DNA of 64,000 bases. It comes from Okeania sp. KiyG1 (GTDB taxonomy: Bacteria > Cyanobacteriota > Cyanobacteriia > Cyanobacteriales > Microcoleaceae). Position 1 is the first letter of the stretch. Each line of letters begins with the position of its first letter. The position numbers and the translations under genes were made by a program. Positions 1 through 64,000 of the stretch are shown here, one piece after another. The stretch spans positions 62,001 through 126,000 of the forward strand of contig NZ_BLZO01000117.1 in assembly GCF_014132355.1 (NCBI RefSeq), given 5' to 3'. Under the pieces are notes generated by a model. It was not told the DNA's origin. It saw only the letters and a list, made by a program, of their open reading frames with translations, and searched no databases.

Positions 1-80
1 TTCTTCATTTTTCAAAGCTCAAAAAAAATCCTGAAATTCAGGTTGTAAGTATTGAAAATTTCTGGTACTGTAGTGTTAGT

Positions 81-118
81 GGGTGAAACTCGCCTATATG
101 CATGACTTTTTATTCAAC
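81..118 (-). repeat. Solitary copy of the GTTGAATAAAAAGTCATG repeat
   Basis: Read on the minus strand this begins GTTGAATAAAAAGTCATGCA and runs on into TATAGGCGAG, matching the left end of the units arrayed at 43.5-45.2 kb and the solitary copy near 13.7 kb. Only the first forty or so bases are conserved here. The rest of the first 500 bases is AT-rich and holds no gene I can support. Confidence 0.7.
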
Positions 119-500
119 ATAATAATATGTACTTTGTTAATAGTTAATAGGAAAATCATTAATTATTAATAATCCATTGACAAATTAAACTGCAATCATA
201 ATTCCTTTCCCTAATTAACTATTTGCAAAAGCTTAGCCGTTATGCAATCCTGCTTTGATAGACTTTTTTAGGGTCTCTTCTAACTGAATAATATTAATTT
301 TTAGCATTCTACACGATAAATAAATTTACGCAATTCAAGATATGAAATCAACAATTTTATCTCCCCATTCCCTATTTCCTATTACCTGAATTATTCCCGA
401 AGTCTAATGAATATCAAATCTATTTAATTAGTTCTAATTAATTAGTTCTAATGAACCAAATTGTGAGAGTCTAAAACTTAAATTTCTACTAATGTAAACT

Positions 501-881
501 TCATAAACGATAATGGTCAATTACTTCCTTAATTCTATTCGGAGCAGGAATACCTGATACAATAATTTCAATATCCCCTGTTCCCGCGCTAGCTATTTTG
601 ATAGTACCAGTATTGAACAAACGTTCCATCATACTCTGTTGAACTTGAATATTACGGATATGAGCGTGCATTACTTCATTAGTGTATCTACTAAGTAGAC
701 CTTGCTGTAAAATTGTACGCTTGTCAGTCACTATTAATGTTGTATTTTTACTTTTAATCCACCATACCAATAAGAATATAAGTCCTATTCCAAACAATAA
801 AATCAAACACAAATAAGCAATAAATAAAAGTGGATTACTTCTCCACATACTCGGGTTAATTCGGCAACTTTCTACTTCCAT
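501..881 (-). CDS. PH (bPH2/YdbT-type) domain membrane protein
   Basis: This 126-residue protein has a hydrophobic hairpin at about residues 18-42 (FIAYLCLILLFGIGLIFLLV) followed by a compact beta-rich domain with the pattern LIVTDKRTILQQGLLSR, RNIQVQQSMMERLFNTGTI and ending IKEVIDHYRL. That pattern is typical of bacterial PH domains, in which a short membrane anchor precedes a cytoplasmic PH fold. It is a single-domain protein, as often seen in cyanobacteria. Its role is unknown; bacterial PH proteins are usually linked to envelope or stress functions. It lies downstream of the vWA/GTPase block on the same strand but about 770 bases beyond that block's last gene, so co-transcription is unlikely. 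Confidence 0.75.
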   Translation of the reverse strand: MEVESCRINPSMWRSNPLLFIAYLCLILLFGIGLIFLLVWWIKSKNTTLIVTDKRTILQQGLLSRYTNEVMHAHIRNIQVQQSMMERLFNTGTIKIASAGTGDIEIIVSGIPAPNRIKEVIDHYRL

Positions 882-1239
882 CTACTAACTCCTTCAAAAT
901 TAAAAAGTCAAAAGTATAGCAATGTGCGCTGGCATATTTACAAATTACAAAAACTGTCTAATAGCTAAAAATCTTATATTATTCCAACGGAGATGCTGCG
1001 CAAACGGTTTTTTATTGCGCCAGATGAGCTGTTACCTTCCGGAGCTTTTGCTTGAGCACAGCGCTATAAGATTTTGTAGCCCAAAAACTTTTGAGAAGTT
1101 AAAAGTCAAAAGTCATGCATTAAGATTTTGTAGTTAAGTTTAAGGATGGGGTTTGTTAAGCGATCGCCACTAATAAAAAGTTTCTATAACTGGAAAAATC
1201 TAGTTATTTTCAAAGAAGCGACCGCTATTATTTATAAAT
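882..1239. other. Intergenic stretch with palindromic inserts
   Basis: There is no credible gene here. Two short reading frames lack ribosome-binding sites and family resemblance. The stretch contains palindromic repeat pieces of the GATGCTGCGCAAACGG type near 990 and ACCTTCCGGAGCTTTTGC near 1034, plus a HIP1 site (GCGATCGC) near 1160. Confidence 0.6.
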
Positions 1240-1605
1240 CAAATTATCAGCTAGTTAGTCATATAAATCAGGACAAATATCTTTACCCCACGCTGGTAAA
1301 CCTGCCTTTTTATCTTTCAATTTACGGTTAGGTAAATCAATTATACTAGGCATTTTATTCAACAAATCAAATCAAACAATATTGCATGGTTTTGAGTTTC
1401 TATCTGTAAAGGAATTTGCATTACCATCAAGCTTTAAATAAAACACCAATTTGCGATTAACATCACTGCAAAATCCAATAATTACAACTTTTAATAGGAG
1501 CTAAAAAACTATTAGTATTGGGTTAATTTTATTCAAATAAAGCAGGTACTTGAGAGTAATCTTTAATAGGACGAATTACTTTAGAAAAATGATTTGGAAT
1601 GAAGT
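1240..1605 (-). pseudogene. Relic of the 3' end of the neighbouring vWA gene
   Basis: On the minus strand this is a degenerate copy of the last part of the vWA gene at 2078-3007. The order of recognisable blocks is the same: the segment for FFAPTFQQ-like sequence, the segment around RDPSFYLKLDANANSFTDK, and the C-terminal GLPGWGKEFCPELYD region. There are frame breaks, and roughly 150 bases of the middle are deleted. It has no open frame of its own. It is best explained as a partial tandem duplication of the gene's 3' end that then decayed, with the small exported-protein gene now lying between the two copies. Confidence 0.8.
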
Positions 1606-1647
1606 GGGAGCATCTTGCTCCCATGCCAAGCACTCCTTTAGAAAGCT

Positions 1648-2028
1648 CTATCTAAGGCTCTCCAATAGATAGTTTGCCCATTCTAAAGCTTTAGTTGAAC
1701 TAGAGGGGTGACTTACCATAACAGTTACCCGACCACTTTGAGAGACTTCAGAACAATCAATGATTGCGGTAATTTCTGAGTTCTCTCCACTAACAAAAGC
1801 TGTGTTATTTACATTAATTGTATTACTAGGGGTTGGCAATTGTGCCTGTCCTAAAACATTCGCACTTTTCTCCAAACACTGAGATTGACTTAAGCCAAGA
1901 TAATCAAACCTAAATGACAAGGCAGGTCCTGCATAAGCAACTGCTAATGTTGCTATGTAGATAGACAAAGTACTTGAAGCTACAGATATAGTCTTTACAA
2001 TTTTAGAACCAAACCTCATATCACTCAT
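1648..2028 (-). CDS. Small exported protein, unknown function
   Basis: Start chosen at the ATG giving MSDMRFGSK, seven bases after a good GAGGAG ribosome-binding site; an upstream TTG would add five residues. The 126-residue product has a positively charged N-terminus, a hydrophobic stretch (TISVASSTLSIYIATLAVAYA) and a plausible signal-peptidase site after AYA, so it is probably exported. The mature part has two cysteines (QSQCLEK and IIDCSEV) that could form a disulfide. I recognise no family. It follows the vWA gene by about 50 bases on the same strand, so it may be the last gene of that operon. Confidence 0.6.
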   Translation of the reverse strand: MSDMRFGSKIVKTISVASSTLSIYIATLAVAYAGPALSFRFDYLGLSQSQCLEKSANVLGQAQLPTPSNTINVNNTAFVSGENSEITAIIDCSEVSQSGRVTVMVSHPSSSTKALEWANYLLESLR

Positions 2029-2077
2029 AATGAAACTCCTCAAAACTCAATCAAATATCAATTAAATTGTTAGCTAG

Positions 2078-3007
2078 TTAATCGTACAATTCAGGACAAA
2101 ACTCTTTACCCCACCCAGGTAAACCTGCCTTTGGATCTTCCAATTGACGGTTAAGTAAATCAATTATACTAGGCATTTTATTTAACAAATCAAATACAAT
2201 AATGTTGCAAGGTTTTGAATTTTTATCTGTAAAGGAATTCGCATTAGCATCAAGCTTTAAATAAAAACTTGGATCGCGATTAACATCACTGCCAAATCCA
2301 ATAATCACAATTTTTAATTCGTCTTGACTGTTAAGTTTGCCACAAGTTTCTTGAATAGAGTTAACAAAGGTATCGCGGTCGTCAAGTTCCCCATCTGTAT
2401 AGATAATTATAAATCCTCCTTCATTTGGCATTCGTGTCCCAAACCATTGTCCGACAATTTGTTGAAAAGTAGGAGCTAAAAAAGTGTTACTATCAGGTTG
2501 ATTTTCTTCAAATAGAGCAGGTACTTGAGAGTCATCTTGAATAGGACGAATTACTGTAGAAGAACGATTAGGACTAAAAAATGTTACAGTAATTTCATCG
2601 CAAATTCTTTCACCATTCATACCTTCTTGATTAAGAATATTATAAACATGACCTTCTATAACTTCTGCAATAGCTTTCCAACGACGTTCGTTATTGAATA
2701 AAGAGTCTCTTCGCACCATTGAACCGCTTTGGTCAATTAACATATAAACTTTACGGTCATAAATTTTTTTGTTAGGCATAATACTTCTCCTTTTTGTATT
2801 TGTAACTATTTGCTTTGTTTCTTCTGTGGGAGTAGAAACTTCAGAAGTTTCAACAACATTATAAGTCTTCCCACTGCTATATTTTTGGACGTAAGTAGAC
2901 GAGTTCTTTGCCCTATGCTTTTCCTCATCATTTTTTTCTGTTCTAGGTAGTTGTTTAACTACACTTTGTAGTAATTTGATTACTACATCTTGCAGAAATT
3001 TCAACAT
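2078..3007 (-). CDS. von Willebrand factor A domain protein
   Basis: The protein carries a vWA domain with an intact MIDAS start, LIDQSGSM at residues 90-97 counted from the long start, then a conserved Thr/Asp region (APTFQQIVGQWF and IIYTDGELDDRD). MIDAS domains bind a divalent metal and act in protein-protein contacts. The long start (MLKFLQDVVIK) lacks a convincing ribosome-binding site. An internal ATG at 2779 (MPNKKIYDRK) has AGGAG seven bases upstream and gives a compact 233-residue vWA protein. The first 76 residues may therefore be a linker, a degenerate extension or untranslated. It lies 45 bases after the 362-residue gene, so the two are likely co-transcribed. Co-occurrence with two GTPase genes suggests a role as an adaptor in an NTPase-controlled conflict or stress module (inference). 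Confidence 0.85.
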   Translation of the reverse strand: MLKFLQDVVIKLLQSVVKQLPRTEKNDEEKHRAKNSSTYVQKYSSGKTYNVVETSEVSTPTEETKQIVTNTKRRSIMPNKKIYDRKVYMLIDQSGSMVRRDSLFNNERRWKAIAEVIEGHVYNILNQEGMNGERICDEITVTFFSPNRSSTVIRPIQDDSQVPALFEENQPDSNTFLAPTFQQIVGQWFGTRMPNEGGFIIIYTDGELDDRDTFVNSIQETCGKLNSQDELKIVIIGFGSDVNRDPSFYLKLDANANSFTDKNSKPCNIIVFDLLNKMPSIIDLLNRQLEDPKAGLPGWGKEFCPELYD

Positions 3008-3052
3008 GAAAAATTGGCTAAATTTATCTCTATTTTATTGTTGGTTGTTTTG

Positions 3053-4141
3053 CTAGCTCCCTTCATCTTTACTTTTCTCCTCTAAATTTTCTGAACTTTT
3101 GAAGTTTACCATTGGTTCGACCAGAGATTTCAACCATTTAAACTGTGCTGAAACTAACTCTATCATCACAGATAAAGACAGTTTAACCTTGGATTTTGCT
3201 TGAGGAATTTCTATCCAACCATCGGTATCTACAAGTTTTGATAAACCACGCCATATTTGAGCTTCTATCAGAATTTCCATTTTTTTAAATCCTGTAACTA
3301 CTAACAGAGGAGCTATTTCTGATGGCAATTTAGAATTGTTAATTTCCTCTGCAAGTTGCTCTCTTAATTCTGGTATATTAGGGCCGATTTTCTTGATAGA
3401 ATCTGCTGCTTTACTTGCTGGAGTTTCTTCTGTTTTCTCTGCAGAAATAACTTCTAATAGTTTTGAAAAAGAAACATAGAAACCGTAATTGACAAAACTG
3501 GAATAAATATTATCCTCATTGGGAGAATATTCCACATCTGGAGGCAAATAAATTTCTTTAGGTTTAATCGAATCTAGTTCCAATGTATTGTAAATTTTGC
3601 CAAAGTCTAGAGAATTAATAGCTTTTCCCTCAAAAAAATTACTGACTATTTCCTCTGGCAAATTTAACTCTACTGCCAACTTTTGTTGATTCTGAAAATT
3701 GCTTTTTTCCAGACTACTTCTGACTCGCTCAACATCTTCTGGATTGACCTGTAACAAGTCTGGATTTTTTAACAACTCCACATACAAACTAATATCTTTA
3801 GTTAGTTCCTTACATTTTTCATCCACCAAAGCACGAGCAACTAACTGACGTAAAATCAGTTCATTATCATCAGTATCTTTGTCTACAAATGCCAGATCGA
3901 TTCTAATTTGCCGACCAATAATATCCAGACGTTTCTCTGGTTCAAGACCAGTTATTAATAGCAACAAAGAGGACTCCGGGAGTCTTTCTAAAACTACTGA
4001 TGGAGAGCTACTTTCAATTAAAGAAATAGAATTTTTTGACAGAGGAGGTATTTCTTCTTTAACTATTCCATCTGCAATGACTTTTATCCAACGGTAATCT
4101 TTATCTTGGTCATAACCCCGACTTTGAACATAAATCTCCAT
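3053..4141 (-). CDS. Uncharacterised 362-residue protein of the GTPase/vWA locus
   Basis: I do not recognise a family. The start (MEIYVQSRGYDQDKDYRWI) has GGAGG ten bases upstream. The N-terminal 100 residues look like a small alpha/beta domain with a repeated hydrophobic pattern (PSVVLERLPESSLLLLITGLEP). The middle is helical and acidic, and the C-terminal part carries helices rich in Lys and Leu. There is no membrane segment or signal peptide. It sits between the P-loop GTPase and the vWA gene on the same strand. GTPase-associated proteins of unknown fold are typical of published bacterial conflict systems with double-GTPases and vWA proteins, and I infer it is this locus's equivalent. Its 5' end is repeated three times upstream. 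Confidence 0.6.
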   Translation of the reverse strand: MEIYVQSRGYDQDKDYRWIKVIADGIVKEEIPPLSKNSISLIESSSPSVVLERLPESSLLLLITGLEPEKRLDIIGRQIRIDLAFVDKDTDDNELILRQLVARALVDEKCKELTKDISLYVELLKNPDLLQVNPEDVERVRSSLEKSNFQNQQKLAVELNLPEEIVSNFFEGKAINSLDFGKIYNTLELDSIKPKEIYLPPDVEYSPNEDNIYSSFVNYGFYVSFSKLLEVISAEKTEETPASKAADSIKKIGPNIPELREQLAEEINNSKLPSEIAPLLVVTGFKKMEILIEAQIWRGLSKLVDTDGWIEIPQAKSKVKLSLSVMIELVSAQFKWLKSLVEPMVNFKSSENLEEKSKDEGS

Positions 4142-4331
4142 AGTTTTTTTACCCTCCGTAAGTTATCTCTAGTCTGATTAATAAAGAAAATTCAGTGTTT
4201 CAAGTCTCCCTATTCCACTGAGATACTGATAACTGAAATTACCCTCCATAGCTTATCTCCAGTCTGATTAAATTAGCCATCATAAAAATCTTCTTTCCTC
4301 AAGAGCGAGAATATTTTTTAGGTGGGGAATG

Positions 4332-5113
4332 AGGTATTTATTCTTTAACTCCTCCATCTGCAATAACTTTTATCCAACGGTAATCTTTATCTTGGTCATA
4401 ACCCCGACTTTGAACATAAATCTCCATAATTTTTTGACCAGAAAAAAAAGCATAAAATCTTCCCTTTAAAGGGGATAAAAAAAATAAAATTCAGTGTTTC
4501 AAGCCTCCCTATTCCACTGATAACAGATAACTGATAACTGAAATTACCCTCCATAACTTATACCAATTCACTTTAAAGATGTCACAAATAGTTTCAGAAT
4601 TTAGATGTGAAATAATTTCCTGAAATTACTGTGGCATTAAAATTTTAACTTCCGCGAAAGTGAGGAATGCTGCTTAAACAAACTTCCCCTTGTTCACTAC
4701 TCCCTACTCCCTAAATTTTTGATTTTTTCACAGAGAGAGGAGGTATTTCTTCTTTAACTATTCCATCTGCAATAACTTTTATCCAACGGTAATCTTTATC
4801 TTGGTCATAACCCCGATTTGAGCATAAATCTCCATCGCTGTTTTTACCGAAAAATTATGGGTATGCGCCTCCCCTTTTAAGGAGATAAAAAAAAGAGAAT
4901 TACGTATTTTCTTGCCTCCTTATTGCAGAGGTACTGATAACTGATAACTGATAACTGATAACTGATAACTGAAATTACCCTCCGTAACTTATCTATATTC
5001 TGATTAAATTAGCCATAATAAAAATCTTCTTTTCTCCAGAGCGAGAATATTTTTTCGGTGGGGAATGAGGTATTTATTCTTTAACTCCTCCATCTGAATA
5101 TAAATCTCCATAG
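4332..5113 (-). repeat. Three relic copies of the 362-residue gene's 5' end
   Basis: The first 90-100 coding bases of the downstream gene (from the start codon through RWIKVIADGIVKEE) recur at about 4332-4427 and 4738-4834, and a shortened form recurs at about 5069-5113, all on the minus strand. Each copy is followed upstream by the same leader sequence, including TTACCCTCC plus a stretch of GATAACT heptamers. Most codons are unchanged, but each copy stops or loses frame soon after. This looks like tandem duplication of a unit made of leader plus gene start, with a repeat element in each unit. Confidence 0.8.
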
Positions 5114-5152
5114 TTGTTTCTACCAATGGATAATGGATAATTGATAATGAGG

Positions 5153-5518
5153 TAATTAGGGTTTGCTGAAAAAGTATGAGTGGTAAGGGTAGTAAAAGCT
5201 TGCACTTTTTAAGGGAAAAAAAATGATGAAACTTTTACTTTGAAAGGCTTTTATATTTAATCAGCAAGTCCTAATTATGGTTTGCGTATGGAAAGTCTTT
5301 TTGCTGAGGTAGGAGACAGGAGACAGGAGACAGGAGAAATGGGAATTTAGAAGAAGTAGGAGTAAGAATTGTAAGAGTGATTTTTCAGCCCAACTTTTGC
5401 CTAAAATACGCTCCTTTTTGAGCATGAAGAGCTGAAAACCAGGTACTTTTTTCGACCCCAAAAAGGCACTTGTCTTTATATGTCAATGCTTTTATATTTA
5501 ATCAGCAAGCCCTAATTA
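5153..5518. mobile_element. Two adjoining miniature inverted-repeat elements (TTAGGGTTTGCTGA family)
   Basis: The first copy spans about 5153-5277 and the second about 5271-5518. They share a junction. Outer ends read TAATTAGGGTTTGCTGA and, at the far side, AATCAGCAAGCCCTAATTA, which are imperfect inverse complements. Internal conserved blocks (GAGCATGAAGAGCTGAAAAC; AAGGCACTTGTCTTT) recur in copies at 15.0-15.4 kb and 54.8-55.0 kb, with partial ones at 34.5 and 62.1 kb. There is no coding capacity, so mobility would need a transposase in trans. Confidence 0.7.
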
Positions 5519-5548
5519 TTCATTATTCATTATTCATTATTCATTAAT

Positions 5549-6595
5549 TTATACCTCTAACAATTCATTTCCCTGTAAGATAGTAAAACCATCCGTAGTT
5601 TTCCTAGTTTTGACAAATTGTTTAATAGCTTGCTCGAACATACTTTCTTGCTGAAACACACCACGGACAGCACTTAAAATAGGCGATCGCTTATAAATTT
5701 GCTGATCGTTATGTCGCTTTAATAAAAAGCTCAACAAATATCGGAGTAAATGGTCATTATCTTTAGGGTTGTAAGTATCCATACTGCTATTCTTTTTAAA
5801 TACAAACTGGGGTTTATTAAAGTCTTCAATAAAGTAGCGGGAAAAAAACAAACATCCCACTGTTTGTATTGGCGTAGTAACTACAGCGATATTATTACTC
5901 CGACTGGGGTCGCTGAGAAACTTCAGCAAAGGTGAATACTTATCTTTTATACATCCTAAAAGTTTTTTAGCAGATTCTGAAGTTTGAACGTAAGTTTCAC
6001 ATTTTACAGGAGCTAAAATTACTAATTTAGGCTCCTTTAATCTTGTATAAGCAGCTTTAAATAAATCCAAAATTTCTTCTGGATGATTTTTAGCATCATG
6101 CCACCTGCCACTTCTGCCTTCTAGTAAATCCCAATTTTTACTATTTAAAGGATCGAGTTTATGAGGTTCAATCATTGCTGGAGTATCTATAGAAATAATT
6201 ACTGCGGCAGATTTTTTCAGCAAACCTTTCAAATATTCTCTACCCACAGGATTATCTTTTAAAACATAACTTCCTGGATAATCTCGAAAACTCAATTTAA
6301 GTAATTGCCGTTCTGTTTTAGACAGATAAAATGCAAATTCTGGTAAAGATTCTGGTCCTGCAACTGCAGATGTTCCTGCTATTCCTCCAGTACCTTCTGT
6401 AGCGATAATTTCATCTCCCATACTCTGGAGGTCTTGGAGATTTTTTTGCAGAATTTCTTCAGTAGCAGAATCTGGTTTAAACTCAAAATTTACCTCTTGA
6501 ATCTTACTAAACTGTTCGTAAATTGAGGTTAAAAGTGTAGTTTTACCAACACCACTTGCTCCTAACATTGTAGTAACAATTTCAGGCATAGCCAT
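5549..6595 (-). CDS. P-loop GTPase of the conflict-type locus (double-GTPase-like)
   Basis: This 348-residue soluble protein opens with a Walker A motif, LGASGVGKTT (residues 11-20). It has a G3-like DYPGS at 105-109 and a G4-like APVKCE at 195-200 instead of NKxD. The DxPG and VKCE pattern resembles GTPases that travel with vWA and GAP-type proteins in bacterial conflict systems, but I assign this from memory and motif only. The start ATG follows AGGAGG by eight bases, so translation should be strong. Downstream on the same strand lie the 362-residue and vWA genes; upstream is a dynamin-like GTPase gene. About 400 bases containing this gene's 5' end and leader are duplicated immediately upstream. 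Confidence 0.7.
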   Translation of the reverse strand: MAMPEIVTTMLGASGVGKTTLLTSIYEQFSKIQEVNFEFKPDSATEEILQKNLQDLQSMGDEIIATEGTGGIAGTSAVAGPESLPEFAFYLSKTERQLLKLSFRDYPGSYVLKDNPVGREYLKGLLKKSAAVIISIDTPAMIEPHKLDPLNSKNWDLLEGRSGRWHDAKNHPEEILDLFKAAYTRLKEPKLVILAPVKCETYVQTSESAKKLLGCIKDKYSPLLKFLSDPSRSNNIAVVTTPIQTVGCLFFSRYFIEDFNKPQFVFKKNSSMDTYNPKDNDHLLRYLLSFLLKRHNDQQIYKRSPILSAVRGVFQQESMFEQAIKQFVKTRKTTDGFTILQGNELLEV

Positions 6596-6880
6596 AATTT
6601 TATTCCTCCTAATTAATTTGAATTAGCTGTTAGCTTTTCACAAACAACTACCAGCTTTTTGAACTTGGATTAAAATTCCATGCTTCTATAAATAAGATAG
6701 TTTAAAATGAGGTTTAAATCCCCTTCGAAACGTAAAAAAAAACTTACTCCTACTGATTGCTGACTGCTTCTTTAATTACTAGACCTCTTGCAAAAGTTCT
6801 AATTAAATAAATTTAAGATATGAAATCAAGAATTTCATCCTCACTATTCCCTATTTCCTATTCCCTATTCCCTGACTTCT

Positions 6881-7012
6881 GGCAGAATCTGGTTTAAACT
6901 CAAAATTTACCTCTTTAATTTTACTAAACTGTTCGTATATTGAAGTTAAAAGTGTAGTTTTACCAACACCACTTGCTCCTAACATTGTAGTCACAATTTC
7001 TGGAATAGCCAT
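6881..7012 (-). pseudogene. Duplicated 5' end of the P-loop GTPase gene
   Basis: This stretch encodes a near-exact copy of the first 44 or so residues of the GTPase at 5549-6595, including the Walker A motif, starting MAIPEIVTTM and ending near FKPDSA. The sequence upstream (7013-7250) likewise copies the leader at 6596-6850, including AGGAGG before the ATG. It stops being homologous at a run of TATTCCC repeats. It is a recent partial tandem duplication of about 400 bases that also doubles the likely promoter region. Confidence 0.85.
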
Positions 7013-7251
7013 AATTTTAGTCCTCCTAATTAATTTTAATTAACTGTTAGCTTTTAACAAACAGCTACCAGCTTTTTGAACTTGGATTAAAATCCCATGC
7101 TTCTATAAATCAGATAGTTTAAAATGAGGTTTAAATCCCCTTATAAAAGTAAAAAAAACTTACTCCTACTGATTACTGACTGCTTCTTTAATTACTAGAA
7201 ATCTTGCAAAAGTTCTAATTAAATCAATAATTTCATCCCCACTATTCCCTA

Positions 7252-7382
7252 TTACCGAATAATTAAGGTAAAAATCCTCTCATGAGCAAGGAGAAACAAG
7301 AAAAAATTTTCCTTTTATTCAATCCTTTTCCTTTTAGGGATAGGTAATTATCAATTATCCATTATCAATTATCAATTATTGA
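7252..7382. repeat. Core-plus-heptamer repeat element
   Basis: The element begins TTACCGAATAATTAAGG, continues through an AGGAGAAACAAGAAAA core, and ends AGGTAATTATC followed by a run of CAATTAT heptamers. The same architecture recurs near 10.1, 12.3, 12.7 and 15.9 kb and, inverted, near 34.2, 51.5 and 57.0 kb. The two halves of the core are partly inverse complements, so a folded transcript or cruciform is possible. Confidence 0.75.
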
Positions 7383-7415
7383 ACTATTCCCTATTCCCTG
7401 ACTTCTGCAAGAAGT

Positions 7416-9803
7416 CTATTGTAAGAATTGTAGTTTTTCTATCTTATTTATTTCAACAGTTTCTTTAACCAAGTCCTGCCATTCTTGTCGATAGCGACTA
7501 TCTGGATCTTGTCCATATTCTTTCGGCCAAATAAAATCTTTATACTTATAAATAAAGGTTTGCCATTCCTCTTTTGCATTTTCAGAACGCAACACGCGGT
7601 CTATAAAATCTTCTACTTCATAAAAAGCAGTTTTTCCTGGTTCTGCGAAGATATTATCTAAATTATTTTCACACCGATAAACAGCTTCCCCATGCAATTC
7701 TTTTAAATAGTCAGATATTTCCTTAGCCATTTTTTTTCTAGTCTCTGGATTTTCTTTTTCTACACGAGATATTTGCACTTCGTTCCGATTAGGGTTGAGA
7801 TTGTTTAAAAGGGGACGAATCATATAACGAAGATTTGCTTTGTAAGACATTTCAAATTTATAAAGACTCGTAAAAGGTTGTTTGAGATTTATAAGTCCGT
7901 CATCTATTTCTGCAACCATAACTTTGAGAAACTTACTTCCCTCAAGACCCCTTAAAGCTGGAATATCACCCAAATTTGCCTTTTCTATCAGCACATTTGT
8001 CAGACGGACTTTGATTCGTTCCACAGAATTATTTAAACCAGTATCCATGGCTTCAAAATGTTGAGTTAAATGAGTCCGAATATCATTTAAACACCTGTTA
8101 AAAGTGCTTTGCCAATCCCCAATATCTGCTTTTTTTCCCATTATATCCTCAATTTCAGGTAATCCCGAATCTTCCTGACATTGTTGAATAACGGCTTCAG
8201 CTTGTTCTTTAAAACCATCATCTTCAGAATTTTTTGATTCTTGTTCCGCATCTATTTCATAAAGAAAATCTTCTAAAGCAGATGCTAAATCTATCCAAAG
8301 TTTGTTAAAGAGTCGCAAAAACTTACCCATCTCATTGATATCTGCTTCCTGGGATTTTTGCATCCAATCTTGACTTGCTTTATTCAATTCATCACTAATA
8401 TTTTTGTGCAGTTGATTTAGACTTTCTTGATAAGTTCTGGCATATTTATCATCCAGACTTTTAATATTACTTGCCAAATAATCTAATACCATATCTAAAA
8501 CTCCATTAGCTGCTGTATCATTAGAACAATCAGCAATCCTACATTCAACCACATTAATATGTTTATCTCGGTAAGTAGATTGATGTTTTTGACAAGCATC
8601 TATATTGTCATTATTCCCACTAACATGATTGAGAATCATAAAAGAACGATTCTCTAAATTATTTAATGCTTGATAGGCAGTTTTATACAAATCCGTATCT
8701 CGTCTTTCCCACCCATAACGCAAAGGATCGGGGCGACGAATAAACAAAACTAAATCAACTTCTTGCCCTAATGTTTCTAATATTAATTGTTCATCTCCTA
8801 ACCTTGTATCTCCCAAACCAGGAATGTCAACTAAGGCAACTTTACCAACATCTTGATTAGGAAATTTACAGTAAATTTTCACTTCTCTAACTGGCAAATG
8901 ATCGAAGGTTTTGAGTTTGCCATTATTATCTCTAGGTTGAGAAACATACTTATCAATTTCTGCTTTAGAAACTCTTTGCGTTGTAGGAGAATTAGGCTTT
9001 AATAAATTTCTGTAATGAGACAAATTTTCGTGATAATCTCCCTTCAGATGTTCATACATTGACTCCCCAGTAGAATTACTACCATCAAAATTAGTATTAG
9101 GCAGTGGTTTAGCAAAATCATCAAGAGTTTCTGGTACTACCCCTAAACCTAATTCCTGATAGTAAGGTCCGATTACTTCCTGGATAAAAGAATTTTCTGA
9201 ATGTAATATAACTTCAGCATAAGTTTCTCCTTCGTGATGATAAATAGTGCTGCGAACTGCCGTGCAAGCACCCCCTTTCCGAGCAGGAATTACATCATCC
9301 TCCAAACCACTAATTCTTTGTAAAAATGTACTTTTTCCTTGCCCCATCAATCCAACCACACCAATATTTAAAGTATTACGAGAAAGACGCTTCCTTAAAA
9401 ACTCTAATTGGCTTAAATGTTCTGTAATATTTCCCCTAAGATTGAGAAAATCAAGACCACTTAAAAAATCTTTTGCTTGAGGATTATTTACGCTTCCAAT
9501 TAAACGAATGCGACGCTCTTCAATATTGAATAAATTACTTGCTAGTTCCCCTAAATGTTCCTCAACATTTTTGATTTTCGCAACTAAAGGAACTCGTTGT
9601 TGAATAATTTCAGCGATTTTTTTCGATCTTGTTGACATAGTGTTAATTTCCTTTTCTTTAGCTAAACTTATTTTTTCTTGCATTTGTTCTTGAATATATT
9701 CAATCCATTCATAGTCAAATATTTGGGCATAAATAGGATTAGCAACTTTTAAAATTTTGCTCGACTGGGTAGTTTTTTTTGTAAGCATTAAGCCGTCAGC
9801 CAT
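7416..9803 (-). CDS. Dynamin-like large GTPase
   Basis: The open frame encodes 795 residues. A GTPase domain is clear: G1 at GLMGQGKST (151-159), a candidate G2 threonine in CTAVRST, and G3 at DIPGLGD (326-332). The G4 position reads ILNHVSG, so the usual NKxD or TKxD is not intact. A long helical C-terminal half (about residues 440-795, rich in Glu, Lys and Leu) would form the stalk of a bacterial dynamin-like protein that remodels membranes or assembles on them. The probable start of an independent gene is the ATG at 9638 (MSTRSKKIAEI). Residues 7-45 of the longer frame match the tail of an AAA-like NTPase domain (LKVANPIYAQIF, EWIEYIQEQ) and continue in frame, pointing to an ancestral fusion with the broken NTPase gene upstream. 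It is on the same strand as the GTPase and vWA genes. Confidence 0.8.
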   Translation of the reverse strand: MADGLMLTKKTTQSSKILKVANPIYAQIFDYEWIEYIQEQMQEKISLAKEKEINTMSTRSKKIAEIIQQRVPLVAKIKNVEEHLGELASNLFNIEERRIRLIGSVNNPQAKDFLSGLDFLNLRGNITEHLSQLEFLRKRLSRNTLNIGVVGLMGQGKSTFLQRISGLEDDVIPARKGGACTAVRSTIYHHEGETYAEVILHSENSFIQEVIGPYYQELGLGVVPETLDDFAKPLPNTNFDGSNSTGESMYEHLKGDYHENLSHYRNLLKPNSPTTQRVSKAEIDKYVSQPRDNNGKLKTFDHLPVREVKIYCKFPNQDVGKVALVDIPGLGDTRLGDEQLILETLGQEVDLVLFIRRPDPLRYGWERRDTDLYKTAYQALNNLENRSFMILNHVSGNNDNIDACQKHQSTYRDKHINVVECRIADCSNDTAANGVLDMVLDYLASNIKSLDDKYARTYQESLNQLHKNISDELNKASQDWMQKSQEADINEMGKFLRLFNKLWIDLASALEDFLYEIDAEQESKNSEDDGFKEQAEAVIQQCQEDSGLPEIEDIMGKKADIGDWQSTFNRCLNDIRTHLTQHFEAMDTGLNNSVERIKVRLTNVLIEKANLGDIPALRGLEGSKFLKVMVAEIDDGLINLKQPFTSLYKFEMSYKANLRYMIRPLLNNLNPNRNEVQISRVEKENPETRKKMAKEISDYLKELHGEAVYRCENNLDNIFAEPGKTAFYEVEDFIDRVLRSENAKEEWQTFIYKYKDFIWPKEYGQDPDSRYRQEWQDLVKETVEINKIEKLQFLQ

Positions 9804-10013
9804 CAGCTATCAGCTAACCTCCTATGGTCGTAACTGCGTTAACAGCTATTGCTTTTAATTTAGGATAAAAGCTTTATTAATTGTGTTACTACAAAAGTTT
9901 GCTCCATTACCTTTAAAGTCAGTTGTTAATTTAAACACTGTCCTATATGAGAGAATCTTGTTGCTGATAGCTGACAGCTAATAGCTGTTTGTGCAGCATT
10001 TTGCAGGAAATGC
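9804..10013. repeat. Repeat insert separating the AAA-like gene from the dynamin gene
   Basis: The stretch is made of GCTGATAGCTGACAGCTAA-type tracts at both ends and two palindromic pieces (CTCCTATGGTCGTAACTGCG and GTGCAGCATTTTGCAGG). Coding sequence for one AAA-like domain appears to stop on its far side and resume on its near side, with a short AAAAAA stretch shared at both edges. Confidence 0.6.
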
Positions 10014-10106
10014 CTACGCTTTTTTAATAACCAAACCAGAAGTTAACAAATCCCAATGACTATTATCTATTTCTGCAAAATTAATTCCACCATCCCTTAA
10101 AATTTT

Positions 10107-10226
10107 ACCGAATAATTAAGGTTTAAAGCCTCTCCTTTAAAGGAGAAACAAGAAAATATTTTCCTTTTATTCAATCCTCTCTTTGAAAAGAAGAGGTAAT
10201 TATCCATTATCAATTATCAATTATTG
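10107..10226. repeat. Core-plus-heptamer element inside AAA-like gene B
   Basis: A full copy of the family starting TTACCGAATAATTAAGG and ending in CAATTAT heptamers. Coding sequence of the AAA-like domain stops at its edge (DIDSLGNYLQ) and resumes on the other side (LRDGGINFAEID), so it is an insertion into a formerly continuous gene. Confidence 0.8.
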
Positions 10227-10728
10227 AAGATAGTTACCCAAACTATCAATATCTGCAATCCTCCAAAAATAATTTTCAATCTCTGTAAAATGAGACTGCA
10301 AATCATCATTTTTCCATTTTGCAACTATTTCATTCTTCACTATTTGTTCTATATACTTTTCCCAACTTACTGCTGCATCTTTTTCCCCTTGAATAACAAC
10401 CAAATGACAGATAAATTGAGTTAAAAAAGGTTGCTCTCCCGTCCATTGGAGAATAAGCTCAATAACCAGTTTTGGCTCAGTGGTAATTTCCTCTATTCCA
10501 CCCCAGAGTTCTTGACAATTTCCAACTAGAGGCTCAATTTCCAGATAATTACCTATATTAAAAGCTACACCTTTATCCGTTAAAATTTCGGAAGGTTTTG
10601 CTACTCCCAGAATCACAAAATTTAACTTTCTGAAAATACTATTATCAACTTCACTAGATATAGCATTTCTCAAAAAGCGTGAGATACAGTTGTTTTTGTT
10701 TTTTCTATCCCCTGTTTCTCGAATTACT

Positions 10729-10800
10729 ACTCCCTACTCCCTACTCCCTACTCCCTACTCCCTACTCCCTACTTCCTACTTCCTACTTCCTACTCCCTAA
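10729..10800. repeat. Tandem TACTCCC heptamers
   Basis: About ten copies of the heptamer TACTCCC or TACTTCC in a row, interrupting AAA-like gene B between its Walker B region and the LNFVILGVA strand. This is a short tandemly repeated repetitive tract of the kind common in cyanobacteria. Confidence 0.9.
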
Positions 10801-11004
10801 AACAAACGAATTTTGCGCCTCACCAATATGAGAATTGCTATAAGCTCTTAATAACTCCCATAAACTCATTTTGTAATCCCCAATTAATCAGAGATTGAAT
10901 TTCATCTAAAAAATCACTAGATGACTGTCAATTTTAGATAAAATTTCCCCTTTAAGAAAGTCACAAAACCTTTTACCCGGTGGAGAATTATATTTACCAA
11001 AAAA

Positions 11005-11150
11005 TAGGGTCTAAAGTCTCCCCTTTTAAGGGGATGAAAAAAATATTCGATTCAGTATTTTCAATTCACTTTGCTTTCCTAGGTCATGCTGCGCAAACAG
11101 ACAGAGGTACTGATAACTGATAACTGATAACTGATAACTGAAATGACTTT
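11005..11150. repeat. Core-plus-heptamer element (GATAACT type) inside AAA-like gene B
   Basis: It contains a TCCCCTTTTAAGGGGAT palindromic core, a palindromic GGTCATGCTGCGCAAAC piece and a run of CTGATAA heptamers ending GAAATGAC. It supplies a false C-terminus ([10 protein letters not shown]) to the N-terminal part of the broken NTPase. Very similar elements lie near 4.45, 4.9, 19.2, 31.0 and 60.5 kb. Confidence 0.75.
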
Positions 11151-12330
11151 CCCAATATTTTTCCAACTTAAATAAAACAGAATTTTCGTGACTATCCAAA
11201 ACTAAAAGCTCATCTATCTTCTTACAAACTTCATCTAGAACACTGTACCAAAATGAACCATCAGAACTAACCACACCAAACCCTTGCAAATTAATTTGAA
11301 CACATACTATTCCTTCATCTGTTAAAAGTTTAGCAGTTCTAACCATCAAGCTAGACTTTCCCATTTGTCGGGGAGCTAAAATAGAACAAACTCGATTATG
11401 AGTATGAACATTTTTAGCAAAATCAAATAATTCCCGATCTATAGAACGCTTGACATAAGTTTCAGCTTCGTAAGGCAAAGTTCCACCTTGAATCTGAGTA
11501 AAAACTGCTCCCCTCAGAACCAGTCATAAAAAATTTACCTCACCATTTATAAATCTAAATTTTCCTCAAAAAACCTTCTATATAACTCACAACTTACTTC
11601 TTCTTGATTACCCCTATATTTAATTAAACCAATTTGTTCTAATTGAAATTTTGCAAAAGCATCTTTACACTTTTCACCACGCATAATTTTCTGAAAACAA
11701 ACCATAAGTTGCTTATTTTCAGGAGCTTGTAATTTCTCTAAATGAGATAACAAATAATCACTAAAAGCTCCACTAATTTTTGACGCCTCCCCTTCTAACT
11801 CCTCCAAACTAATATTAGTTTGACTGATTTTATAAAGCGCCCTTTGAACCAAACTAGGATGACCCCCAATTAATTTCATCAAACAATTTATATTGTTTTC
11901 ATCCCAACTTAAACCATAAATTTTAGCCAAACTTAAAATACATTCTGGTGTAAATTCTAAAAGTTCTATAGGAGTACCTACATTCTGCAATGGAGACCCC
12001 TTAAACTTAGCATCTAGATATGGTTCAGTTGAATAAGCAATTACCACACTAGGCCAAATAACTTTTTTACTTGAAACCAACTTCATTTTTTCTTCATTCC
12101 AAGTTCTTAATACCAGCAAAAAATCAGTTTGAGTCCGTTTACCTAATATTGAATCAATACCATCTATTAATAAAGTTTTTCCTGTTGCCGCAAATTTTGG
12201 TACTTCAGCAATCTTTTAAAGATATATTCTTCCAGATAATCTGTACAATTTTTGCCAGAAGCTTTGTGTTTATTCCAAGCAATTTCTAAGTCTGGCGGTT
12301 TCAGACCTGGAATTAACTTAGTAAAACCTG

Positions 12331-12478
12331 TTACCGAATAATTAAGGTTAAAAGCCTCTCCTTTAAAGGAGAAACAAGAAAAAATTTTCCTTTGAGTCAA
12401 TACTATCCCTTTTCAAGGATAGGTAATAATTAATTATTAATTATTAATTATTAATTATTAATTATTAATTTTTGAAGA
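12331..12478. repeat. Core-plus-heptamer element inside AAA-like gene A
   Basis: Starts TTACCGAATAATTAAGG and ends with a tract of TTAATTA heptamers. It lies between codons for FRRFTEEVF and TGFTKLIPGL, in the region after Walker A. Confidence 0.8.
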
Positions 12479-12670
12479 CCTCTTCTGTAAACCTCCGAAA
12501 CAGCTTTTCTGAGTCATTCAAAGTATCATCTCCAAAAGCATCTGTTGCCAAATCTATACGAGCAACAACTTCCTTTTTTTCCTTTTCTAAAAAATGACTA
12601 ATTCTATCTAACAAAGAAGATTTTCCCATTCCCTTTGCTGCTTTTACTCTAATAAAAGGAACAGATTGAT

Positions 12671-12797
12671 TTACCGAAATATTGTGGTTTAAAGCCTCCC
12701 TTTGAAGGGGATAATAAATAAAAATTTTCCTTTAAGTCAATCCTCTTCTTTTCAAGGAAAGGTAATTCTAAATTCTAAATTATAAATTCTAAATTCT
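12671..12797. repeat. Second core-plus-heptamer element inside AAA-like gene A
   Basis: Starts TTTACCGAAATATTGTGG, has a CCTCCCTTTGAAGGGGAT core and ends with AATTCTAAATT-type tracts. It separates the linker (ELTLAR) from the strand leading into Walker A (SVPFIRVKAAKG). The same family has a different end tract here than in the copy 340 bases away. Confidence 0.8.
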
Positions 12798-13203
12798 TGA
12801 AATCTCTTGCTAAAGTTAATTCTCGCTGGCACTTTTCATCAGCATCTCGTTTGATATATAAAATAGAATCCAAAGGAACTATCCCCGTTGGTAAAGTACC
12901 TTGATAAACAAAAGACTTCAAAATAATTGTATTCGCTAGTTTCTTTCCTCGTTCACCATTTGTTGGAGGAGTTGAATTTCTTTTAATCTCAATCAAGTTA
13001 GATTTTTGAAATTTTTTTAACCTTTTTTCTGCATAATTATTATCAATTTTCAGGGAAGTATAACTCCTCAAAAGTTCGGCAAAACCAGCATAACTAAGGT
13101 TACCTTTCCATCCAAGAAGTATAAGGTAGCGAGCCAAAATTTCAAATTCTTTTTGCTCTTGTTTGTCTAACTGTGAAAGAAGTAAATGGTGGGAGTTCAT
13201 CAA

Positions 13204-13746
13204 AACTTACTCCTATACTTAAGTTTTTCCGTATCATAGGTACTACGCAAATACCTTAGGACATCCTTCTTTTCCCTATTACCTTACAATCTAAATTTAT
13301 TGTCCTAACCAAAAGACGTAGTGCTATAAATCTACTATGGCATCTATAACTCCAAGATAAGTAACTCAAATTTAAGTTTTAATACCTTGTTAATAAGTCA
13401 GTAGGTATACGAGAAAATTTATAAAGATGATGCAAATTATTGAGACTCAGTGGTCTACAAAATAAAAAAAGAACTCTTAAGCAGCTTTGGAAAAAGGATA
13501 TGTGTCAATCTAGTGCAGGATGGCAGAAATAACTAACCAGTTATAAAATCCTAAAAACCTTACCAATCAATACTTTTGACTTTTAACTTTTAACTTTTGA
13601 CTTTTGACTTCCGCGTAGCGGTACTAGTAGCTTCTTTAATCGTCAAATAATACGATCAGAATTGTGATACAATAAGTATATTGGGGGCTACTCGCCTATA
13701 CGCATGATTTTTTATTCAACAAAAGTAGGATGTTCTAAAGCCTAAT
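13204..13746. other. Intergenic region with a solitary dispersed repeat
   Basis: No gene seen. It contains CTTTTAA/CTTTTGA heptamers near 13.58 kb. At about 13685-13722, on the minus strand, is a copy of the GTTGAATAAAAAATCATGCG repeat end. The region lies between divergent genes and must hold both promoters, but I cannot place them confidently. Confidence 0.6.
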
Positions 13747-14765
13747 ATGCAAATATCCTGGTTTGATCGACTAAAAACAATCCTCAGTTACTTATTAACC
13801 ACAGGAATTATTATTACCACTCTGTTTTCTCTAGGAGGTTATTGGCAAAAAGGTATCATTTTCGAGCTAATTTCTCATTTTAAAGTTCAATATTTTGTAA
13901 TTAGTTTAATTTTATTGTGTTGCTTAGGTATAACAGGCAAAAAGAGATTATTGTTAGTAGGTCTATTTTGCACAATTATTAACCTCACCCCAATTTTGCC
14001 TTGGTATATTTATCAAAAAGGTATTAGCCAAGAAACTCCTAACTTGCGAATTTTAGTTTATAACCTTTATGGAGGTAGAAATTCTCAATATTCACAAGTT
14101 ACCAAAATGGTAAGACAAGAAAATCCAGATATAGCAATTTTTTTAGAACCTACTAATAAATGGTTTCAAAATCTACAAACATTATCTGATATTTTACCTA
14201 ATTCAATTGCCTCTCAGTCTACCGATGGAATTCCTCCCCATGGAATTGTTGCAGTTTACAGCAAATTTCCTCTCAATAATTACTCAATAGAATTTTTTGC
14301 TCCCAACAGACCTACTATTATTACTGAATTCAAAATTAATCAAAAAGTCATTAATTTAATAGCAACCCATACTACTGTTCCTATATTTAGAAGCACTTTT
14401 AAACAACGCAATCAAATTTTAGAAGCACTTAGTAAATATATTCAACAATTAAATAATCCAGTTATTCTTGCAGGAGATTTGAATATAACCATGTGGTCTC
14501 CTTATTATCAAAAATTAGAACAAGAAACTGGATTAAGAAATAGTCGTTTAGGTTTTGGTATTATCCCTACTTGGCCTGCAAAATTTAATAACTCTGTATT
14601 TTTGTATATTTTATCTAGATTTTTCAAATTCCCATAGATCATTGTTTAATCAGTTCAGAAATTAAAGTCGTAAATGTTGAAACAAGAGCTAATTTAAGTT
14701 CTGAATTAGGTTCTGATCATCTCCCCTTAATTACAGATTTACTGATTAGCAAACCAGGAAATTAA
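13747..14765 (+). pseudogene. Endonuclease/exonuclease/phosphatase-fold membrane protein, frameshifted
   Basis: The first 296 residues have three hydrophobic segments (about 10-95), then an EEP fold: NLYGGRN, PDIAIFLEP (metal-binding Glu), ATHTTVP and AGDLNITMWSPYY (catalytic Asp/Asn). The frame ends at ...FFKFP, but reading two bases on restores IPIDHCLISSE and the final GSDHLPLI, which supplies the catalytic Asp-His. So the gene originally ended near 14765 and a frame shift near 14620 removes the active-site His. Either the gene is dead or there is a sequence error beside a T run. Such proteins act on phosphodiesters at or outside the membrane; the substrate is not predictable. Confidence 0.75.
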
Positions 14766-14975
14766 TAATATCATGCCCGGATAATTAGTTATCAAAAAAA
14801 CTATCCTTTCACTAGCGATCGCAAATCTCTTTTTATCAAAATAACATGAATCTAAAACCCCGCCTTGACTGGCGCAATATTTTTGGAGAGTTGCTCAAAA
14901 TTCCCGTTACAAAAATAACTTCTGAGTTCTGAGTTCTGACTTCTGACTTCGTTAACCCTACTCTCTAATCATTTA

Positions 14976-15442
14976 TTTAGGGTTTGCTGATTAAATCTTA
15001 AATAATTACCAGATAAAGGTTTTAGCCTTTTTAGGTATTGAAAAAGTACATGGTTTTCAGCTCTTCATGCTCATGCATGGAGCGCATTTTAGCGCATAGT
15101 TGGGCAAAAAATTCTCCCCTACTCCCCTACTCCCCTACTCCCCTACTCCCCGCTCCCCTACTCCTTAAAAAAGACTTTTTCAGCAGACCCTAAGTAGGGC
15201 TTCCTGATTAAATCTAAAAGTATTTACAGATAAAGGTTTTATACTTTTTGGGGTGGAAAAAAGTGCCTGGTTTTCAGCTCTTCACGCTCAAAAAGTTAGT
15301 ATTTTAGGCGCATCGTTGAACAGAAAAATCAAGAGAGAATTCTTACTCCTACCTTCTCGCTCATTCCCTTTTCTCCTGTCTCCAGTATAGCTGTCTCCTG
15401 TCTCCTACCCTCACCTATAAGACTTTTTCAGCAAACCCTAGT
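14976..15442. mobile_element. Two adjoining miniature inverted-repeat elements
   Basis: Copies at about 14976-15194 and 15193-15442. Both start with a TAGGG-TT-CTGATTAAAT form and end CAGCAGACCCTAA or CAGCAAACCCTA. Inside are the conserved GGTTTTCAGCTCTTCA block and a variable tract of ACTCCCCT or GTCTCCT repeats. This is the same family, and the same paired arrangement, as at 5.15-5.5 kb. Bases 15443-15875 beyond it hold no recognisable gene. Confidence 0.7.
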
Positions 15443-15875
15443 TATTCAACCGGACATGATATAAGGTTCAGTTTTCTGCTCCGTTTCCAATGAATTTTTC
15501 CTACAATACATCAAAGCTTATATTCAATATCTAAATCTAAATTTTTATTGATTTCATAGCAAATTAGCATTAGTTAAACCAGAATAAAAAGCTATTAACT
15601 TACCATCTTAAGTCAGTATAGCCTCTTTCATTTTGTCTCGCTCATTTTGTATTAAATTAAGTATAAGTAGCGGTCTTTGTAGATTAATTCTTAATAACTA
15701 AGGATATATGCTAACTAATATCACTACTTTGACAAGACTAACTATAATCTACCTCTAGAAATAAAATAAATTTAGCTAAAAAAAAATATCAATGTTAATT
15801 TTCAAAACTAACTCAAAGAAAGTAAGTATATTTTAGTTAACCAATATCTTATGTTTTTCTTTCAGAGAGAATTTA

Positions 15876-15977
15876 TTACCGAATAATTAAGATTTAAAGC
15901 CTCTCGTTTAAAGGAGAAAAAAGAAAAATTTTCCCTACCGCTTCAATCCTCTACTTGAAAAGAAGAGGTAATTATTA
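15876..15977. repeat. Core-plus-heptamer element
   Basis: Starts TTACCGAATAATTAAG and ends AGAAGAGGTAATTATTAG with almost no heptamer tract, so it shows the core alone at about 100 bases. Confidence 0.75.
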
Positions 15978-16019
15978 GTTGTTAAACTTAGTTCCACTAT
16001 CAAACTAATATCAAATAAA

Positions 16020-16415
16020 TCAATTTTTTGACTTATAGTCTTCAATTTGTTGTGCATTAATCTCAACAGCAGATACATCAATAGTACCAGGAGGAGTCAA
16101 CCTACTAAAACTACCCCCTTCAACCTTAAGTGGTTCCCCACAACTAGGACATTGAAATTGAGTCTGATTTAAAGCAGTAAATTCATAACTACAAACAGGA
16201 CATTTATCTATAATTAAATTACGATTTAACCACCAACGTAACCCAATAAATGCAATTATAGGTGCAATCAATATAAAACCAATTAATATCAGAACAGAAT
16301 TAACTAACCATCCTAAACCTATAGACCCTAAAAGCCAAACAACAGCTAAAATAATTATCCAATTACCAATATTGGCCAGTATTAATTGAAATACTTTTGA
16401 ATTGCCTTGATTCAC
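16020..16415 (-). CDS. Two-helix membrane protein with a zinc ribbon
   Basis: This 131-residue protein has two transmembrane helices (about 14-34 and 37-60, with WIIILAVVWLLGSIGLGWLV and SVLILIGFILIAPIIAFIGL). They are followed by a zinc ribbon with CPVC and CPSC knuckles (KCPVCSYEF...QCPSCGEPL) and a short polar tail. The ribbon would face the cytoplasm and bind one zinc ion. Similar small proteins are common in cyanobacteria without a known role. It starts only 26 bases beyond the end of the tnpB reading frame on the same strand, so the transposon landed just upstream of it and may affect its expression. Confidence 0.75.
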   Translation of the reverse strand: MNQGNSKVFQLILANIGNWIIILAVVWLLGSIGLGWLVNSVLILIGFILIAPIIAFIGLRWWLNRNLIIDKCPVCSYEFTALNQTQFQCPSCGEPLKVEGGSFSRLTPPGTIDVSAVEINAQQIEDYKSKN

Positions 16416-16431
16416 TTCATTATCTCCTTAA

Positions 16432-16600
16432 ATATCCATCCTTACTTATATCGTGACATACTCCCACACTCAGCTGGCGCTATAGTGTCGGCTTCTCGTT
16501 TCCCTGCCCTGCCATTGCATCGGGCTCCACGAGCTTTAAGAACGGAATGCCCTACCGCCCTATTTTTGATATTTATCGCTGCATTCCAGTCGCGGTCTAT
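16432..16600 (-). ncRNA. Probable reRNA (guide RNA) region at the tnpB right end
   Basis: By analogy with characterised TnpB elements, the 3' end of tnpB and the right end should be transcribed as the guide RNA. The scaffold would end at GAGTATGTCAC and the guide would be the flanking bases starting GATATAAGTAAGGATGG. An imperfect hairpin with arms ACACT and AGTGT near the end is visible here and in the relic copy at 22.0 kb. The boundaries are inferred, not measured. Confidence 0.45.
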
Positions 16601-17698
16601 GACAATACCGCAATGCGGACAACAATGAGTTCGTATGTTTAATTCTTTGGGGACTTTTTCCCCACAATTTGAGCAATCTTGGCTAGTATTTTTGGGGTTC
16701 ACTCCTATAGTTTTCTGTCCAGCATTTCCGGCTTTGACAGTTAAAATAGACAGGAATTGACCCCATCCTGCATCGTTAATTGATTTACTCAAATGAGTCT
16801 TTGCTAGCCCTTTAATGTTTAAGTTTTCGTGGGCGATAATTTCAGCTTTTAATAACAATTCATTGGCTGTTTTAAAATGAAAATCTTTACGTTTATCGGC
16901 AATCTTTTTATGTTGTTTGGCTACAGCTAAAAGAGCTTTTAACCATCTTTTACTACCTTTCTTTTTACGGGATAAGCGTTTTTGTAGAATCTTTAATCGC
17001 TGCTGAAATTTTCGATAGTATTGAGGGATGGGGACAGATTCTCCTTCACTTGTTACTAAAAATTCCTTTAGCCCCATATCGATTCCCAGAGTGTTTTTTA
17101 ATGTAGGTTCAACTTCAGTTGTTAAAGCTGGAACTGATTTGTCTTCTAGGGATAAAGTTACATAATAACCATCTGCTTTACGACTAATTGTCACTGTTTT
17201 AATTTGAAAAGCATTAGGTAACGGTCGATGTTGAATCAACTTTATATTGCCTATTTTTGGCAAGTTTATCTTGTTTTCTTCTATGCAGTCTTGCTTGATT
17301 TGAGGATAAGTAAAACTGCGATAACGTCCTTTTCCCTTAAACCTTGGCTTTCCTAATTTATGTCCATTTTTATCTACTTTCAACCATCTGTCAAAGGCAA
17401 GTTTTACTCGTTTTATGCAATCTTGCAGGACCTGAGAATGAATTAGCTTGTACTCAGGAAATTTGTCTTTGGTATTGACCAAATCTTTTTTTTGAGAGTA
17501 ATAATCTGGATTATCTCTTAGTTGAGGAATTGGCATCACCAAGGGGCAGGCGTTAACTGGACAACGGTTTTCTTGCCACCATGAGAACCTTTCACCCAAG
17601 CGATAGTTGTACTGCCGACGCAACAATTCCAACCACATTTCTATTGTGGCTAACTGTTCTTTGTTTGGCCTTAATTTATATTGGTAGGCAGTCCGCAT
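16442..17698 (-). CDS. tnpB: TnpB, RNA-guided nuclease of an IS200/IS605-type element
   Basis: This 418-residue TnpB has an N-terminal helix-turn-helix (MRTAYQYKLRPNKEQL) and a RuvC nuclease with D in GIDMGLKEF, E in AHENLN and D in DRDWNAAINI. The zinc finger CSNCG...CCPHCG lies between the last two. All three catalytic acids are present. TnpB cuts DNA next to a transposon-adjacent motif using an RNA from the element's right end. No tnpA lies nearby, so movement needs TnpA elsewhere. The right end appears to finish at GGGAGTATGTCAC (about 16453). The reading frame continues a few codons into flanking DNA before its stop, so the last residues are host-encoded. Confidence 0.9.
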   Translation of the reverse strand: MRTAYQYKLRPNKEQLATIEMWLELLRRQYNYRLGERFSWWQENRCPVNACPLVMPIPQLRDNPDYYSQKKDLVNTKDKFPEYKLIHSQVLQDCIKRVKLAFDRWLKVDKNGHKLGKPRFKGKGRYRSFTYPQIKQDCIEENKINLPKIGNIKLIQHRPLPNAFQIKTVTISRKADGYYVTLSLEDKSVPALTTEVEPTLKNTLGIDMGLKEFLVTSEGESVPIPQYYRKFQQRLKILQKRLSRKKKGSKRWLKALLAVAKQHKKIADKRKDFHFKTANELLLKAEIIAHENLNIKGLAKTHLSKSINDAGWGQFLSILTVKAGNAGQKTIGVNPKNTSQDCSNCGEKVPKELNIRTHCCPHCGIVIDRDWNAAINIKNRAVGHSVLKARGARCNGRAGKREADTIAPAECGSMSRYK

Positions 17699-17841
17699 GG
17701 TGGAAAATTTCCGGGGTGATAGCTAGATAATAATACAAATTTTTCAACCAGGGCGAAAGCTTCTGCTGGGATATTTAAAAATTGAATGGGCATCGAACCT
17801 ATTCAACTTGCCACCTATTCATCTCACACCAAATCTGCATA

Positions 17842-18998
17842 TTATGGTATGAGGCTTCTCGGCGATTCAGCTAAAAGTTGTTTTACCCTTTCAGTAAAGG
17901 CAACCCTACCAAACACTTTTATGCTTTCTTCTCGCAACCAATTACCATCACACCTCCGGTCCTCTCCCTTCAACATCTCAATACAAGCATTAGCAACTGC
18001 TTCTGGGTCTCTATAGGGTACGCGCCATCCTAATTTTCCATCCTGTAAAGGGTCTGCCGATCCATCCGCATCACCTGATAAAACTGGTATTCCACAGGCC
18101 ATTGCCTCTAAATACACAATACCAAACCCTTCCTGAGAAGGCATCACATAAGCATCAGCTACTTGATAATGTTTGACCAAATCTTCTGTAGGCACAAACC
18201 CAGCAAATATAACTTGTTTCTCCACCCCTAAATCTTGAGCTAACTTGGCTAACCGGGGTTGGTCGTCTCCTCTTCCAATGACTAAATACTTTACTTCTGG
18301 GAATATTTGTAGTATCATGGGTATGGCGCGAATTGTAACATCAACACCTTTATAGGGGTCTCCTGACCAAAGTCTAGCTACAGTCATTAATACTTTTGCT
18401 CCGTCCAGGTTGTAACGCTCAATCAAATCTTGAGGTTTAGGCTGAGGAATAAAAATATTCTCATCTACCATACAAGGTAACAACTCAAACTTTTCTTGGT
18501 CTATATGATTATTTTCACAACAGCGATCGCGACTATAACGACTAATAGTTAAAATATTAGCTGCTTGTTTTAATGCCTGTTGATATTTATTTGGTAGTGG
18601 TTCCCACACTTCTTTACCATAAGTGAAAACTGTGTAGGGAATGCCGAGAGGTACACACAAAATTTGAACTAATGGAGCTAAATTAATATGACCACAAAAA
18701 ACTTGTTTAGGTCGTTTTTTTAGTAAACACCATAATAATGTTGTTGCTAACCTTAATCTCCCTAACCAAACAGACTGACTTTTCAAATAATAGAAATTTA
18801 GATTCTTCGACTGATAGGGATTTTCACAATCTTTACCATCTCTTAGTAACAAGATATCTGATTCTAGAAAAAGTCATCAGATTTTTCAGAATTTGTTAAG
18901 TCTTGGTAAGCCTGAAAAATATCTCTAACATAAGATTGAATGCCGCCTTCACGAGATAAAATTTCCAGAAAAACGAATATATTTCCTTTTTTTATCAA
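17842..18998 (-). pseudogene. GT4-family glycosyltransferase gene, frameshifted near its 5' end
   Basis: The long open part (336 residues) is a GT-B glycosyltransferase of the GT4 type: ISRYSRD, TVARLWSGDPYKGVD, LVIGRGDD, a donor-site EGFGIVYLEAMACGIPVL motif and the C-terminal helix. The usual N-terminal strand and glycine loop are encoded just upstream in another frame: NIFVFLEILSREGGIQSYVRDIF. The frame breaks within GACTTTTTCTAG near 18.87 kb. So a full-length enzyme of about 385 residues existed, and one or two bases have changed in a T run. It would act on lipid-linked or polysaccharide sugars at the cytoplasmic membrane. A partially decayed membrane protein lies upstream on the same strand. 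Confidence 0.8.
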
Positions 18999-19110
18999 TT
19001 TTTTTATCCAATTTTATCTCCAATTGTTTAGATTCTTAAGAAAATTCACAAAGAGTTTGATACTCTCCATCCACTCATTCCTTAGTTATATCTTAAACTA
19101 TTTATTCGTC

Positions 19111-19290
19111 AACTTCATTACCAAAAAAAAATGTCTAAAGCCTCCCCTTTTAAGGGGATAAAATCAAGAGAATATCCTTATCCTTATGTCAAGCCTCTGG
19201 GTTTCCTAGGTCATGCTGCGCAAACAGCCAGAGGTACTGATAACTGATAACTGATAACTGATAACTGATAACTGAAATTACCTAGTTTTA
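19111..19290. repeat. Core-plus-heptamer element (GATAACT type)
   Basis: Contains GCCTCCCCTTTTAAGGGGAT, the palindromic CTAGGTCATGCTGCGCAAAC piece and a run of CTGATAA heptamers ending GAAATTACC. It lies between the glycosyltransferase and the membrane-protein gene. Confidence 0.75.
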
Positions 19291-19371
19291 CCTGCATTAA
19301 AGTCAGTAAAAACATACGCATTTAACCATAACTCATCAATTCTATCTTTACAAAAAAGTAAAGTATACTTT

Positions 19372-21070
19372 CTATTCCTTGAAATTCTGGTTGATAGTGA
19401 AATAGTTGAACTGAATTTTTTCAAATTTATTAATTAACTCTCTACGAGTAAGAGCTTCTTTACCAGAAAAAGGTTTTTCGGGAATAAAAATAATAATCAA
19501 ATTACTTGGTTCTGGTTGAGCAGAATAAAAACATTTAAAGGGTCTATAACTCATACATAAATTATCAGGGAATGATTTTTCGGCTTTCATAAGTAAAAAT
19601 CTATCTCTAAAGTGTTTATGATTTTCGATTAAAATAGGAAAGTTTTTATAATTTAGAAAAGCAGAAAATTCCATCATCGTATACTCTAAATTTTCAGGAA
19701 AAATAACTCCACATTATTAAATTTATTGTTACTAACATACCCTTCTAGAAAATGGGTTGTTTGTACTCTTGAATCTATCATTTTTTTTCGAGCTAAAATG
19801 GAATACGAAGAATAGTGTATATTGTTTATAAATATAATAATAACCAAGACTACAATGCCTAATACCTTATATCTATGCCTATTAATAAAAACTTTTGAAG
19901 AGATATTTGCTAAATATAAAGTGGCAATAAAATCTACTGGAGCGGTATAATAATTCTTGAAAATATTAAGTTTAATATAGGCTAAAAAATATAATAAATT
20001 ACCAATTGCCAAAGTATCCCATATCAAGTTGAGACGATATTTTCCTAAAATTAACCCACGGATACGACCAATGAATACCAAAAGAAAGATTAATAAGATT
20101 GGATTCGCTTTTAGATAATTAACAAAAGTAGATAATCTACTATCTCTTGCGTGTGCGCTAGCATAAGAAGTTCCAACTTGACCATAAGTATTTGAGATGT
20201 ATAAATACATAAATACTAAGGAGAGAATAATTAAACCTAAATCGAGCCAATTATTTTTGACAAATCCAAATATTCTTTCCTGTAACTTATGCCAAAGTTT
20301 ATCATTAAATGCTGTTATTATTAATCTGCTACCAGCAAAGCCTAGTATTAACAGAAAAATAGGTTCTTTATAATAAAGTAAAAATTGAGTAGCAATAAAA
20401 ATCCCAAAAATATAAAATAATGATTTGTGTTTCTCCAGTTTCTCCAAACAAAAAATGAAAATTGCCAACCAGAAAATTATGTTTCTTTCAGGAAAAATGA
20501 GACCAAAAAAGAAGTAACAAAGCTAGGTATTATTAATATCAGAGTAGCCAAAATAATTTTATGGCTCAATTTAATTTGCGGTAAGATTGACAAACAAAGA
20601 AGAATTGTAACCAGTAATTGAAATATTGAAAAAGAATGATATGCTAGAGGAGTTTTGTTGAAAAGACTAATGATATTATATTCCTGAAGTCCTAAAGGCC
20701 AATATCTACCCTCTCTCGGCCAAATTGGCATTTTATAAAACCTACCTAGTAACGAAAAAAATGTAAATTGAGAATTATCATGGTAGGCAAATTCAGCTTT
20801 ATTAAATATCAGATAAATATATATACCTACAAATATTAAGAAACAGATGCTTCCTAGATACAGAAAGTAATTTTTACTGAAGTTTTGAGAAATATTATTT
20901 CTCTGATTAAAAATAGGATTAACTTGTTTTAATGAAGTCGAATTATTAGAGTGAAAAATAACAGCAAAAACAATCACGATAGTCAGATAAATTATCCAAA
21001 CACTTAGAAACTCTCTATGACTATTACGTTGTAAATAACTTACAATTTCCGAAAAGTTAGTCTCATTCAT
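19372..21070 (-). pseudogene. Large polytopic membrane protein gene with two frameshifts
   Basis: Three consecutive reading frames (197, 260 and 101 residues) join when one-base shifts are allowed: SFFFGLIFPERNIIFW bridges the first pair at a T6 run near 20.5 kb, and NNVELFFPENLEYTMMEF bridges the second near 19.7 kb. The joined protein has about ten hydrophobic helices and a C-terminal soluble part of about 120 residues. The layout resembles lipid-linked sugar or oligosaccharide transfer enzymes of the membrane, which fits the glycosyltransferase beside it, but I recognise no signature motif. Unknown function; probably inactive unless the shifts are sequence errors. Confidence 0.65.
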
Positions 21071-21167
21071 ATTAATAACTACAAATAACTTTCAACTTGG
21101 AAATTATTCAAACAGTAGAAAACTATGATTAGACAATATCAAACAAAGAAAGGTTCGTGGCTATAAT

Positions 21168-21405
21168 ACTTCTACTGCTTGCTTAACCCAACGCCATGAT
21201 AGTCATTATTGATTTGAGTTACTATAGCTATAGCTCTGAATCCCATACCATTTAAATACATTTTGAGACGTAGTGGTTTAACTTCAGGGTGATATACTTT
21301 GGGGGTAGGAAATTCAACAAATTTATGCCCACAATCGTGATAACTATAAGATTGTTTTTGCCGTGATGTTAACCATTTTTCTTATGACGAGAAGATTGGC
21401 ATTTA
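21168..21405 (-). pseudogene. Relic of an IS1-like transposase (N-terminal zinc finger and HTH)
   Basis: On the minus strand, with one frame break, one reads CQSSRHKKNG, a stop, HHGK, then HDCGHKFVEF and LRLKMYLNGMGFRAIAIVT. That is the N-terminal InsA-like pattern of cyanobacterial IS1-family transposases: CxxC, KNG, G(K/R)Q..., CxxCGRQF, and KMYVNGMGFRxI before the DNA-binding helix. The catalytic DDE part is missing. It is truncated and lies next to a TnpB relic, so this gap has received at least two insertion sequences. Confidence 0.75.
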
Positions 21406-21539
21406 GCTAAATCGTCGAGAAGCCTAGCGCCATAATCTCTGATTTGGCGCGAGATGAATAGGCGGTAAATTAATGGGCTTCAATGCCCCATTAATCTACA
21501 AATATTGCTTTTTGCTCAAGACTCAAAAGTTTATGTTAT

Positions 21540-22010
21540 CATAACGCTGAAGTTATCGCCCATGTAGACGCGGAGCGACGTGCCGGAGGCAAACTTAAAT
21601 ATTAAAGGGCTAGCAAAGACCGGTTTGAGTAAATCAATTAATGATGCGATTTGAGGGTCAATTCCTGTCTATTCTTGCTGTCAAAGCCGTTAGCGCAGCT
21701 CCTCCGGAGAAGGCAAATGCTGGAGGTGAAAACTATAGCTGTAAATCCTCAAAATACCAGCCAAGATTGCTCGAATTGCGGTGAAAAAGTCCCGAAAGAA
21801 TTATCTTAAAGAACTCATTCTTGCGCACACTGCGGTATCGTCATAGACCGCGACTTGTTTGCGTAGCATTCCGTAGGAAATGTGGCAATAAATATAAAAA
21901 ATAGGGCGGCGGGGCATCCCGTTCTTAAAGCTCGTGGAGTCCGATGCAGTGGCAGGACTGCGAAACGAGAAGCCCACACTATAGCGTCAGCTTAGTGTGG
22001 GAGTATGTCA
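21540..22010 (+). pseudogene. TnpB relic carrying palindromic inserts
   Basis: This is the 3' third of a TnpB gene of the same lineage as the intact one at 16442-17698. Recognisable pieces are AEVIAH, NLNIKGLAKTGLSKSIND, NPQNTSQDCSNCGEKVPKEL and the right end with TGTGGGAGTATGTCAC. Compared with the intact copy it has three inserted pieces of about 22-28 bases near 21563, 21690 and 21857, each with a GCG...CCGGAGG or GCGTAGCATTCCGTAGG palindromic theme. It also has in-frame stops. It cannot make TnpB but retains a right end that could still give a guide RNA. Confidence 0.85.
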
Positions 22011-22045
22011 CATATCCAAGTCTTACAACTTAGATATCTGAAGTC

Positions 22046-22528
22046 TTAGAATAGACCAAAAGTCAAAGATTTTTCAATTGGTAAAGTAGCACCAATACCC
22101 AACCACAGAGTTACTGCTGTACCAAACAAGAAAACAGCAGTAGCTACTGGACGACGGAAAGGGTTTTGGAACTTATTGACACTTTCAATGAAAGGAACCA
22201 ACATTAATCCCAGAGGAATAGAAGCCATTGCTACAATACCCAACAACTTATTAGGTACAGTACGCAAAATTTGAAACACTGGCCAGAAATACCATTCAGG
22301 CAGAATTTCTAGAGGTGTAGCAAATGGGTCTGCTGGTTCGCCAACCATAGCAGGGTCTAGTACCGCTAGACCTACACACAAAGCAAATGTACCAACAATT
22401 ACTACTGGAAAGATATAGAGTAAGTCATTAGGCCAAGCAGGTTCACCATAATAATTGTGACCCATACCTTTAGCCAACTTAGCTCTTAATTGAGGATCGC
22501 TCAGATCCGGCTTTTTTAAAGTAGACAT
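22046..22528 (-). CDS. petD: Cytochrome b6-f complex subunit IV
   Basis: A 160-residue protein matching PetD throughout: [31 protein letters not shown] at the start (seen in pieces), the Qo-site PEWYFWP motif, and three transmembrane helices. It forms the plastoquinol-oxidising site with cytochrome b6 in the thylakoid membrane and corresponds to the C-terminal half of mitochondrial cytochrome b. It is downstream of petB on the same strand with a 167-base gap containing a hairpin, as expected for a petBD operon. Length and motifs are normal. Confidence 0.97.
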
Positions 22529-22637
22529 AATCTTTTTTTTTCTCCGTAATCACCGAGAGCTAGTATTTGATTATTTTTGACACTCTCACCTGAAAATCAA
22601 GGTCAGTATCTGTTTTGATTTTGGTCGCGATTCATAT

Positions 22638-22663
22638 CCCGGTAAATCGGAGATTATACCGGG
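22638..22663 (-). promoter_or_regulatory. Hairpin between petB and petD
   Basis: CCCGGTA and TACCGGG form a seven-pair stem with a loop of about ten bases and no T tract after it on the minus strand. It may be an RNA processing or stability element in the petBD message rather than a terminator. Confidence 0.5.
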
Positions 22664-22695
22664 AGTCCTCTCTAGCCATTTTTAGATAGCTTAAC

Positions 22696-23364
22696 TTACA
22701 AAGGTCCAGAGATGCCTTGCTTACGAATCATCAAGAAATGCAGTAGCATAAAGACTGCAATTAACCAAGGTAGTACAAAAGTATGAAGACTGTAGAAGCG
22801 AGTTAAAGTTGCTTGACCAACACTTGTACTACCACGCATTAGTTCTACAATGAATGGACCAACAAATGGAATTGCATCAGGTACGCCAGACACAATTTTT
22901 ACAGCCCAATAACCAATTTGGTCCCAAGGTAGAGAATAACCTGTAACACCAAAACTAACAGTAATTACAGCCATCACTACACCTGTTACCCAAGTAAGTT
23001 CGCGAGGCTTCTTGAAACCGCCTGTGAGATAAACTCGGAAAACATGAAGAATCATCATCAGCACCATCATACTGGCAGACCAACGATGGATAGAACGAAT
23101 TAGCCAACCGAAGTTAACCTCAGTCATAATATATTGAACTGATGCCAGTGCTTCTGTTACTGTTGGCTTGTAGTAGAAAGTCATAGCAAACCCAGTAGCA
23201 AACTGGATGAGGAAGCAAACCAAAGTAATACCACCCAAGCAGTAAAAAATATTTACATGGGGTGGAACATATTTGCTAGAAATATCGTCAGATATCGCTT
23301 GAATTTCTAAGCGCTCATCGAACCACTTATAAGTTGCTGAATCAGTTACCTGTTTTGTGAACAT
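22696..23364 (-). CDS. petB: Cytochrome b6
   Basis: A 222-residue protein identical in layout to PetB. The conserved Cys in FYCLGG forms the covalent link to haem c'. Two pairs of haem-b histidines are present ([17 protein letters not shown] and YSLHTF...[11 protein letters not shown]), with four transmembrane helices. It carries electrons across the thylakoid membrane between the two quinone sites. It is transcribed away from ctpA, and the 289-base gap between them must hold both promoters. Confidence 0.98.
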
Positions 23365-23653
23365 GAAGCCAAAAATCCTAGATGAATATTGCTGTTTTTT
23401 AATTTATGTTTTGGGGTAGTTAGGAAGATATACTTACCTCAAACTTTTGACCAGCAATATAAGTATGATACCAACTGGCAAAGGAATTCAGAGACAAGTC
23501 TACTATAACTTAGGAAATATATATTCATTACTTGCCTACCCTCCAGTTATAAAATTTAACATAACTTGTGGATAATTTTCATCTAGGTGTCAGCTTTCTA
23601 TAAAGTTTGGAATATTAAGTATTTTTCACATATACTATAAATTTTACCCAATA
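23365..23653. promoter_or_regulatory. Divergent promoter region of petBD and ctpA
   Basis: This AT-rich gap separates the divergent starts. Candidate -10-like TATAAT-type sequences (TACTATAAATT near 23632 for ctpA) are visible but no clear -35 pairing, so the assignment rests on gene order. Confidence 0.45.
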
Positions 23654-24919
23654 ATGCTATATGGCAATAAGTGTTATATATATGAAAAAAGATTTATCCA
23701 AATTGTATTTCTCTTAATATTACCAGTGATTCTGAGTTGTGGACTTTGGACATCATCTGCATCAGCATTAACAGAGGAACAGAGTTTATTAGGCGAAGCT
23801 TGGCGGATAGTTAACTTGGCTTATGTTGATGATTCTTTCAATCATCAGAATTGGTGGTTTGTACGTCAAAAATTGATTAAGAAACCCCTAAAGAACAGAG
23901 ACGATACTTATAGTGCCATTCAGGAAATGTTGGCCAGTCTGGAAGACCCCTTCACCAGACTTCTCAAACCAGAACAATACAATAATTTGCAGGTTAATAC
24001 TTCTGGAGAATTAACAGGAGTAGGTCTACAAATCGCTTTGGAACCTCAAACAGGAGAACTAATAGTCATCTCTCCCTTGGAGGGTTCTCCTGCTGAAGCT
24101 GCTGGTATTCAACCTCGCGATCGCGTCCTCAAAATTGATGGCCAAGCAACTTCAGGATTTACTCTGGATGAAGCTGCAAATAGAATGCGAGGTCCAGTTG
24201 GCTCTTCAGTAGTATTGACAATTTTGACAGAAAGCAACAACCAACCTGAAGACATCACCCTAATTAGGGATACTATTGAAATTAACCCAGTCTATGCTGA
24301 ATTAAAGTCTAGCCCGGAAACAGGAAAAATTGGTTATATTCGTCTGAGTCAATTTAATGCAAATGCGGCGACAGAAGTCAGCCAGGCAGTAGAAAGTTTT
24401 GAGCAGCAGGGGGTTATTGGTTATGTGCTTGATTTACGCAATAATCCAGGTGGACTATTACAAGCTGGCATAGAAATTGCTCGTCTATGGTTGGATGATG
24501 GTACTATTGTTTACACGGTCAACAGACAAAGATTTCTTGATAGTTTTTATGCTGAGGGACTAGCCATAACTGATTCTCCGTTAGTTGTATTAACTAATCA
24601 GGGAACTGCTAGTGCTAGTGAAATTCTTGCAGGTGCTCTTCAGGATAATGGTCGTGCTTTGTTAGTAGGAGAAAGAACTTTTGGCAAAGGGTTAATTCAG
24701 TCTTTGTTTGATTTGTCTGATGGTTCGGGATTGGCTGTGACGGTGGCCAAGTATGAAACACCAAACCATACAGATATCAATAAACAGGGAATTATGCCTG
24801 ATATTGTGGTGGAACAAGACCCGATTTTGCCTTACCAAGTTACCACAGAAGATGACAAACAATATCAAGCTGCAGTGGAACTTCTCACATCTCAAATTGC
24901 ATTAACGAATGCAGTTTAA
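23654..24919 (+). CDS. ctpA: Carboxyl-terminal processing protease
   Basis: A 421-residue S41 protease that removes the C-terminal extension of pre-D1 so that the photosystem II manganese cluster can assemble, in the thylakoid lumen. An N-terminal signal segment (IVFLLILPVILSCGLWTSSASA) precedes a PDZ domain (about 115-200; SPAEAAGIQPRDRVLKIDG). The catalytic domain has Ser320 in GTASASEIL and Lys345 in TFGKG, at the 25-residue spacing expected of this Ser-Lys dyad. Length is normal. Cyanobacteria usually have two or three ctp paralogues; A is assigned from the neighbourhood of petB and the general resemblance. Confidence 0.9.
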   Translation: MLYGNKCYIYEKRFIQIVFLLILPVILSCGLWTSSASALTEEQSLLGEAWRIVNLAYVDDSFNHQNWWFVRQKLIKKPLKNRDDTYSAIQEMLASLEDPFTRLLKPEQYNNLQVNTSGELTGVGLQIALEPQTGELIVISPLEGSPAEAAGIQPRDRVLKIDGQATSGFTLDEAANRMRGPVGSSVVLTILTESNNQPEDITLIRDTIEINPVYAELKSSPETGKIGYIRLSQFNANAATEVSQAVESFEQQGVIGYVLDLRNNPGGLLQAGIEIARLWLDDGTIVYTVNRQRFLDSFYAEGLAITDSPLVVLTNQGTASASEILAGALQDNGRALLVGERTFGKGLIQSLFDLSDGSGLAVTVAKYETPNHTDINKQGIMPDIVVEQDPILPYQVTTEDDKQYQAAVELLTSQIALTNAV

Positions 24920-25035
24920 TTAGACTTTTTATCCATATCTAATTAAGGTTTGTGTTTCTAGATAGTATTCAATAAATATAACCTACATTCGGAACTGCAA
25001 AATGTAGGAAAAAATAGTTTAACGGGGCGATCGCT

Positions 25036-25152
25036 ATTACAGCGGTTTTCATTTAAGTAGACTACAAAATTCTTTTTGCTTAGGGAGTAGGCAGTAGAGA
25101 GTAGAAAAATGCTTTGGCCACTGTACTCTATCTATTTGAAAACCGCTATAAT
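25036..25152. mobile_element. Miniature inverted-repeat element, AGCGGTTTTCA ends
   Basis: Ends are ATTACAGCGGTTTTCATTT and, inverted at the right, CTATTTGAAAACCGCTATAAT, giving near-perfect terminal inverted repeats of about 18 bases around a 117-base element. The middle has GGGAGTAGGCAGTAGAGAG tracts. There is no coding capacity. This end sequence is a familiar cyanobacterial miniature element. Outside it, 24920-25470 has a HIP1 site and nothing else I recognise. Confidence 0.8.
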
Positions 25153-25470
25153 TTAGGTATGAATACAATTTAGGACAGATTTTAGACTAATGTGGTACAA
25201 CTGACGGGTCAATATTTTGTGCTTGTTCATATCCTACTCTCTGCTCTGTACGGACGTTATTGCAGCTTGTTTTGAGAGGCGATCGCCCTTAGTTTACTTT
25301 TAGATGAATGACTAATGTTTCTCTCTTCATTTTTCAACTGGTTGATAGATTTGCCGTTTTATGATAGCGGAGTTTTTATCTCAACGTTGGTTGAAGACCC
25401 GCGCTCTCCCGAAGGGGAGCGTCGGGATGTTTGCGCAGCATTCCGCAGGAAAAACCAATCAATTTTGCGG

Positions 25471-25690
25471 CGCATGTCAATAGTGTGTTAAACTTAAAAT
25501 ATGGCTGCTGGGCTAGCAGTGTCAGTCTGTGGAGCGACTGTAAGACCGAAAAGAGGCTCGACCTTGGAGGCTAGTGCATTGTTAGCGCAGCTCCTCTGTC
25601 AAGAGGCAGCAGAAAGGCCTAAGAGCGCGATGGTTAGGAATCCCGCGCTGTCTCGTAGAGCAGCGTCGGGAGGATGTCAAAGTAAGATAC
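25471..25690 (+). mobile_element. Non-autonomous derivative of the second TnpB element
   Basis: The left end (GTGTGTTAAACTT) resembles the sequence just upstream of the intact tnpB at 27995. It is joined directly to the element's right-hand 200 bases (GCAGTGTCAGTCTGTGGAGCG to AGCGTCGGGAGGATGTCAA). Nearly all tnpB coding sequence is gone. A palindromic piece (GTTAGCGCAGCTCCTC) is inserted in it. Because the right end encodes the guide RNA scaffold in this family, the derivative could still be transcribed into a guide RNA whose guide begins AAGTAAGATACC. The open frame across it is not a real gene. Confidence 0.65.
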
Positions 25691-25736
25691 CAATACTTAA
25701 ATTTGAGCAATACTATTGTGAAACGCTGTCCACCTA

Positions 25737-25880
25737 ATTTGTTGAATAAAAAATCATGCAAGGATACGAAAAACAGAAACATTTTAAAGTGTATCGCGAT
25801 TTTTTGGGGAGTGCAAGGGCAAAAATCTTGGCGACGCGGTTTTTTTTTAGAGCTTCACAGAATGAATTTTTCCTCTCTTT
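25737..25880 (+). repeat. Dispersed GTTGAATAAAAAATCATG repeat unit
   Basis: Starts GTTGAATAAAAAATCATGC and continues to GACGCGGTTTTTTTTTAGAGCTTCACAGAATGAA (given here only as landmark; the conserved words are GACGCGG and AGCTTCACAGAATGAA). It matches the unit arrayed at 43.5-45.2 kb. The remaining bases to 26101 contain one palindromic GTTTGCGCAGCATG piece and no gene. Confidence 0.75.
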
Positions 25881-26101
25881 TAACCTCAGCGTACACTGAA
25901 TCTTAATATAGAAGAAGAGGACAATTATGCTGTTTGCGCAGCATGAACTAGGAAAGGAAAAATTCTGCTTTGTCTAGGTTTTAAGCTTTTTGATAAACTG
26001 TAGCTGTTTTGCATTTAAACCATATATCCAATTTTTGTCAAAGGGAATATAGAATCTAAATGATTCAAAGAACAAAAGGAAAATAGCAGACCGGAAAAAT
26101 A

Positions 26102-27853
26102 CTAGAATGACAAGCAAACCACCCGGAAACCCACATTGTTAATGCAGATGTTTGTATTATCCCAGTCACGATCAGCGCTCCGACACCACCAGGGATAGTC
26201 ATTCCAACTGCCACCACAGAGCACTCGTAACTCATTATTTTCGCTACTTTCCCAAGTACTGTCATCAGTGGACACACCTTCATAGCTATTATGCCAAATA
26301 TCCTGACACCACTCGTCTACATTCCCATGCATATCATATAAACCAAAAGCATTGGGAGGAAAACTTCCCACATCAGTAGTATGTTCTCGATATAGACCTT
26401 TAGGCGCATTGCTATAAGTATACTTGCCATTGTAGTTAACTAAATCAGTCGTAATAGTAGGGCCAAAATAAAAAGGAGTAGTCGTACCAGCGCGACAAGC
26501 ATATTCCCACTGATTCTCACTAGGTAGTCTATAGGTTTTCCTAGTCTTCTCAGATAGCCTTTGACAAAATTCTGTAGCGTTATGCCATGTTACTCTTTCT
26601 ACTGGGCGATTTCCTCCTTTAAAGTGAGAAGGATTTTCCCCCATAATGACTAAATATTGGTCTTGAGTAATGGGGTATTTACTCATACAAAAAGGTTGAA
26701 GAGTTACTTGACGCTGGGGACTTTCTTTATCAGTTCTTCCAGCTTCGTTTTTCGGTGAACCTATGAGAAAACCACCACCAGGAATATAAACCATTTCTAA
26801 TTTAATACCATTACCTAAATCTTCTATTTTTTGCCTAGCATTTCTCTGGGTGCGCTTGATGATTTTGCCAGAGTTGTTGACCGTCACAACCTCAAAAGTA
26901 AACGTTTCTCCTTTTGCTGCTTCTTTTGTAAATATTGGAAATATTTTTGGTTTATAAATAGAGTTGATTTTTTTTTGAGATTTAGGGTTAACAACCGATA
27001 ATATCTCTCCTACATTTTGAAACCTTTTCTTAGTCGCTCCCATAATCATTCGATCTAACAGTTTAGCAACTTCATCACTTACGGTAAACTTTAAATATTC
27101 TCGCCACACCCATTCACCTTCACTCACATCAAATAAATCAAAAGGTTCTACCTGAGTTAATAAATGAATACAAGTTACACCCAAACTATAAATATCACTA
27201 GCAAAAGTTGCTTTTCCTAATGCTTGCTCTGGGGCAGCATATCCTGCCGAACCAATTACAGTTCCTGTCACAGCTAAAGCAGTCTTTGTTGCATATTTAG
27301 CTGCCCCAAAATCTACTAATAATAATTGGTTATCTTTCCTTCTCCTAATTATATTCTCTGGTTTAATATCTCGATGAATTACCTGTCGAGAATGAATAAA
27401 TTCCAATACGGGCAATAAACTTTTTAATAACTCCCAAATTTGCCTTTCATCAAAAGTTCCTGACAACTCTAACTCCTGTTTTAAATTTTGCCCGTCGATA
27501 AATTCTTGCACTAAATACTGTCGGTTATCCTGAGTAAAATATGCCAAAAGTTCGGGTATTTGTGGATGTCTACCTAAACTATCTAAACGTTCAGCTTCTT
27601 GGGCAAATAATAAGGCGGCTTTTTCTAGGTTTTTGGTTCCTTGAGCTTGAGGAAAAAATTGTTTAATTACACAAAAAGGTTTTGATGGTCTGTACTCATC
27701 TACAGCTTGAAAAGTTCTGCCAAAACCACCTTGCCCAATAATTTTTAGAGCGCGATAACGTTCGACTAAAATTAATTTTTCACCGCAGCTTTGACAAAAT
27801 TTTGTTTCTGGTGGGTTGGTTTTTAAACAATCTGGGTTTAGGCATTGGGTCAT
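26102..27853 (-). CDS. Ser/Thr protein kinase with C-terminal FGE (sulfatase-modifying factor) domain
   Basis: Start placed at MTQCLNPDC, giving 583 residues. A zinc knuckle (CLNPDCLKTNPPETKFCQSC, paired Cys) precedes a Hanks-type kinase: glycine loop GQGGFGRTF, VIK lysine, HRDIKPEN, DFGAAKY and APEQ, all intact. After a linker comes an FGE-like domain (LEMVYIPGGGFLIGSP, ERVTWHNATEFC, LPSENQWEYACRAG, FGLYDMHGNVDEWC, GFRVV). In cyanobacteria such FGE/C-type-lectin folds on kinases are usually ligand-binding rather than enzymatic. The last 38 codons are hypervariable against the paralogue at 29.5 kb, as in retroelement-diversified proteins. The related tnpB element lies upstream in the opposite direction. 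Confidence 0.9.
   Translation of the reverse strand: MTQCLNPDCLKTNPPETKFCQSCGEKLILVERYRALKIIGQGGFGRTFQAVDEYRPSKPFCVIKQFFPQAQGTKNLEKAALLFAQEAERLDSLGRHPQIPELLAYFTQDNRQYLVQEFIDGQNLKQELELSGTFDERQIWELLKSLLPVLEFIHSRQVIHRDIKPENIIRRRKDNQLLLVDFGAAKYATKTALAVTGTVIGSAGYAAPEQALGKATFASDIYSLGVTCIHLLTQVEPFDLFDVSEGEWVWREYLKFTVSDEVAKLLDRMIMGATKKRFQNVGEILSVVNPKSQKKINSIYKPKIFPIFTKEAAKGETFTFEVVTVNNSGKIIKRTQRNARQKIEDLGNGIKLEMVYIPGGGFLIGSPKNEAGRTDKESPQRQVTLQPFCMSKYPITQDQYLVIMGENPSHFKGGNRPVERVTWHNATEFCQRLSEKTRKTYRLPSENQWEYACRAGTTTPFYFGPTITTDLVNYNGKYTYSNAPKGLYREHTTDVGSFPPNAFGLYDMHGNVDEWCQDIWHNSYEGVSTDDSTWESSENNELRVLCGGSWNDYPWWCRSADRDWDNTNICINNVGFRVVCLSF
26117..26235 (-). other. Hypervariable C-terminal segment (variable-region-like), copy 1
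   Basis: Codons for RVLCGGSW through GFRVVC. The variable positions fill with residues such as D, Y, W, N, T and I on a fixed G-G-x-W...CRSA...GF(R)VV framework. That is how the variable region of diversity-generating retroelement targets looks in C-type-lectin/FGE folds. No template repeat or reverse transcriptase is in this window. Confidence 0.55.
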
Positions 27854-27994
27854 GGTTGCTCTCCTGATTTTATCTAAGTGTTGCGAGAAGACCCGCGCTC
27901 TGCGGTTACGGGAGCGTCGTATGGGAATCGCAATCAATGCTGATATTTCAAAGACTTTGTGTTAAACTGTGGAAAGTTAATTAGCTAGTAGTAA

Positions 27995-29200
27995 ATGGTC
28001 GAGAAAGCATACAAATTTAGAGTCTACCCAACACCAGAACAAGAAAACTTGTTGCGGAGGACTTTAGGCTGTGTACGCCTCATCTACAACAAAGCTTTAG
28101 CTGCGAGGACTCAAGCTTGGCATGAGAACAAAGAACGGGTAGGATATACTCAAACCTCAGCCATGCTTACGAATTGGAAGAAACAGGAAGATTTAGATTT
28201 TCTGAGTGAAGTTAGTAGTGTCCCATTGCAACAAGGCTTGAGGCATTTACAAACTGCATTCACTAACTTTTTTAGTGGGCGTGCTAAATACCCTAATTTT
28301 AAGAAAAAGCGGAATGGTGGTAGTGCAGAGTTCACAAAATCCGCATTTAAGTGGAAAGATGGTCAAGTCTACCTAGCTAAATGTGCTGAACCATTACCGA
28401 TCAGATGGAGTAGGCAACTTCCACAAAACTGTGTACCAACGACAATTACCGTAAAACTTGACCCAAGTGGTAGATGGTCAGTGTCTTTGAGAGTCAATGA
28501 CCCTAGAGATTTAAAACTGAACCCAGTAACCAAGCAAGTTGGTATTGATTTAGGAATTACCAGTTTAGTTACTACCAGTGATGGAGAAAAAATTGCTAAC
28601 CCAAAAAAACTCAACAAGTTACACAAAAAATTAAGGTTAGCTCAGAAGTCTCTAAAGAGAAAAACCAAGGGGTCTAATAACTATCAAAAGGCCAGGCTGA
28701 AAGTAGCGAGAATACATGCAAAAATCAAAGATTCAAGACTTGACTTTACTCACAAGCTGACTACTCAACTGATTCGTGAAAATCAAACGATAGTAGTTGA
28801 AGATTTAGCTGTAAAAAACATGGTTAAGAATCACAAGTTAGCCAGAGCTATCAGTGATGCTAACTGGGGAGAGCTGGTAGGACAATTAGAGTACAAGGCT
28901 GAGTGGTACGGAAGACAATTGATAAAAATCGACCGATATTTTCCTAGTTCTAAGCGTTGCTCTAATTGTGGTCATACAGTAGAAAAGTTACCTCTAAATA
29001 TTAGAGAGTGGGATTGTCCAGAGTGTGGTAATCACCATGACCGCGATATCAACGCTTCGATAAACATTTTGGCTGCGGGACTCGCAGTGTCAGTCTGTGG
29101 AGCGACCGTAAGACCTGAAGGGAGTAAGTCTCGGAAGGCAGGTGCTAAGAAACAGAAAGCCCCTAACAGCAATGCTAGGGAATCCCACGCTGTCTCGTAG
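27995..29200 (+). CDS. tnpB: TnpB, second lineage, RNA-guided nuclease of an IS200/IS605-type element
   Basis: A 401-residue TnpB with N-terminal HTH (MVEKAYKFRVYPTPEQ) and RuvC residues D in GIDLGITSL, E in VVEDLAVKNM and D in DRDINASINI. The zinc finger CSNCGH...CPECG is also present. Everything needed for nuclease activity is present. The sequence differs greatly from the copy at 16.4 kb, so it is a separate element family. The right end runs to about GTCGGGAGGATGCCAA (29221), where the guide would start. A shortened relative with the same two ends lies 2.3 kb upstream. The element separates the two paralogous kinase-FGE genes. Confidence 0.92.
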   Translation: MVEKAYKFRVYPTPEQENLLRRTLGCVRLIYNKALAARTQAWHENKERVGYTQTSAMLTNWKKQEDLDFLSEVSSVPLQQGLRHLQTAFTNFFSGRAKYPNFKKKRNGGSAEFTKSAFKWKDGQVYLAKCAEPLPIRWSRQLPQNCVPTTITVKLDPSGRWSVSLRVNDPRDLKLNPVTKQVGIDLGITSLVTTSDGEKIANPKKLNKLHKKLRLAQKSLKRKTKGSNNYQKARLKVARIHAKIKDSRLDFTHKLTTQLIRENQTIVVEDLAVKNMVKNHKLARAISDANWGELVGQLEYKAEWYGRQLIKIDRYFPSSKRCSNCGHTVEKLPLNIREWDCPECGNHHDRDINASINILAAGLAVSVCGATVRPEGSKSRKAGAKKQKAPNSNARESHAVS

Positions 29201-29403
29201 AGCAGCGTCGGGAGGATGCCAACTTCTTAGTTTCTACTTCTTTCTACTTCAATAGAATTCCCGATAGGTAGTAAGGATAATAAAAAGTATGGAGATATCT
29301 GTTTTATTTGTAGGTAGGGTAAAGATTTTCTCACCCTAACATTAAAAATCATCTTGGTTTTGTAATTTGGAGTAAAAATGTGAATCAAGGAGATAGCTTC
29401 CTC

Positions 29404-29430
29404 AAAAAAAATCGCCACTTGCTGAGGCGA
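29404..29430 (-). terminator. Rho-independent terminator downstream of the second kinase-FGE gene
   Basis: On the minus strand TCGCC, nine loop bases and GGCGA form a stem directly followed by eight T residues, 25 bases beyond the stop of the FGE reading frame. This is a textbook intrinsic terminator. Confidence 0.75.
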
Positions 29431-29455
29431 GAATGAAAGAGGGAAAAACAGGAAA

Positions 29456-30966
29456 CTAAAAACCAGGTAAACAAACAATACGAAAACCAGCCCGGGAATT
29501 ACGTTCATAGGTATAGAAGCTATGGCGACAGGCACTCCGACAACTCCTAGTAAGGTTGCACCAACAACCACCACGAATCACTCTTTTATTACTATTCCCT
29601 GGACTTTCCCAAGTACTTCCGTCAGTAGGAGAACTATCATAGTTATCGTGCCAAATATCTAGACACCACTCCCAGACATTTCCATGCATATCATATAAAC
29701 CAAAAGCATTGGCAGGAAAAATTCCTACTTCGGTTGTTTTTTGTCGATACTCACTTTGAGGAGCTTTGCCATAAGTATAGTTGCCATTGTAGTTGGCTAA
29801 CTCAGACGTTATAGTTTCTCCAAAATAGAAAGGAGTAGTTGTCCCGGCGCGACAAGCATATTCCCACTGACTCTCACTGGGCAGTCTATAAATTTTTCCA
29901 GTTTTTTCAGATAGCTTTTGACAGAACTCTTTGGCGTTATGCCATGTTACTCTTTCTACTGGGCGGTTTTCTCCTTTAAAGTCAGAAGGATTTTTTCCCA
30001 TAATGGCTAAATATTGGTTTTGAGTAATGGGGTATTTACTCATATAAAAAGGTTTTAGGATTACTTGATGCTGAGGGCTTTCTGCATCATATCTGTGTAG
30101 TTCATTTTTCGGGGAACCCATGAGAAAACTTCCGCTAGGAATATAAACCATTTCTAATTTAATACCATTACCTAAATCTTCTATTTTTTGTCTGGCATTA
30201 CCAGGAGTACGGTTGATTATTTTGCCAATATTATTTACAGTTACTACTTCAAAAGTAAATATTTCTCCTATTTCTGTTTCTGGTATTGATTCTGGAAATG
30301 TTTGTGGTGGAGGGGTCTGGTTAATAACGGGTGGTACTGTTAAATTTTGAGATTTTTGTGGTGGAGGGGTCAACTTTTTTTCCGTTGGATAAGTCTGATT
30401 AATAAGGGAGGATATTTCCCCAGGATTTTGAAATCTTTTGTTAGTTGTACCCACCTCCTAATAATATTTTCTGGTTTAATATCTCGATGAATTACCTGTT
30501 GAGAATGAATAAATTCCAATACGGGCAATAAACTTTTTAACAACTCCAAAATTTGTCTTTCATCAAAAGCTCCTGACTCTTTTAATTCCTGTTGTAAATT
30601 TTGCCCGTCGATAAATTCTTGTACTAAATATTGTCGATTATCTTGAGTGAAATATGCCAAAAGTTCGGGAATTTGTGGATGTCTACCTAAAGTATCTAAA
30701 CGTTCAGCTTCTTGAGCAAATAATAGAGCAGCTTTTGATAAATTTTTCGGTTCTTGTAATTGGGGTAAAAATTGTTTAATTACACAAAAAGGTTTTGAGG
30801 GTTTAAATTCATCCACAGCTTGAAAAGTTCGACCAAAACCACCCCTTCCAATAATTTTTAGGGCCCGATAACGTTCGACTAAAACTAATTTTTCATGGCA
30901 ACTCTGACAGAATTTGGTTTCTGGTGGGTTTAATTTTAAACAATCAGGATTTAGGCATTGAGTCAT
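29456..30966 (-). pseudogene. Kinase-FGE paralogue with the kinase core deleted
   Basis: The N-terminal 165 residues match the first kinase (zinc knuckle, GRGGFGRTF, HRDIKPENIIRR). The sequence then jumps to the end of the kinase domain (MGTTNKRFQNPGEISS), losing the DFG and APE segments, and the junction is out of frame. Beyond it the linker (with a repeated LTPPPQKS-like piece) and FGE domain are intact and open, ending GFRIVCLPGF. A kinase cannot be made. The downstream 332-residue frame could still give a free FGE domain if it has its own start (MGTTNKRF), but no ribosome-binding site is clear. Neighbouring coding sequence is about 88 percent identical to the intact paralogue by eye, so the deletion is fairly recent. 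Confidence 0.85.
29471..29590 (-). other. Hypervariable C-terminal segment (variable-region-like), copy 2
   Basis: Codons for RVIRGGCW through GFRIVC. It aligns without gaps to the same segment at 26.1 kb but differs at about 51 of 114 bases by my hand count, while the preceding FGE-coding sequence differs at roughly one base in eight. Confidence 0.55.
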
Positions 30967-31140
30967 TTCAGTTAGCCTCCTCCGGAGGAACTTCGTTAAC
31001 AGTTATCAGTTAGCCTCCTATGGTCGGAACTGCGTTATCAGTTATCAGTAGTTCGTGCAATAGGGAGGCTTGAAATACTGAAGTTTATTATTTTCATCCC
31101 TTTAAAAGGGGAAGTCTGAGACCTTATTTTTGGGTCATAG
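30967..31140. repeat. Inverted core-plus-heptamer element with palindromic inserts
   Basis: Contains CTCCTCCGGAGGAACTTCG and CTCCTATGGTCGGAACTGCG palindromic pieces, TTATCAG heptamers and the CCCTTTAAAAGGGGAAG core, in reverse orientation. It sits directly upstream of the damaged kinase gene, where that gene's promoter would be expected. Confidence 0.65.
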
Positions 31141-31439
31141 TTTATAATCTGATTTTATCTTCTTAGTTTTTCGCGATTGTAAATATTTAGCTTCTGCCAT
31201 AGCTCTAAGTATTTCTTTTCCAAAATAATACTTTCAGATAGATAAATTTGAGCTATAAAAGTTGCTGGTCTATTTCAAGCAAATTTTTCTATTGTTTCTA
31301 GGGTTTTGATAATTTTTTCACTGAATTAATGACAGAAAAAATTGGTAGAATGTCAAAAAATCTGACATTTGCTCTAGTAGCTACTAATTTTTATCTAGTT
31401 CAATCTTCGGTATTTTCATGCTTTAGTTCAGCCAGCTAT

Positions 31440-31800
31440 ATAGCTAATGTGTGGTAGAAAATTTTCATCTTAAATTTCAAATATTGCTTCAACATAAGTC
31501 AAAGCTTTTAGAACTTGATTTTTTCCCAAATATCGGTCAATCAAGAAAATAATTTATGATTTTTTTAGCTTGGTTCGATAATATTTTGTTTTTTAAATAA
31601 GAGAATTTTCACAAAAGTTTTTATAAGTTTCACTGTAAATTTCAAATATTACTTTAACATAAATCAAAGCTTTTAGAACTTGACTTTTTCCCAAATATCG
31701 GTCAATCAAGAAAACAATTTATGATTTTTTTAGCTTGGTTAGACAATGTTTTGTTTTTCAGAGAAGAGAATTTTTACAAACGTTTTTTAGAGCTTTCACT
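31440..31800. repeat. Two-copy tandem repeat of about 170 bases downstream of the KGK gene
   Basis: The blocks around 31480-31630 and 31645-31800 share AAATTTCAAATATT, CCCAAATATCGGTCAATC and GAGAATTTT-ACAAA words in the same order. A partial third copy lies at about 32020-32095. The last words overlap the 3' end of the KGK gene, so the unit arose by duplicating the gene's downstream region. Confidence 0.65.
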
Positions 31801-31998
31801 CCGGCAAATATAATCTAATTCCTTCGGGTTAAATAGTTAAATATTAGCCAAATTATAGCTCTATTTCAAGATTAGCTTTCCTCTACTGAAATGACCGATA
31901 ATTATATTGATATTCTCTATATTATTCTGGCAAAAAAATCAACATAACCTTTTGATTTTCAGTTTGCATTTGCACCAATAACTATCACCAATTTTCAC
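31790..31998 (-). pseudogene. Relic of the KGK-domain gene 3' half
   Basis: On the minus strand, pieces align in order with the 3' half of the intact gene at 32092-32589, including the segments encoding SGWQKGRLRVKTYVNF and the C-terminal DIRQSEGYKKLL. It is heavily mutated and has no open frame. Confidence 0.6.
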
Positions 31999-32091
31999 TT
32001 AATTTTTTCTAAAACATCAGTGAATAAAGAAAACGATTTATATTTCTTGAGCTTGGTTCAATAATGTTTCGTTTCTCAGGGAAGAGAATTT

Positions 32092-32589
32092 TTACAAAAG
32101 TTTTTTATAGCCTTCACTCTGACGAATATCATCTAATGGTGATTCAGGTTCAATAGTTAAATCTGGGGAAAATTCTAGTTCTATTTTAATTTCTGATTTT
32201 GGTTGGTTATCTTTGCTTGCTGGTTGCCAAGAATTATAATTGAATCCTCTATTGTCTCCCGGTAAAAAATTAACATAAGTTTTGACTCTAAGTCTACCTT
32301 TTTGCCAACCACTATCACCAGGTTTTAAGAGTTGACATTCTATTTCTTCACTCACTGATTCCCATTTGCTACTATTTAATCCTATATGTACTTTCTTATC
32401 CACAATAAACCCTCCATTTAATCTGGCAAAAATTACCAAAAATCGATTATTGCCATTCTGCTGCGGTGAATAAATTGTGGCTTTTATTGGCTCTAAACAC
32501 AATTCTTTAAATCTGCAAACTGTAAATGTATCTTTGCCAAATAATAAAACATCATCGTCATTTTTAAGTAATTGAAAATTATCACTCAT
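32092..32589 (-). CDS. KGK-domain protein
   Basis: A 165-residue soluble protein. Its N-terminal LFGKDTFTVCRFKELCLE matches the KGK domain, a family found almost only in cyanobacteria and named for a Lys-Gly-Lys motif (here FGK). The second half has beta-strand pattern and a Pro/Glu-rich tail. Function is unknown; the family is often multi-copy and linked to stress or regulation without direct proof. Degenerate copies of its 3' part lie downstream. Confidence 0.75.
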   Translation of the reverse strand: MSDNFQLLKNDDDVLLFGKDTFTVCRFKELCLEPIKATIYSPQQNGNNRFLVIFARLNGGFIVDKKVHIGLNSSKWESVSEEIECQLLKPGDSGWQKGRLRVKTYVNFLPGDNRGFNYNSWQPASKDNQPKSEIKIELEFSPDLTIEPESPLDDIRQSEGYKKLL

Positions 32590-32890
32590 ATTAACTAACT
32601 CATCTAAACTAGCAATCGTTACTATATCAACTTAACTACTTACACTTATTTTTAGTGATACTTTTATACTTTATTTAAAATTTAACTTTCTCTTCTTGAT
32701 AACTAATACCAAATCTGGTTATTATAGACTGATTATAAGGTAAGGCATAACATAGATATCTATCACCAACTTTTCTAAATCCGATTTAGTATAAAGTATT
32801 CTCTCTTAGATAACTAAAACCTTCTTCCTTCTTACTTTTTCCTTCTTACTTTTTCCTTCTTACTTCTTACTTCTTCCTTCTTCCTTCCTT

Positions 32891-34168
32891 ATGAAAATAT
32901 TAATAGTAGGTAACGGCGGTAGAGAACACGCGATCGCCTGGAAATTATCCCACTCTCCCCAAGTTCAACAAATATTTTGTACCCCAGGTAACGGCGGTAC
33001 TGCCACTCTGCAAAAATGCCAAAATATACCCATCCCTGTTGAAGACTTCCCAGCCCTCAAACAACTTATTGCTGACCAAAATATTTCCCTAGTAGTTGTC
33101 GGCCCAGAAGTACCCTTAGCCCTGGGCATTACTGACTATCTACAACAACCAAACCTCAAAATATTTGGCCCCACCAAAGCAGGCGCAGTCCTCGAAGCTA
33201 GTAAATCATGGGCTAAAGATTTTATGGCCGAAGCAAATATTCCCACGGCCAAATCAGCCACCTTTACCAACGCCGAAACGGCCAAAGCTTACATCAAAGA
33301 AGTTCCCATAGTGGTCAAAGCAGATGGTCTAGCTGCTGGAAAAGGAGTTACCGTTGCCACTACAATTGAAATGGCTCATCATGCCATAGATGCCATCTTT
33401 CCAGGAGAATTCGAGAAAGATACCCATTCTGTGGTAGTCGAAGAATTTCTCACAGGTCAAGAAGTATCGGTTTTAGCCCTCACTGATGGATTAAGTATTC
33501 GTCCCCTATTACCAGCTCAAGACCATAAACAAGTAGGTGAAGGAGATACTGGACTCAATACTGGAGGTATGGGCGCTTATGCTCCCACTCCTATCATTAT
33601 GCCGGAACTAATGACTAGAATTCAACAAGAAGTTCTAGAACCAACTTTGACTAATTTGCAAAAACGTGGTATTGACTACCGAGGCATTGTTTATGCTGGA
33701 TTAATGATTAGTCCTCAAGGAGAGCCAAAAGTATTAGAATTTAACTGTCGGTTCGGCGACCCAGAAACTCAACCTATTCTCTCTCTGCTAGAAACTCCAT
33801 TGGAAGAGTTATTGTTGGCCTGTTGTGAACAGCGTTTAGCTGAGTTGCCCCCGATAAATTGGAAACCAGGAGTAGCAGTGTGCGTAGTTTTAGCCTCCGG
33901 GGGTTATCCAGAAGCTTATGAAAAAGGTAAAGTAATTTCTGGAATAGAAAAAGCTGAAGCTACTGGAGTAACTGTATTTCATGCAGGAACTAAATTACAG
34001 GAACAACAGTTAGTGACCGATGGTGGCCGTGTATTGGGAGTAACAGCAATAGGGTCTGATTTTTCTGAAGCTAGGGCAAAAGTTTACAATGCTGTAGATT
34101 CTATAGAGTTTGACCGAATGTATTATCGGCGGGATATTGGTAGTCGAGTTTTTGGGTTTGTTCATTAA
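32891..34168 (+). CDS. purD: Phosphoribosylamine-glycine ligase
   Basis: The 425-residue PurD catalyses the second step of purine synthesis: 5-phosphoribosylamine plus glycine plus ATP gives glycinamide ribonucleotide. The N-terminal GNGGREHAIAWKL is diagnostic. The ATP-grasp core has KADGLAAGKGV, the metal-binding LEFNCRFGDPETQ and the C-terminal domain beginning near VAVCVVLASGGYPE. Length is normal. It stands alone; CTTCTTAC-type tracts directly precede the start codon and no ribosome-binding site is obvious (CTTCCTT upstream), which is not unusual in cyanobacteria. Confidence 0.97.
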   Translation: MKILIVGNGGREHAIAWKLSHSPQVQQIFCTPGNGGTATLQKCQNIPIPVEDFPALKQLIADQNISLVVVGPEVPLALGITDYLQQPNLKIFGPTKAGAVLEASKSWAKDFMAEANIPTAKSATFTNAETAKAYIKEVPIVVKADGLAAGKGVTVATTIEMAHHAIDAIFPGEFEKDTHSVVVEEFLTGQEVSVLALTDGLSIRPLLPAQDHKQVGEGDTGLNTGGMGAYAPTPIIMPELMTRIQQEVLEPTLTNLQKRGIDYRGIVYAGLMISPQGEPKVLEFNCRFGDPETQPILSLLETPLEELLLACCEQRLAELPPINWKPGVAVCVVLASGGYPEAYEKGKVISGIEKAEATGVTVFHAGTKLQEQQLVTDGGRVLGVTAIGSDFSEARAKVYNAVDSIEFDRMYYRRDIGSRVFGFVH

Positions 34169-34169
34169 T

Positions 34170-34400
34170 GGATAATTGATAATTACCTCGGGTTTTAACC
34201 GTTACGGAATTGAAGATCAGGAAATATTATTTCTTCTCTTGGTCCATTGGATATGGCGAGGGGACCCGAAGAGTGACAGAGCCGCTTTCCTAGCGGAATG
34301 AAGGGCGCAAACGTGGTCCGCCATCCCTCGACGGCTTTTTTCCCCTTAAAAGGGGAAGCTTTAAACCATAATTATTTAATTATTAATTATTCGGTAAATC
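34170..34400. repeat. Long inverted core-plus-heptamer element after purD
   Basis: Starts with GGATAATTGATAATTACC, contains TGGATATGGCGAGGGGACC, a GAGCCGCTTTCCTAGCGG palindromic piece and the CCCCTTAAAAGGGGAAG core, and ends ATTATTCGGTAAAT. The copies near 51.5 and 62.05 kb share the TGGATATGG block, so a longer subfamily exists. Confidence 0.7.
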
Positions 34401-34466
34401 GGGTGCATCTCCATTTTGAATAAAGCCAAAAATTTATCGCTTTTAGGCAACAGGCAACAGGGAATA

Positions 34467-34625
34467 TATAGGGTCTGCTGAAAAAATTGGTTGGTGGGGG
34501 TAGGACACGGGGACACGGAGACACGGAGACGCGGAGACGGGTTGATTTGGGCGGGAACAGGCAACGGTTTCGGCCATCTTATGTGAAGAAATTTTCTTGA
34601 ATTTCAGTATTTTGAGGTAAATAAG
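34467..34625. mobile_element. Partial miniature element of the TTAGGGTTTGCTGA family
   Basis: The left end TATAGGGTCTGCTGAAAAA matches the family at 5.2 and 15.0 kb, and a GGGGACACGGAGACACGG tract replaces the usual variable repeat. I cannot find a convincing right end. Confidence 0.5.
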
Positions 34626-34831
34626 AACCATAAACGTAGGAGATAAACTTAATATAAAAAGTTCAATTAGCTCTATTACCGCAAGCTATTGTGACTTTTA
34701 GCTTTATGAGCGCTAGTCCGATATAGGAAAAAAGTATTTTTGCAAATATTGAGATGCACCCGGCAAATCAAAATATAAATAAAATAAATCTAAGCTTTCA
34801 AGAATTCTTAGTTATCCTAATTAATAATATA

Positions 34832-34950
34832 GTCAAAAATGCCTACTAAATTTTGACTTTTAAATTTAAACTTTTGACTTTTGACTTTTAAATTTAAACT
34901 TTTGACTTTTGACTTTTAAATTTAAACTTTTGACTTTTGACTTTTGACTT
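34832..34950. repeat. CTTTTGA heptamer tract upstream of nblS
   Basis: Repeated TTTTGACTTTTAAATTTAAA units and CTTTTGA heptamers fill the 120 bases before the first possible nblS start, so the promoter is either within or upstream of the tract. Confidence 0.85.
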
Positions 34951-35028
34951 AAAAATGCTTGCCCTCCTAAAAAAATCGGAGAAATTATCGCTAACTGGTG
35001 GTCTGAGTTTACCCTCCAGACCAAACTC

Positions 35029-37134
35029 ATGGCAGTTGTCACCCTCATGGTGTCTTTGCTAATGAGTAGTTTTTCTTTCTGGGCGGTAAATACTATTCAA
35101 CAGGATGCTCGTCTCAATGATACTCGCTATGGTCGAGACCTGGGACTATTATTGGCTGCAAATGTCGCTCCTCTAGTGGCAGAAGGCGATCGCAACGAAG
35201 TAGCGCGTTTTTCTCGACTTTTCTACAGCAGCACCTCTAGTGTACGTTATATGCTCTACGCCGATGAGGAAGGAAAAATTTTCCTTGGTCTGCCTTTCTC
35301 AGAATCAGAGGTAAAAACGTCCCTGACTTTACGCCGTCGCATTCAACTACCAGAAGATTTTATGGCCAATGTAGAGGCAGGAAATTTGTCTGTCCTACCA
35401 ATGGTGCGACAACATTTAACTCCGAATGGAGAATTAACGGATGTTTTTGTACCTTTAATTCAAGAAGGTAAATATTTAGGAGTTTTGGCAATAGGAATTA
35501 ATCCTAATCCTACTGCTGTTATTTCTTCAAATCTTACGAGAGATGTTACTTTGGCAGTGTTTGTTTCGATTTGGGCAATGGTAATTTTAGGGGCAGTATT
35601 TAATGCTTTGATTATTACTAAACCGATTAAGGAATTATCAGAAGGTGTGAGAAATATTGCTCAGGGAAATTTTAAGCAAAGGATTGATTTACCATTTGGA
35701 GGAGAATTGGGGGAATTGATTTTTAGCTTTAATGAAATGGCAGAGCAGTTAGAAAGTTATAAGAAGCAAAATATTGAAGAATTAACAGCAGAAAAAGCTA
35801 AGTTAGAGACTTTGGTTTCGACTATTGCTGATGGTGCTTTATTGTTGGATGCTAATCTACAACTTATGTTAGTTAATTCTACTGCTAGGCGAATTTTTAG
35901 TTGGGAAGGAAAGGATGTTGTGGGTGCAAATGTTATTGATTATTTGCCTGTAGCTGTACAAATGGAAATTAGTAGACCGCTTTATCAAATAGCTGGAGGA
36001 GAAATAGAAGGTGGTGAATATTGCTGCACTTTGGATGAGCCAAATAAACGTACAATTAGAGTGTTATTAACAACGGTTTTATTACATAGAGCACCAGGTA
36101 AAGAGTCTCTTTGTCAAAGTTGTATTTATGATGCAGATGATACTTGTAATTCTACTGAACGCCCTGAAGTTATTGAATGTACTCTTTATGAGCATCAATT
36201 AGAAAAAGGTTTAAATTCTCAGTACCGAGATAGTCTGAAAGGAATTGCGATGACTGTGCAGGATATTACTCGTGAAGTAGAGTTAAATGAGGCAAAAAGT
36301 CAGTTTATTAGTAATGTATCTCATGAGTTAAGAACTCCTCTATTTAATATTAAATCTTTCATCGAAACTTTGCATGAATATGGGGAAGATTTAAGTGAAG
36401 TAGAAAGAAGGGAATTTCTGGAAACTGCTAATCATGAAACAGACCGTTTGACTCGTTTGGTTAATGATGTTTTAGACCTGAGTCGTCTAGAATCTTGTCA
36501 TATTTATCATCTAGATGCTGTTGATATTGCTCTACCTATAGAACAAACTTTGAGAACTTATCAACTCAATGCTAAAGATAAGGAAATAGAGTTAAATTAT
36601 GAGATAGAATCTAACTTGCCTTCTGTAGTGGGTCATTACGATTTATTGTTACAAGTATTTGCTAATTTAGTGGGCAATGCTATGAAGTTTACTGAAGCAG
36701 GGGGAAGAATTATGATTCGAGCATATACATTAGAATCTGACTCAGAAGTTTGCAATATTGAAGCTCAACAAATTGAAGAGGGGGGATGGATAGTTTCTCC
36801 TCCTCCTCCTCGACCAATAGATTTACATTTACCCTCAGAACCAAGTTGTCAAAAGTTTGTCAGAATTGAAGTTTCAGATACAGGAAGTGGCATTGAACCT
36901 GAAGACCAAGAGGCTATTTTTGAGAGGTTTTTCCGAGTAGAAAATCGAGTTCATACTTTGGAAGGAACTGGTTTGGGTTTGTCTATTGTGAGGAATATTA
37001 TGGATAAGCATCATAGTAAGGTTCAGTTAGTTAGTGAATTAGGTGTGGGTACAACTTTCTGGTTTGATTTACCTGTATTTGAGCAAAATATAGTATCACA
37101 AGAAAGTCAATTAGTAGATGTAACTCAACTTTAG
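35029..37134 (+). CDS. nblS: Sensor histidine kinase NblS (Hik33/DspA)
   Basis: Membrane sensor kinase that controls high-light, nutrient and cold responses in cyanobacteria and is essential in those tested. It has an N-terminal helix, a periplasmic sensor, a second helix (about 170-190), HAMP (about 195-245), PAS (about 265-370), HisKA with His432 in SNVSHELRTPL, and HATPase_c with N, G1 (DTGSGIEPED) and G2 (GTGLGLSIV) boxes. A cysteine motif CQSCIYDADDTCN...CTLY lies at about 362-390. The family's usual N-terminus (NWWSEFTLQTKLM) is encoded just upstream but is out of frame with the ATG at 34955 because an A run has seven A instead of eight. The frame as given therefore starts at an internal Met. 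Confidence 0.95.
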   Translation: MAVVTLMVSLLMSSFSFWAVNTIQQDARLNDTRYGRDLGLLLAANVAPLVAEGDRNEVARFSRLFYSSTSSVRYMLYADEEGKIFLGLPFSESEVKTSLTLRRRIQLPEDFMANVEAGNLSVLPMVRQHLTPNGELTDVFVPLIQEGKYLGVLAIGINPNPTAVISSNLTRDVTLAVFVSIWAMVILGAVFNALIITKPIKELSEGVRNIAQGNFKQRIDLPFGGELGELIFSFNEMAEQLESYKKQNIEELTAEKAKLETLVSTIADGALLLDANLQLMLVNSTARRIFSWEGKDVVGANVIDYLPVAVQMEISRPLYQIAGGEIEGGEYCCTLDEPNKRTIRVLLTTVLLHRAPGKESLCQSCIYDADDTCNSTERPEVIECTLYEHQLEKGLNSQYRDSLKGIAMTVQDITREVELNEAKSQFISNVSHELRTPLFNIKSFIETLHEYGEDLSEVERREFLETANHETDRLTRLVNDVLDLSRLESCHIYHLDAVDIALPIEQTLRTYQLNAKDKEIELNYEIESNLPSVVGHYDLLLQVFANLVGNAMKFTEAGGRIMIRAYTLESDSEVCNIEAQQIEEGGWIVSPPPPRPIDLHLPSEPSCQKFVRIEVSDTGSGIEPEDQEAIFERFFRVENRVHTLEGTGLGLSIVRNIMDKHHSKVQLVSELGVGTTFWFDLPVFEQNIVSQESQLVDVTQL

Positions 37135-37135
37135 A

Positions 37136-37372
37136 AGAAGGAAGAAGGAAGAAGGAAGAAGGAAGAAGTAAGAGGGAAGAAGTAAGAGGGAAGAAGTAAG
37201 AGGGAAGAAGTAAGAGGGAAGAAGTAAGAGGGAAGAAGTAAGAGGGAAGAAGTAAGAGGGAAGAAGTAAGAGGGAAGAAGTAAGAGGGAAGAAGTAAGAG
37301 GGAAGAAGTAAGAGGGAAGAAGTAAGAGGGAAGAAGTAAGAGGGAAGAAGTAAGAGGGAATAGGGAAAAATA
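37136..37372. repeat. 14-bp minisatellite after nblS
   Basis: About fourteen copies of AAGTAAGAGGGAAG, preceded by GAAGGAA heptamers, start directly after the nblS stop. The low-complexity reading frames across it are artefacts. A further duplication (about 95 bases containing ATGAGTTTTAAGTTTTGGA) follows at 37380-37640. Confidence 0.9.
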
Positions 37373-37719
37373 TTACGTTGTATGAGTTTTAAGTTTTGGA
37401 TATTTTCTAACCTTTCCTTCGACTGCCATACCAGTTTTTGAGTCAGATATAGTATCATAAAAAAATTAATTATTAGATGTAACTAAACTTTAGAATAATT
37501 CAAAAGTAAAAAGTCAAAATCTTACGTTTTATGAGTTTAAAACTTTGGAGATGTTCTAACCTTTATTTCCACTGCCATACCAGTTTTTGAGTCAGATATA
37601 GTATCAGAAAAAATTAATTATTAGATGTAACTAAACTTTAGAACTAGGGAACAGGAACCAGAGTTTTAAACTTTTTATATGTTGGGCGATCGCTTCCTCG
37701 GAAATAGCTGCGGGGAATT

Positions 37720-38073
37720 TCAAAAAGAAATTATCAAACTGATAAGAACTAAACTTAACAATAACCACCAAATAGTATTTCTTTGAAGCCAAAATTTGAC
37801 AGTTCCAAACCAACTAATATGATTAAAATTAGTAGGAGGTACAAGGGGTTCAGACTGGTCATGGTAAAGGGTACAATTTTTAGCATAGGGACGTTGAGGA
37901 AAATTACAGGTATCATCAAAATGGTAGATACAGCTATTACACAAATATTCTTCTGTTTGAGTGTGATAAATAGGAATTCCTGGATGACCAAAAGCTTTAA
38001 GAGAAACTCCACAATGGGGACAAGCGATCGCCTGACTATCAATTGGTTGATGACAACGAGGACAATTTGACAT
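37720..38073 (-). CDS. Zinc-ribbon protein with C-terminal membrane anchor
   Basis: Start taken at MSNCPRCHQPID (117 residues). An N-terminal zinc ribbon (CPRC...CPHC) is followed by CNSCIYHFDDTCN, PQRPYAKNCTLY, then a C-terminal transmembrane helix (WWLLLSLVLISLIISF). The second cysteine cluster is nearly the same as the one inside NblS, encoded 250-700 bases away: C-x2-C-I-Y-x3-DDTCN-x4-RP-x4-CTLY. It would be a tail-anchored cytoplasmic metal-binding protein. Function unknown. The adjacency and shared motif suggest a link with NblS signalling, but this is inference. It is convergent with nblS, separated by a minisatellite. Confidence 0.7.
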   Translation of the reverse strand: MSNCPRCHQPIDSQAIACPHCGVSLKAFGHPGIPIYHTQTEEYLCNSCIYHFDDTCNFPQRPYAKNCTLYHDQSEPLVPPTNFNHISWFGTVKFWLQRNTIWWLLLSLVLISLIISF

Positions 38074-38190
38074 TTTGATTATGCTAGATATGTTAAATTC
38101 AACAACTTTTTTCATCTACAGTTTAAATTTGTAGCTTAATTCTAAGTTAGTTGCTCGTTGATACCTATAAATATGGAAATAGGAAAAAAT

Positions 38191-38517
38191 ATGAATAATA
38201 CTGAAAATCTACTTAAACAACTTTTAATGATAGGCATTGGTACAACTTCCCTGGTGGCCGAAAAAATACAGGAAGTCACTAACCAATGGGTTAAAGATGG
38301 TACTATCAACCCAGACCAAGCTAAAACTTTCGTTGATGATATAATGCAGCAACTTAGGTCAGAGCAAGGAAACTGGGAAACTCAGATGCAGCGACAAATG
38401 CGGAATGTCATGCAGGATATAGGTGTTCCTCGTCAATCGGAATTGGACGAACTCCGGGGTCGTTTGGACCGTTTGGAGCGTCAGATCCGAGATTTAGAAA
38501 ATCGCAATTGGCGTTAG
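38191..38517 (+). CDS. Phasin-like coiled-coil protein
   Basis: Start taken at MNNTENLLKQL (108 residues), since the upstream ATGs lack better signals. A short hydrophobic helix (LLMIGIGTTSLVAEKIQ) leads into a helical phasin-like region with QEVTNQWVKDGTINPDQAK and a C-terminal leucine-heptad coiled coil (ELRGRLDRLERQIRDLE). Similar small proteins are annotated as phasin or polyhydroxyalkanoate-granule-associated family members across cyanobacteria, though most such strains use them for unknown purposes. It is monocistronic here. Confidence 0.75.
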   Translation: MNNTENLLKQLLMIGIGTTSLVAEKIQEVTNQWVKDGTINPDQAKTFVDDIMQQLRSEQGNWETQMQRQMRNVMQDIGVPRQSELDELRGRLDRLERQIRDLENRNWR

Positions 38518-38675
38518 ATGAATTTAGAATTTAGAATTTAGAATTTAGAATTCAGAATTCAGAATTTAGATTTGCAGCAGTGATTAAGTTTGAGAGGCGT
38601 GAGTTAGAATTTAGAATTTAGAATTCAGAATTCAGAATTTAGAATTTAGAATTTAGATTTGCAGCAGTGATTAAA
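38518..38675. repeat. Tandem duplication containing TTAGAAT heptamers
   Basis: Two copies of about 95 bases: GAATTTAGAATT/CAGAATT tracts followed by GATTTGCAGCAGTGATTAA and TTTGAGAGG. It is directly after the phasin-like gene. Bases 38690-39040 hold no gene apart from the promoter of the next one. Confidence 0.8.
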
Positions 38676-39042
38676 TTTGAGAGGGGTGAGAATGTCCTAA
38701 CTTCCCTGATGAGTGCTATGTCATTTAACAATATCTGGAATCTTAGTTAGAGTTAAACTTTCATATTAATTTTTGGTTTTTGACTTAATTATATGGAAGA
38801 TTGATTTTAGTATCAAATATTATAGTTATTAACTTTTCAGTTGTTACGTTCTGTTTTTTCTGTTTGATTTTTTTCAAAAATACAAATTAGAGAAAATGGG
38901 AGGTTGTTTAGAATGTTTATAAAGTTAGCTGCGAGATTGGAAAAATTACAACTGACGCTAGTGTAGCTGCAAAATATAGTAGTTATAATTTAAACTTCAA
39001 CTGATAATTTTTGACTTTTAACTTAAATTAGGAGGATTAATT

Positions 39043-39564
39043 TTGCGAGGAATTATTATTAGTCTGGCAGTAGTAATATTCTGTGGTTTAGTTTTGATTG
39101 TTGCTCAAATCACAGGTTCGGAAAAAGGAGCAGTTGCTTCTCAAAATACACCAGGTACTATAAATTCTACTGAAGTTCAGGAACAAGTGGCAGAAAATAT
39201 TATGACTGAAAATAACGAAGAAACTATTACTACTGAATCTGGTCTTCAGTATGTGGTCTTGAAAGAAGGAGATGGCGCTACTCCTAAAAAAGGTCAAACA
39301 GTTGTGGTTCACTATACTGGAACTTTAGAGGATGGTTCTAAGTTTGATAGTTCTCGCGATCGCAATCAACCTTTCCAATTTCCAGTTGGTGTAGGTCGAG
39401 TTATTAAAGGTTGGGATGAAGGGGTCGCTAGTATGAAAGTAGGTGAACGTCGTAAGTTTATTATTCCACCAGAATTAGGGTATGGTGCTAGTGGTGCTGG
39501 TGGGGTTATACCTCCTAATGCTACTCTGATTTTTGATGTGGAATTATTGAGAATTGCTGGATAA
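39043..39564 (+). CDS. FKBP-type peptidyl-prolyl isomerase
   Basis: Starts with TTG, seven bases after a perfect AGGAGG; no ATG fits. The 173-residue protein has an N-terminal hydrophobic anchor or signal ([20 protein letters not shown]), a linker and one FKBP domain ([73 protein letters not shown]). It catalyses proline cis-trans isomerisation and, given the anchor, probably acts in the periplasm or thylakoid lumen. Aromatic active-site residues are conserved. Confidence 0.92.
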
Positions 39565-39607
39565 ATTCAGCATTCAGCATTCAGCATTCAGCAATTATAA
39601 TTATTAA

Positions 39608-39640
39608 AAGGGGATAGAGACTTGTTCTCTATTCCCTTTA
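39608..39640 (+). terminator. Hairpin terminator after the FKBP gene
   Basis: AAAGGGGATAGAGA pairs with TCTCTATTCCCTTT around a six-base loop (one G-T pair), with a short T-rich tail, 45 bases beyond the FKBP stop. Confidence 0.65.
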
Positions 39641-39666
39641 TATATTCTTTAATTCCTAAAAATTAT

Positions 39667-40176
39667 ATGTCAAATCTCACAGTTAAAGACTTAGAAATAT
39701 TGCAAGGTACTCTTGATAAATTAGATTTAGATTATCAATTAGAATTAGATGAAGGAAAGATATTAGTCATGGGTCCGTCAGATATTATTTCTAGTGAAGT
39801 TGGTGTTCAGTTAATTAGATTATTAGGTAATTGGGTTTACCCACGTCGTCTCGGACGTTTGTTTGATTCTAGTGGTGCTTTTATTCTTCCAGATACTAAT
39901 TTAAAGGTTCCTGATGTTTCTTTTGTTCGTGCCCAACGTTTGAAAAAAAGTGTTCGTTATTTTGGGGAATTAGTGCCTGATTTAGTAGTAGAAATTAAGT
40001 CTCAAGGTGACAGAATTAAACCTTTAAAAAAGAAAATAAAGAAGTATTTGGAATTAGGAGCGGAAGTAGGAATATTGATAGACCCTTTAATCAGTTATCA
40101 GTTATCAGTTATCAGTTATCAGTTGAAGATTTTTTCTAGTTTTATCAAAATAACAAAGTCAGAATTTAACTTCTAA
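39667..40176 (+). CDS. Uma2-family (DUF820) protein with repeat-encoded C-terminus
   Basis: Start at MSNLTVKDLEIL (169 residues). The N-terminal 140 residues match Uma2/DUF820, a PD-(D/E)XK nuclease-fold family very abundant in cyanobacteria, with the PDVSFV and PDLVVEIKS motifs that hold the active-site Asp and Glu-x-Lys. At GILIDPL the normal final strand is lost. The frame instead reads through a TTATCAG heptamer tract ([12 protein letters not shown]) and stops shortly after. The catalytic part is intact, but the C-terminal 30-40 residues typical of the family are missing, so activity is uncertain. The family's cellular role is not known. Confidence 0.8.
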   Translation: MSNLTVKDLEILQGTLDKLDLDYQLELDEGKILVMGPSDIISSEVGVQLIRLLGNWVYPRRLGRLFDSSGAFILPDTNLKVPDVSFVRAQRLKKSVRYFGELVPDLVVEIKSQGDRIKPLKKKIKKYLELGAEVGILIDPLISYQLSVISYQLKIFSSFIKITKSEFNF

Positions 40177-40205
40177 CTTCTGATTTCCTTAATAATTAGC
40201 TTGAT

Positions 40206-42523
40206 ATGTCTAAATTCAATTTATCTTACACTCAATTTTTTCGACACAAATTTAACCGACTGATTTCGATTAGTTTATTTATACTAACGTTAACTATTAT
40301 ATTGTCTTGGAGTTGGATATTACCTAGTTATACTCAGACACCTACTCCTAATATTAAAAGTCGGGAAGTTATTATTCAAGAAATTAAAGATTATGCCGAA
40401 CGTCATGTTGAAAATGATAAGGCGATGGATAGTAGGTTAATGATTGATTTATATGAGAAAAATTCTGTGGGTTTAACTACTCCAGAAATTACTAAAATTT
40501 ATGAGGAAGAATACACAAAACTGAAAGAGGCAAAAGATAGTAATCTCTGGGAAAAAATAAATGACGATCTATTTTATGGGTTGGGATGGTTTGCTGCTTT
40601 AGCACTTTTGATTCTGTTAGTTTTTAAGCAAGCTATAGACAATTGGGTAACTCATTTCATTAATAGCTTTGGGAAATGGTTATACAATCAAATTTCTGGT
40701 TTTGAATTGTTTTGGAATTTCTCTCTAAAACGCTATAAAAAAGGTCTCATTAATAAACACGAACCACTAAAAATTCCTTTTCGTCCTCATAGTTCTTTAA
40801 GTCTGCAAGAAGTTTATGTGGATTTGCAATTCTTGGAAAAAGCTAATAATGAACCAATTAATTTTTCTGAGATTAAAAATATAATCGTTTGGCTATTAAG
40901 GGGCAACCTGGAGCTGGAAAAACACTTTTATTAAAATATCTTGTTCTCTCTTGGGCGAGGGAAAAATTAAATAGTTCCTCTAATGAGTATGTGCCGATTT
41001 TATTGGAGTTATATCGCCTCAATGAAATAGAAATTTCTGGCCTCAACATCGAAGTCTTAAAACAGAAATTAGTAGAAGCTTTAGATAGGGATGATTTTCC
41101 TAAAGCTAATTCTTTTGTCGAACAAAGTCTGGAAAAAGGCAAATTATTTCTGTTATTTGATGGATTAGATGAAGTGAAAAGTTTGATTCGTACTCAAGTT
41201 GTACAAGCTATTAATGACTTATTAGATAAGTACGATAAATGTCGAGCGATTATTACTTGTCGGGCAGCAGTTTATCACAATGATTTTGCTGAGTCGGTGG
41301 ATAAAACTTTAGATATTAAAGAATTTAGCGACAGACAAATGCGACTTTTTTTAGAAGCATGGAAATCTGAAATGCCACCGGAAAAATCTATCGATCAACT
41401 CATACAAACTTTGAGGGATAGACCGTTAATTATGGAATTAGCTAGAAATCCTTTAATGTTGACTATTGTTGCTCATCTTTATACTCAACCTGCTTTTGTT
41501 TTGCCTCAGTCTCGGTCAGATTTTTATCAAGAATCTACTCATATTTTATTGAATCAATGGCAGAATAATTTTAATCAATATAAGGAGAGCGCTCATAAGC
41601 GGAGAGTACTACAACATTTAGCTTTATTTGCTCAGGATAATGCTAGTAAACAACAAAAGGATGACTTAAGTTTGGATTATCAAATTGTCTTGGAACAAAT
41701 TCAAAAAGTTTTACCAGATTTGAATCTCAATCCTGAAACAGATACTCAACCAATATTAAGATAAATTGTGGAACGTAGTGGATTATTATTGGAAATTGAG
41801 AGGGGAGATAAATATCAGTTTGCTCATTTAACTTTGCAAGAATATTTTGCAGCAACAGCTTTGAGAGATAGAGAAAATGAGTTAATAGAAAGGTTTAAAA
41901 ATGACCCGGAACGTTGGCGAGAAACGGTGAAACTTTGGTGTGGGTTTGCGGGGAATAGTACAAATTTAATAGAGGTTATCTATCAGGAAGATTCTCCGAC
42001 AGCTTTTGAATGTTTAGCGGATGCTCAAGAAGTTTCTCCTATTTTAGCAGAGAGAATTATTGAAGAATTTAAGGATAAATTGGCAGAAGCAAATTCTGAT
42101 GAAAATTTAGCTAGAGCTTTTGGAGCAGTTGCTTCTGATGTTCGGGATAGAGGTAGGGGAAAAGTTGTTTTTGAGTTTCTAGAAAATGCTTTGAATAATT
42201 CTGAATCTCTGGAAGTTCGTCAAGCATCTGTTAAAGCATTATCTAAAACAAATTTGCCACAAGCAGCGGATATTTTGTTTAGGTATTATGACGATATTAA
42301 TTTCGTGGATGCTCGTCAAGCAATTATTAATATGGGAGATATTGCAGTTTCTTTATTAAGGGGTTTGGCAGAGAAAGGTTCGGAAACGGCAATGAAGAAT
42401 TTAGTGAAAATTGGTACTCCCTATGCTAGAGAAATTTTGGAAGGTTTATTAAATCATTCTGATGAAAGTATTCAGATATTAGCCGCTTTAAATATTGCCG
42501 AATTTACGAGTCTAAATAATTAG
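40206..42523 (+). pseudogene. NACHT NTPase with membrane N-terminus, frameshifted and with an in-frame stop
   Basis: Three reading frames make one protein of about 770 residues. It has an N-terminal membrane helix (about 20-40) and a second near 130-150 with a helical linker. The NACHT domain has Walker A KGQPGAGKT, Walker B LFLLFDGLDEV and the GLDEV-type D-E. A C-terminal part contains FAHLTLQEYFAA and HEAT-like repeats. A single-base shift near 40.89 kb precedes Walker A, and a TAA interrupts ILR/IVERSG at 41765. NACHT STAND proteins act as sensors in bacterial immunity; the membrane N-terminus would be the effector or anchor. It is probably non-functional as read. Confidence 0.82.
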
Positions 42524-42543
42524 GTGTTTTAGGAGCGAGAAAT

Positions 42544-43380
42544 ATGGCAAAATTTGACGATGAGTTTAATTTAAAAGATTGGGAATGGATAGCAGTTCCT
42601 TTTCCGCCGTCGGAAAGAGAGAGTATGGCAAGGGTAGCTTGGTCTATTTGTTGTAGATGTACTCCTAAAGAAATTTCTCGATATAATAATCTCGATCCAA
42701 GAATAGTAATTCCTTTGTGCGCGATAGTATTGCTTGATAAAAAATATTTTTTACAGTTAAAAAAGTTTGCCAAAGAAAAAGAAATTGGTAACTATAGATT
42801 CACACAAGAATTCATTAATCTAGCAATTAATTCGATTGATCCTAGCAAAAAGTGGCTATCTCTATTTAAAACTTTAGACATAGAGTTACAATCTTCCTTG
42901 CTATATGGTCTCATAAAATACCGTTCTCCAGTTCGTGATGACTGGCGTAATATCTTTCTAGATATACAACCTATTCTAAACATAGAAATTGAACTTTTAC
43001 TAAAATTGTCTTTAATAATATATTTAACAACATTACATTTATTTATAGTATCATTTTTACCTATTTTGCGTGTGGAATATCTTTATTTAAGTTCTATACT
43101 TATAGTTCCTTTGATTGAAGATGAAGAACTCAGTTTCTTAACATATATTATCCTAACTATAAATTTGTTATATGCTCTAGATTTACGATTTATTTTTTCT
43201 AATAAAATAACTTTATTAATTTCGGTGCTCATGTCAGTGCTTTGCTCAATTTTATGGATTATTTTATGGATTGACGAACAAAAACAACAACGCAAAGACA
43301 CTAACCCGCTAAAAAATATTTTAAAATCTGATAGTTTAGCAAATTTGATAAATTTAACTCAGAGGAGAATCAGAAAGTAA
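42544..43380 (+). CDS. Membrane protein downstream of the NACHT gene
   Basis: A 278-residue protein I do not recognise. The N-terminal 140 residues are soluble and helical with several Trp and Cys residues. The C-terminal half has about four transmembrane helices (LSLIIYLTTLHLFIVSFLPIL, YLYLSSILIVPLI, FLTYIILTINLLYAL, ITLLISVLMSVLCSILWIIL) and a basic tail. It starts 20 bases after the NACHT gene and is probably co-transcribed, so it may be a membrane partner of that system. Confidence 0.6.
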   Translation: MAKFDDEFNLKDWEWIAVPFPPSERESMARVAWSICCRCTPKEISRYNNLDPRIVIPLCAIVLLDKKYFLQLKKFAKEKEIGNYRFTQEFINLAINSIDPSKKWLSLFKTLDIELQSSLLYGLIKYRSPVRDDWRNIFLDIQPILNIEIELLLKLSLIIYLTTLHLFIVSFLPILRVEYLYLSSILIVPLIEDEELSFLTYIILTINLLYALDLRFIFSNKITLLISVLMSVLCSILWIILWIDEQKQQRKDTNPLKNILKSDSLANLINLTQRRIRK

Positions 43381-43556
43381 ATATTACTATTGGGAAATGA
43401 AAATTACTACTATGAAGATATTGTTTGATTTAACTAACTTTCCCAAAATATTGAATAAGTGATCGCTCTTTAAATCTCACTCTTTATTTATTCCTAAAAT
43501 CTAACTTTCTTTGATATATAGAAATAGCGATCGCCCTCAAAACTATACTATCTTTA

Positions 43557-45150
43557 GTTGAATAAAAAGTCATGCGTATAGGCGAACAACCCCTTATATG
43601 TTTTATATTATCACAAAAATTGTGAGGATGGAACCGAAAATTCTTTGACGCGGCGATTTTTTAGAAGCTTCATAAAATGAAAACATTGGTGCTTTTCCAC
43701 GCTAGTAGGGATGGATGGAAAAATTTAATCAGGGAAAAACAACCTTTTCTTGGAGCTTCACGAGATGAAAATATTTTTGGTATTGCTCCGGGAAAAAAAA
43801 TGGATTGAGCGATCGCTCTCTAACATTTCATCCTTTAAAAATTGCTAATTTATATAGAAAGCTGATAACTGATAACTGATAACTGAAGAGGCGATCGCCC
43901 TCGAAACTATACTATTTATAGTTGAATAAAAAGTCATGCGTATAGGCAAACAACCCCTTATAGTACTTACTATATCATAAAAATTGCGAGGATAGAACTG
44001 AAAATCTTTTGACGCGGCGATTTTTTAGGAGCTTCATAGAATGAAATATTTTGTGGTTTTCCACTCTAGGAGGGATGAATGGAAAGATTTAATCAGAGAG
44101 AAACAACCATTCCTGAGTGCTTCACAAGATGAAAATATTTCTGATATTGCTCCTGGAAATAATTCCTCAATATTTGATTGTCTTTGAGCATGGAAATTAC
44201 GTTGAATAAAAAGTCATACTTATAGGCGAACAAGCGCTTATAGATTTTATGATATCAGAATTTTTGTGAGGCAGCAACCGAAAATCCTTTGAGGCGCCGA
44301 TTTTTTGTGCGCTTCATAGAATGAAAGTGTTGGCAATTTTCCACTGAGGAGGGATGGATGGAAAAATTTAATGATGGGAAAAATGGATTGAGCGATCGCT
44401 AATAGATGACTGCCGAAAGCTGATTATAGGAGCTTCACAAGATGAAAACATTGATGGCATTGCTATTGGGAAAATTCTGAAATATTGAAAAGTCTCTATA
44501 GACTGGGAAATTTAGTTGAATAAAAAGTCATGCGTATATACGAACAACCCCTTATAGTTTTTATGATATCAGAATTTTTGTGAGGCAGCAACCGAAAATC
44601 CTTTGACGCGGCGATTTTTTCAGAAGCTTCAGAGAATGAAAATGTTTTTACCTTTCCACTGAGGAGTTACTAGATAAAAAAGAGCGATCACTTTCTAAGA
44701 TTCACACTTTTTATTTGACGCGCTGAATTTTTTTGAGCTTCAGAGAATGAAAATATTGGTGGTTTTTCAATGAGCAGAGATGGATGAAAAGATTTAATCA
44801 GGGAAAAACAACCGTTTATTGGAGCTTCACAAGATGAAATTATTTCTGATATTGCTCCTGGGAAAATTCCTGAATATTCGATTGTCTCTGAGCGTGGAAA
44901 TTACGTTGAATAAAAAGTCATGCGTATATACGAACAACCCCTTATATGTTTTATATTATCACAAAAATTGTGGGGATGGAACCGAAAATCCTTTGGCGCG
45001 GCGATTTTTTATGAGCTTCATAAAATGAAAATATTGGTGCTTTTCCACGCTAGTAGGGATGGATGGAAACATTTAATCAGGGAACAACAACCTTTGTGAG
45101 AGCTTCACAAGATGAAAACATTTCTGGTATTGCTCCTGAGAAAATTCCTG
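43557..45150 (+). repeat. Five-copy array of the GTTGAATAAAAAGTCATG dispersed repeat
   Basis: Units begin near 43557, 43921, 44201, 44515 and 44905 with GTTGAATAAAAAGTCAT and continue GTATAGGCGAACAACCCCTT. Next come an ATATCA...TTTTTGTGAGG block, GACGCGGCGATTTTTT, AGCTTCATAGAATGAAA, a GGGATGGATGGAAA block, and a second AGCTTCACAAGATGAAAA. Spacing is 280-390 bases with internal gains and losses, and a HIP1 site lies near the right of several units. Single pieces of the unit occur near 0.1, 13.7 and 25.8 kb. There is no coding capacity. Each unit could be transcribed as a structured RNA or be the remains of a non-autonomous element. Confidence 0.8.
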
Positions 45151-45240
45151 AGACTGATAACTGGTAACTGAAGAGGCGATCGCTTTCCAATCTTTCATTC
45201 TTTTAGTGCACTCTAACTTTCCTCATAACTGATAACTGAT

Positions 45241-48200
45241 TTATCTGTTCCCTGTTCCCTGTTCCCTGTTCCCTCTTATTGCCAAATTTCTAAACTTAGT
45301 AAACTGGGGGTCAAACAATAACTTAACCGTACCAGTTGGCCCATTCCGATGCTTAGTAATAATCACCTCAGCAATACCCTGGTCTGGAGTATCTGGGGAA
45401 TAATACTCATCCCGATAAAGCATAATAACTAAATCCGCATCTTGTTCAATAGAGTTATGAACAACAATCTCATTCGCCACAAAATTATGTAAACCAGGCA
45501 CAGTTAAGTCAAAAACCTCTGCCTCACCATCTGGTCTTATTTCCACAATTTCATCCCAATTAACATCAATTTGAGTAGGTTTTTCCCACTCAGGAGACTT
45601 AACTACAGACCCTAAATTTCCACCATATTTTTGCCCAAAATCTACTTGAGACAGAAATTGCCCACAATACAATATTGAATATTTAAGCATTTTTTGGTTC
45701 AAAATAGCAAGAGAATCCCCAATATTCAGAGTATTTAACTGTTTCCAACCCCCCATAGAAAAGAAAGGATGATTAGCCGTTGCCCTAATCAATTTTCCTG
45801 AAGAAGTTTGCAAAGAAAATATAGGTTTAACCCCAGTAGAAAAAACCCTACTAACAATAGCCGACTCAAATTTCCTAGTATTTTCATTCAACGCCAAAAC
45901 AGCAAAATTAGACTTACCAACCAGACGATAAATAGGAATTTGTTTACCATCAGCTAAACAAATTAAAGTATCCCCAGTCAAACAACCAGACTCTCTTAAG
46001 TCAGACATCATAGGTCTTTTATTAGTTCGAGACTCCACACTTCTACTAAGTTGAGACAAAGCAATAATCGGTACCGAAAGTTCTCGCGCCAAACCCTTCA
46101 AACTCCGAGTAATTCTTGCCAACTCCAACACTCGATTATCAGTATTACTCCCCTCCATTAACTGTAAATAATCTAATAAAATTAATCCTAACGCCCCACC
46201 TTGTTCGCTTTGTAATTGTCTGACTTTTGAACGAATTTCATTAACAGTAATATTAGGAGTATCATCAATAAAAATTGGCATCTCAGCAAGATTACCAATA
46301 GCGGAAGTTAAAGGTTCCCATTCACTCTGACTAATTCGCCCAGACCGCAATCTATTACTTTCAATTCTTGCTTCACTTGCTAATAGTCTTAATACCAATT
46401 GTTCCTTAGACATTTCTAGGCTAAAAATTGCTACTGGTAATTTGAGATTAGCTGCAATACTATGACCAATATTTACAGCGAAGCTAGTATTGTGAAGGCA
46501 AATATCATTAGCTACAAAATTATGAGTTTCTGGTATGGTCAGATCGTATACTTGTTTTTCTCCTACTGGTTCTATAGAAACAATTTCATCCCAGTAAATA
46601 TCGCTATTTTCTAAATGCTCTGTGCAGAAATGCTCTGGTCTGACTAAATTTAATCTGTCTGAGTAAAAATCCAGATTTTCTGATGGAAGATTTCTCATAT
46701 CTGTCAGAATATTTTTCCCATAGATAGTATCAGTAGTAGTTAAATTATCGGCATTTTTATCTGACTTTCTTTTGACAGTTCTACTTTGGAGCAACTGATT
46801 TTGAGATTCGACAAATTTTTCCACCAGACAGACCAATTTCTTCCAGAAAATTCCTGTATTTTCTAATTGCCCGCTCCAGGAATTCTCTGGTCTGACTAAA
46901 TTTAATCTGTCTGAGTAAAAATCCAGATTTTCTGATGGAAGATTTCTCATATCTGTCAGAATATTTTTCCCATAGATAGTATCAGTATCTGCCAGAAAAT
47001 TTCTTCCACATATAGTATTAGTAGTAGTTAAATTCTCTGAATTTTTAGGAGAGGTTCTTTTCCTAGCTCTACTATTTACCGACTGACTTTTAGATTCAGC
47101 AAATTTTTCCATCATACTCACCAATTTCTTCCAGAAAATTCCTGTATTTTCTAATTGCCCGCTCCAGGAATTCTCTGGTCTGACTAAATTTAATCTGTCT
47201 GAGTAAAAATCCAGATTTTCTGATGGAAGATTTCTCATATCTGTCAGAATATTTTTCCCATAGATAGTATCAGTAGTAGTTAAATTATCGGCATTTTTAT
47301 CTGACTTTCTTTTGACAGTTCTACTTTGGAGCAACTGATTTTGAGATTCGACAAATTTTTCCACCAGACAGACCAATTTCTTCCAGAAAATTCCTGTATT
47401 TTCTAATTGCCCGCTCCAGGAATTCTCTGGTCTGACTAAATTTAATCTGTCTGAGTAAAAATCCAGATTTTCTGATGGAAAATTTCCTATATCTACCAGA
47501 ATATTTTTCCCATAGATAGTATCAGTATCTGCCAGAAAATTTCTTCCACATATAGTATTAGTAGTAGTTAAATTCTCTGAATTTTTAGGAGAGGTTCTTT
47601 TCCTAGCTCTACTATTTACCGACTGACTTTTAGATTCAGCAAATTTTTCCATCATACTCACCAATTTCTTCCAGAAAATTCCTGTATTTTCTAATTGCCC
47701 GCTCCAGGAATTCTCTGGTCTGACTAAATTTAATCTGTCTGAGTAAAAATCCAGATTTTCTGATGGAAGATTTCTCATATCTGTCAGAATATTTTTCCCA
47801 TAGATAGTATCAGTAGTAGTTAAATTATCGGCATTTTTATCTGACTTTCTTTTGACAGTTCTACTTTGGAGCAACTGATTTTGAGATTCGACAAATTTTT
47901 CCACCAGACAGACCAATTTCTTCCAGAAAATTCCTGTATTTTCTAATTGCCCGCTCCAGGAATTCTCTGGTCTGACTAAATTTAATCTGTCTGAGTAAAA
48001 ATCCAGATTTTCTGATGGAAAATTTCCTATATCTACCAGAATATTTTTCCCATAGATAGTATCAGTAGTAGTTAAATTATCGGCATTTTTATCTGACTTT
48101 CTTTTGACAGTTCTACTTTGGAGCAACTGATTTTGAGATTCGACAAAATTTTCCACCAGACAGACCAATTTCTTCCAGAAAATTCCTGTATTTTCTAATT

Positions 48201-50556
48201 GCCCGCTCCAGGAATTCTCTGGTCTGACTAAATTTAATCTGTCCGAGTAAAAATCCAGATTTTCTGATGGAAGATTTCTCATATCTGTCAGAATATTTTT
48301 CCCATAGATAGTATCAGTAGTAGTTAAATTATCGGCATTTTCATCTGACTTTCTTTTGACAGTTCTACTTTGGAGCAACTGATTTTGAGATTCGACAAAA
48401 TTTTCCACCAGACAGACCAATTTCTTCCAGAAAATTCCTGTATTTTCTAATTGCCCGCTCCAGGAATTCTCTGGTCTGACTAAATTTAATCTGTCCGAGT
48501 AAAAATCCAGATTTTCTGATGGAAAATTTCCTATATCTACCAGAAGATTCTTCACACAAATAGTATCAGTAGTAGTTAAATTATCGGATTTTTCTTTGGT
48601 CTTGACTTTTCCATTTCTACCCTCTGCTCTAAGACATCTATATTTGGCAAACTTTTCCATTACAACAAGAACTTTATCCCAAAAAATCTGAGTATTTTTT
48701 AGTTGCTCAACCCAGAAATTATCCTGTCTGAGTACATTTAATCTGTAGGAATGTAAATCTAGATTTATAGATGGAAAATTTTTCATATCTGCCAGAATAT
48801 TTTTCCCGCAGAAAGTCTTAGTAGTAGTGAAATTATCGAAATTTTCCTCGGTCTTGACTTTTCCATTTCTACCCTTTGCCTCAATAAATTTAGATTCGCC
48901 AAACTTTTCCATCACATCAACACTTTCATTCCAGAAAATCTGAGTATTTTCTAATTCCTCAACCCAGGCATTTTCGTTTCTGAGTAAATCCAAACTTTCT
49001 GATGGAACACTACCAATATTTGCCAGAAAGTTTTGTCGAAATAAGGCATCAGTAGTAGTTAAATGCTCGATTTTTTTCTCTGTATTGACTTTTCTATTTT
49101 TGCCCTGTTCCGAAATCATTATAGATGCAGCAAATTTTTCCATCACAACAAGAACTTTATCCCAGAAAACCTCTGTATTTTCTAATTTATCAACCCCAAA
49201 ATTCTCCTGTCTGACTAAATTTAATCTGCTAGAGAGTAAATCTAAGTTTTCTAATGGAAAATTACCAATATCTACCACCAAATTTTTGACTGATACTTTA
49301 TCCGTAATAATTAAATGCCACAAATTTTTCTTCGTCTTTCCTTTTCTATTTTTACCCTCTTCAACCTTTTCAATAGCAGCAATAATTCCAAATCTGAGTA
49401 AAAGATGTTGTACTTGCCTAACCAACTTTTCACTCACCACATAATAACCAAAACATACTCCCCTGCTCTCCAATATTTTTACCCATCCATCCTGGGAAAA
49501 TAAATATCTAATGAATAAAGCTAATTGTGACTTTTCTAATTTAAAGACAATAGGAAAAAGACATAAATTCTCAGAATCAATCAGAGAAACAAACTGATTT
49601 TCTGGAAGAGTTTCATCACCAAAAATATCTAACCGACGGGGTACAGCTATTTTTTCTCCTACCTGCAATTTTGCCAAAGGTTTCCAACCGTTTACCGTTA
49701 GAAAAGGATGAGTAATTGTCGTCTCTACAAATCTTCCTGATTTTGTCGTTACTCTAAAAACTGGCTTAATTCCATCATCAATAAAAGCAGAAGGTTTAGT
49801 AATCTGAAACTTCCAATTTTTGCCTAGAGTTAATAACTCCGTTTCTTGCCTTTGATAAACTTCTGTCAAAGTAATTAAACTGCCATCTTTTTGCAAAACT
49901 AAAGTATCATAAGCAGCACATTTTCCCATTGACGGACGACCAGCAACAATAATTAAATCCGAACGTTGAAAACCTCCAGTCATCGCATCCAAATCGTAAA
50001 AACCACAAGCAAGACCAGGTAAAGCAATTCCCTCATTTCTATCTTCAATTTCCTGAAAAGTATTGATTAAAGTCTCAGAAATAGGAACTAAATCTTGTTG
50101 TGGTTTATCCTGAGTCAGAGCAAATATTTTTTGTTCAGCTTGGTCAAGAATAGTTTTTAATTCAGTAGCTGTTTGAAACCCTAAATCAAAGATTTCATTT
50201 CCCGCTTGAATTAATTTTCTGCGGATATATTTATCAACAACTAAAGCAGCATATTGGTCGATATTAACTGCCGAAACAGTTCGTTCTAATAGTTGAACTA
50301 TTTTTACTTGCCCGCCAATTTTTTCTAATTGATTATAGTCAGTAAGCCAACTGGTAACAGTCATTAAATCCGTAGGTTTGCCCTGATTATAAAGTTGCCA
50401 CATTGCCTTATAAAGAATTTGATGAGCTTCAATGGCAAAAAACTCTGGACGCAATAACTCTGTTACTCGACTAATAGCTTCTGGATCGAGGAGAATACCA
50501 CCTAAAATAGCTTCTTCCGCTTCAATATTTTGGGGAGGTAGGCGATCGCTAGACAT
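45241..50556 (-). CDS. dnaB: Replicative DNA helicase DnaB containing two inteins
   Basis: The 1771-codon frame encodes a normal DnaB of about 450 residues once two inteins are removed. The N-terminal domain (MSSDRLPPQNIEAEEAILGG) is followed by the RecA-like motor with Walker A GRPSMGK/TS split by intein 1. Walker B is LGLILLDYLQLM, and the arginine-finger region is after intein 2. DnaB is the hexameric ring that unwinds DNA at the fork, so splicing must work for the cell to live. The last residues (RGNREQGTGNR) come from GGGAACA repeats that run over the normal end of the gene. rplI lies upstream on the same strand, a common pairing in bacteria. Confidence 0.97.
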   Translation of the reverse strand: MSSDRLPPQNIEAEEAILGGILLDPEAISRVTELLRPEFFAIEAHQILYKAMWQLYNQGKPTDLMTVTSWLTDYNQLEKIGGQVKIVQLLERTVSAVNIDQYAALVVDKYIRRKLIQAGNEIFDLGFQTATELKTILDQAEQKIFALTQDKPQQDLVPISETLINTFQEIEDRNEGIALPGLACGFYDLDAMTGGFQRSDLIIVAGRPSMGKCAAYDTLVLQKDGSLITLTEVYQRQETELLTLGKNWKFQITKPSAFIDDGIKPVFRVTTKSGRFVETTITHPFLTVNGWKPLAKLQVGEKIAVPRRLDIFGDETLPENQFVSLIDSENLCLFPIVFKLEKSQLALFIRYLFSQDGWVKILESRGVCFGYYVVSEKLVRQVQHLLLRFGIIAAIEKVEEGKNRKGKTKKNLWHLIITDKVSVKNLVVDIGNFPLENLDLLSSRLNLVRQENFGVDKLENTEVFWDKVLVVMEKFAASIMISEQGKNRKVNTEKKIEHLTTTDALFRQNFLANIGSVPSESLDLLRNENAWVEELENTQIFWNESVDVMEKFGESKFIEAKGRNGKVKTEENFDNFTTTKTFCGKNILADMKNFPSINLDLHSYRLNVLRQDNFWVEQLKNTQIFWDKVLVVMEKFAKYRCLRAEGRNGKVKTKEKSDNLTTTDTICVKNLLVDIGNFPSENLDFYSDRLNLVRPENSWSGQLENTGIFWKKLVCLVENFVESQNQLLQSRTVKRKSDENADNLTTTDTIYGKNILTDMRNLPSENLDFYSDRLNLVRPENSWSGQLENTGIFWKKLVCLVENFVESQNQLLQSRTVKRKSDKNADNLTTTDTIYGKNILVDIGNFPSENLDFYSDRLNLVRPENSWSGQLENTGIFWKKLVCLVEKFVESQNQLLQSRTVKRKSDKNADNLTTTDTIYGKNILTDMRNLPSENLDFYSDRLNLVRPENSWSGQLENTGIFWKKLVSMMEKFAESKSQSVNSRARKRTSPKNSENLTTTNTICGRNFLADTDTIYGKNILVDIGNFPSENLDFYSDRLNLVRPENSWSGQLENTGIFWKKLVCLVEKFVESQNQLLQSRTVKRKSDKNADNLTTTDTIYGKNILTDMRNLPSENLDFYSDRLNLVRPENSWSGQLENTGIFWKKLVSMMEKFAESKSQSVNSRARKRTSPKNSENLTTTNTICGRNFLADTDTIYGKNILTDMRNLPSENLDFYSDRLNLVRPENSWSGQLENTGIFWKKLVCLVEKFVESQNQLLQSRTVKRKSDKNADNLTTTDTIYGKNILTDMRNLPSENLDFYSDRLNLVRPEHFCTEHLENSDIYWDEIVSIEPVGEKQVYDLTIPETHNFVANDICLHNTSFAVNIGHSIAANLKLPVAIFSLEMSKEQLVLRLLASEARIESNRLRSGRISQSEWEPLTSAIGNLAEMPIFIDDTPNITVNEIRSKVRQLQSEQGGALGLILLDYLQLMEGSNTDNRVLELARITRSLKGLARELSVPIIALSQLSRSVESRTNKRPMMSDLRESGCLTGDTLICLADGKQIPIYRLVGKSNFAVLALNENTRKFESAIVSRVFSTGVKPIFSLQTSSGKLIRATANHPFFSMGGWKQLNTLNIGDSLAILNQKMLKYSILYCGQFLSQVDFGQKYGGNLGSVVKSPEWEKPTQIDVNWDEIVEIRPDGEAEVFDLTVPGLHNFVANEIVVHNSIEQDADLVIMLYRDEYYSPDTPDQGIAEVIITKHRNGPTGTVKLLFDPQFTKFRNLAIRGNREQGTGNR
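45454..45984 (-). other. Mini-intein (177 residues) in the second DnaB site
   Basis: Inserted between MSDLRESG and SIEQDADLVIML. It starts CLTGDTLICL and ends VANEIVVHN before Ser. It carries the TANHPFFSMGGW block and VFDLTVPGLHNFV block and has no endonuclease. All residues needed for splicing are present. This site is a known intein site in cyanobacterial DnaB. Confidence 0.95.
46489..49920 (-). other. Giant intein (1144 residues) in the Walker A site of DnaB
   Basis: Begins with Cys (CAAYDTLVL) directly after GRPSMGK and ends VANDICLHN before Thr of TSFAVN. Splicing blocks are intact: the N-block, the TITHPFLTVNGW block with TxxH, the VYDLTIPETHNFV block and the terminal His-Asn. After about 170 residues a weak LAGLIDADG-like remnant is visible (LALFIRYLFSQDGWV, LVRQVQHLLLRFGI). 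The rest of the endonuclease is replaced by tandem repeats. I recall a published DnaB intein with large tandem repeats from Trichodesmium erythraeum, and this is evidently that intein or a close relative. Confidence 0.95.
46620..49300 (-). repeat. Tandem repeats within DnaB intein 1
   Basis: The unit is 84 codons (252 bases): TTTDTIYGKNIL, PSENLDFYSDRLNLVRPENS, GQLENTGIFWKKLV, then QSRTVKRKSDKNADNL. Eight nearly identical copies lie on the C-terminal side, some in a longer form with an extra NTICGRNFLAD stretch. The long and short forms alternate as a higher-order repeat of about 540 bases. Three or four older, diverged copies lie towards the N-terminal side (SRLNLVRQENFG; SESLDLLRNENAW; SYRLNVLRQDNFW). 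The frame is never broken. Confidence 0.95.
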
Positions 50557-50831
50557 CTATGATTTACCTACAATTATTTAAAATTTATTTGAAAAGGGAA
50601 TAGGGAGTAGGGACTGGAGTTTAAATTACTCTGGTAGAAAAATCCATACTCAATCCAATTGCTGAATATTACAGTTGGACTAAAGTCAAAAGTCAAAGAC
50701 TGTAGATCAAAAGATACTTACGCATTTTCGAGTCATAAAATCTAGATTTAGTGTGGCACTAGAGTATTTTTTTGCATAACTTCTAATTTCTTTTTAACTT
50801 TTAACTTTTGACTTTTGACTTTTGACTTTAA

Positions 50832-51290
50832 TTAGCTACCTACTACTTGAATCTCTACTTCAGCAGTTACCTCGGGATGAAGTTTAATTTGAGCTTTGTA
50901 GAATCCAACTTTACTAATTTCTGGCAAAGTCACGCCACGTCTATCAATTTCTTGACTCGTATTTTCCTTAATTACATCCACTAATTCTCTATCAGTAACG
51001 GTACCAAAAATCGCATCATTTTCACCAACTTGTTTGGCAATTTTAAAGCGACCAACTGTTTCCAAAGCTGTCTTTTGAGCTTCTGCTGCTTGCTTCAATT
51101 CTATTTGTCTTTGTCGTTCTTGTTCTTTACGGCGTTCTACTTGTTTAAGAACACCTGGAGTAGTACGAAAAGCAATTTTCTGAGGAATCAAATAGTTACG
51201 AGCATAACCAGGAGCTACTTCTACCACATCTCCCGATACTCCTAATTTTTTGACATCTTGATTTAGGACTACCTGCAATTTTTTGGCCAT
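50832..51290 (-). CDS. rplI: 50S ribosomal protein L9
   Basis: Start at [15 protein letters not shown] (152 residues). The two globular ends of L9 are clear, with [20 protein letters not shown] in the rRNA-binding N-terminal domain, a long connecting helix ([20 protein letters not shown]) and the C-terminal domain. It binds 23S rRNA and helps keep the frame. It precedes dnaB on the same strand with a gap of about 275 bases that contains CTTTTGA heptamers, so the usual rplI-dnaB order is kept. Confidence 0.97.
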
Positions 51291-51465
51291 GATTTTAATT
51301 GGAAAATTTTTACTACAAACTTTAATTATATAGCAGTTCTCATAAGTCGTGAGGTATATCATTCCTTTTCTTTAGGAAATAGGGAACTAGAAAAGAAAAA
51401 ATATAGGTGTACCTCCAAAGCTTGAGAAACTCTATATCTTCAATAATTTAGAATGCGCGAATTAA

Positions 51466-51680
51466 GAATGCGCGAATTAAGAATTACCTCTCCTTTAAAA
51501 CGGAATTGATTGACTAATCATGAAATTTTTTCTTCTCTTGGTCGATTGGATATGGCGAGGAGACCTGCTCTTATCAGAGCCGCTCCGAATTGCGCCATCC
51601 CACCCTACGGGAAGCTCCGCTACGACCGCTTTTTATCCCCTTAAAAGGGGAGGCTTTATACCACAATTTTTCGGTAATTA
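51466..51680. repeat. Long inverted core-plus-heptamer element
   Basis: Starts with GCGCGAATTAAGAAT repeats and AATTACCTCTCCTTTAAAA, contains TGGATATGGCGAGGAGACC and two palindromic pieces (GAGCCGCTCCGAATTGCGCC; CTACGGGAAGCTCCGCTACG), then the CCCCTTAAAAGGGGAGG core, and ends TTTTTCGGTAATT. It lies between rplI and the first proX-like gene. Confidence 0.75.
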
Positions 51681-51887
51681 AAAAAAAACAACAGAAAGCC
51701 AGAAGAGATAATTTACAAAATGAATCAATTCATTTAAGCTACAGTCTTAGCTGATAGTAACTAGGGAAAATAACTAGAATTAACAATTAAGTCCTAATTC
51801 TTCTTACTTAACCAGAAAATGTTTAGCCTGAATCAAGCTAAAAATTATCAGATTTATTGAGTATAATTTTTTTTTAATCAAGTCAAA

Positions 51888-52919
51888 ATGAAACCAAAAT
51901 TATTCAAAATTATTTTAGGAACAATCCTGACCAGCTTGTTAATAGTTTTTACTTCCTGTCAACAAGTTCCTACTGCTCAAATTATTACTATTAGGAGTGC
52001 TTACAATACTGGTTGGGTAGAAGAGTTATTTCAAACTTCTGTCGTTAATATAGGTTTAGAAAAACTGGGTTATCAGATAGAAAAGCCAAAAGAAATTGAT
52101 TATCCGGCGCTTTATATTTCCATAGCTAATGGAGACTTAGACTATAGTGTTGTTTACTATCAACCAGGACACAAACAATTCTTTGAAAATGCTGGTGGTG
52201 AAGAAAAGTTAGAGGGAGTAGGAATTTTAACTGCTAATGGCATCCAAGGATATCAAATCGATAAAAAAACCGCGGATAAATATAACATTACTAACATTGA
52301 ACAATTAAAAGATCCAGAAATAGCCAAGCTTTTTGACTCAGATAAAGATGGTCAGGCAAATTTAGTTGGTTGTAATCCTGGTTGGGGTTGTGAATTAGCC
52401 ATAGACCATCACATTGAAGATTATGGACTAGAAGATACTGTAGAACATAATCGAGGCCAATATACAGTACTTTTGGCAGATGCTGTTACTCGTTATCAGA
52501 GAGGTGAATCTATTCTTTATTATGCCTATAATCCTCACTGGATATCTGCAGTTTTAAAACCAGGAGAAGATGTAGTTTGGTTAGAAGTTCCTTTTACTTC
52601 TTTACCAGAACCTATGGAAAATTTTACTGAAAAAGATACATCAGTAGATGGTAAAAATCTTGGTCTTCCTAAAAGCGATCAGGGTATTGTTGCTAATAAA
52701 AAATTCCTAGAAAATAATCCAGTTGCTCAAAAATGGTTTGAATTAGTTGAGATTTCAGTTGCTGATATGAATAAGGAAAGTTTACGCATCAAAAATGGAG
52801 AAGATAAACCAGAAGATATTTTTCGTCATGCTCAAGAATGGGTAAAAAATCATCAGCAAAAATATGATAGTTGGTTGGAATTAGCAAGACAAGAAGCTAG
52901 TTCAACAATTAATAATTAA
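51888..52919 (+). CDS. Betaine ABC transporter substrate-binding lipoprotein (ProX-like), copy 1
   Basis: A 343-residue lipoprotein: signal peptide with lipobox FTSC, then an OpuAC/ProX-type binding fold (ITIRSAYNTGWVEELFQ, LGYQIEKPKEIDYPALYISI, VGCNPGWGCE, LYYAYNPHWISAVLKPGEDVVWLEVP). It should capture glycine betaine or a similar quaternary amine outside the cell and hand it to a permease. The aromatic residues YY, W and Y that would form the cage are present. The permease and ATPase genes are not in this window. Three further copies follow in the same direction. Trichodesmium is known to use a betaine compatible solute, which fits. Confidence 0.85.
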   Translation: MKPKLFKIILGTILTSLLIVFTSCQQVPTAQIITIRSAYNTGWVEELFQTSVVNIGLEKLGYQIEKPKEIDYPALYISIANGDLDYSVVYYQPGHKQFFENAGGEEKLEGVGILTANGIQGYQIDKKTADKYNITNIEQLKDPEIAKLFDSDKDGQANLVGCNPGWGCELAIDHHIEDYGLEDTVEHNRGQYTVLLADAVTRYQRGESILYYAYNPHWISAVLKPGEDVVWLEVPFTSLPEPMENFTEKDTSVDGKNLGLPKSDQGIVANKKFLENNPVAQKWFELVEISVADMNKESLRIKNGEDKPEDIFRHAQEWVKNHQQKYDSWLELARQEASSTINN

Positions 52920-53211
52920 TAATTAATTATTAATTATTACCTCTTCTTTTCCAGGAGATGATTGACTAGAAGTTAAAAGCAGTGACAATAGGTTCCAGGA
53001 CGGTTCCAGACGCACCGATGGTAAAACGGACTGTGCAAATGTTTCGGGTAAACTTCGTGGTAGTCATACCCTGGATAACTTCGTTCATTCTGAATTCTGT
53101 TTGCGGACCATGACAAACGGAAATTCTAAATTCTTAACCGTCAACATTAGTACCTCATAACTTCAGAACTTGCTGTAAATATTTAGTATTGAGAGTAGTA
53201 AAATACTATTA

Positions 53212-54273
53212 ATGAATAATGAAAATTTTCTCAATCAAACAACAATGAAACAAAAACATATCAAAATTATTTTGGGAACCATCCTGACAAGCTTATTAGT
53301 AATTTTTACTTCCTGTCAACAAGTGCCCACTTCTTCTGAAAATGTCACTATTCGTAGTGCAAATAGTACCTGGATACAAGAATTATTTCAAACCGAAGTA
53401 GTAAATATAGGTTTAGAAAAACTCGGCTATCAAGTTGAAAGACCAAAACAAATTGAATATCCAGCAATTTATATTTCTCTTGCCAATGGAGATTTAGAAT
53501 ATAGCACTGTTTACTATGAACCACAACACAATGAATTCTTTGAAAATGCTGGTGGTGAAGAAAAGTTAGAGAAAGTTGGAAAATTAACTCCCGATGGAAT
53601 ACAAAGATATGAAATAGACAAAAAAACAGCCGATAAATATAATATTACTAACATTGAACAATTAAAAGATCCAGAAATAGCCAAACTTTTTGATTCCGAT
53701 GGAGATGGCAAAGCAAATTTAGTTGGTTGTAATCCTGGTTGGTCTTGTGAATTAGTTATCAATCATCATCTTAAAGCTTATGAATTAGAAGATACTGTAG
53801 AACATAATCAAGGACAATATGAAATTCTCTTGGCAGACGCAATGACTCGTTATGAACAAGGAAAACCAATTCTTTATTATGCTTACGAACCTCATTGGAT
53901 ATCGACAGTTTTAAAACCAAATGAAAATGTAGTTTCGCTGGAAGTTCCTTTCACTTCCTTACCAAAATCTATGGGAAATTTTAGTGAAAAAGATACATCA
54001 GCAGATGGAAAAAATCTTGGCTTTCCCTTGCTCCAACAGCGCATAGTAGCTAATCAAAAATTCCTAGAAGCTAACCCAGTTGCGAAACGATGGTTTGAGT
54101 TAGTTGAAATTCCAATTGTGGATATGAATGCTGAAAGTTTACGCATCAAAGAGGGTGAAGATACACCAGAAGATATTTTGCGCCATGCTCAAGAATGGAT
54201 AAAAAATAATCAACAAAGATATGATAGTTGGTTAGAAACAGCAAGACAAGGGAAGGAACAAGAAATAAACTAA
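53212..54273 (+). CDS. Betaine ABC transporter substrate-binding lipoprotein (ProX-like), copy 2
   Basis: The frame starts MNNENFLNQTTMKQKHIKI; the better start is probably the second Met (MKQKHIKIILG at 53245), matching copy 1. Lipobox FTSC, the same fold and cage residues, and GCNPGWSCE in place of GCNPGWGCE. It is clearly a tandem duplicate of copy 1. Intact. The 290 bases between copies 1 and 2 hold a repeat element with palindromic pieces. Confidence 0.85.
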   Translation: MNNENFLNQTTMKQKHIKIILGTILTSLLVIFTSCQQVPTSSENVTIRSANSTWIQELFQTEVVNIGLEKLGYQVERPKQIEYPAIYISLANGDLEYSTVYYEPQHNEFFENAGGEEKLEKVGKLTPDGIQRYEIDKKTADKYNITNIEQLKDPEIAKLFDSDGDGKANLVGCNPGWSCELVINHHLKAYELEDTVEHNQGQYEILLADAMTRYEQGKPILYYAYEPHWISTVLKPNENVVSLEVPFTSLPKSMGNFSEKDTSADGKNLGFPLLQQRIVANQKFLEANPVAKRWFELVEIPIVDMNAESLRIKEGEDTPEDILRHAQEWIKNNQQRYDSWLETARQGKEQEIN

Positions 54274-54758
54274 AAAAAAGGGTTTCAGTATTTCAATAAA
54301 TCTGAAAAGCCATAAATCAAAGCTGAGACTATAGCAATTTCATTTGAGTTGTGTAAAAAATGTCGCTTTTAGGTAGTAAATTAAAAGGCTTTGTAGGGTT
54401 TTTTACTATTACTAAATTGCCAAATCTTGTTTGATACTAAATCTGGCGATCGACATAACCAATATTTATGAAGGTAAGGCCCTTATGCTAAGGACATCTA
54501 TGCTTAAGGGTTAGAGAATAATTTTAAAAAATTCCTTTTGAAAACCGGATTTTGTATGACATCTCATTTGAAAATACTATAGACTAAAATAATTAATACC
54601 ATTTCTCTAGTAAGCTACATTTTATATTAAATATGACAATCGTCGATCAAATTAAGGTCTGAGACATAATTATTCAGCGCATTTTTATACAAAAATTGTA
54701 TAGGCAAAAACTCAGAAAAATAAAATTTTAAATCCTTTGTTATTTCTATAGCACTAGG

Positions 54759-55012
<254 letters not shown>

Positions 55013-55307
55013 CTTAGGACAATAAATTTGGGCTGAAAGGGAACAGGGAATAGGTAAATTTCCTAACCTTAATACCTAACACTGTAGTAATTTAAAGATA
55101 AGTTTTTCATGAAAAATTGACTCAAAAAACATGAGCAACTTCTGAATATACAAGAATTAATAACTAAATTAATAACGCATTTTAATCCACACTACGAATT
55201 TAAGTTCATAAGCAAAATTAATTACACATCCTATTGACTTCCTATCCCCAGTTAAGTGTTCCCTCTCTCAACTAGGAAATTTACTTTACACAACTACTTA
55301 TAAATCA

Positions 55308-55555
55308 ATGAAACAAAAATTCCTCAAAATTATTTTAGGAACTATCCTGAGCAGCTTATTAATAATTTTCACTTCCTGTCAAAAATCTCCTCCTGAAATA
55401 GTTAGCATTCGTAGCGCTCATAGTAACTGGATAGTAACTGGATAGAAGAGTTATTTCAAACTAATATTGTCAATATAGGTCTAGAAAAACTCGGCTACAC
55501 AATCGAAAAACCTAAAGAAATTGGATGCCCCGCTATTTATATTAATAAATATAGA
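55308..55555 (+). pseudogene. ProX-like copy 3, truncated
   Basis: Keeps the start (MKQKFLKIILGTILSSLL), lipobox FTSC and the RSAHSNW region. An 11-base tandem duplication (AGTAACTGGAT) then causes a frame shift and stop. Homology continues in another frame (LFQTNIVNIGLEKLGYTIEK) and ends abruptly after about 250 bases, where unrelated sequence starts. Confidence 0.85.
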
Positions 55556-55867
55556 CTGTTTCAGCCAGCTTTTAGGCGTAAATATAAATTATGATTCAAT
55601 TAGTAAAGCTTTGATTTCCAACTAAAAGGAATAGCGGATGGCTGAGAGCTGATAGCTGGATGCTTACAAAAAATAAGCCGAGGTGAAATTTAAAACATTG
55701 AGTTCTCAGCTTATTTATAAATAAGTATAAAGAAGGTAAAAAACGGAATTCAATAGATTTTAAAATTCTGAAAAAGGATGATACTAATTTATAAAACGCT
55801 ATAATTTTGTAATCAATCGAGTCGTAAACTACCAGATATTAAATATTTTTCAATCAATCAAACCACA

Positions 55868-56902
55868 ATGAAACAAAAATATCTCTAAACTGTTTTAGGA
55901 ACAATCCTCACCAGCTTATTAATAATTTTTACTTCCTGTCAACAAGTTCCTGATTCTGAAACAGTTACTATTCGGAGTGCTAATAGTACCTGGATATAAG
56001 AGTTATTCCAAACCGAAGTAGTGAATATAAGTTTAGAAAAACTCGGCTATAAAGTTGAAAGACCAAAACAAATTGAATACCCAGCAATTTACATTCCTCT
56101 TGCCCATGGAGATTTAGAATATAGCACTGTTTATTATGAACCACAACACAATGAATTCTTTGAAAATGCTGCTGGTGAAAAAAATTTAGAGAAAGTTGGA
56201 AGATTAACTCCTGATGGAATCCAAAGATCTGAAATTGACAAAAAAACCGCCGATAAATATAAAATTACTAACTTTTAACAATTAAAAAATCCAGAAATAG
56301 CTAAACTTTTTGATTCTGATGGAGATGGCAAAGCAAATTTAGTTGGTTGTAATCCTGGTTGGTCTTGTGAATTAGCGATCGATCATCATCTTAAAGCTTA
56401 TGAATTAGAAAATACTGTAGAAAATAATCAAGGACAATATGAAATTTTTTTGGCAGATGCAATGACTCTTTATAAGCAAGGAAAACCAATTATTTATTTT
56501 GCCTACGAACCTCATTGGATATCTACAAAATTCAAACCAAATAAAGATGTAGTTTGGTTAGAAGTACCTTTCACTTCCTTACCTCCATCCATGGGAAATT
56601 TGAGTGAAAAAGATACGTCTCTAGATGGAAAAAATTTTGGCTTTCAGATAATGCAACAGCGTATAGTAGCTAATAAAAAATTCTTAAAAAATAATCCACT
56701 TGCTAAACGATGGTTTGAATTAGTACAAATTCCAGTTGCTGATATGAGTGAGGAAAGTTTACGTATTAAAGAGGGAGAAGAAAAACCAGAATATATTATG
56801 CATCATGGTCAAGAATGGATAAAAAATAATCAAGAAAAATATGATAATTGGTTGGAAAAAGCAAGACAAGAGACTGATTCATTAGACATCTCCAATAAAT
56901 AA
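55868..56902 (+). pseudogene. ProX-like copy 4, full length with three TAA stops
   Basis: The whole gene aligns with copy 2 without frame shifts, but TAA replaces sense codons at codon 7, in WI(Q)ELF and in TNI(E)QLK. Compared with copy 2 these are single-base changes from AAA, CAA and GAA. Everything else is open and well conserved, including GCNPGWSCE, AYEPHWIS and the C-terminus. The gene has died recently, or is read through. Confidence 0.85.
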
Positions 56903-56989
56903 TAAAAAATAAAATTAATTAACCGACAGAAATTATTGATTATTTCTGCCTACTCCCTACTTCCTCTTTTCTGAAGATGTCTATTTTAA

Positions 56990-57105
56990 ACAATTAATAA
57001 TTAATAATTATTACCTCTCCTTTAAAACGGATAGGATTAACTCAAAGGATTTTTTTTTATCCCCTTAAAAGAGGAGGCTTTCAACCACAATTTTTCGGTA
57101 AATAG
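56990..57105. repeat. Inverted core-plus-heptamer element
   Basis: AATTAATAATT tract, ATTACCTCTCCTTTAAAA, then CCCCTTAAAAGAGGAGGC and TTTTTCGGTAAATA. It is the short form of the family in reverse orientation. Confidence 0.75.
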
Positions 57106-57139
57106 AATTTAAGTAAAACACTATCCGTAATATAATTAA

Positions 57140-58445
57140 TATAATGGTATATAGTAGTCAAAAACTATAACGTTTTATAATATGCAGTGTTAAAGTCGCA
57201 AAAACCCCTAAATGATGATTAACTGAACTAAAATTTCAGTATTCCTCTGTTCCTGTGAATCAGGATTTATAAAAAAACACTAGATATAGTAATCAAAAAC
57301 TATAACGTTTTATATATGTAGCGTTAAAGTCGCAAAAATCCCTAAATAATGATTCACCGAACTTGAGTAGAGCTTTCCTCTTCTCCCGTAAATCAAAATT
57401 GAGAAAAAAACACTAGATATAGTAATCAAAAACTATAACGTTTTATATATGTAGCGTTAAAGTCGCAAAAATCTCTCAATAATGATTAACTAAACTTGAG
57501 TTAAATCTTTCTCTGTTCCTATGAGTCAAAATTGAGAAAAAACACTAGATATAGTAATCAAAAACTATAACGTTTTATATATGTAGCGTTAAAGTCACAA
57601 AAATCCCTAAATAATGATTAACTAAACTACAATAGAGTATTCCTCTGTTCCTGTGAGTCAAAATTGAGAAAAACACTAGATATAGTAATCAAAAACTATA
57701 ACGTTTTATATATGTAGCGTTAAAGTCGCAAAAATCTCTCAATAATGATTAACTAAACTTGAGTTAAATCTTTCTCTGTTCCTATGAGTCAAAATTGAGA
57801 AAAAACACTAGATATAGTAATCAAAAACTATAACGTTTTATATATGTAGCGTTAAAGTCACAAAAATCCCTAAATAATGATTAACTAAACTACAATAGAG
57901 TATTCCTCTGTTCCTGTGAGTCAAAATTGAGAAAAAACACTAGATATAGTAATCAAAAACTATAACGTTTTATATATGTAGCGTTAAAGTCACAAAAATC
58001 CCTAAATAATTATTCACCGAACTTGAGTAGAGCTTTCCTCTTCTCCTGTGAGTCAAAATTGAGAAAAAAACACTAGATATAGTAATCAAAAACTATAACG
58101 TTTTATATATGTAGCGTTAAAGTCGCAAAAATCCCTAAATAATGATTAACTAAACTACAATAGAGTATTCCTCTGTTCCTGTGAGTCAAAATTGAGAAAA
58201 ACACTAGATATAGTAATCAAAAACTATAACGTTTTATATATGTAGCGTTAAAGTCGCAAAAATCCCTAAATAATGATTAACTAAACTACAATAGAGTATT
58301 CCTCTGTTCCTGTGAGTCAAAATTGAGAAAAAACACTAGATATAGTAATCAAAAACTATAACGTTTTATATATGTAGCGTTAAAGTCGCAAAAATCCCTA
58401 AATAATTATTCACCGAACTTGAGTAGAGCTTTCCTCTTCTCCTGT
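57140..58445 (+). repeat. Ten-copy tandem array upstream of thrS
   Basis: Ten units of 127-136 bases, marked by CAAAAACTATAACGTTTTATA at about 57159, 57291, 57427, 57561, 57689, 57821, 57952, 58088, 58219 and 58351 (word shortened to 20 bases when searched). Each has TATGTAGCGTTAAAGTC, AAAAATCCCTAAATAATGA and a CTCTGTTCCTGTGAGTC block. AACG and CGTT flank the TTTTATATATGTAG segment as a small inverted repeat. The last unit ends about 35 bases before the thrS start. There is no open frame across units. Spacing is too wide and too regular in sequence throughout for a CRISPR array. Confidence 0.9.
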
Positions 58446-58478
58446 GCAAATATAAAAAAAACCAAGAAGAAATATTCA

Positions 58479-60305
58479 ATGTCTAGGCCAGAATCTAATC
58501 CTTCCCCAGAACAACCAGAAAAAATCCATTTACCTCGCACCAGCGAGTCAGAAACCCTCAAAAAAATTCGTCATACCACATCCCATGTCATGGCCATGGC
58601 AGTACAAAAGCTGTTTCCCAAGGCACAAGTAACAATTGGTCCTTGGATAGAAAATGGCTTTTACTACGACTTTGATACCCCAGAACCATTTACAGAAGCT
58701 GACCTAAAAGCCATCAAAAAAGAGATGGTCAAAATCATTAAACGGGATTTACCCGTAATTAGAGAAGAAGTCAGTCGCGAAGAAGCCAAACGTCGAATTG
58801 AACAAATTAAAGAACCATATAAATTAGAAATCCTCGAAGACTTAGAAGACCCAATTACTATCTATCATCTCGGTGAAGAATGGTGGGATTTATGTGCTGG
58901 CCCTCATATTGAAAGTACAAAGCAACTTAATCCCAAAGCAATTGATTTAGAAACTGTTGCTGGTGCTTATTGGCGCGGAGATGAAACCAAAGCCCAATTA
59001 CAACGTATCTATGGTACTGCTTGGGAAACTCCAGAACAACTAGCCGAACATAAAAGACGTAAAGAAGAAGCTCTCAAAAGAAACCATCGTAAACTAGGTA
59101 AAGAATTAGGACTATTTATGTTTTCCGACCTTGTAGGACCGGGATTACCTCTCTGGACTCCCAAAGGTACAATGTTAAAGAATTCACTGAAAGACTTTCT
59201 CCAACAAGAACAACAGAAACGGGGTTATTTACCTGTAGATACTCCCCATATTGCCAGAGTCGATTTATTCAAAACTTCCGGACATTGGCAAAAGTATAAA
59301 GAGGATATGTTCCCGATGATGGCTGAGGATGAACAAGCAGCAGCTATAGAACAGGGTTTTGTTATCAAACCGATGAACTGTCCTTTTCATATCCAAATCT
59401 ATCAAAATGAATTACGTTCTTATCGGGAGTTACCAATACGACTTGCCGAGTTTGGCACTGTTTACCGCCATGAAAAGTCTGGGGAATTAGGTGGTTTAAC
59501 ACGAGTCCGGGGTTTCACTCAAGATGATTCTCATTTGTTTGTGACACCCGAACAACTTGATTCCGAGTTTCTCAGTGTGGTAGATTTGACTCTATTTGTC
59601 TTTAAAAATTTACAACTAAAGAATTTTAAGGCTAGATTAAGTTTCCGAGACCCTAACTTAGATAAGTATATTGGCTCTGATGAAGCTTGGGAAAAAGCTG
59701 AAGGTGCTATTCGTCGCGCTGTAGAAACTTTGGGTATGGAGCATTTTGAGGGTATTGGTGAAGCGGCGTTCTATGGTCCAAAGTTAGATTTTATTTTCCA
59801 GGATGCTTTGGAGCGAGAATGGCAGTTGGGTACTGTACAGGTAGACTATAATTTGCCCGAACGGTTTGATTTAGAATATGTGGCAGAAGATGGGACTAGA
59901 AAACGCCCAGTTATGATCCATCGCGCACCTTTTGGTTCCCTGGAAAGGTTGATTGGGATTTTGATTGAGGAATATGCAGGAGATTTTCCTCTGTGGTTAG
60001 CTCCTACTCAAACTAAACTTCTACCAGTTAATTCTGAATTTTTGCCCTTTGCTCAAGAAGTTGCTGCTCAGATGCGTAAAGTAGGTATTCGTGCTGAGGT
60101 GGATATTAGTAATGAACGTTTGGGTAAGTTGATTAGAAATGCTGAGAAGGCCAAAATTCCCGTAATGGCTGTAGTTGGAGCTAAAGAAGTTGAGTCAAAT
60201 AGTCTGAGTATTCGGACTCGTGCTGCTGGGGAATTAGGCTCTATACCTGTACCAGAGGTAATTGAGAAGATGACTGGGGCGATCGCTAATTATGAAAATT
60301 TTTAG
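58479..60305 (+). CDS. thrS: Threonyl-tRNA synthetase
   Basis: Start placed at MSRPESNPSPEQPEKI (608 residues); an upstream TTG start would fall inside the repeat unit. It charges tRNA-Thr. The N-terminal editing domain has the HHTTSHVMA-like RHTTSHVMAMA and the CAGPHIEST motif. The class II core has motif 2 (GTVYRHEKSGELGGLTRVRGF), the zinc ligands (PMNCPFH) and motif 3 (HRAPFGSLERLIGIL), with the anticodon-binding domain at the end. The short N-terminal TGS domain of many bacterial ThrRS is absent, as is common in cyanobacteria. The ten-copy array directly upstream may affect its expression. Confidence 0.97.
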   Translation: MSRPESNPSPEQPEKIHLPRTSESETLKKIRHTTSHVMAMAVQKLFPKAQVTIGPWIENGFYYDFDTPEPFTEADLKAIKKEMVKIIKRDLPVIREEVSREEAKRRIEQIKEPYKLEILEDLEDPITIYHLGEEWWDLCAGPHIESTKQLNPKAIDLETVAGAYWRGDETKAQLQRIYGTAWETPEQLAEHKRRKEEALKRNHRKLGKELGLFMFSDLVGPGLPLWTPKGTMLKNSLKDFLQQEQQKRGYLPVDTPHIARVDLFKTSGHWQKYKEDMFPMMAEDEQAAAIEQGFVIKPMNCPFHIQIYQNELRSYRELPIRLAEFGTVYRHEKSGELGGLTRVRGFTQDDSHLFVTPEQLDSEFLSVVDLTLFVFKNLQLKNFKARLSFRDPNLDKYIGSDEAWEKAEGAIRRAVETLGMEHFEGIGEAAFYGPKLDFIFQDALEREWQLGTVQVDYNLPERFDLEYVAEDGTRKRPVMIHRAPFGSLERLIGILIEEYAGDFPLWLAPTQTKLLPVNSEFLPFAQEVAAQMRKVGIRAEVDISNERLGKLIRNAEKAKIPVMAVVGAKEVESNSLSIRTRAAGELGSIPVPEVIEKMTGAIANYENF

Positions 60306-60484
60306 ACTTTTTTCTCAATTTTAGTTGAAGACTACCCCTATTCTACCTATGCTTTATAAGGGATAGCTCTCCTCCAAGGGAAGGGAGTGTCGGGATGTTT
60401 GCATAGCATGACCGAGGAAAAAAATAAATATTTTTGTCGTTATGAGTTTTGTGCTATGCTAGATTACTTTAGGTTGCTAGAGTA

Positions 60485-60592
60485 AGAGTGGGGGATGAAA
60501 AAATATTCAGTTCAGTATTTTCGTAACCTCCAGCTTTAGTGGTCGGTACTGATAACTGATAACTGATAACTGATAACTGATAACTGAAATGA
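60485..60592. repeat. GATAACT heptamer element
   Basis: GGGGGATGAAAAAATATTCAG-like leader (shortened family core), then five CTGATAA heptamers ending GAAATGACC. A palindromic piece with GTTTGCATAGCATGACCGAGG lies just upstream near 60400. Confidence 0.65.
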
Positions 60593-60593
60593 C

Positions 60594-60628
60594 CCCGCTT
60601 TCTGATAAATTGAGAGCGGGTTTATTTA
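60594..60628 (+). terminator. Hairpin followed by T-rich tail downstream of thrS
   Basis: CCCGCT pairs with AGCGGG (plus TC/GA inner pairs) and TTTATTTATTT follows. It lies about 290 bases after the stop, beyond a GATAACT element. Confidence 0.6.
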
Positions 60629-61421
60629 TTTGAATTGTTATTTGGTAAGCTCTTGATAGTATTTAAAAGTTTTGAATTTAAGAGCTGCTGAATGGCCATA
60701 AATTAACGACCCCTAATTCCAATTTCCACCATTAAACTATGCCAAATTGAATTTAATCGTCTATCTATAGAAAGTAAAACTTTTCTTTGAGGACGACTAA
60801 CAAGTCTAGACCAAGTGATACTTTGCAGGGATCATAAATATACATAAATATAGATGATTGACCAATAAGTTATTAGGTATAAGTAATTAAACTGGTAGCT
60901 GATAGCCCAAAGTGGTAGTATTCTCTTTCAAAAGGTAAATCAGATTGTTATATTATTGATAGGTATCATGCCGCCATCAAAGGGTTAATTGATGAGGTGC
61001 GTGAACGGTTCTCTAAACATAATGAGAAAAGCAGATCCCTTTTGTCTTTGACCATGGGATATTGGGTGTTGTAGTTCACCCAGCCGGAGTAACACCTGCA
61101 AAATAAGGATATGTCTTATGTGACTATATTTTTATGAACTATTTTACCTTCCTTATATCTAGAGCTAAGGTCGGCGATAATCTGATATATTTTGTTTGCG
61201 AAAGGCGCTAGAACATGAAAGCATCTAATTTAAAGGAACTATATGAGACCAAAAGGTTTCACAATAATAAAATTTAGAGATAAAAATGATTAATATCTTA
61301 AAGGTTCCTCTAAGAGGGGATGTGTTTTTCGCTTTTTTATGCTGGGAAAGTGCGAAAACGCAAACCACCAGATGTCGCTGTCCAATGGCTCATGTACAGC
61401 TAGGAACAGTGACTTAATAAT
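60629..61421. other. Gene-free region
   Basis: I see no gene. A short minus-strand stretch near 60.70-60.85 kb reads TWSRLVSRPQRKVLLSIDRR before breaking and may be a relic of an unidentified gene. The rest is unique-looking non-coding DNA with no palindromic or heptamer repeats, which is unusual for this window. Confidence 0.5.
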
Positions 61422-61619
61422 ATGAACTTTATGAATACCGCTAAGAAAAAAGTAGAATCTCTATTAAGTAAATTGCCAGATAATTGCTCCCTTGAAGATG
61501 TTCAATATCATTTATATGTAATTGAAAAAGTTCTTCATGGTTTAGAAGTAGCTAATAAAGAAAGAAAAATTACACAAGAAGAAGCTGAAGGGCTTTTGAG
61601 TAAATGGGTTATAAAGTAG
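61422..61619 (+). CDS. Putative antitoxin of a ParE/RelE-type pair
   Basis: A 65-residue, helical, charged protein (AKKKVESLLSKLPDNCSLEDVQYHLYVIEKVLHGLEVANKE, given in part) ending EEAEGLLSKWVIK. Length, helical content and position fit antitoxins of the type found with ParE/RelE toxins in cyanobacteria. Its stop overlaps the toxin start by 16 bases, so translation is coupled. Confidence 0.75.
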   Translation: MNFMNTAKKKVESLLSKLPDNCSLEDVQYHLYVIEKVLHGLEVANKERKITQEEAEGLLSKWVIK

Positions 61620-61891
61620 TTTGGTCTTCTAAAGCTATAGATGATGTGGACGCGATCGCCTCCTACATAGCGCGTGACTCTGTTTCTTATGCTGCAGCAG
61701 TAGTCCATAGGATAATTAATGTCACTAAAAATTTGCTTCATAATCCTTTACAAGGAGAAGTGGTCAAAGAGTTTGGAGATGAAAGTTACCGACAAGATTA
61801 TGCTTATAGTTACCGAGTCCTTTATCAAGTTAAAGGCGATATAGTAACTGTGGCTGCGGTTATTCATGGAAAAAGGTTACTAGATTTATAG
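61604..61891 (+). CDS. ParE/RelE-family toxin
   Basis: A 95-residue protein with the plasmid-stabilisation fold: KVVWSSKAIDDVDAIASYIAR at the N-terminus (helix after the first strand), NPLQGEVVKEFGDESYRQ and YSYRVLYQV, ending AVIHGKRLLDL. The R(V/I)LY and HGKR motifs are those of the ParE/RelE superfamily. Such toxins inhibit gyrase or cleave mRNA at the ribosome; which applies is not clear from sequence. It is the second gene of the pair and is followed by a terminator. Confidence 0.88.
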   Translation: MGYKVVWSSKAIDDVDAIASYIARDSVSYAAAVVHRIINVTKNLLHNPLQGEVVKEFGDESYRQDYAYSYRVLYQVKGDIVTVAAVIHGKRLLDL

Positions 61892-61926
61892 TTGAAGCGC
61901 GACGCGTCCAATCAAATTATTAGCTC

Positions 61927-61958
61927 AGAACCGAGTTTCATTGGAAGCTCGGTTTTCT
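61927..61958 (+). terminator. Rho-independent terminator of the toxin-antitoxin operon
   Basis: AACCGAG and CTCGGTT form a seven-pair stem with a 12-base loop, followed by TTCTAACTT, 36 bases after the toxin stop. Confidence 0.75.
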
Positions 61959-61974
61959 AACTTGAGGGAGTAGT

Positions 61975-62110
61975 AATTTCAGTTATCAGTTATCAGTTAT
62001 CAGTACCTCTGCAATAAGGAGGCTTCAAATATAGAATTATGTTCTTTTCTCTTGATTGATTGGATATGGTTAGGAAACCCATCCATCCCTCAACCACTTT
62101 TTATCTCCTT
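61975..62110. repeat. Inverted GATAACT-type core element
   Basis: TTATCAG heptamers, a GTACCTCTGCAATAAGGAGGC piece (given as family landmark in shortened form: CTGCAATAAGGAGGC), the TGGATATGG block also seen in the 34.2 and 51.5 kb copies, and a CACTTTTTATCTCCTTTTA core. Confidence 0.65.
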
Positions 62111-62142
62111 TTATACCAGTTTGATAAATCTTTGCTACAAAT

Positions 62143-62276
62143 ATTTAGGGTTTGCTGAAAAAGTCTGATGGTGATGATAGGGAACAGGGAACAGTTTAGA
62201 CTATCTGCTACGGCCAATTTTTCTGATAGTAAGGATAAAAATATTGGCATTTTGAGGCAAAAAGAGCCAAAAACCT
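62143..62276. mobile_element. Partial miniature element of the TTAGGGTTTGCTGA family
   Basis: TTTAGGGTTTGCTGAAAAAG at the left, a GGGAACA tract, and internal ATTTTGAGGCAAAAAGAGCC. The right end is not clear because a GATAACT element follows. Confidence 0.5.
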
Positions 62277-62322
62277 TTAGGAGGCTAACTGATAACTGAT
62301 AACTGATAACTGATAACTGAAA

Positions 62323-63978
62323 TTACCAATTTTCCCATTTTGCTCTACTTTCTGTATCCCAATCATTAATATAATTATCTTGCTTTGTAGTCCCTTGAGG
62401 TCGATAATTTATTTCCTCTTCTTCATCAGATTCTTTTTCCATTTCAAATTCTTCATTCTGGGAATAAATATTAGTCAAAGGCTCTACAACTTTAGCCAGC
62501 GCATCTTGAATAAACAACTTAACAAACTCATCTTTTCTTGTTAATTGAAATTGTTTTTGTACTACCTCTGTAATGCCACCATCTCCCCAATCTTGATTAT
62601 GACTAAAATACTCAATAAAACTCTTTCCAGCAATTCTAGTTAAATAAGCTGCACTTACTCCTTGAATTGCCTTCCCAATTAAAAAAGTTGCTACAGTTAA
62701 TTGTAAAGCTGTAGAAATTAATTTAATCGCCCCTTCAACAATACCCAAACTAGCAAGTGTTTTAGCTAAAGACATTGCTAACTCTTGCCCTCTTTCAAGG
62801 TTTAATTCACAACCATAAACTTTGCCAATTTCTATCACCATTTGAGCATTAACTGCTGCTGTGGCCAAAACATCTACTACAGGCAAAGGCGTAACAGCAA
62901 TAACCCCTGCTCCTATCCACTGAAACCTTTCTACAACCTTCTCTGCTTGTCGTCCTCTTTGAGCATCAATTAAACATCTTGCCTCCTCCCCTAAACGTTG
63001 AGATTTGAGCAAAATATTATCAGCAATCAAATCTTCTCCCTCAGCCCGCAAAATAGCAGCCATACGTCCCATCAAAGCCATAATATCAGGTTCTGGCTGA
63101 TATATTTCTCCATTCTCAAGCTTAACAGAATGAGGATGAGCAGCGATCGCCACAATATCCATCTTGCTAAACCCTACTAACCTTTCCCTGAGCTTAACAA
63201 TAATTACTTCTCGGTCCTCTTCAGTGTAGAGGTCAATCTTATTAAAGACCACAAGCGATCGCTTACCAATGTCCACCAAACCGTTCAAAGCAGTATATTC
63301 AGACTGCTGTAAATCATTATCAACTACAAATAATAATAGATTAGCCTCTGTCGCCAAAATTCGTGCCAGTTGACCCCTTTCTGTTCCTGCGACTCCCGCT
63401 TCTAGAATTCCTGGAGTATCAGTAATCAAAATTTCTTTTTCCAATCCTGGCATTTTTAAATGATAGGTTTCTCCGACTGTAGTTGACCCCATCGGTGCTT
63501 CTACCCTACCCACCATCTGACCCATTAGTGCATTAACCACAGAAGTCTTACCAGCGGAACCCGTACCAAAAACAACAACTTTTACATCACCTCGTGCTAG
63601 ACTAGCTTCTATTTCTTGTGAACGGTTCAATAATGCTTGGCGAGCAACTTCATCTTGAATTAATATTACCTGTTGTCTTACTGCCTTTAGAGATTCAGAA
63701 GCAACCTCAGATTTCACCACCGGAATCTTAACTTTGACTTTCGACCCTCGTCGCGGTTGATTTTTTTGAATGGTATATAGTCTCAGATAATATATGAAAG
63801 CAAAAATGACTATCCCAATTAGGATAATTAATAGTAGTAGTAATAAATTGGCCACAAGTGGAGGAGCAGACCATGAAACTTGACTATATAACCATGATAA
63901 AGAACCAATCAGCCAAATTATAAGCAATAAAATGAGGCTTAAACCTAGAATCAATATTAACAGGCGGGAAGTAGGCAT
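62323..63978 (-). CDS. Membrane GTPase with DUF697-type C-terminal domain
   Basis: A 551-residue protein with two N-terminal transmembrane helices (about 7-30 and 42-66), then a GTPase domain: G1 FGTGSAGKTSVV (about 138-149), switch threonine in STTVGET, G3 DTPG and G4 NKID. Its C-terminal half is hydrophobic and helical, like the DUF697 proteins found fused to small GTPases in cyanobacteria (WIGAGVIAVTPLPVVDVLATA). The tail is acidic (KESDEEEEIN). It is probably an inner- or thylakoid-membrane GTPase; the cellular role is not established. TTATCAG heptamers directly precede the start and continue to the edge of the window. Confidence 0.85.
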   Translation of the reverse strand: MPTSRLLILILGLSLILLLIIWLIGSLSWLYSQVSWSAPPLVANLLLLLLIILIGIVIFAFIYYLRLYTIQKNQPRRGSKVKVKIPVVKSEVASESLKAVRQQVILIQDEVARQALLNRSQEIEASLARGDVKVVVFGTGSAGKTSVVNALMGQMVGRVEAPMGSTTVGETYHLKMPGLEKEILITDTPGILEAGVAGTERGQLARILATEANLLLFVVDNDLQQSEYTALNGLVDIGKRSLVVFNKIDLYTEEDREVIIVKLRERLVGFSKMDIVAIAAHPHSVKLENGEIYQPEPDIMALMGRMAAILRAEGEDLIADNILLKSQRLGEEARCLIDAQRGRQAEKVVERFQWIGAGVIAVTPLPVVDVLATAAVNAQMVIEIGKVYGCELNLERGQELAMSLAKTLASLGIVEGAIKLISTALQLTVATFLIGKAIQGVSAAYLTRIAGKSFIEYFSHNQDWGDGGITEVVQKQFQLTRKDEFVKLFIQDALAKVVEPLTNIYSQNEEFEMEKESDEEEEINYRPQGTTKQDNYINDWDTESRAKWENW

Positions 63979-64000
63979 TTTCAGTTATCAGTTATCAGTT

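Follow-up and report, generated by a model that had tools for sequence, protein, structure and literature searches.

A decaying copy, in Okeania sp. KiyG1, of a conserved bacterial gene set around a dynamin

Introduction

In the DO-GTPase/GAP1 systems, the gene of a DO-GTPase switch precedes that of a dedicated partner, which often carries a C-terminal transmembrane segment and can have cadherin-type tails, and the systems are associated with vWA, kinase and tubulin proteins (Kaur et al. 2020, PMC7159879). These systems are mobile and patchy, are found in neighbourhoods with variable modules, and were reported to be nearly completely absent from cyanobacteria. The same paper, whose main text does not use the word "dynamin", describes vWA proteins and STAND-type NTPases as parts of conflict systems. 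The FtsZ-like 1/vWA/GTPase/kinase systems described in 2010 combine a polymerising GTPase with a vWA protein and a diverged GTPase, and membrane remodelling has been proposed for these operons (PMC2875224). In the HSR1 clade of cyanobacterial dynamins, described in 2018, the dynamin is followed by an HSR1-type GTP-binding protein, and nearly all members contain an extended P-loop with the L/INALL/I ending (PMC5827413). DynA of B. subtilis is a bacterial dynamin which affects the outcome of phage infection and postpones lysis (PMC8844932). Finally, some psp operons have been reported to contain a DO-GTPase, for which a function in membrane stress is predicted (PMC11237479).

Here, we analyzed a window of 64,000 nucleotides from Okeania sp. 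KiyG1 (contig NZ_BLZO01000117.1, positions 62,001 to 126,000), and found that it contains, as a decaying copy, a conserved gene set composed of a dynamin, a GTPase and a 362-aa protein. Like the DO-GTPase/GAP1 systems, the present set is mobile and patchy, pairs a DO-GTPase-like switch with a dedicated partner gene that often encodes a C-terminal transmembrane segment (with an Ig-type tail in one case), and varies in its modules, as seen in plasmid copies and variable fusions. The accompanying proteins are vWA, kinase and dynamin, and, unlike in those systems, sequence-profile comparison detected no GAP1 similarity in the partner. In the Pfam scan, which covered 10 ORFs of the window, neither a GASH or FNIII component nor an FtsZ-tubulin homologue was found. 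Compared with the 2010 systems, a dynamin thus stands where these have an FtsZ-tubulin homologue, and the third protein differs.

Results

Gene content of the window

All ORFs that the original prediction had placed in one minus-strand block were confirmed at their positions, together with the MIDAS, DYPG and VKCE motifs and the Dynamin_N domain (Table 1). The dynamin ORF matched Dynamin_N with 32.7 bits against a cut-off of 27. The Pfam matches of the window GTPase and the window vWA protein themselves remained under the curated cut-offs; that of the GTPase to DO-GTPase2 reached 20.8 bits (cut-off 27) and covered the P-loop part only.

Table 1. Features of the locus and their positions in the window
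Feature	Position	Strand	Evidence
Partial copies of vWA gene 3' half	1233..1598	-	
Small exported ORF	1648..2043	-	
vWA protein, 309 aa, MIDAS DxSxS (LIDQSGSM), accessory gene	2078..3007	-	
362-aa protein, core gene 3, unannotated family	3053..4141	-	position 3' of GTPase; hydropathy
Domain inserted within 362-aa protein	3494..3799	-	comparison with fetched relatives; contexts of matching proteins
Partial copies of 362-gene 5' end (4331-4561, 4733-4848)	4331..4848	-	self-comparison; internal stops
DO-GTPase2-like P-loop GTPase, 348 aa, core gene 2	5549..6595	-	P-loop GASGVGKT, G3 DYPG, G4-like VKCE
Partial tandem copy of GTPase 5' end	6882..7228	-	source 6465-6812, 93.7% identical (self-comparison)
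Short interspersed repeat copy, directly 3' of dynamin ORF	7248..7388	.	self-comparison
Dynamin-like GTPase ORF, 795 aa, core gene 1	7416..9803	-	Dynamin_N above Pfam cut-off
Short interspersed repeat copy inside AAA_35-dynamin gene	10104..10225	.	self-comparison
Fragment, AAA_35 part of dynamin gene	10221..10673	-	within match to residues 178-352 of L087 fusion
P-loop fragment, AAA_35 part of dynamin gene	11026..11478	-	AAA_35 37.2 bits; within match to L087 fusion residues 6-156
Broken AAA_35 NTPase gene	11547..13203	-	fragments 11547-12119, 12167-12400, 12775-13203
Short interspersed repeat copy, interrupts AAA_35 gene	12327..12466	.	self-comparison; break between L087 protein residues 200/201
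Short interspersed repeat copy, interrupts AAA_35 gene	12670..12795	.	self-comparison; break between L087 protein residues 134/135

The prediction had counted two AAA-like NTPases, only one of which stands as a gene of its own. It corresponds to a single AAA_35 protein of 462 aa in Okeania sp. SIO3I5 (locus L087), which the window gene matches in four pieces between 13203 and 11550, and its ORF at 11547-12119 scored 152.6 bits against AAA_35. The other supposed NTPase is the N-terminal part of the dynamin gene, in broken form. In locus L087, a 1136-aa AAA_35-dynamin protein is collinear with window positions 11527-7419, and its residues 342-1136 are collinear with the window dynamin ORF at 90% identity; where relatives have an unbroken gene, it likewise encodes an AAA_35-dynamin fusion with the dynamin at the C-terminus. 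Some of the gene breaks were caused by insertion of a repeat unit of ~120-140 bp, and the copy within the dynamin gene falls within a match that contains additional letters (216 aligned positions against 175 L087 residues). Since two genes in the window are broken, this copy may be non-working.

Conservation of the three-gene core

When we examined the 22 GTPase loci first fetched outside the window's own genome, all of them contained the dynamin, the GTPase and the 362-family gene in one order and on one strand, with intergenic gaps of -67 to 130 bp. In 93 distinct loci, a count that excludes 7 duplicate loci as well as L161 and L163, the dynamin was found upstream in 78, the 362-family gene downstream in at least 88, and both partners in at least 75. 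L161 and L163 were excluded because the ORF caller picked opposite-strand ORFs over their GTPase. A recheck added a 362-family gene in L142 and the start of one at the contig end in L137. L142 and L158 are MAG contigs. The dynamin was absent upstream in 9 of the 79 loci with room for it. Of 285 cyanobacterial genomes sampled, 22 have the system by GTPase search. The 362-family profile matched 21 of 278 genomes, and strong matches of the dynamin profile were found in the same 21 and in one more (22/278, with G042). These results indicate that the three genes form the fixed core of a system that recurs across cyanobacteria. The expectation that the genes stay together was therefore borne out for these three and failed for the vWA gene, whose homologue lies downstream in 18 of the 93 loci. 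The reading that unrelated genes are chance neighbours in this genome is refuted for the core and is, overall, extremely improbable. In its favour, most homologous loci or genomes lack the vWA, AAA_35 and exported ORFs, and for one 362-family copy (G048:C201, L032) a GTPase was not seen within the ~1.1 kb upstream.

The tree distances of the core proteins (66 rows) were correlated, with r values of 0.71, 0.73 and 0.58 and none of 999 permutations as high; since the genomes are related by descent, this correlation is no proof of interaction. Outside cyanobacteria, all three core genes were found in two Acrocarpospora isolates (Actinobacteria; L161 and L163) and in Nonomuraea (L221), whose 11.85-Mb record is labelled plasmid yet is chromosome-sized. 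A Nostoc plasmid also carries all three; a homologue of the dynamin, likewise plasmid-borne in Nostoc, faces a cluster containing two DO-GTPase-like genes. On a further actinobacterial record, a Streptomyces plasmid (L215), the dynamin and the GTPase matched, and the third gene did not. Searches against plasmids with the 362-aa protein and against phages with a GTPase relative gave no match. In the GTPase tree, L136 (labelled Chloroflexaceae) and L138 (Hyphomicrobiales) group within the cyanobacteria; they may be misbinned contigs and were left out of the spread to other phyla.

The GTPase is DO-GTPase2-like

All 23 members of the GTPase family alignment matched DO-GTPase2 at E<=0.01, compared with 10 of 23 for MMR_HSR1. 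Among 10 further members, DO-GTPase2 was the best match in 9 and the second in 1, and it was above the cut-off in 5. In addition, hhalign comparison of the family alignment with 6 actinobacterial DO-GTPases gave a probability of 92% (E 5e-7). Judged from these profile matches, the family is DO-GTPase2-like and kin to the DO-GTPases of GTPase-centred conflict systems. Using our own reading of the Walker B glutamate criterion, namely the residue after DxxG (cf. DTAGE), we found the glutamate absent in the window GTPase (DYPGS) and present in 17 of 93 relatives (one row unread). In L157, the GTPase is fused to a kinase.

The 362-aa protein and its family

No Pfam family was found for the window protein, in agreement with its proposed status as a new component, and its family had no informative Pfam match. 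A GAP1 identity, suggested by a by-eye likeness of three motifs in matching order, found no support in profile comparison. GAP1 models were absent among the 25 of 94 Pfam families listed for 22 members, and hhalign against 11 GAP1-N2 proteins gave a probability of 0.2%, with 16 of 100 column shuffles scoring as high and a reversed control of 14.1 against 14.9. By hydropathy, a strong hydrophobic segment lies near the C-terminus in 61 of 88 family proteins and is missing in 27; the window copy lacks it as well. Lysine and arginine are richer before the segment in 41, richer after it in 7 and equal in 13. Family members are thus often tail-anchored, the window copy excepted. The tail in L110 contains five Ig-type repeats, and other tails are short or, by eye, coiled-coil-like. 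The insert in the window protein was present, among the fetched relatives, in L087, L088 and L096. Elsewhere, it matches N-terminal HTH-like domains of STAND/AAA_35-type NTPases (9 proteins); of the 10 loci whose proteins match solely in or from the insert, 9 were scanned, L037 being left out.

Dynamin fusions and accessory genes

A HEPN RNase-like domain lies between AAA_35 and dynamin in three relatives (L133, L081 and L144), and these three, among five unbroken AAA_35-dynamin fusions, contain its RX4H motif. The HEPN domain of L133 matched those of L081 and L144 with E-values of 5e-21 and 1e-12, respectively. Single proteins thus link a dynamin to STAND-like NTPases and HEPN domains. The best PDB matches of the dynamin profile were mitofusin FZO1, MnmE and immunity-related GTPases, all of them weak (E 3e-4 or worse). 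SynDLP was rejected as the dynamin's family, being absent among the PDB matches listed for the dynamin and its profile; the SynDLP paper places it in a different clade, KGK. The dynamin and the following GTPase recall the HSR1-clade pairs, and the two groups may partly coincide. However, none of 37 and none of 23 members here contained the extended P-loop of that clade (GxxxxGKS/TxL/INALL/I), and the third gene, the AAA_35 fusions and the vWA protein do not appear in the section on the HSR1 clade in PMC5827413.

The vWA and AAA_35 genes are accessories in a subset of loci, and the vWA domain is fused to AAA_35 in L133 and L094 (Pfam). The window vWA protein had no match in the PDB. In MoxR-vWA ternary systems a MoxR AAA+ ATPase lies by the vWA gene, whereas the NTPase pieces here match AAA_35. 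The small exported ORF, proposed as part of the system, turned up in a single genome, its own, among the 40 searched; it therefore lies outside any conserved system and was discarded as a component. Given that the core genes are conserved neighbours, that Pfam has no family for the 362-aa protein and that the GTPase family is kin to DO-GTPases, it is fair to describe the set as a variant that combines a dynamin with a new component, although the vWA and switch-NTPase side of the predicted variant applies to a subset of loci only.

Discussion

The make-up of the gene set suggests that it mounts a membrane response to infection or damage under the control of GTP. We put at about even odds a GTP-controlled membrane system with a core of dynamin, DO-GTPase2-like switch and often tail-anchored third protein, of which the window holds a decaying copy. 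Gene content, gene order, co-occurrence, domains, fusions and gene breakage were observed directly; we infer the physical complex, the order of events, the trigger and the outcome as follows. The third protein would most likely be anchored in the cytoplasmic membrane or the thylakoid membrane, its ~220-aa domain lying on the cytoplasmic side, and would hold the small GTPase and sense an insult such as phage infection or envelope damage. A change in the nucleotide state of the GTPase would then lead to dynamin assembly on the membrane, and to its remodelling, sealing or destabilisation. In the window lineage, the switch would have been elaborated by an AAA_35 (STAND-like) NTPase fused to the dynamin, a second one upstream, a HEPN RNase-like domain in between in some relatives, and a vWA adaptor added downstream; the third protein there lacks the membrane segment and carries an HTH-like adaptor otherwise found on STAND-type NTPases. 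From domain kinship and architecture, a conflict role is plausible.

The best surviving alternative is a system for envelope or thylakoid stress and repair with no part in immunity, in which an anchored sensor reads the state of membrane or wall and the GTPase licenses the dynamin for sealing, comparable to the phage-shock (Psp) and FtsZ-like/vWA/GTPase systems. It agrees with the membrane segment and its short, coiled-coil-like (by eye) or Ig-type tails, with the DO-GTPase in some psp operons (PMC11237479), and with the remodelling proposed for the FtsZ-like operons (PMC2875224). Nor did the surroundings show a clear excess of defence genes. When we scanned 100 of 134 neighbour proteins and 100 of 267 control proteins (at least 150 aa) with PADLOC, 119 and 71 models were matched, respectively, which are counts of models, many of them near-duplicates, and not of proteins; restriction-modification and other models occurred in both lists, and among the 25 families listed the most frequent matched 3/100 neighbours and 2/100 controls. 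On the contrary, the patchiness (22/285 and 21/278), the plasmid copies, the exchangeable modules and the HEPN domain would better fit an accessory conflict system. We consider stress repair roughly a one-in-three proposition.

A regulator GTPase keeps an effector GTPase inactive until infection in the immunity-related GTPases of animals. By a similar logic, the DO-GTPase might hold the dynamin effector inactive until the membrane-anchored sensor reports infection, upon which the dynamin would coat or remodel membranes; in some lineages, the fused STAND-like NTPase and HEPN RNase might make it a single inflammasome-like effector. We regard this specific form as unlikely.

Somewhat less probable still is abortive infection, in which the activated dynamin would rupture or depolarise the membrane, HEPN would cut RNA in fused variants, and the infected cell would die. 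The RX4H-bearing HEPN domains and the place of vWA and STAND-type NTPases in conflict systems (PMC7159879) speak for it, but HEPN, AAA_35 and vWA are absent from most loci, and DynA delays lysis and does not cause it (PMC8844932). Unlike the set described here, DynA has no DO-GTPase partner mentioned in the abstract of that paper.

With the gene set described above, a cyanobacterial dynamin family gains two near-constant partners, one of them from an unannotated family, and the role of these bacterial dynamins becomes a testable three-gene question. Furthermore, DO-GTPase-like switches are now placed in a phylum from which matching systems had been reported to be nearly absent.

A conserved core of three genes

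We fetched all 22 GTPase places found outside the window's own genome in a sample of 285 cyanobacterial genomes, 22 of which carry the GTPase, and read their neighbourhoods. All 22 loci encode the dynamin, the GTPase and the homologue of the 362-residue protein (362-family) in this order and on one strand, with intergenic gaps of -67 to 130 bp, and the third gene is interrupted in one of them (L084). The 362-residue protein itself matched in 31 of 292 sampled cyanobacterial genomes, 11 of them solely in or from its inserted domain. In profile searches of 278 genomes, the 362-family was detected in 21 and the dynamin in 33, with 22 strong dynamin matches that comprise the same 21 genomes and one more (G042).

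When the GTPase alignment was searched against genome contigs, 119 relatives were obtained and 80 were kept; 102 loci gave 100 scored loci, 93 of them distinct by GTPase sequence. The dynamin lies upstream in 78 of the 93, a 362-family gene downstream in 88 and both in 75, and these counts are lower bounds, as several dynamin-less loci start at or near the GTPase. A six-frame recheck added a 362-family gene in L142 and the start of one at the contig end of L137; none was found in L114, L116 and L122. The dynamin is absent in 9 of the 79 loci whose sequence extends over 2.5 kb in the upstream direction, and the large upstream genes of the three dynamin-less loci scanned (L116, L119 and L128) carry Ser/Thr kinase, AAA_16, GAF and histidine-kinase domains. 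Upstream of the kinase-GTPase fusion of L157 (table) no dynamin was found, and one 362-family copy (L032, contig C201 of genome G048) has no GTPase within ~1.1 kb upstream. Tree distances of the three core proteins over 66 rows are correlated (r 0.71, 0.73 and 0.58), to which shared species history contributes, and 0 of 999 permutations reached the observed correlations.

Coordinates of features in the window and in fetched loci (L-numbers)
Location	Strand	Feature
Window 1233-7228		Partial gene-end copies adjoining their own genes (GTPase 5', 362 5', vWA 3' half), 82-94% identical
Window 7248-7388, 10104-10225, 12327-12466, 12670-12795		Copies of one short interspersed repeat; of these four, three lie within genes
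Window 11527-7419		Aligns in pieces with the AAA_35-dynamin fusion of L087
Window 13203-11550		Aligns in pieces with the AAA_35 protein of L087
Window 26102-30966	-	Pair of mutually similar ORFs for Ser/Thr kinases that include FGE-sulfatase-like stretches (by eye)
Window 45241-50556	-	DnaB-like ORF, 1771 aa, interrupted by two insertions that look intein-like by eye; many near-identical repeats lie in the first
Window 51888-56902	+	Three substrate-binding proteins that resemble one another (by eye of the glycine-betaine type); the third is shorter
L157:6531-8957	+	Ser/Thr kinase, TPR and DO-GTPase2-like parts in one protein, beside a 362-family gene
L158:1239-7601	+	Bacillota MAG contig: one dynamin, then two GTPase/362-family pairs in succession
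L219:659-5692	-	Nostoc plasmid: four-gene cluster, two of its genes DO-GTPase-like, with a dynamin in divergent orientation

Properties of the GTPase and the 362-family

The DO-GTPase2 family matches all 23 GTPase family members at E<=0.01 (best 2e-11) and all 10 further members, being the top match in 9 and above cut-off in 5. In a single comparison, the GTPase profile matched six DO-GTPases of actinobacterial loci encoding GAP1, the partner protein in DO-GTPase systems, at 92% probability (E 5e-7). Across the 23 aligned rows, neither the D and G of DxxG nor the CE of VKCE varies. The six actinobacterial proteins have a glutamate after DxxG, and 17 of 93 relatives share it.

The N-terminal ~220 residues of the 362-family form two conserved blocks. 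A strong hydrophobic segment lies close to the C-terminus in 61 of 88 distinct proteins of at least 220 residues; K/R residues are more frequent ahead of the segment in 41 and behind it in 7, with 13 balanced, and 22 proteins have a tail of fewer than 10 residues past it. Based on this segment, the K/R balance and the short tails, the simplest reading is that these proteins are tail-anchored with a predicted cytoplasmic domain. Neither the window copy nor its closest relatives have the segment, and the tail of the Okeania hirsuta protein (L110) carries five Ig-type repeats. The window protein contains an insert of ~100 residues, which L087, L088 and L096 share among the relatives fetched. Insert-matching proteins of other genomes carry the matched domain at the N-terminus; the nine scanned comprise three with AAA_35, five other STAND/AAA-type NTPases and one with TPR. 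Pfam names this domain HTH in six of the nine and makes no such call in the window protein. No homology was found between the 362-family profile and 11 GAP1-N2 proteins.

Accessory genes and fusions

The original prediction asked whether its genes stay together in other genomes; this held for the dynamin, the GTPase and the 362-family, and a vWA gene lies downstream of the 362-family in 18 of the 93 loci. Among 16 vWA-labelled rows with enough room, the window included, 14 group in a single part of the GTPase tree that comprises 23 rows (SH-aLRT 89) and the other two are long branches; the label changes 7 times on the tree versus 15.1 in shuffles, with 0 of 500 as low.

The dynamin gene of five loci (L081, L087, L094, L133 and L144) encodes 1136-1320 residues with an AAA_35 part in front (by Pfam in L133). 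In L133, HEPN_Swt1 sits between the two parts (Pfam, 7e-30), and this stretch searched alone matched L081 (5e-21) and L144 (1e-12). All three keep an RX4H motif of the kind described in PMC3710099, and HEPN was not found in the fusions of L087 and L094. Pfam also reports a vWA-AAA_35 fusion in L133 and L094, and six further vWA proteins of 619-678 residues match the AAA_35 pieces of the window.

State of the window copy

The window belongs to an 11 Mb cyanobacterial genome; Okeania sp. SIO3I5 and Trichodesmium sp. MAG_R04 are most closely related to it at this locus. All ORFs of the original prediction were present as described. In Pfam searches, the dynamin and the AAA_35 pieces scored above cut-off, the vWA protein scored below (21-22 bits versus 27 and 23.8), the 348-residue GTPase matched DO-GTPase2 in its P-loop part only (20.8 bits versus 27), and the 362-residue protein had no match; NCBIfam and PADLOC searches of the window proteins gave no specific name. 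The GTPase, 362 and vWA reading frames are open. A repeat of ~120-140 bp is present at two of the breaks in the AAA_35 NTPase gene and, as a third copy, within the AAA_35-dynamin gene; repeat insertions account for some, not all, of the breaks in these genes. Two contigs of the same genome (C87 and C89) hold decayed pieces of the core genes, and a Trichodesmium locus (L096) is fragmented throughout.

Occurrence on plasmids and in other genomes

All three core genes occur on a Nostoc carneum plasmid and in Nonomuraea and two Acrocarpospora isolates. Aulosira laxa and Streptomyces aurantiacus have plasmids on which the GTPase adjoins the dynamin; on the Streptomyces plasmid the third gene did not match the 362-family. 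Plasmid pNsp_h of Nostoc sp. ATCC 53789 carries a homologous dynamin in divergent orientation to a gene cluster; two genes of that cluster are DO-GTPase-like, and one of the two scores above the Pfam cut-off. The 282- and 812-residue proteins of the L219 cluster (table) had no Pfam match. On two Calothrix plasmids (L217 and L222), a dynamin homologue adjoins genes of the filamentous-haemagglutinin type or for surface antigens, and within the plasmid stretch no GTPase of the DO-GTPase2-like family was found.

Comparison with known systems

DO-GTPase/GAP1 systems are described as nearly completely absent in cyanobacteria, in a paper whose main text leaves dynamin unmentioned (PMC7159879), a DO-GTPase is reported in some psp operons (PMC11237479), membrane systems of FtsZ-like, vWA, GTPase and kinase proteins have been described (PMC2875224), and DynA is reported to delay lysis after phage infection (PMC8844932). 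An HSR1 clade of cyanobacterial dynamins is listed with a GTP-binding protein encoded downstream (PMC5827413); this pair may overlap with our first two core genes, but the P-loop motif given for that clade is missing from our set. Literature searches returned no paper that combines 'dynamin' with 'DO-GTPase', none of the titles listed concerns the dynamin/GTPase/362-family gene set, and no existing name was found.

The gene set resembles both the DO-GTPase and the FtsZ-like membrane systems in plan, but the GAP1 test for DO-GTPase/GAP1 systems came out negative, and we therefore class it as a variant rather than a member. We give the mechanism that we infer for it even chances, and we regard the core of dynamin, GTPase and 362-family as well supported and nearly certain; the gene set is real and recurrent.
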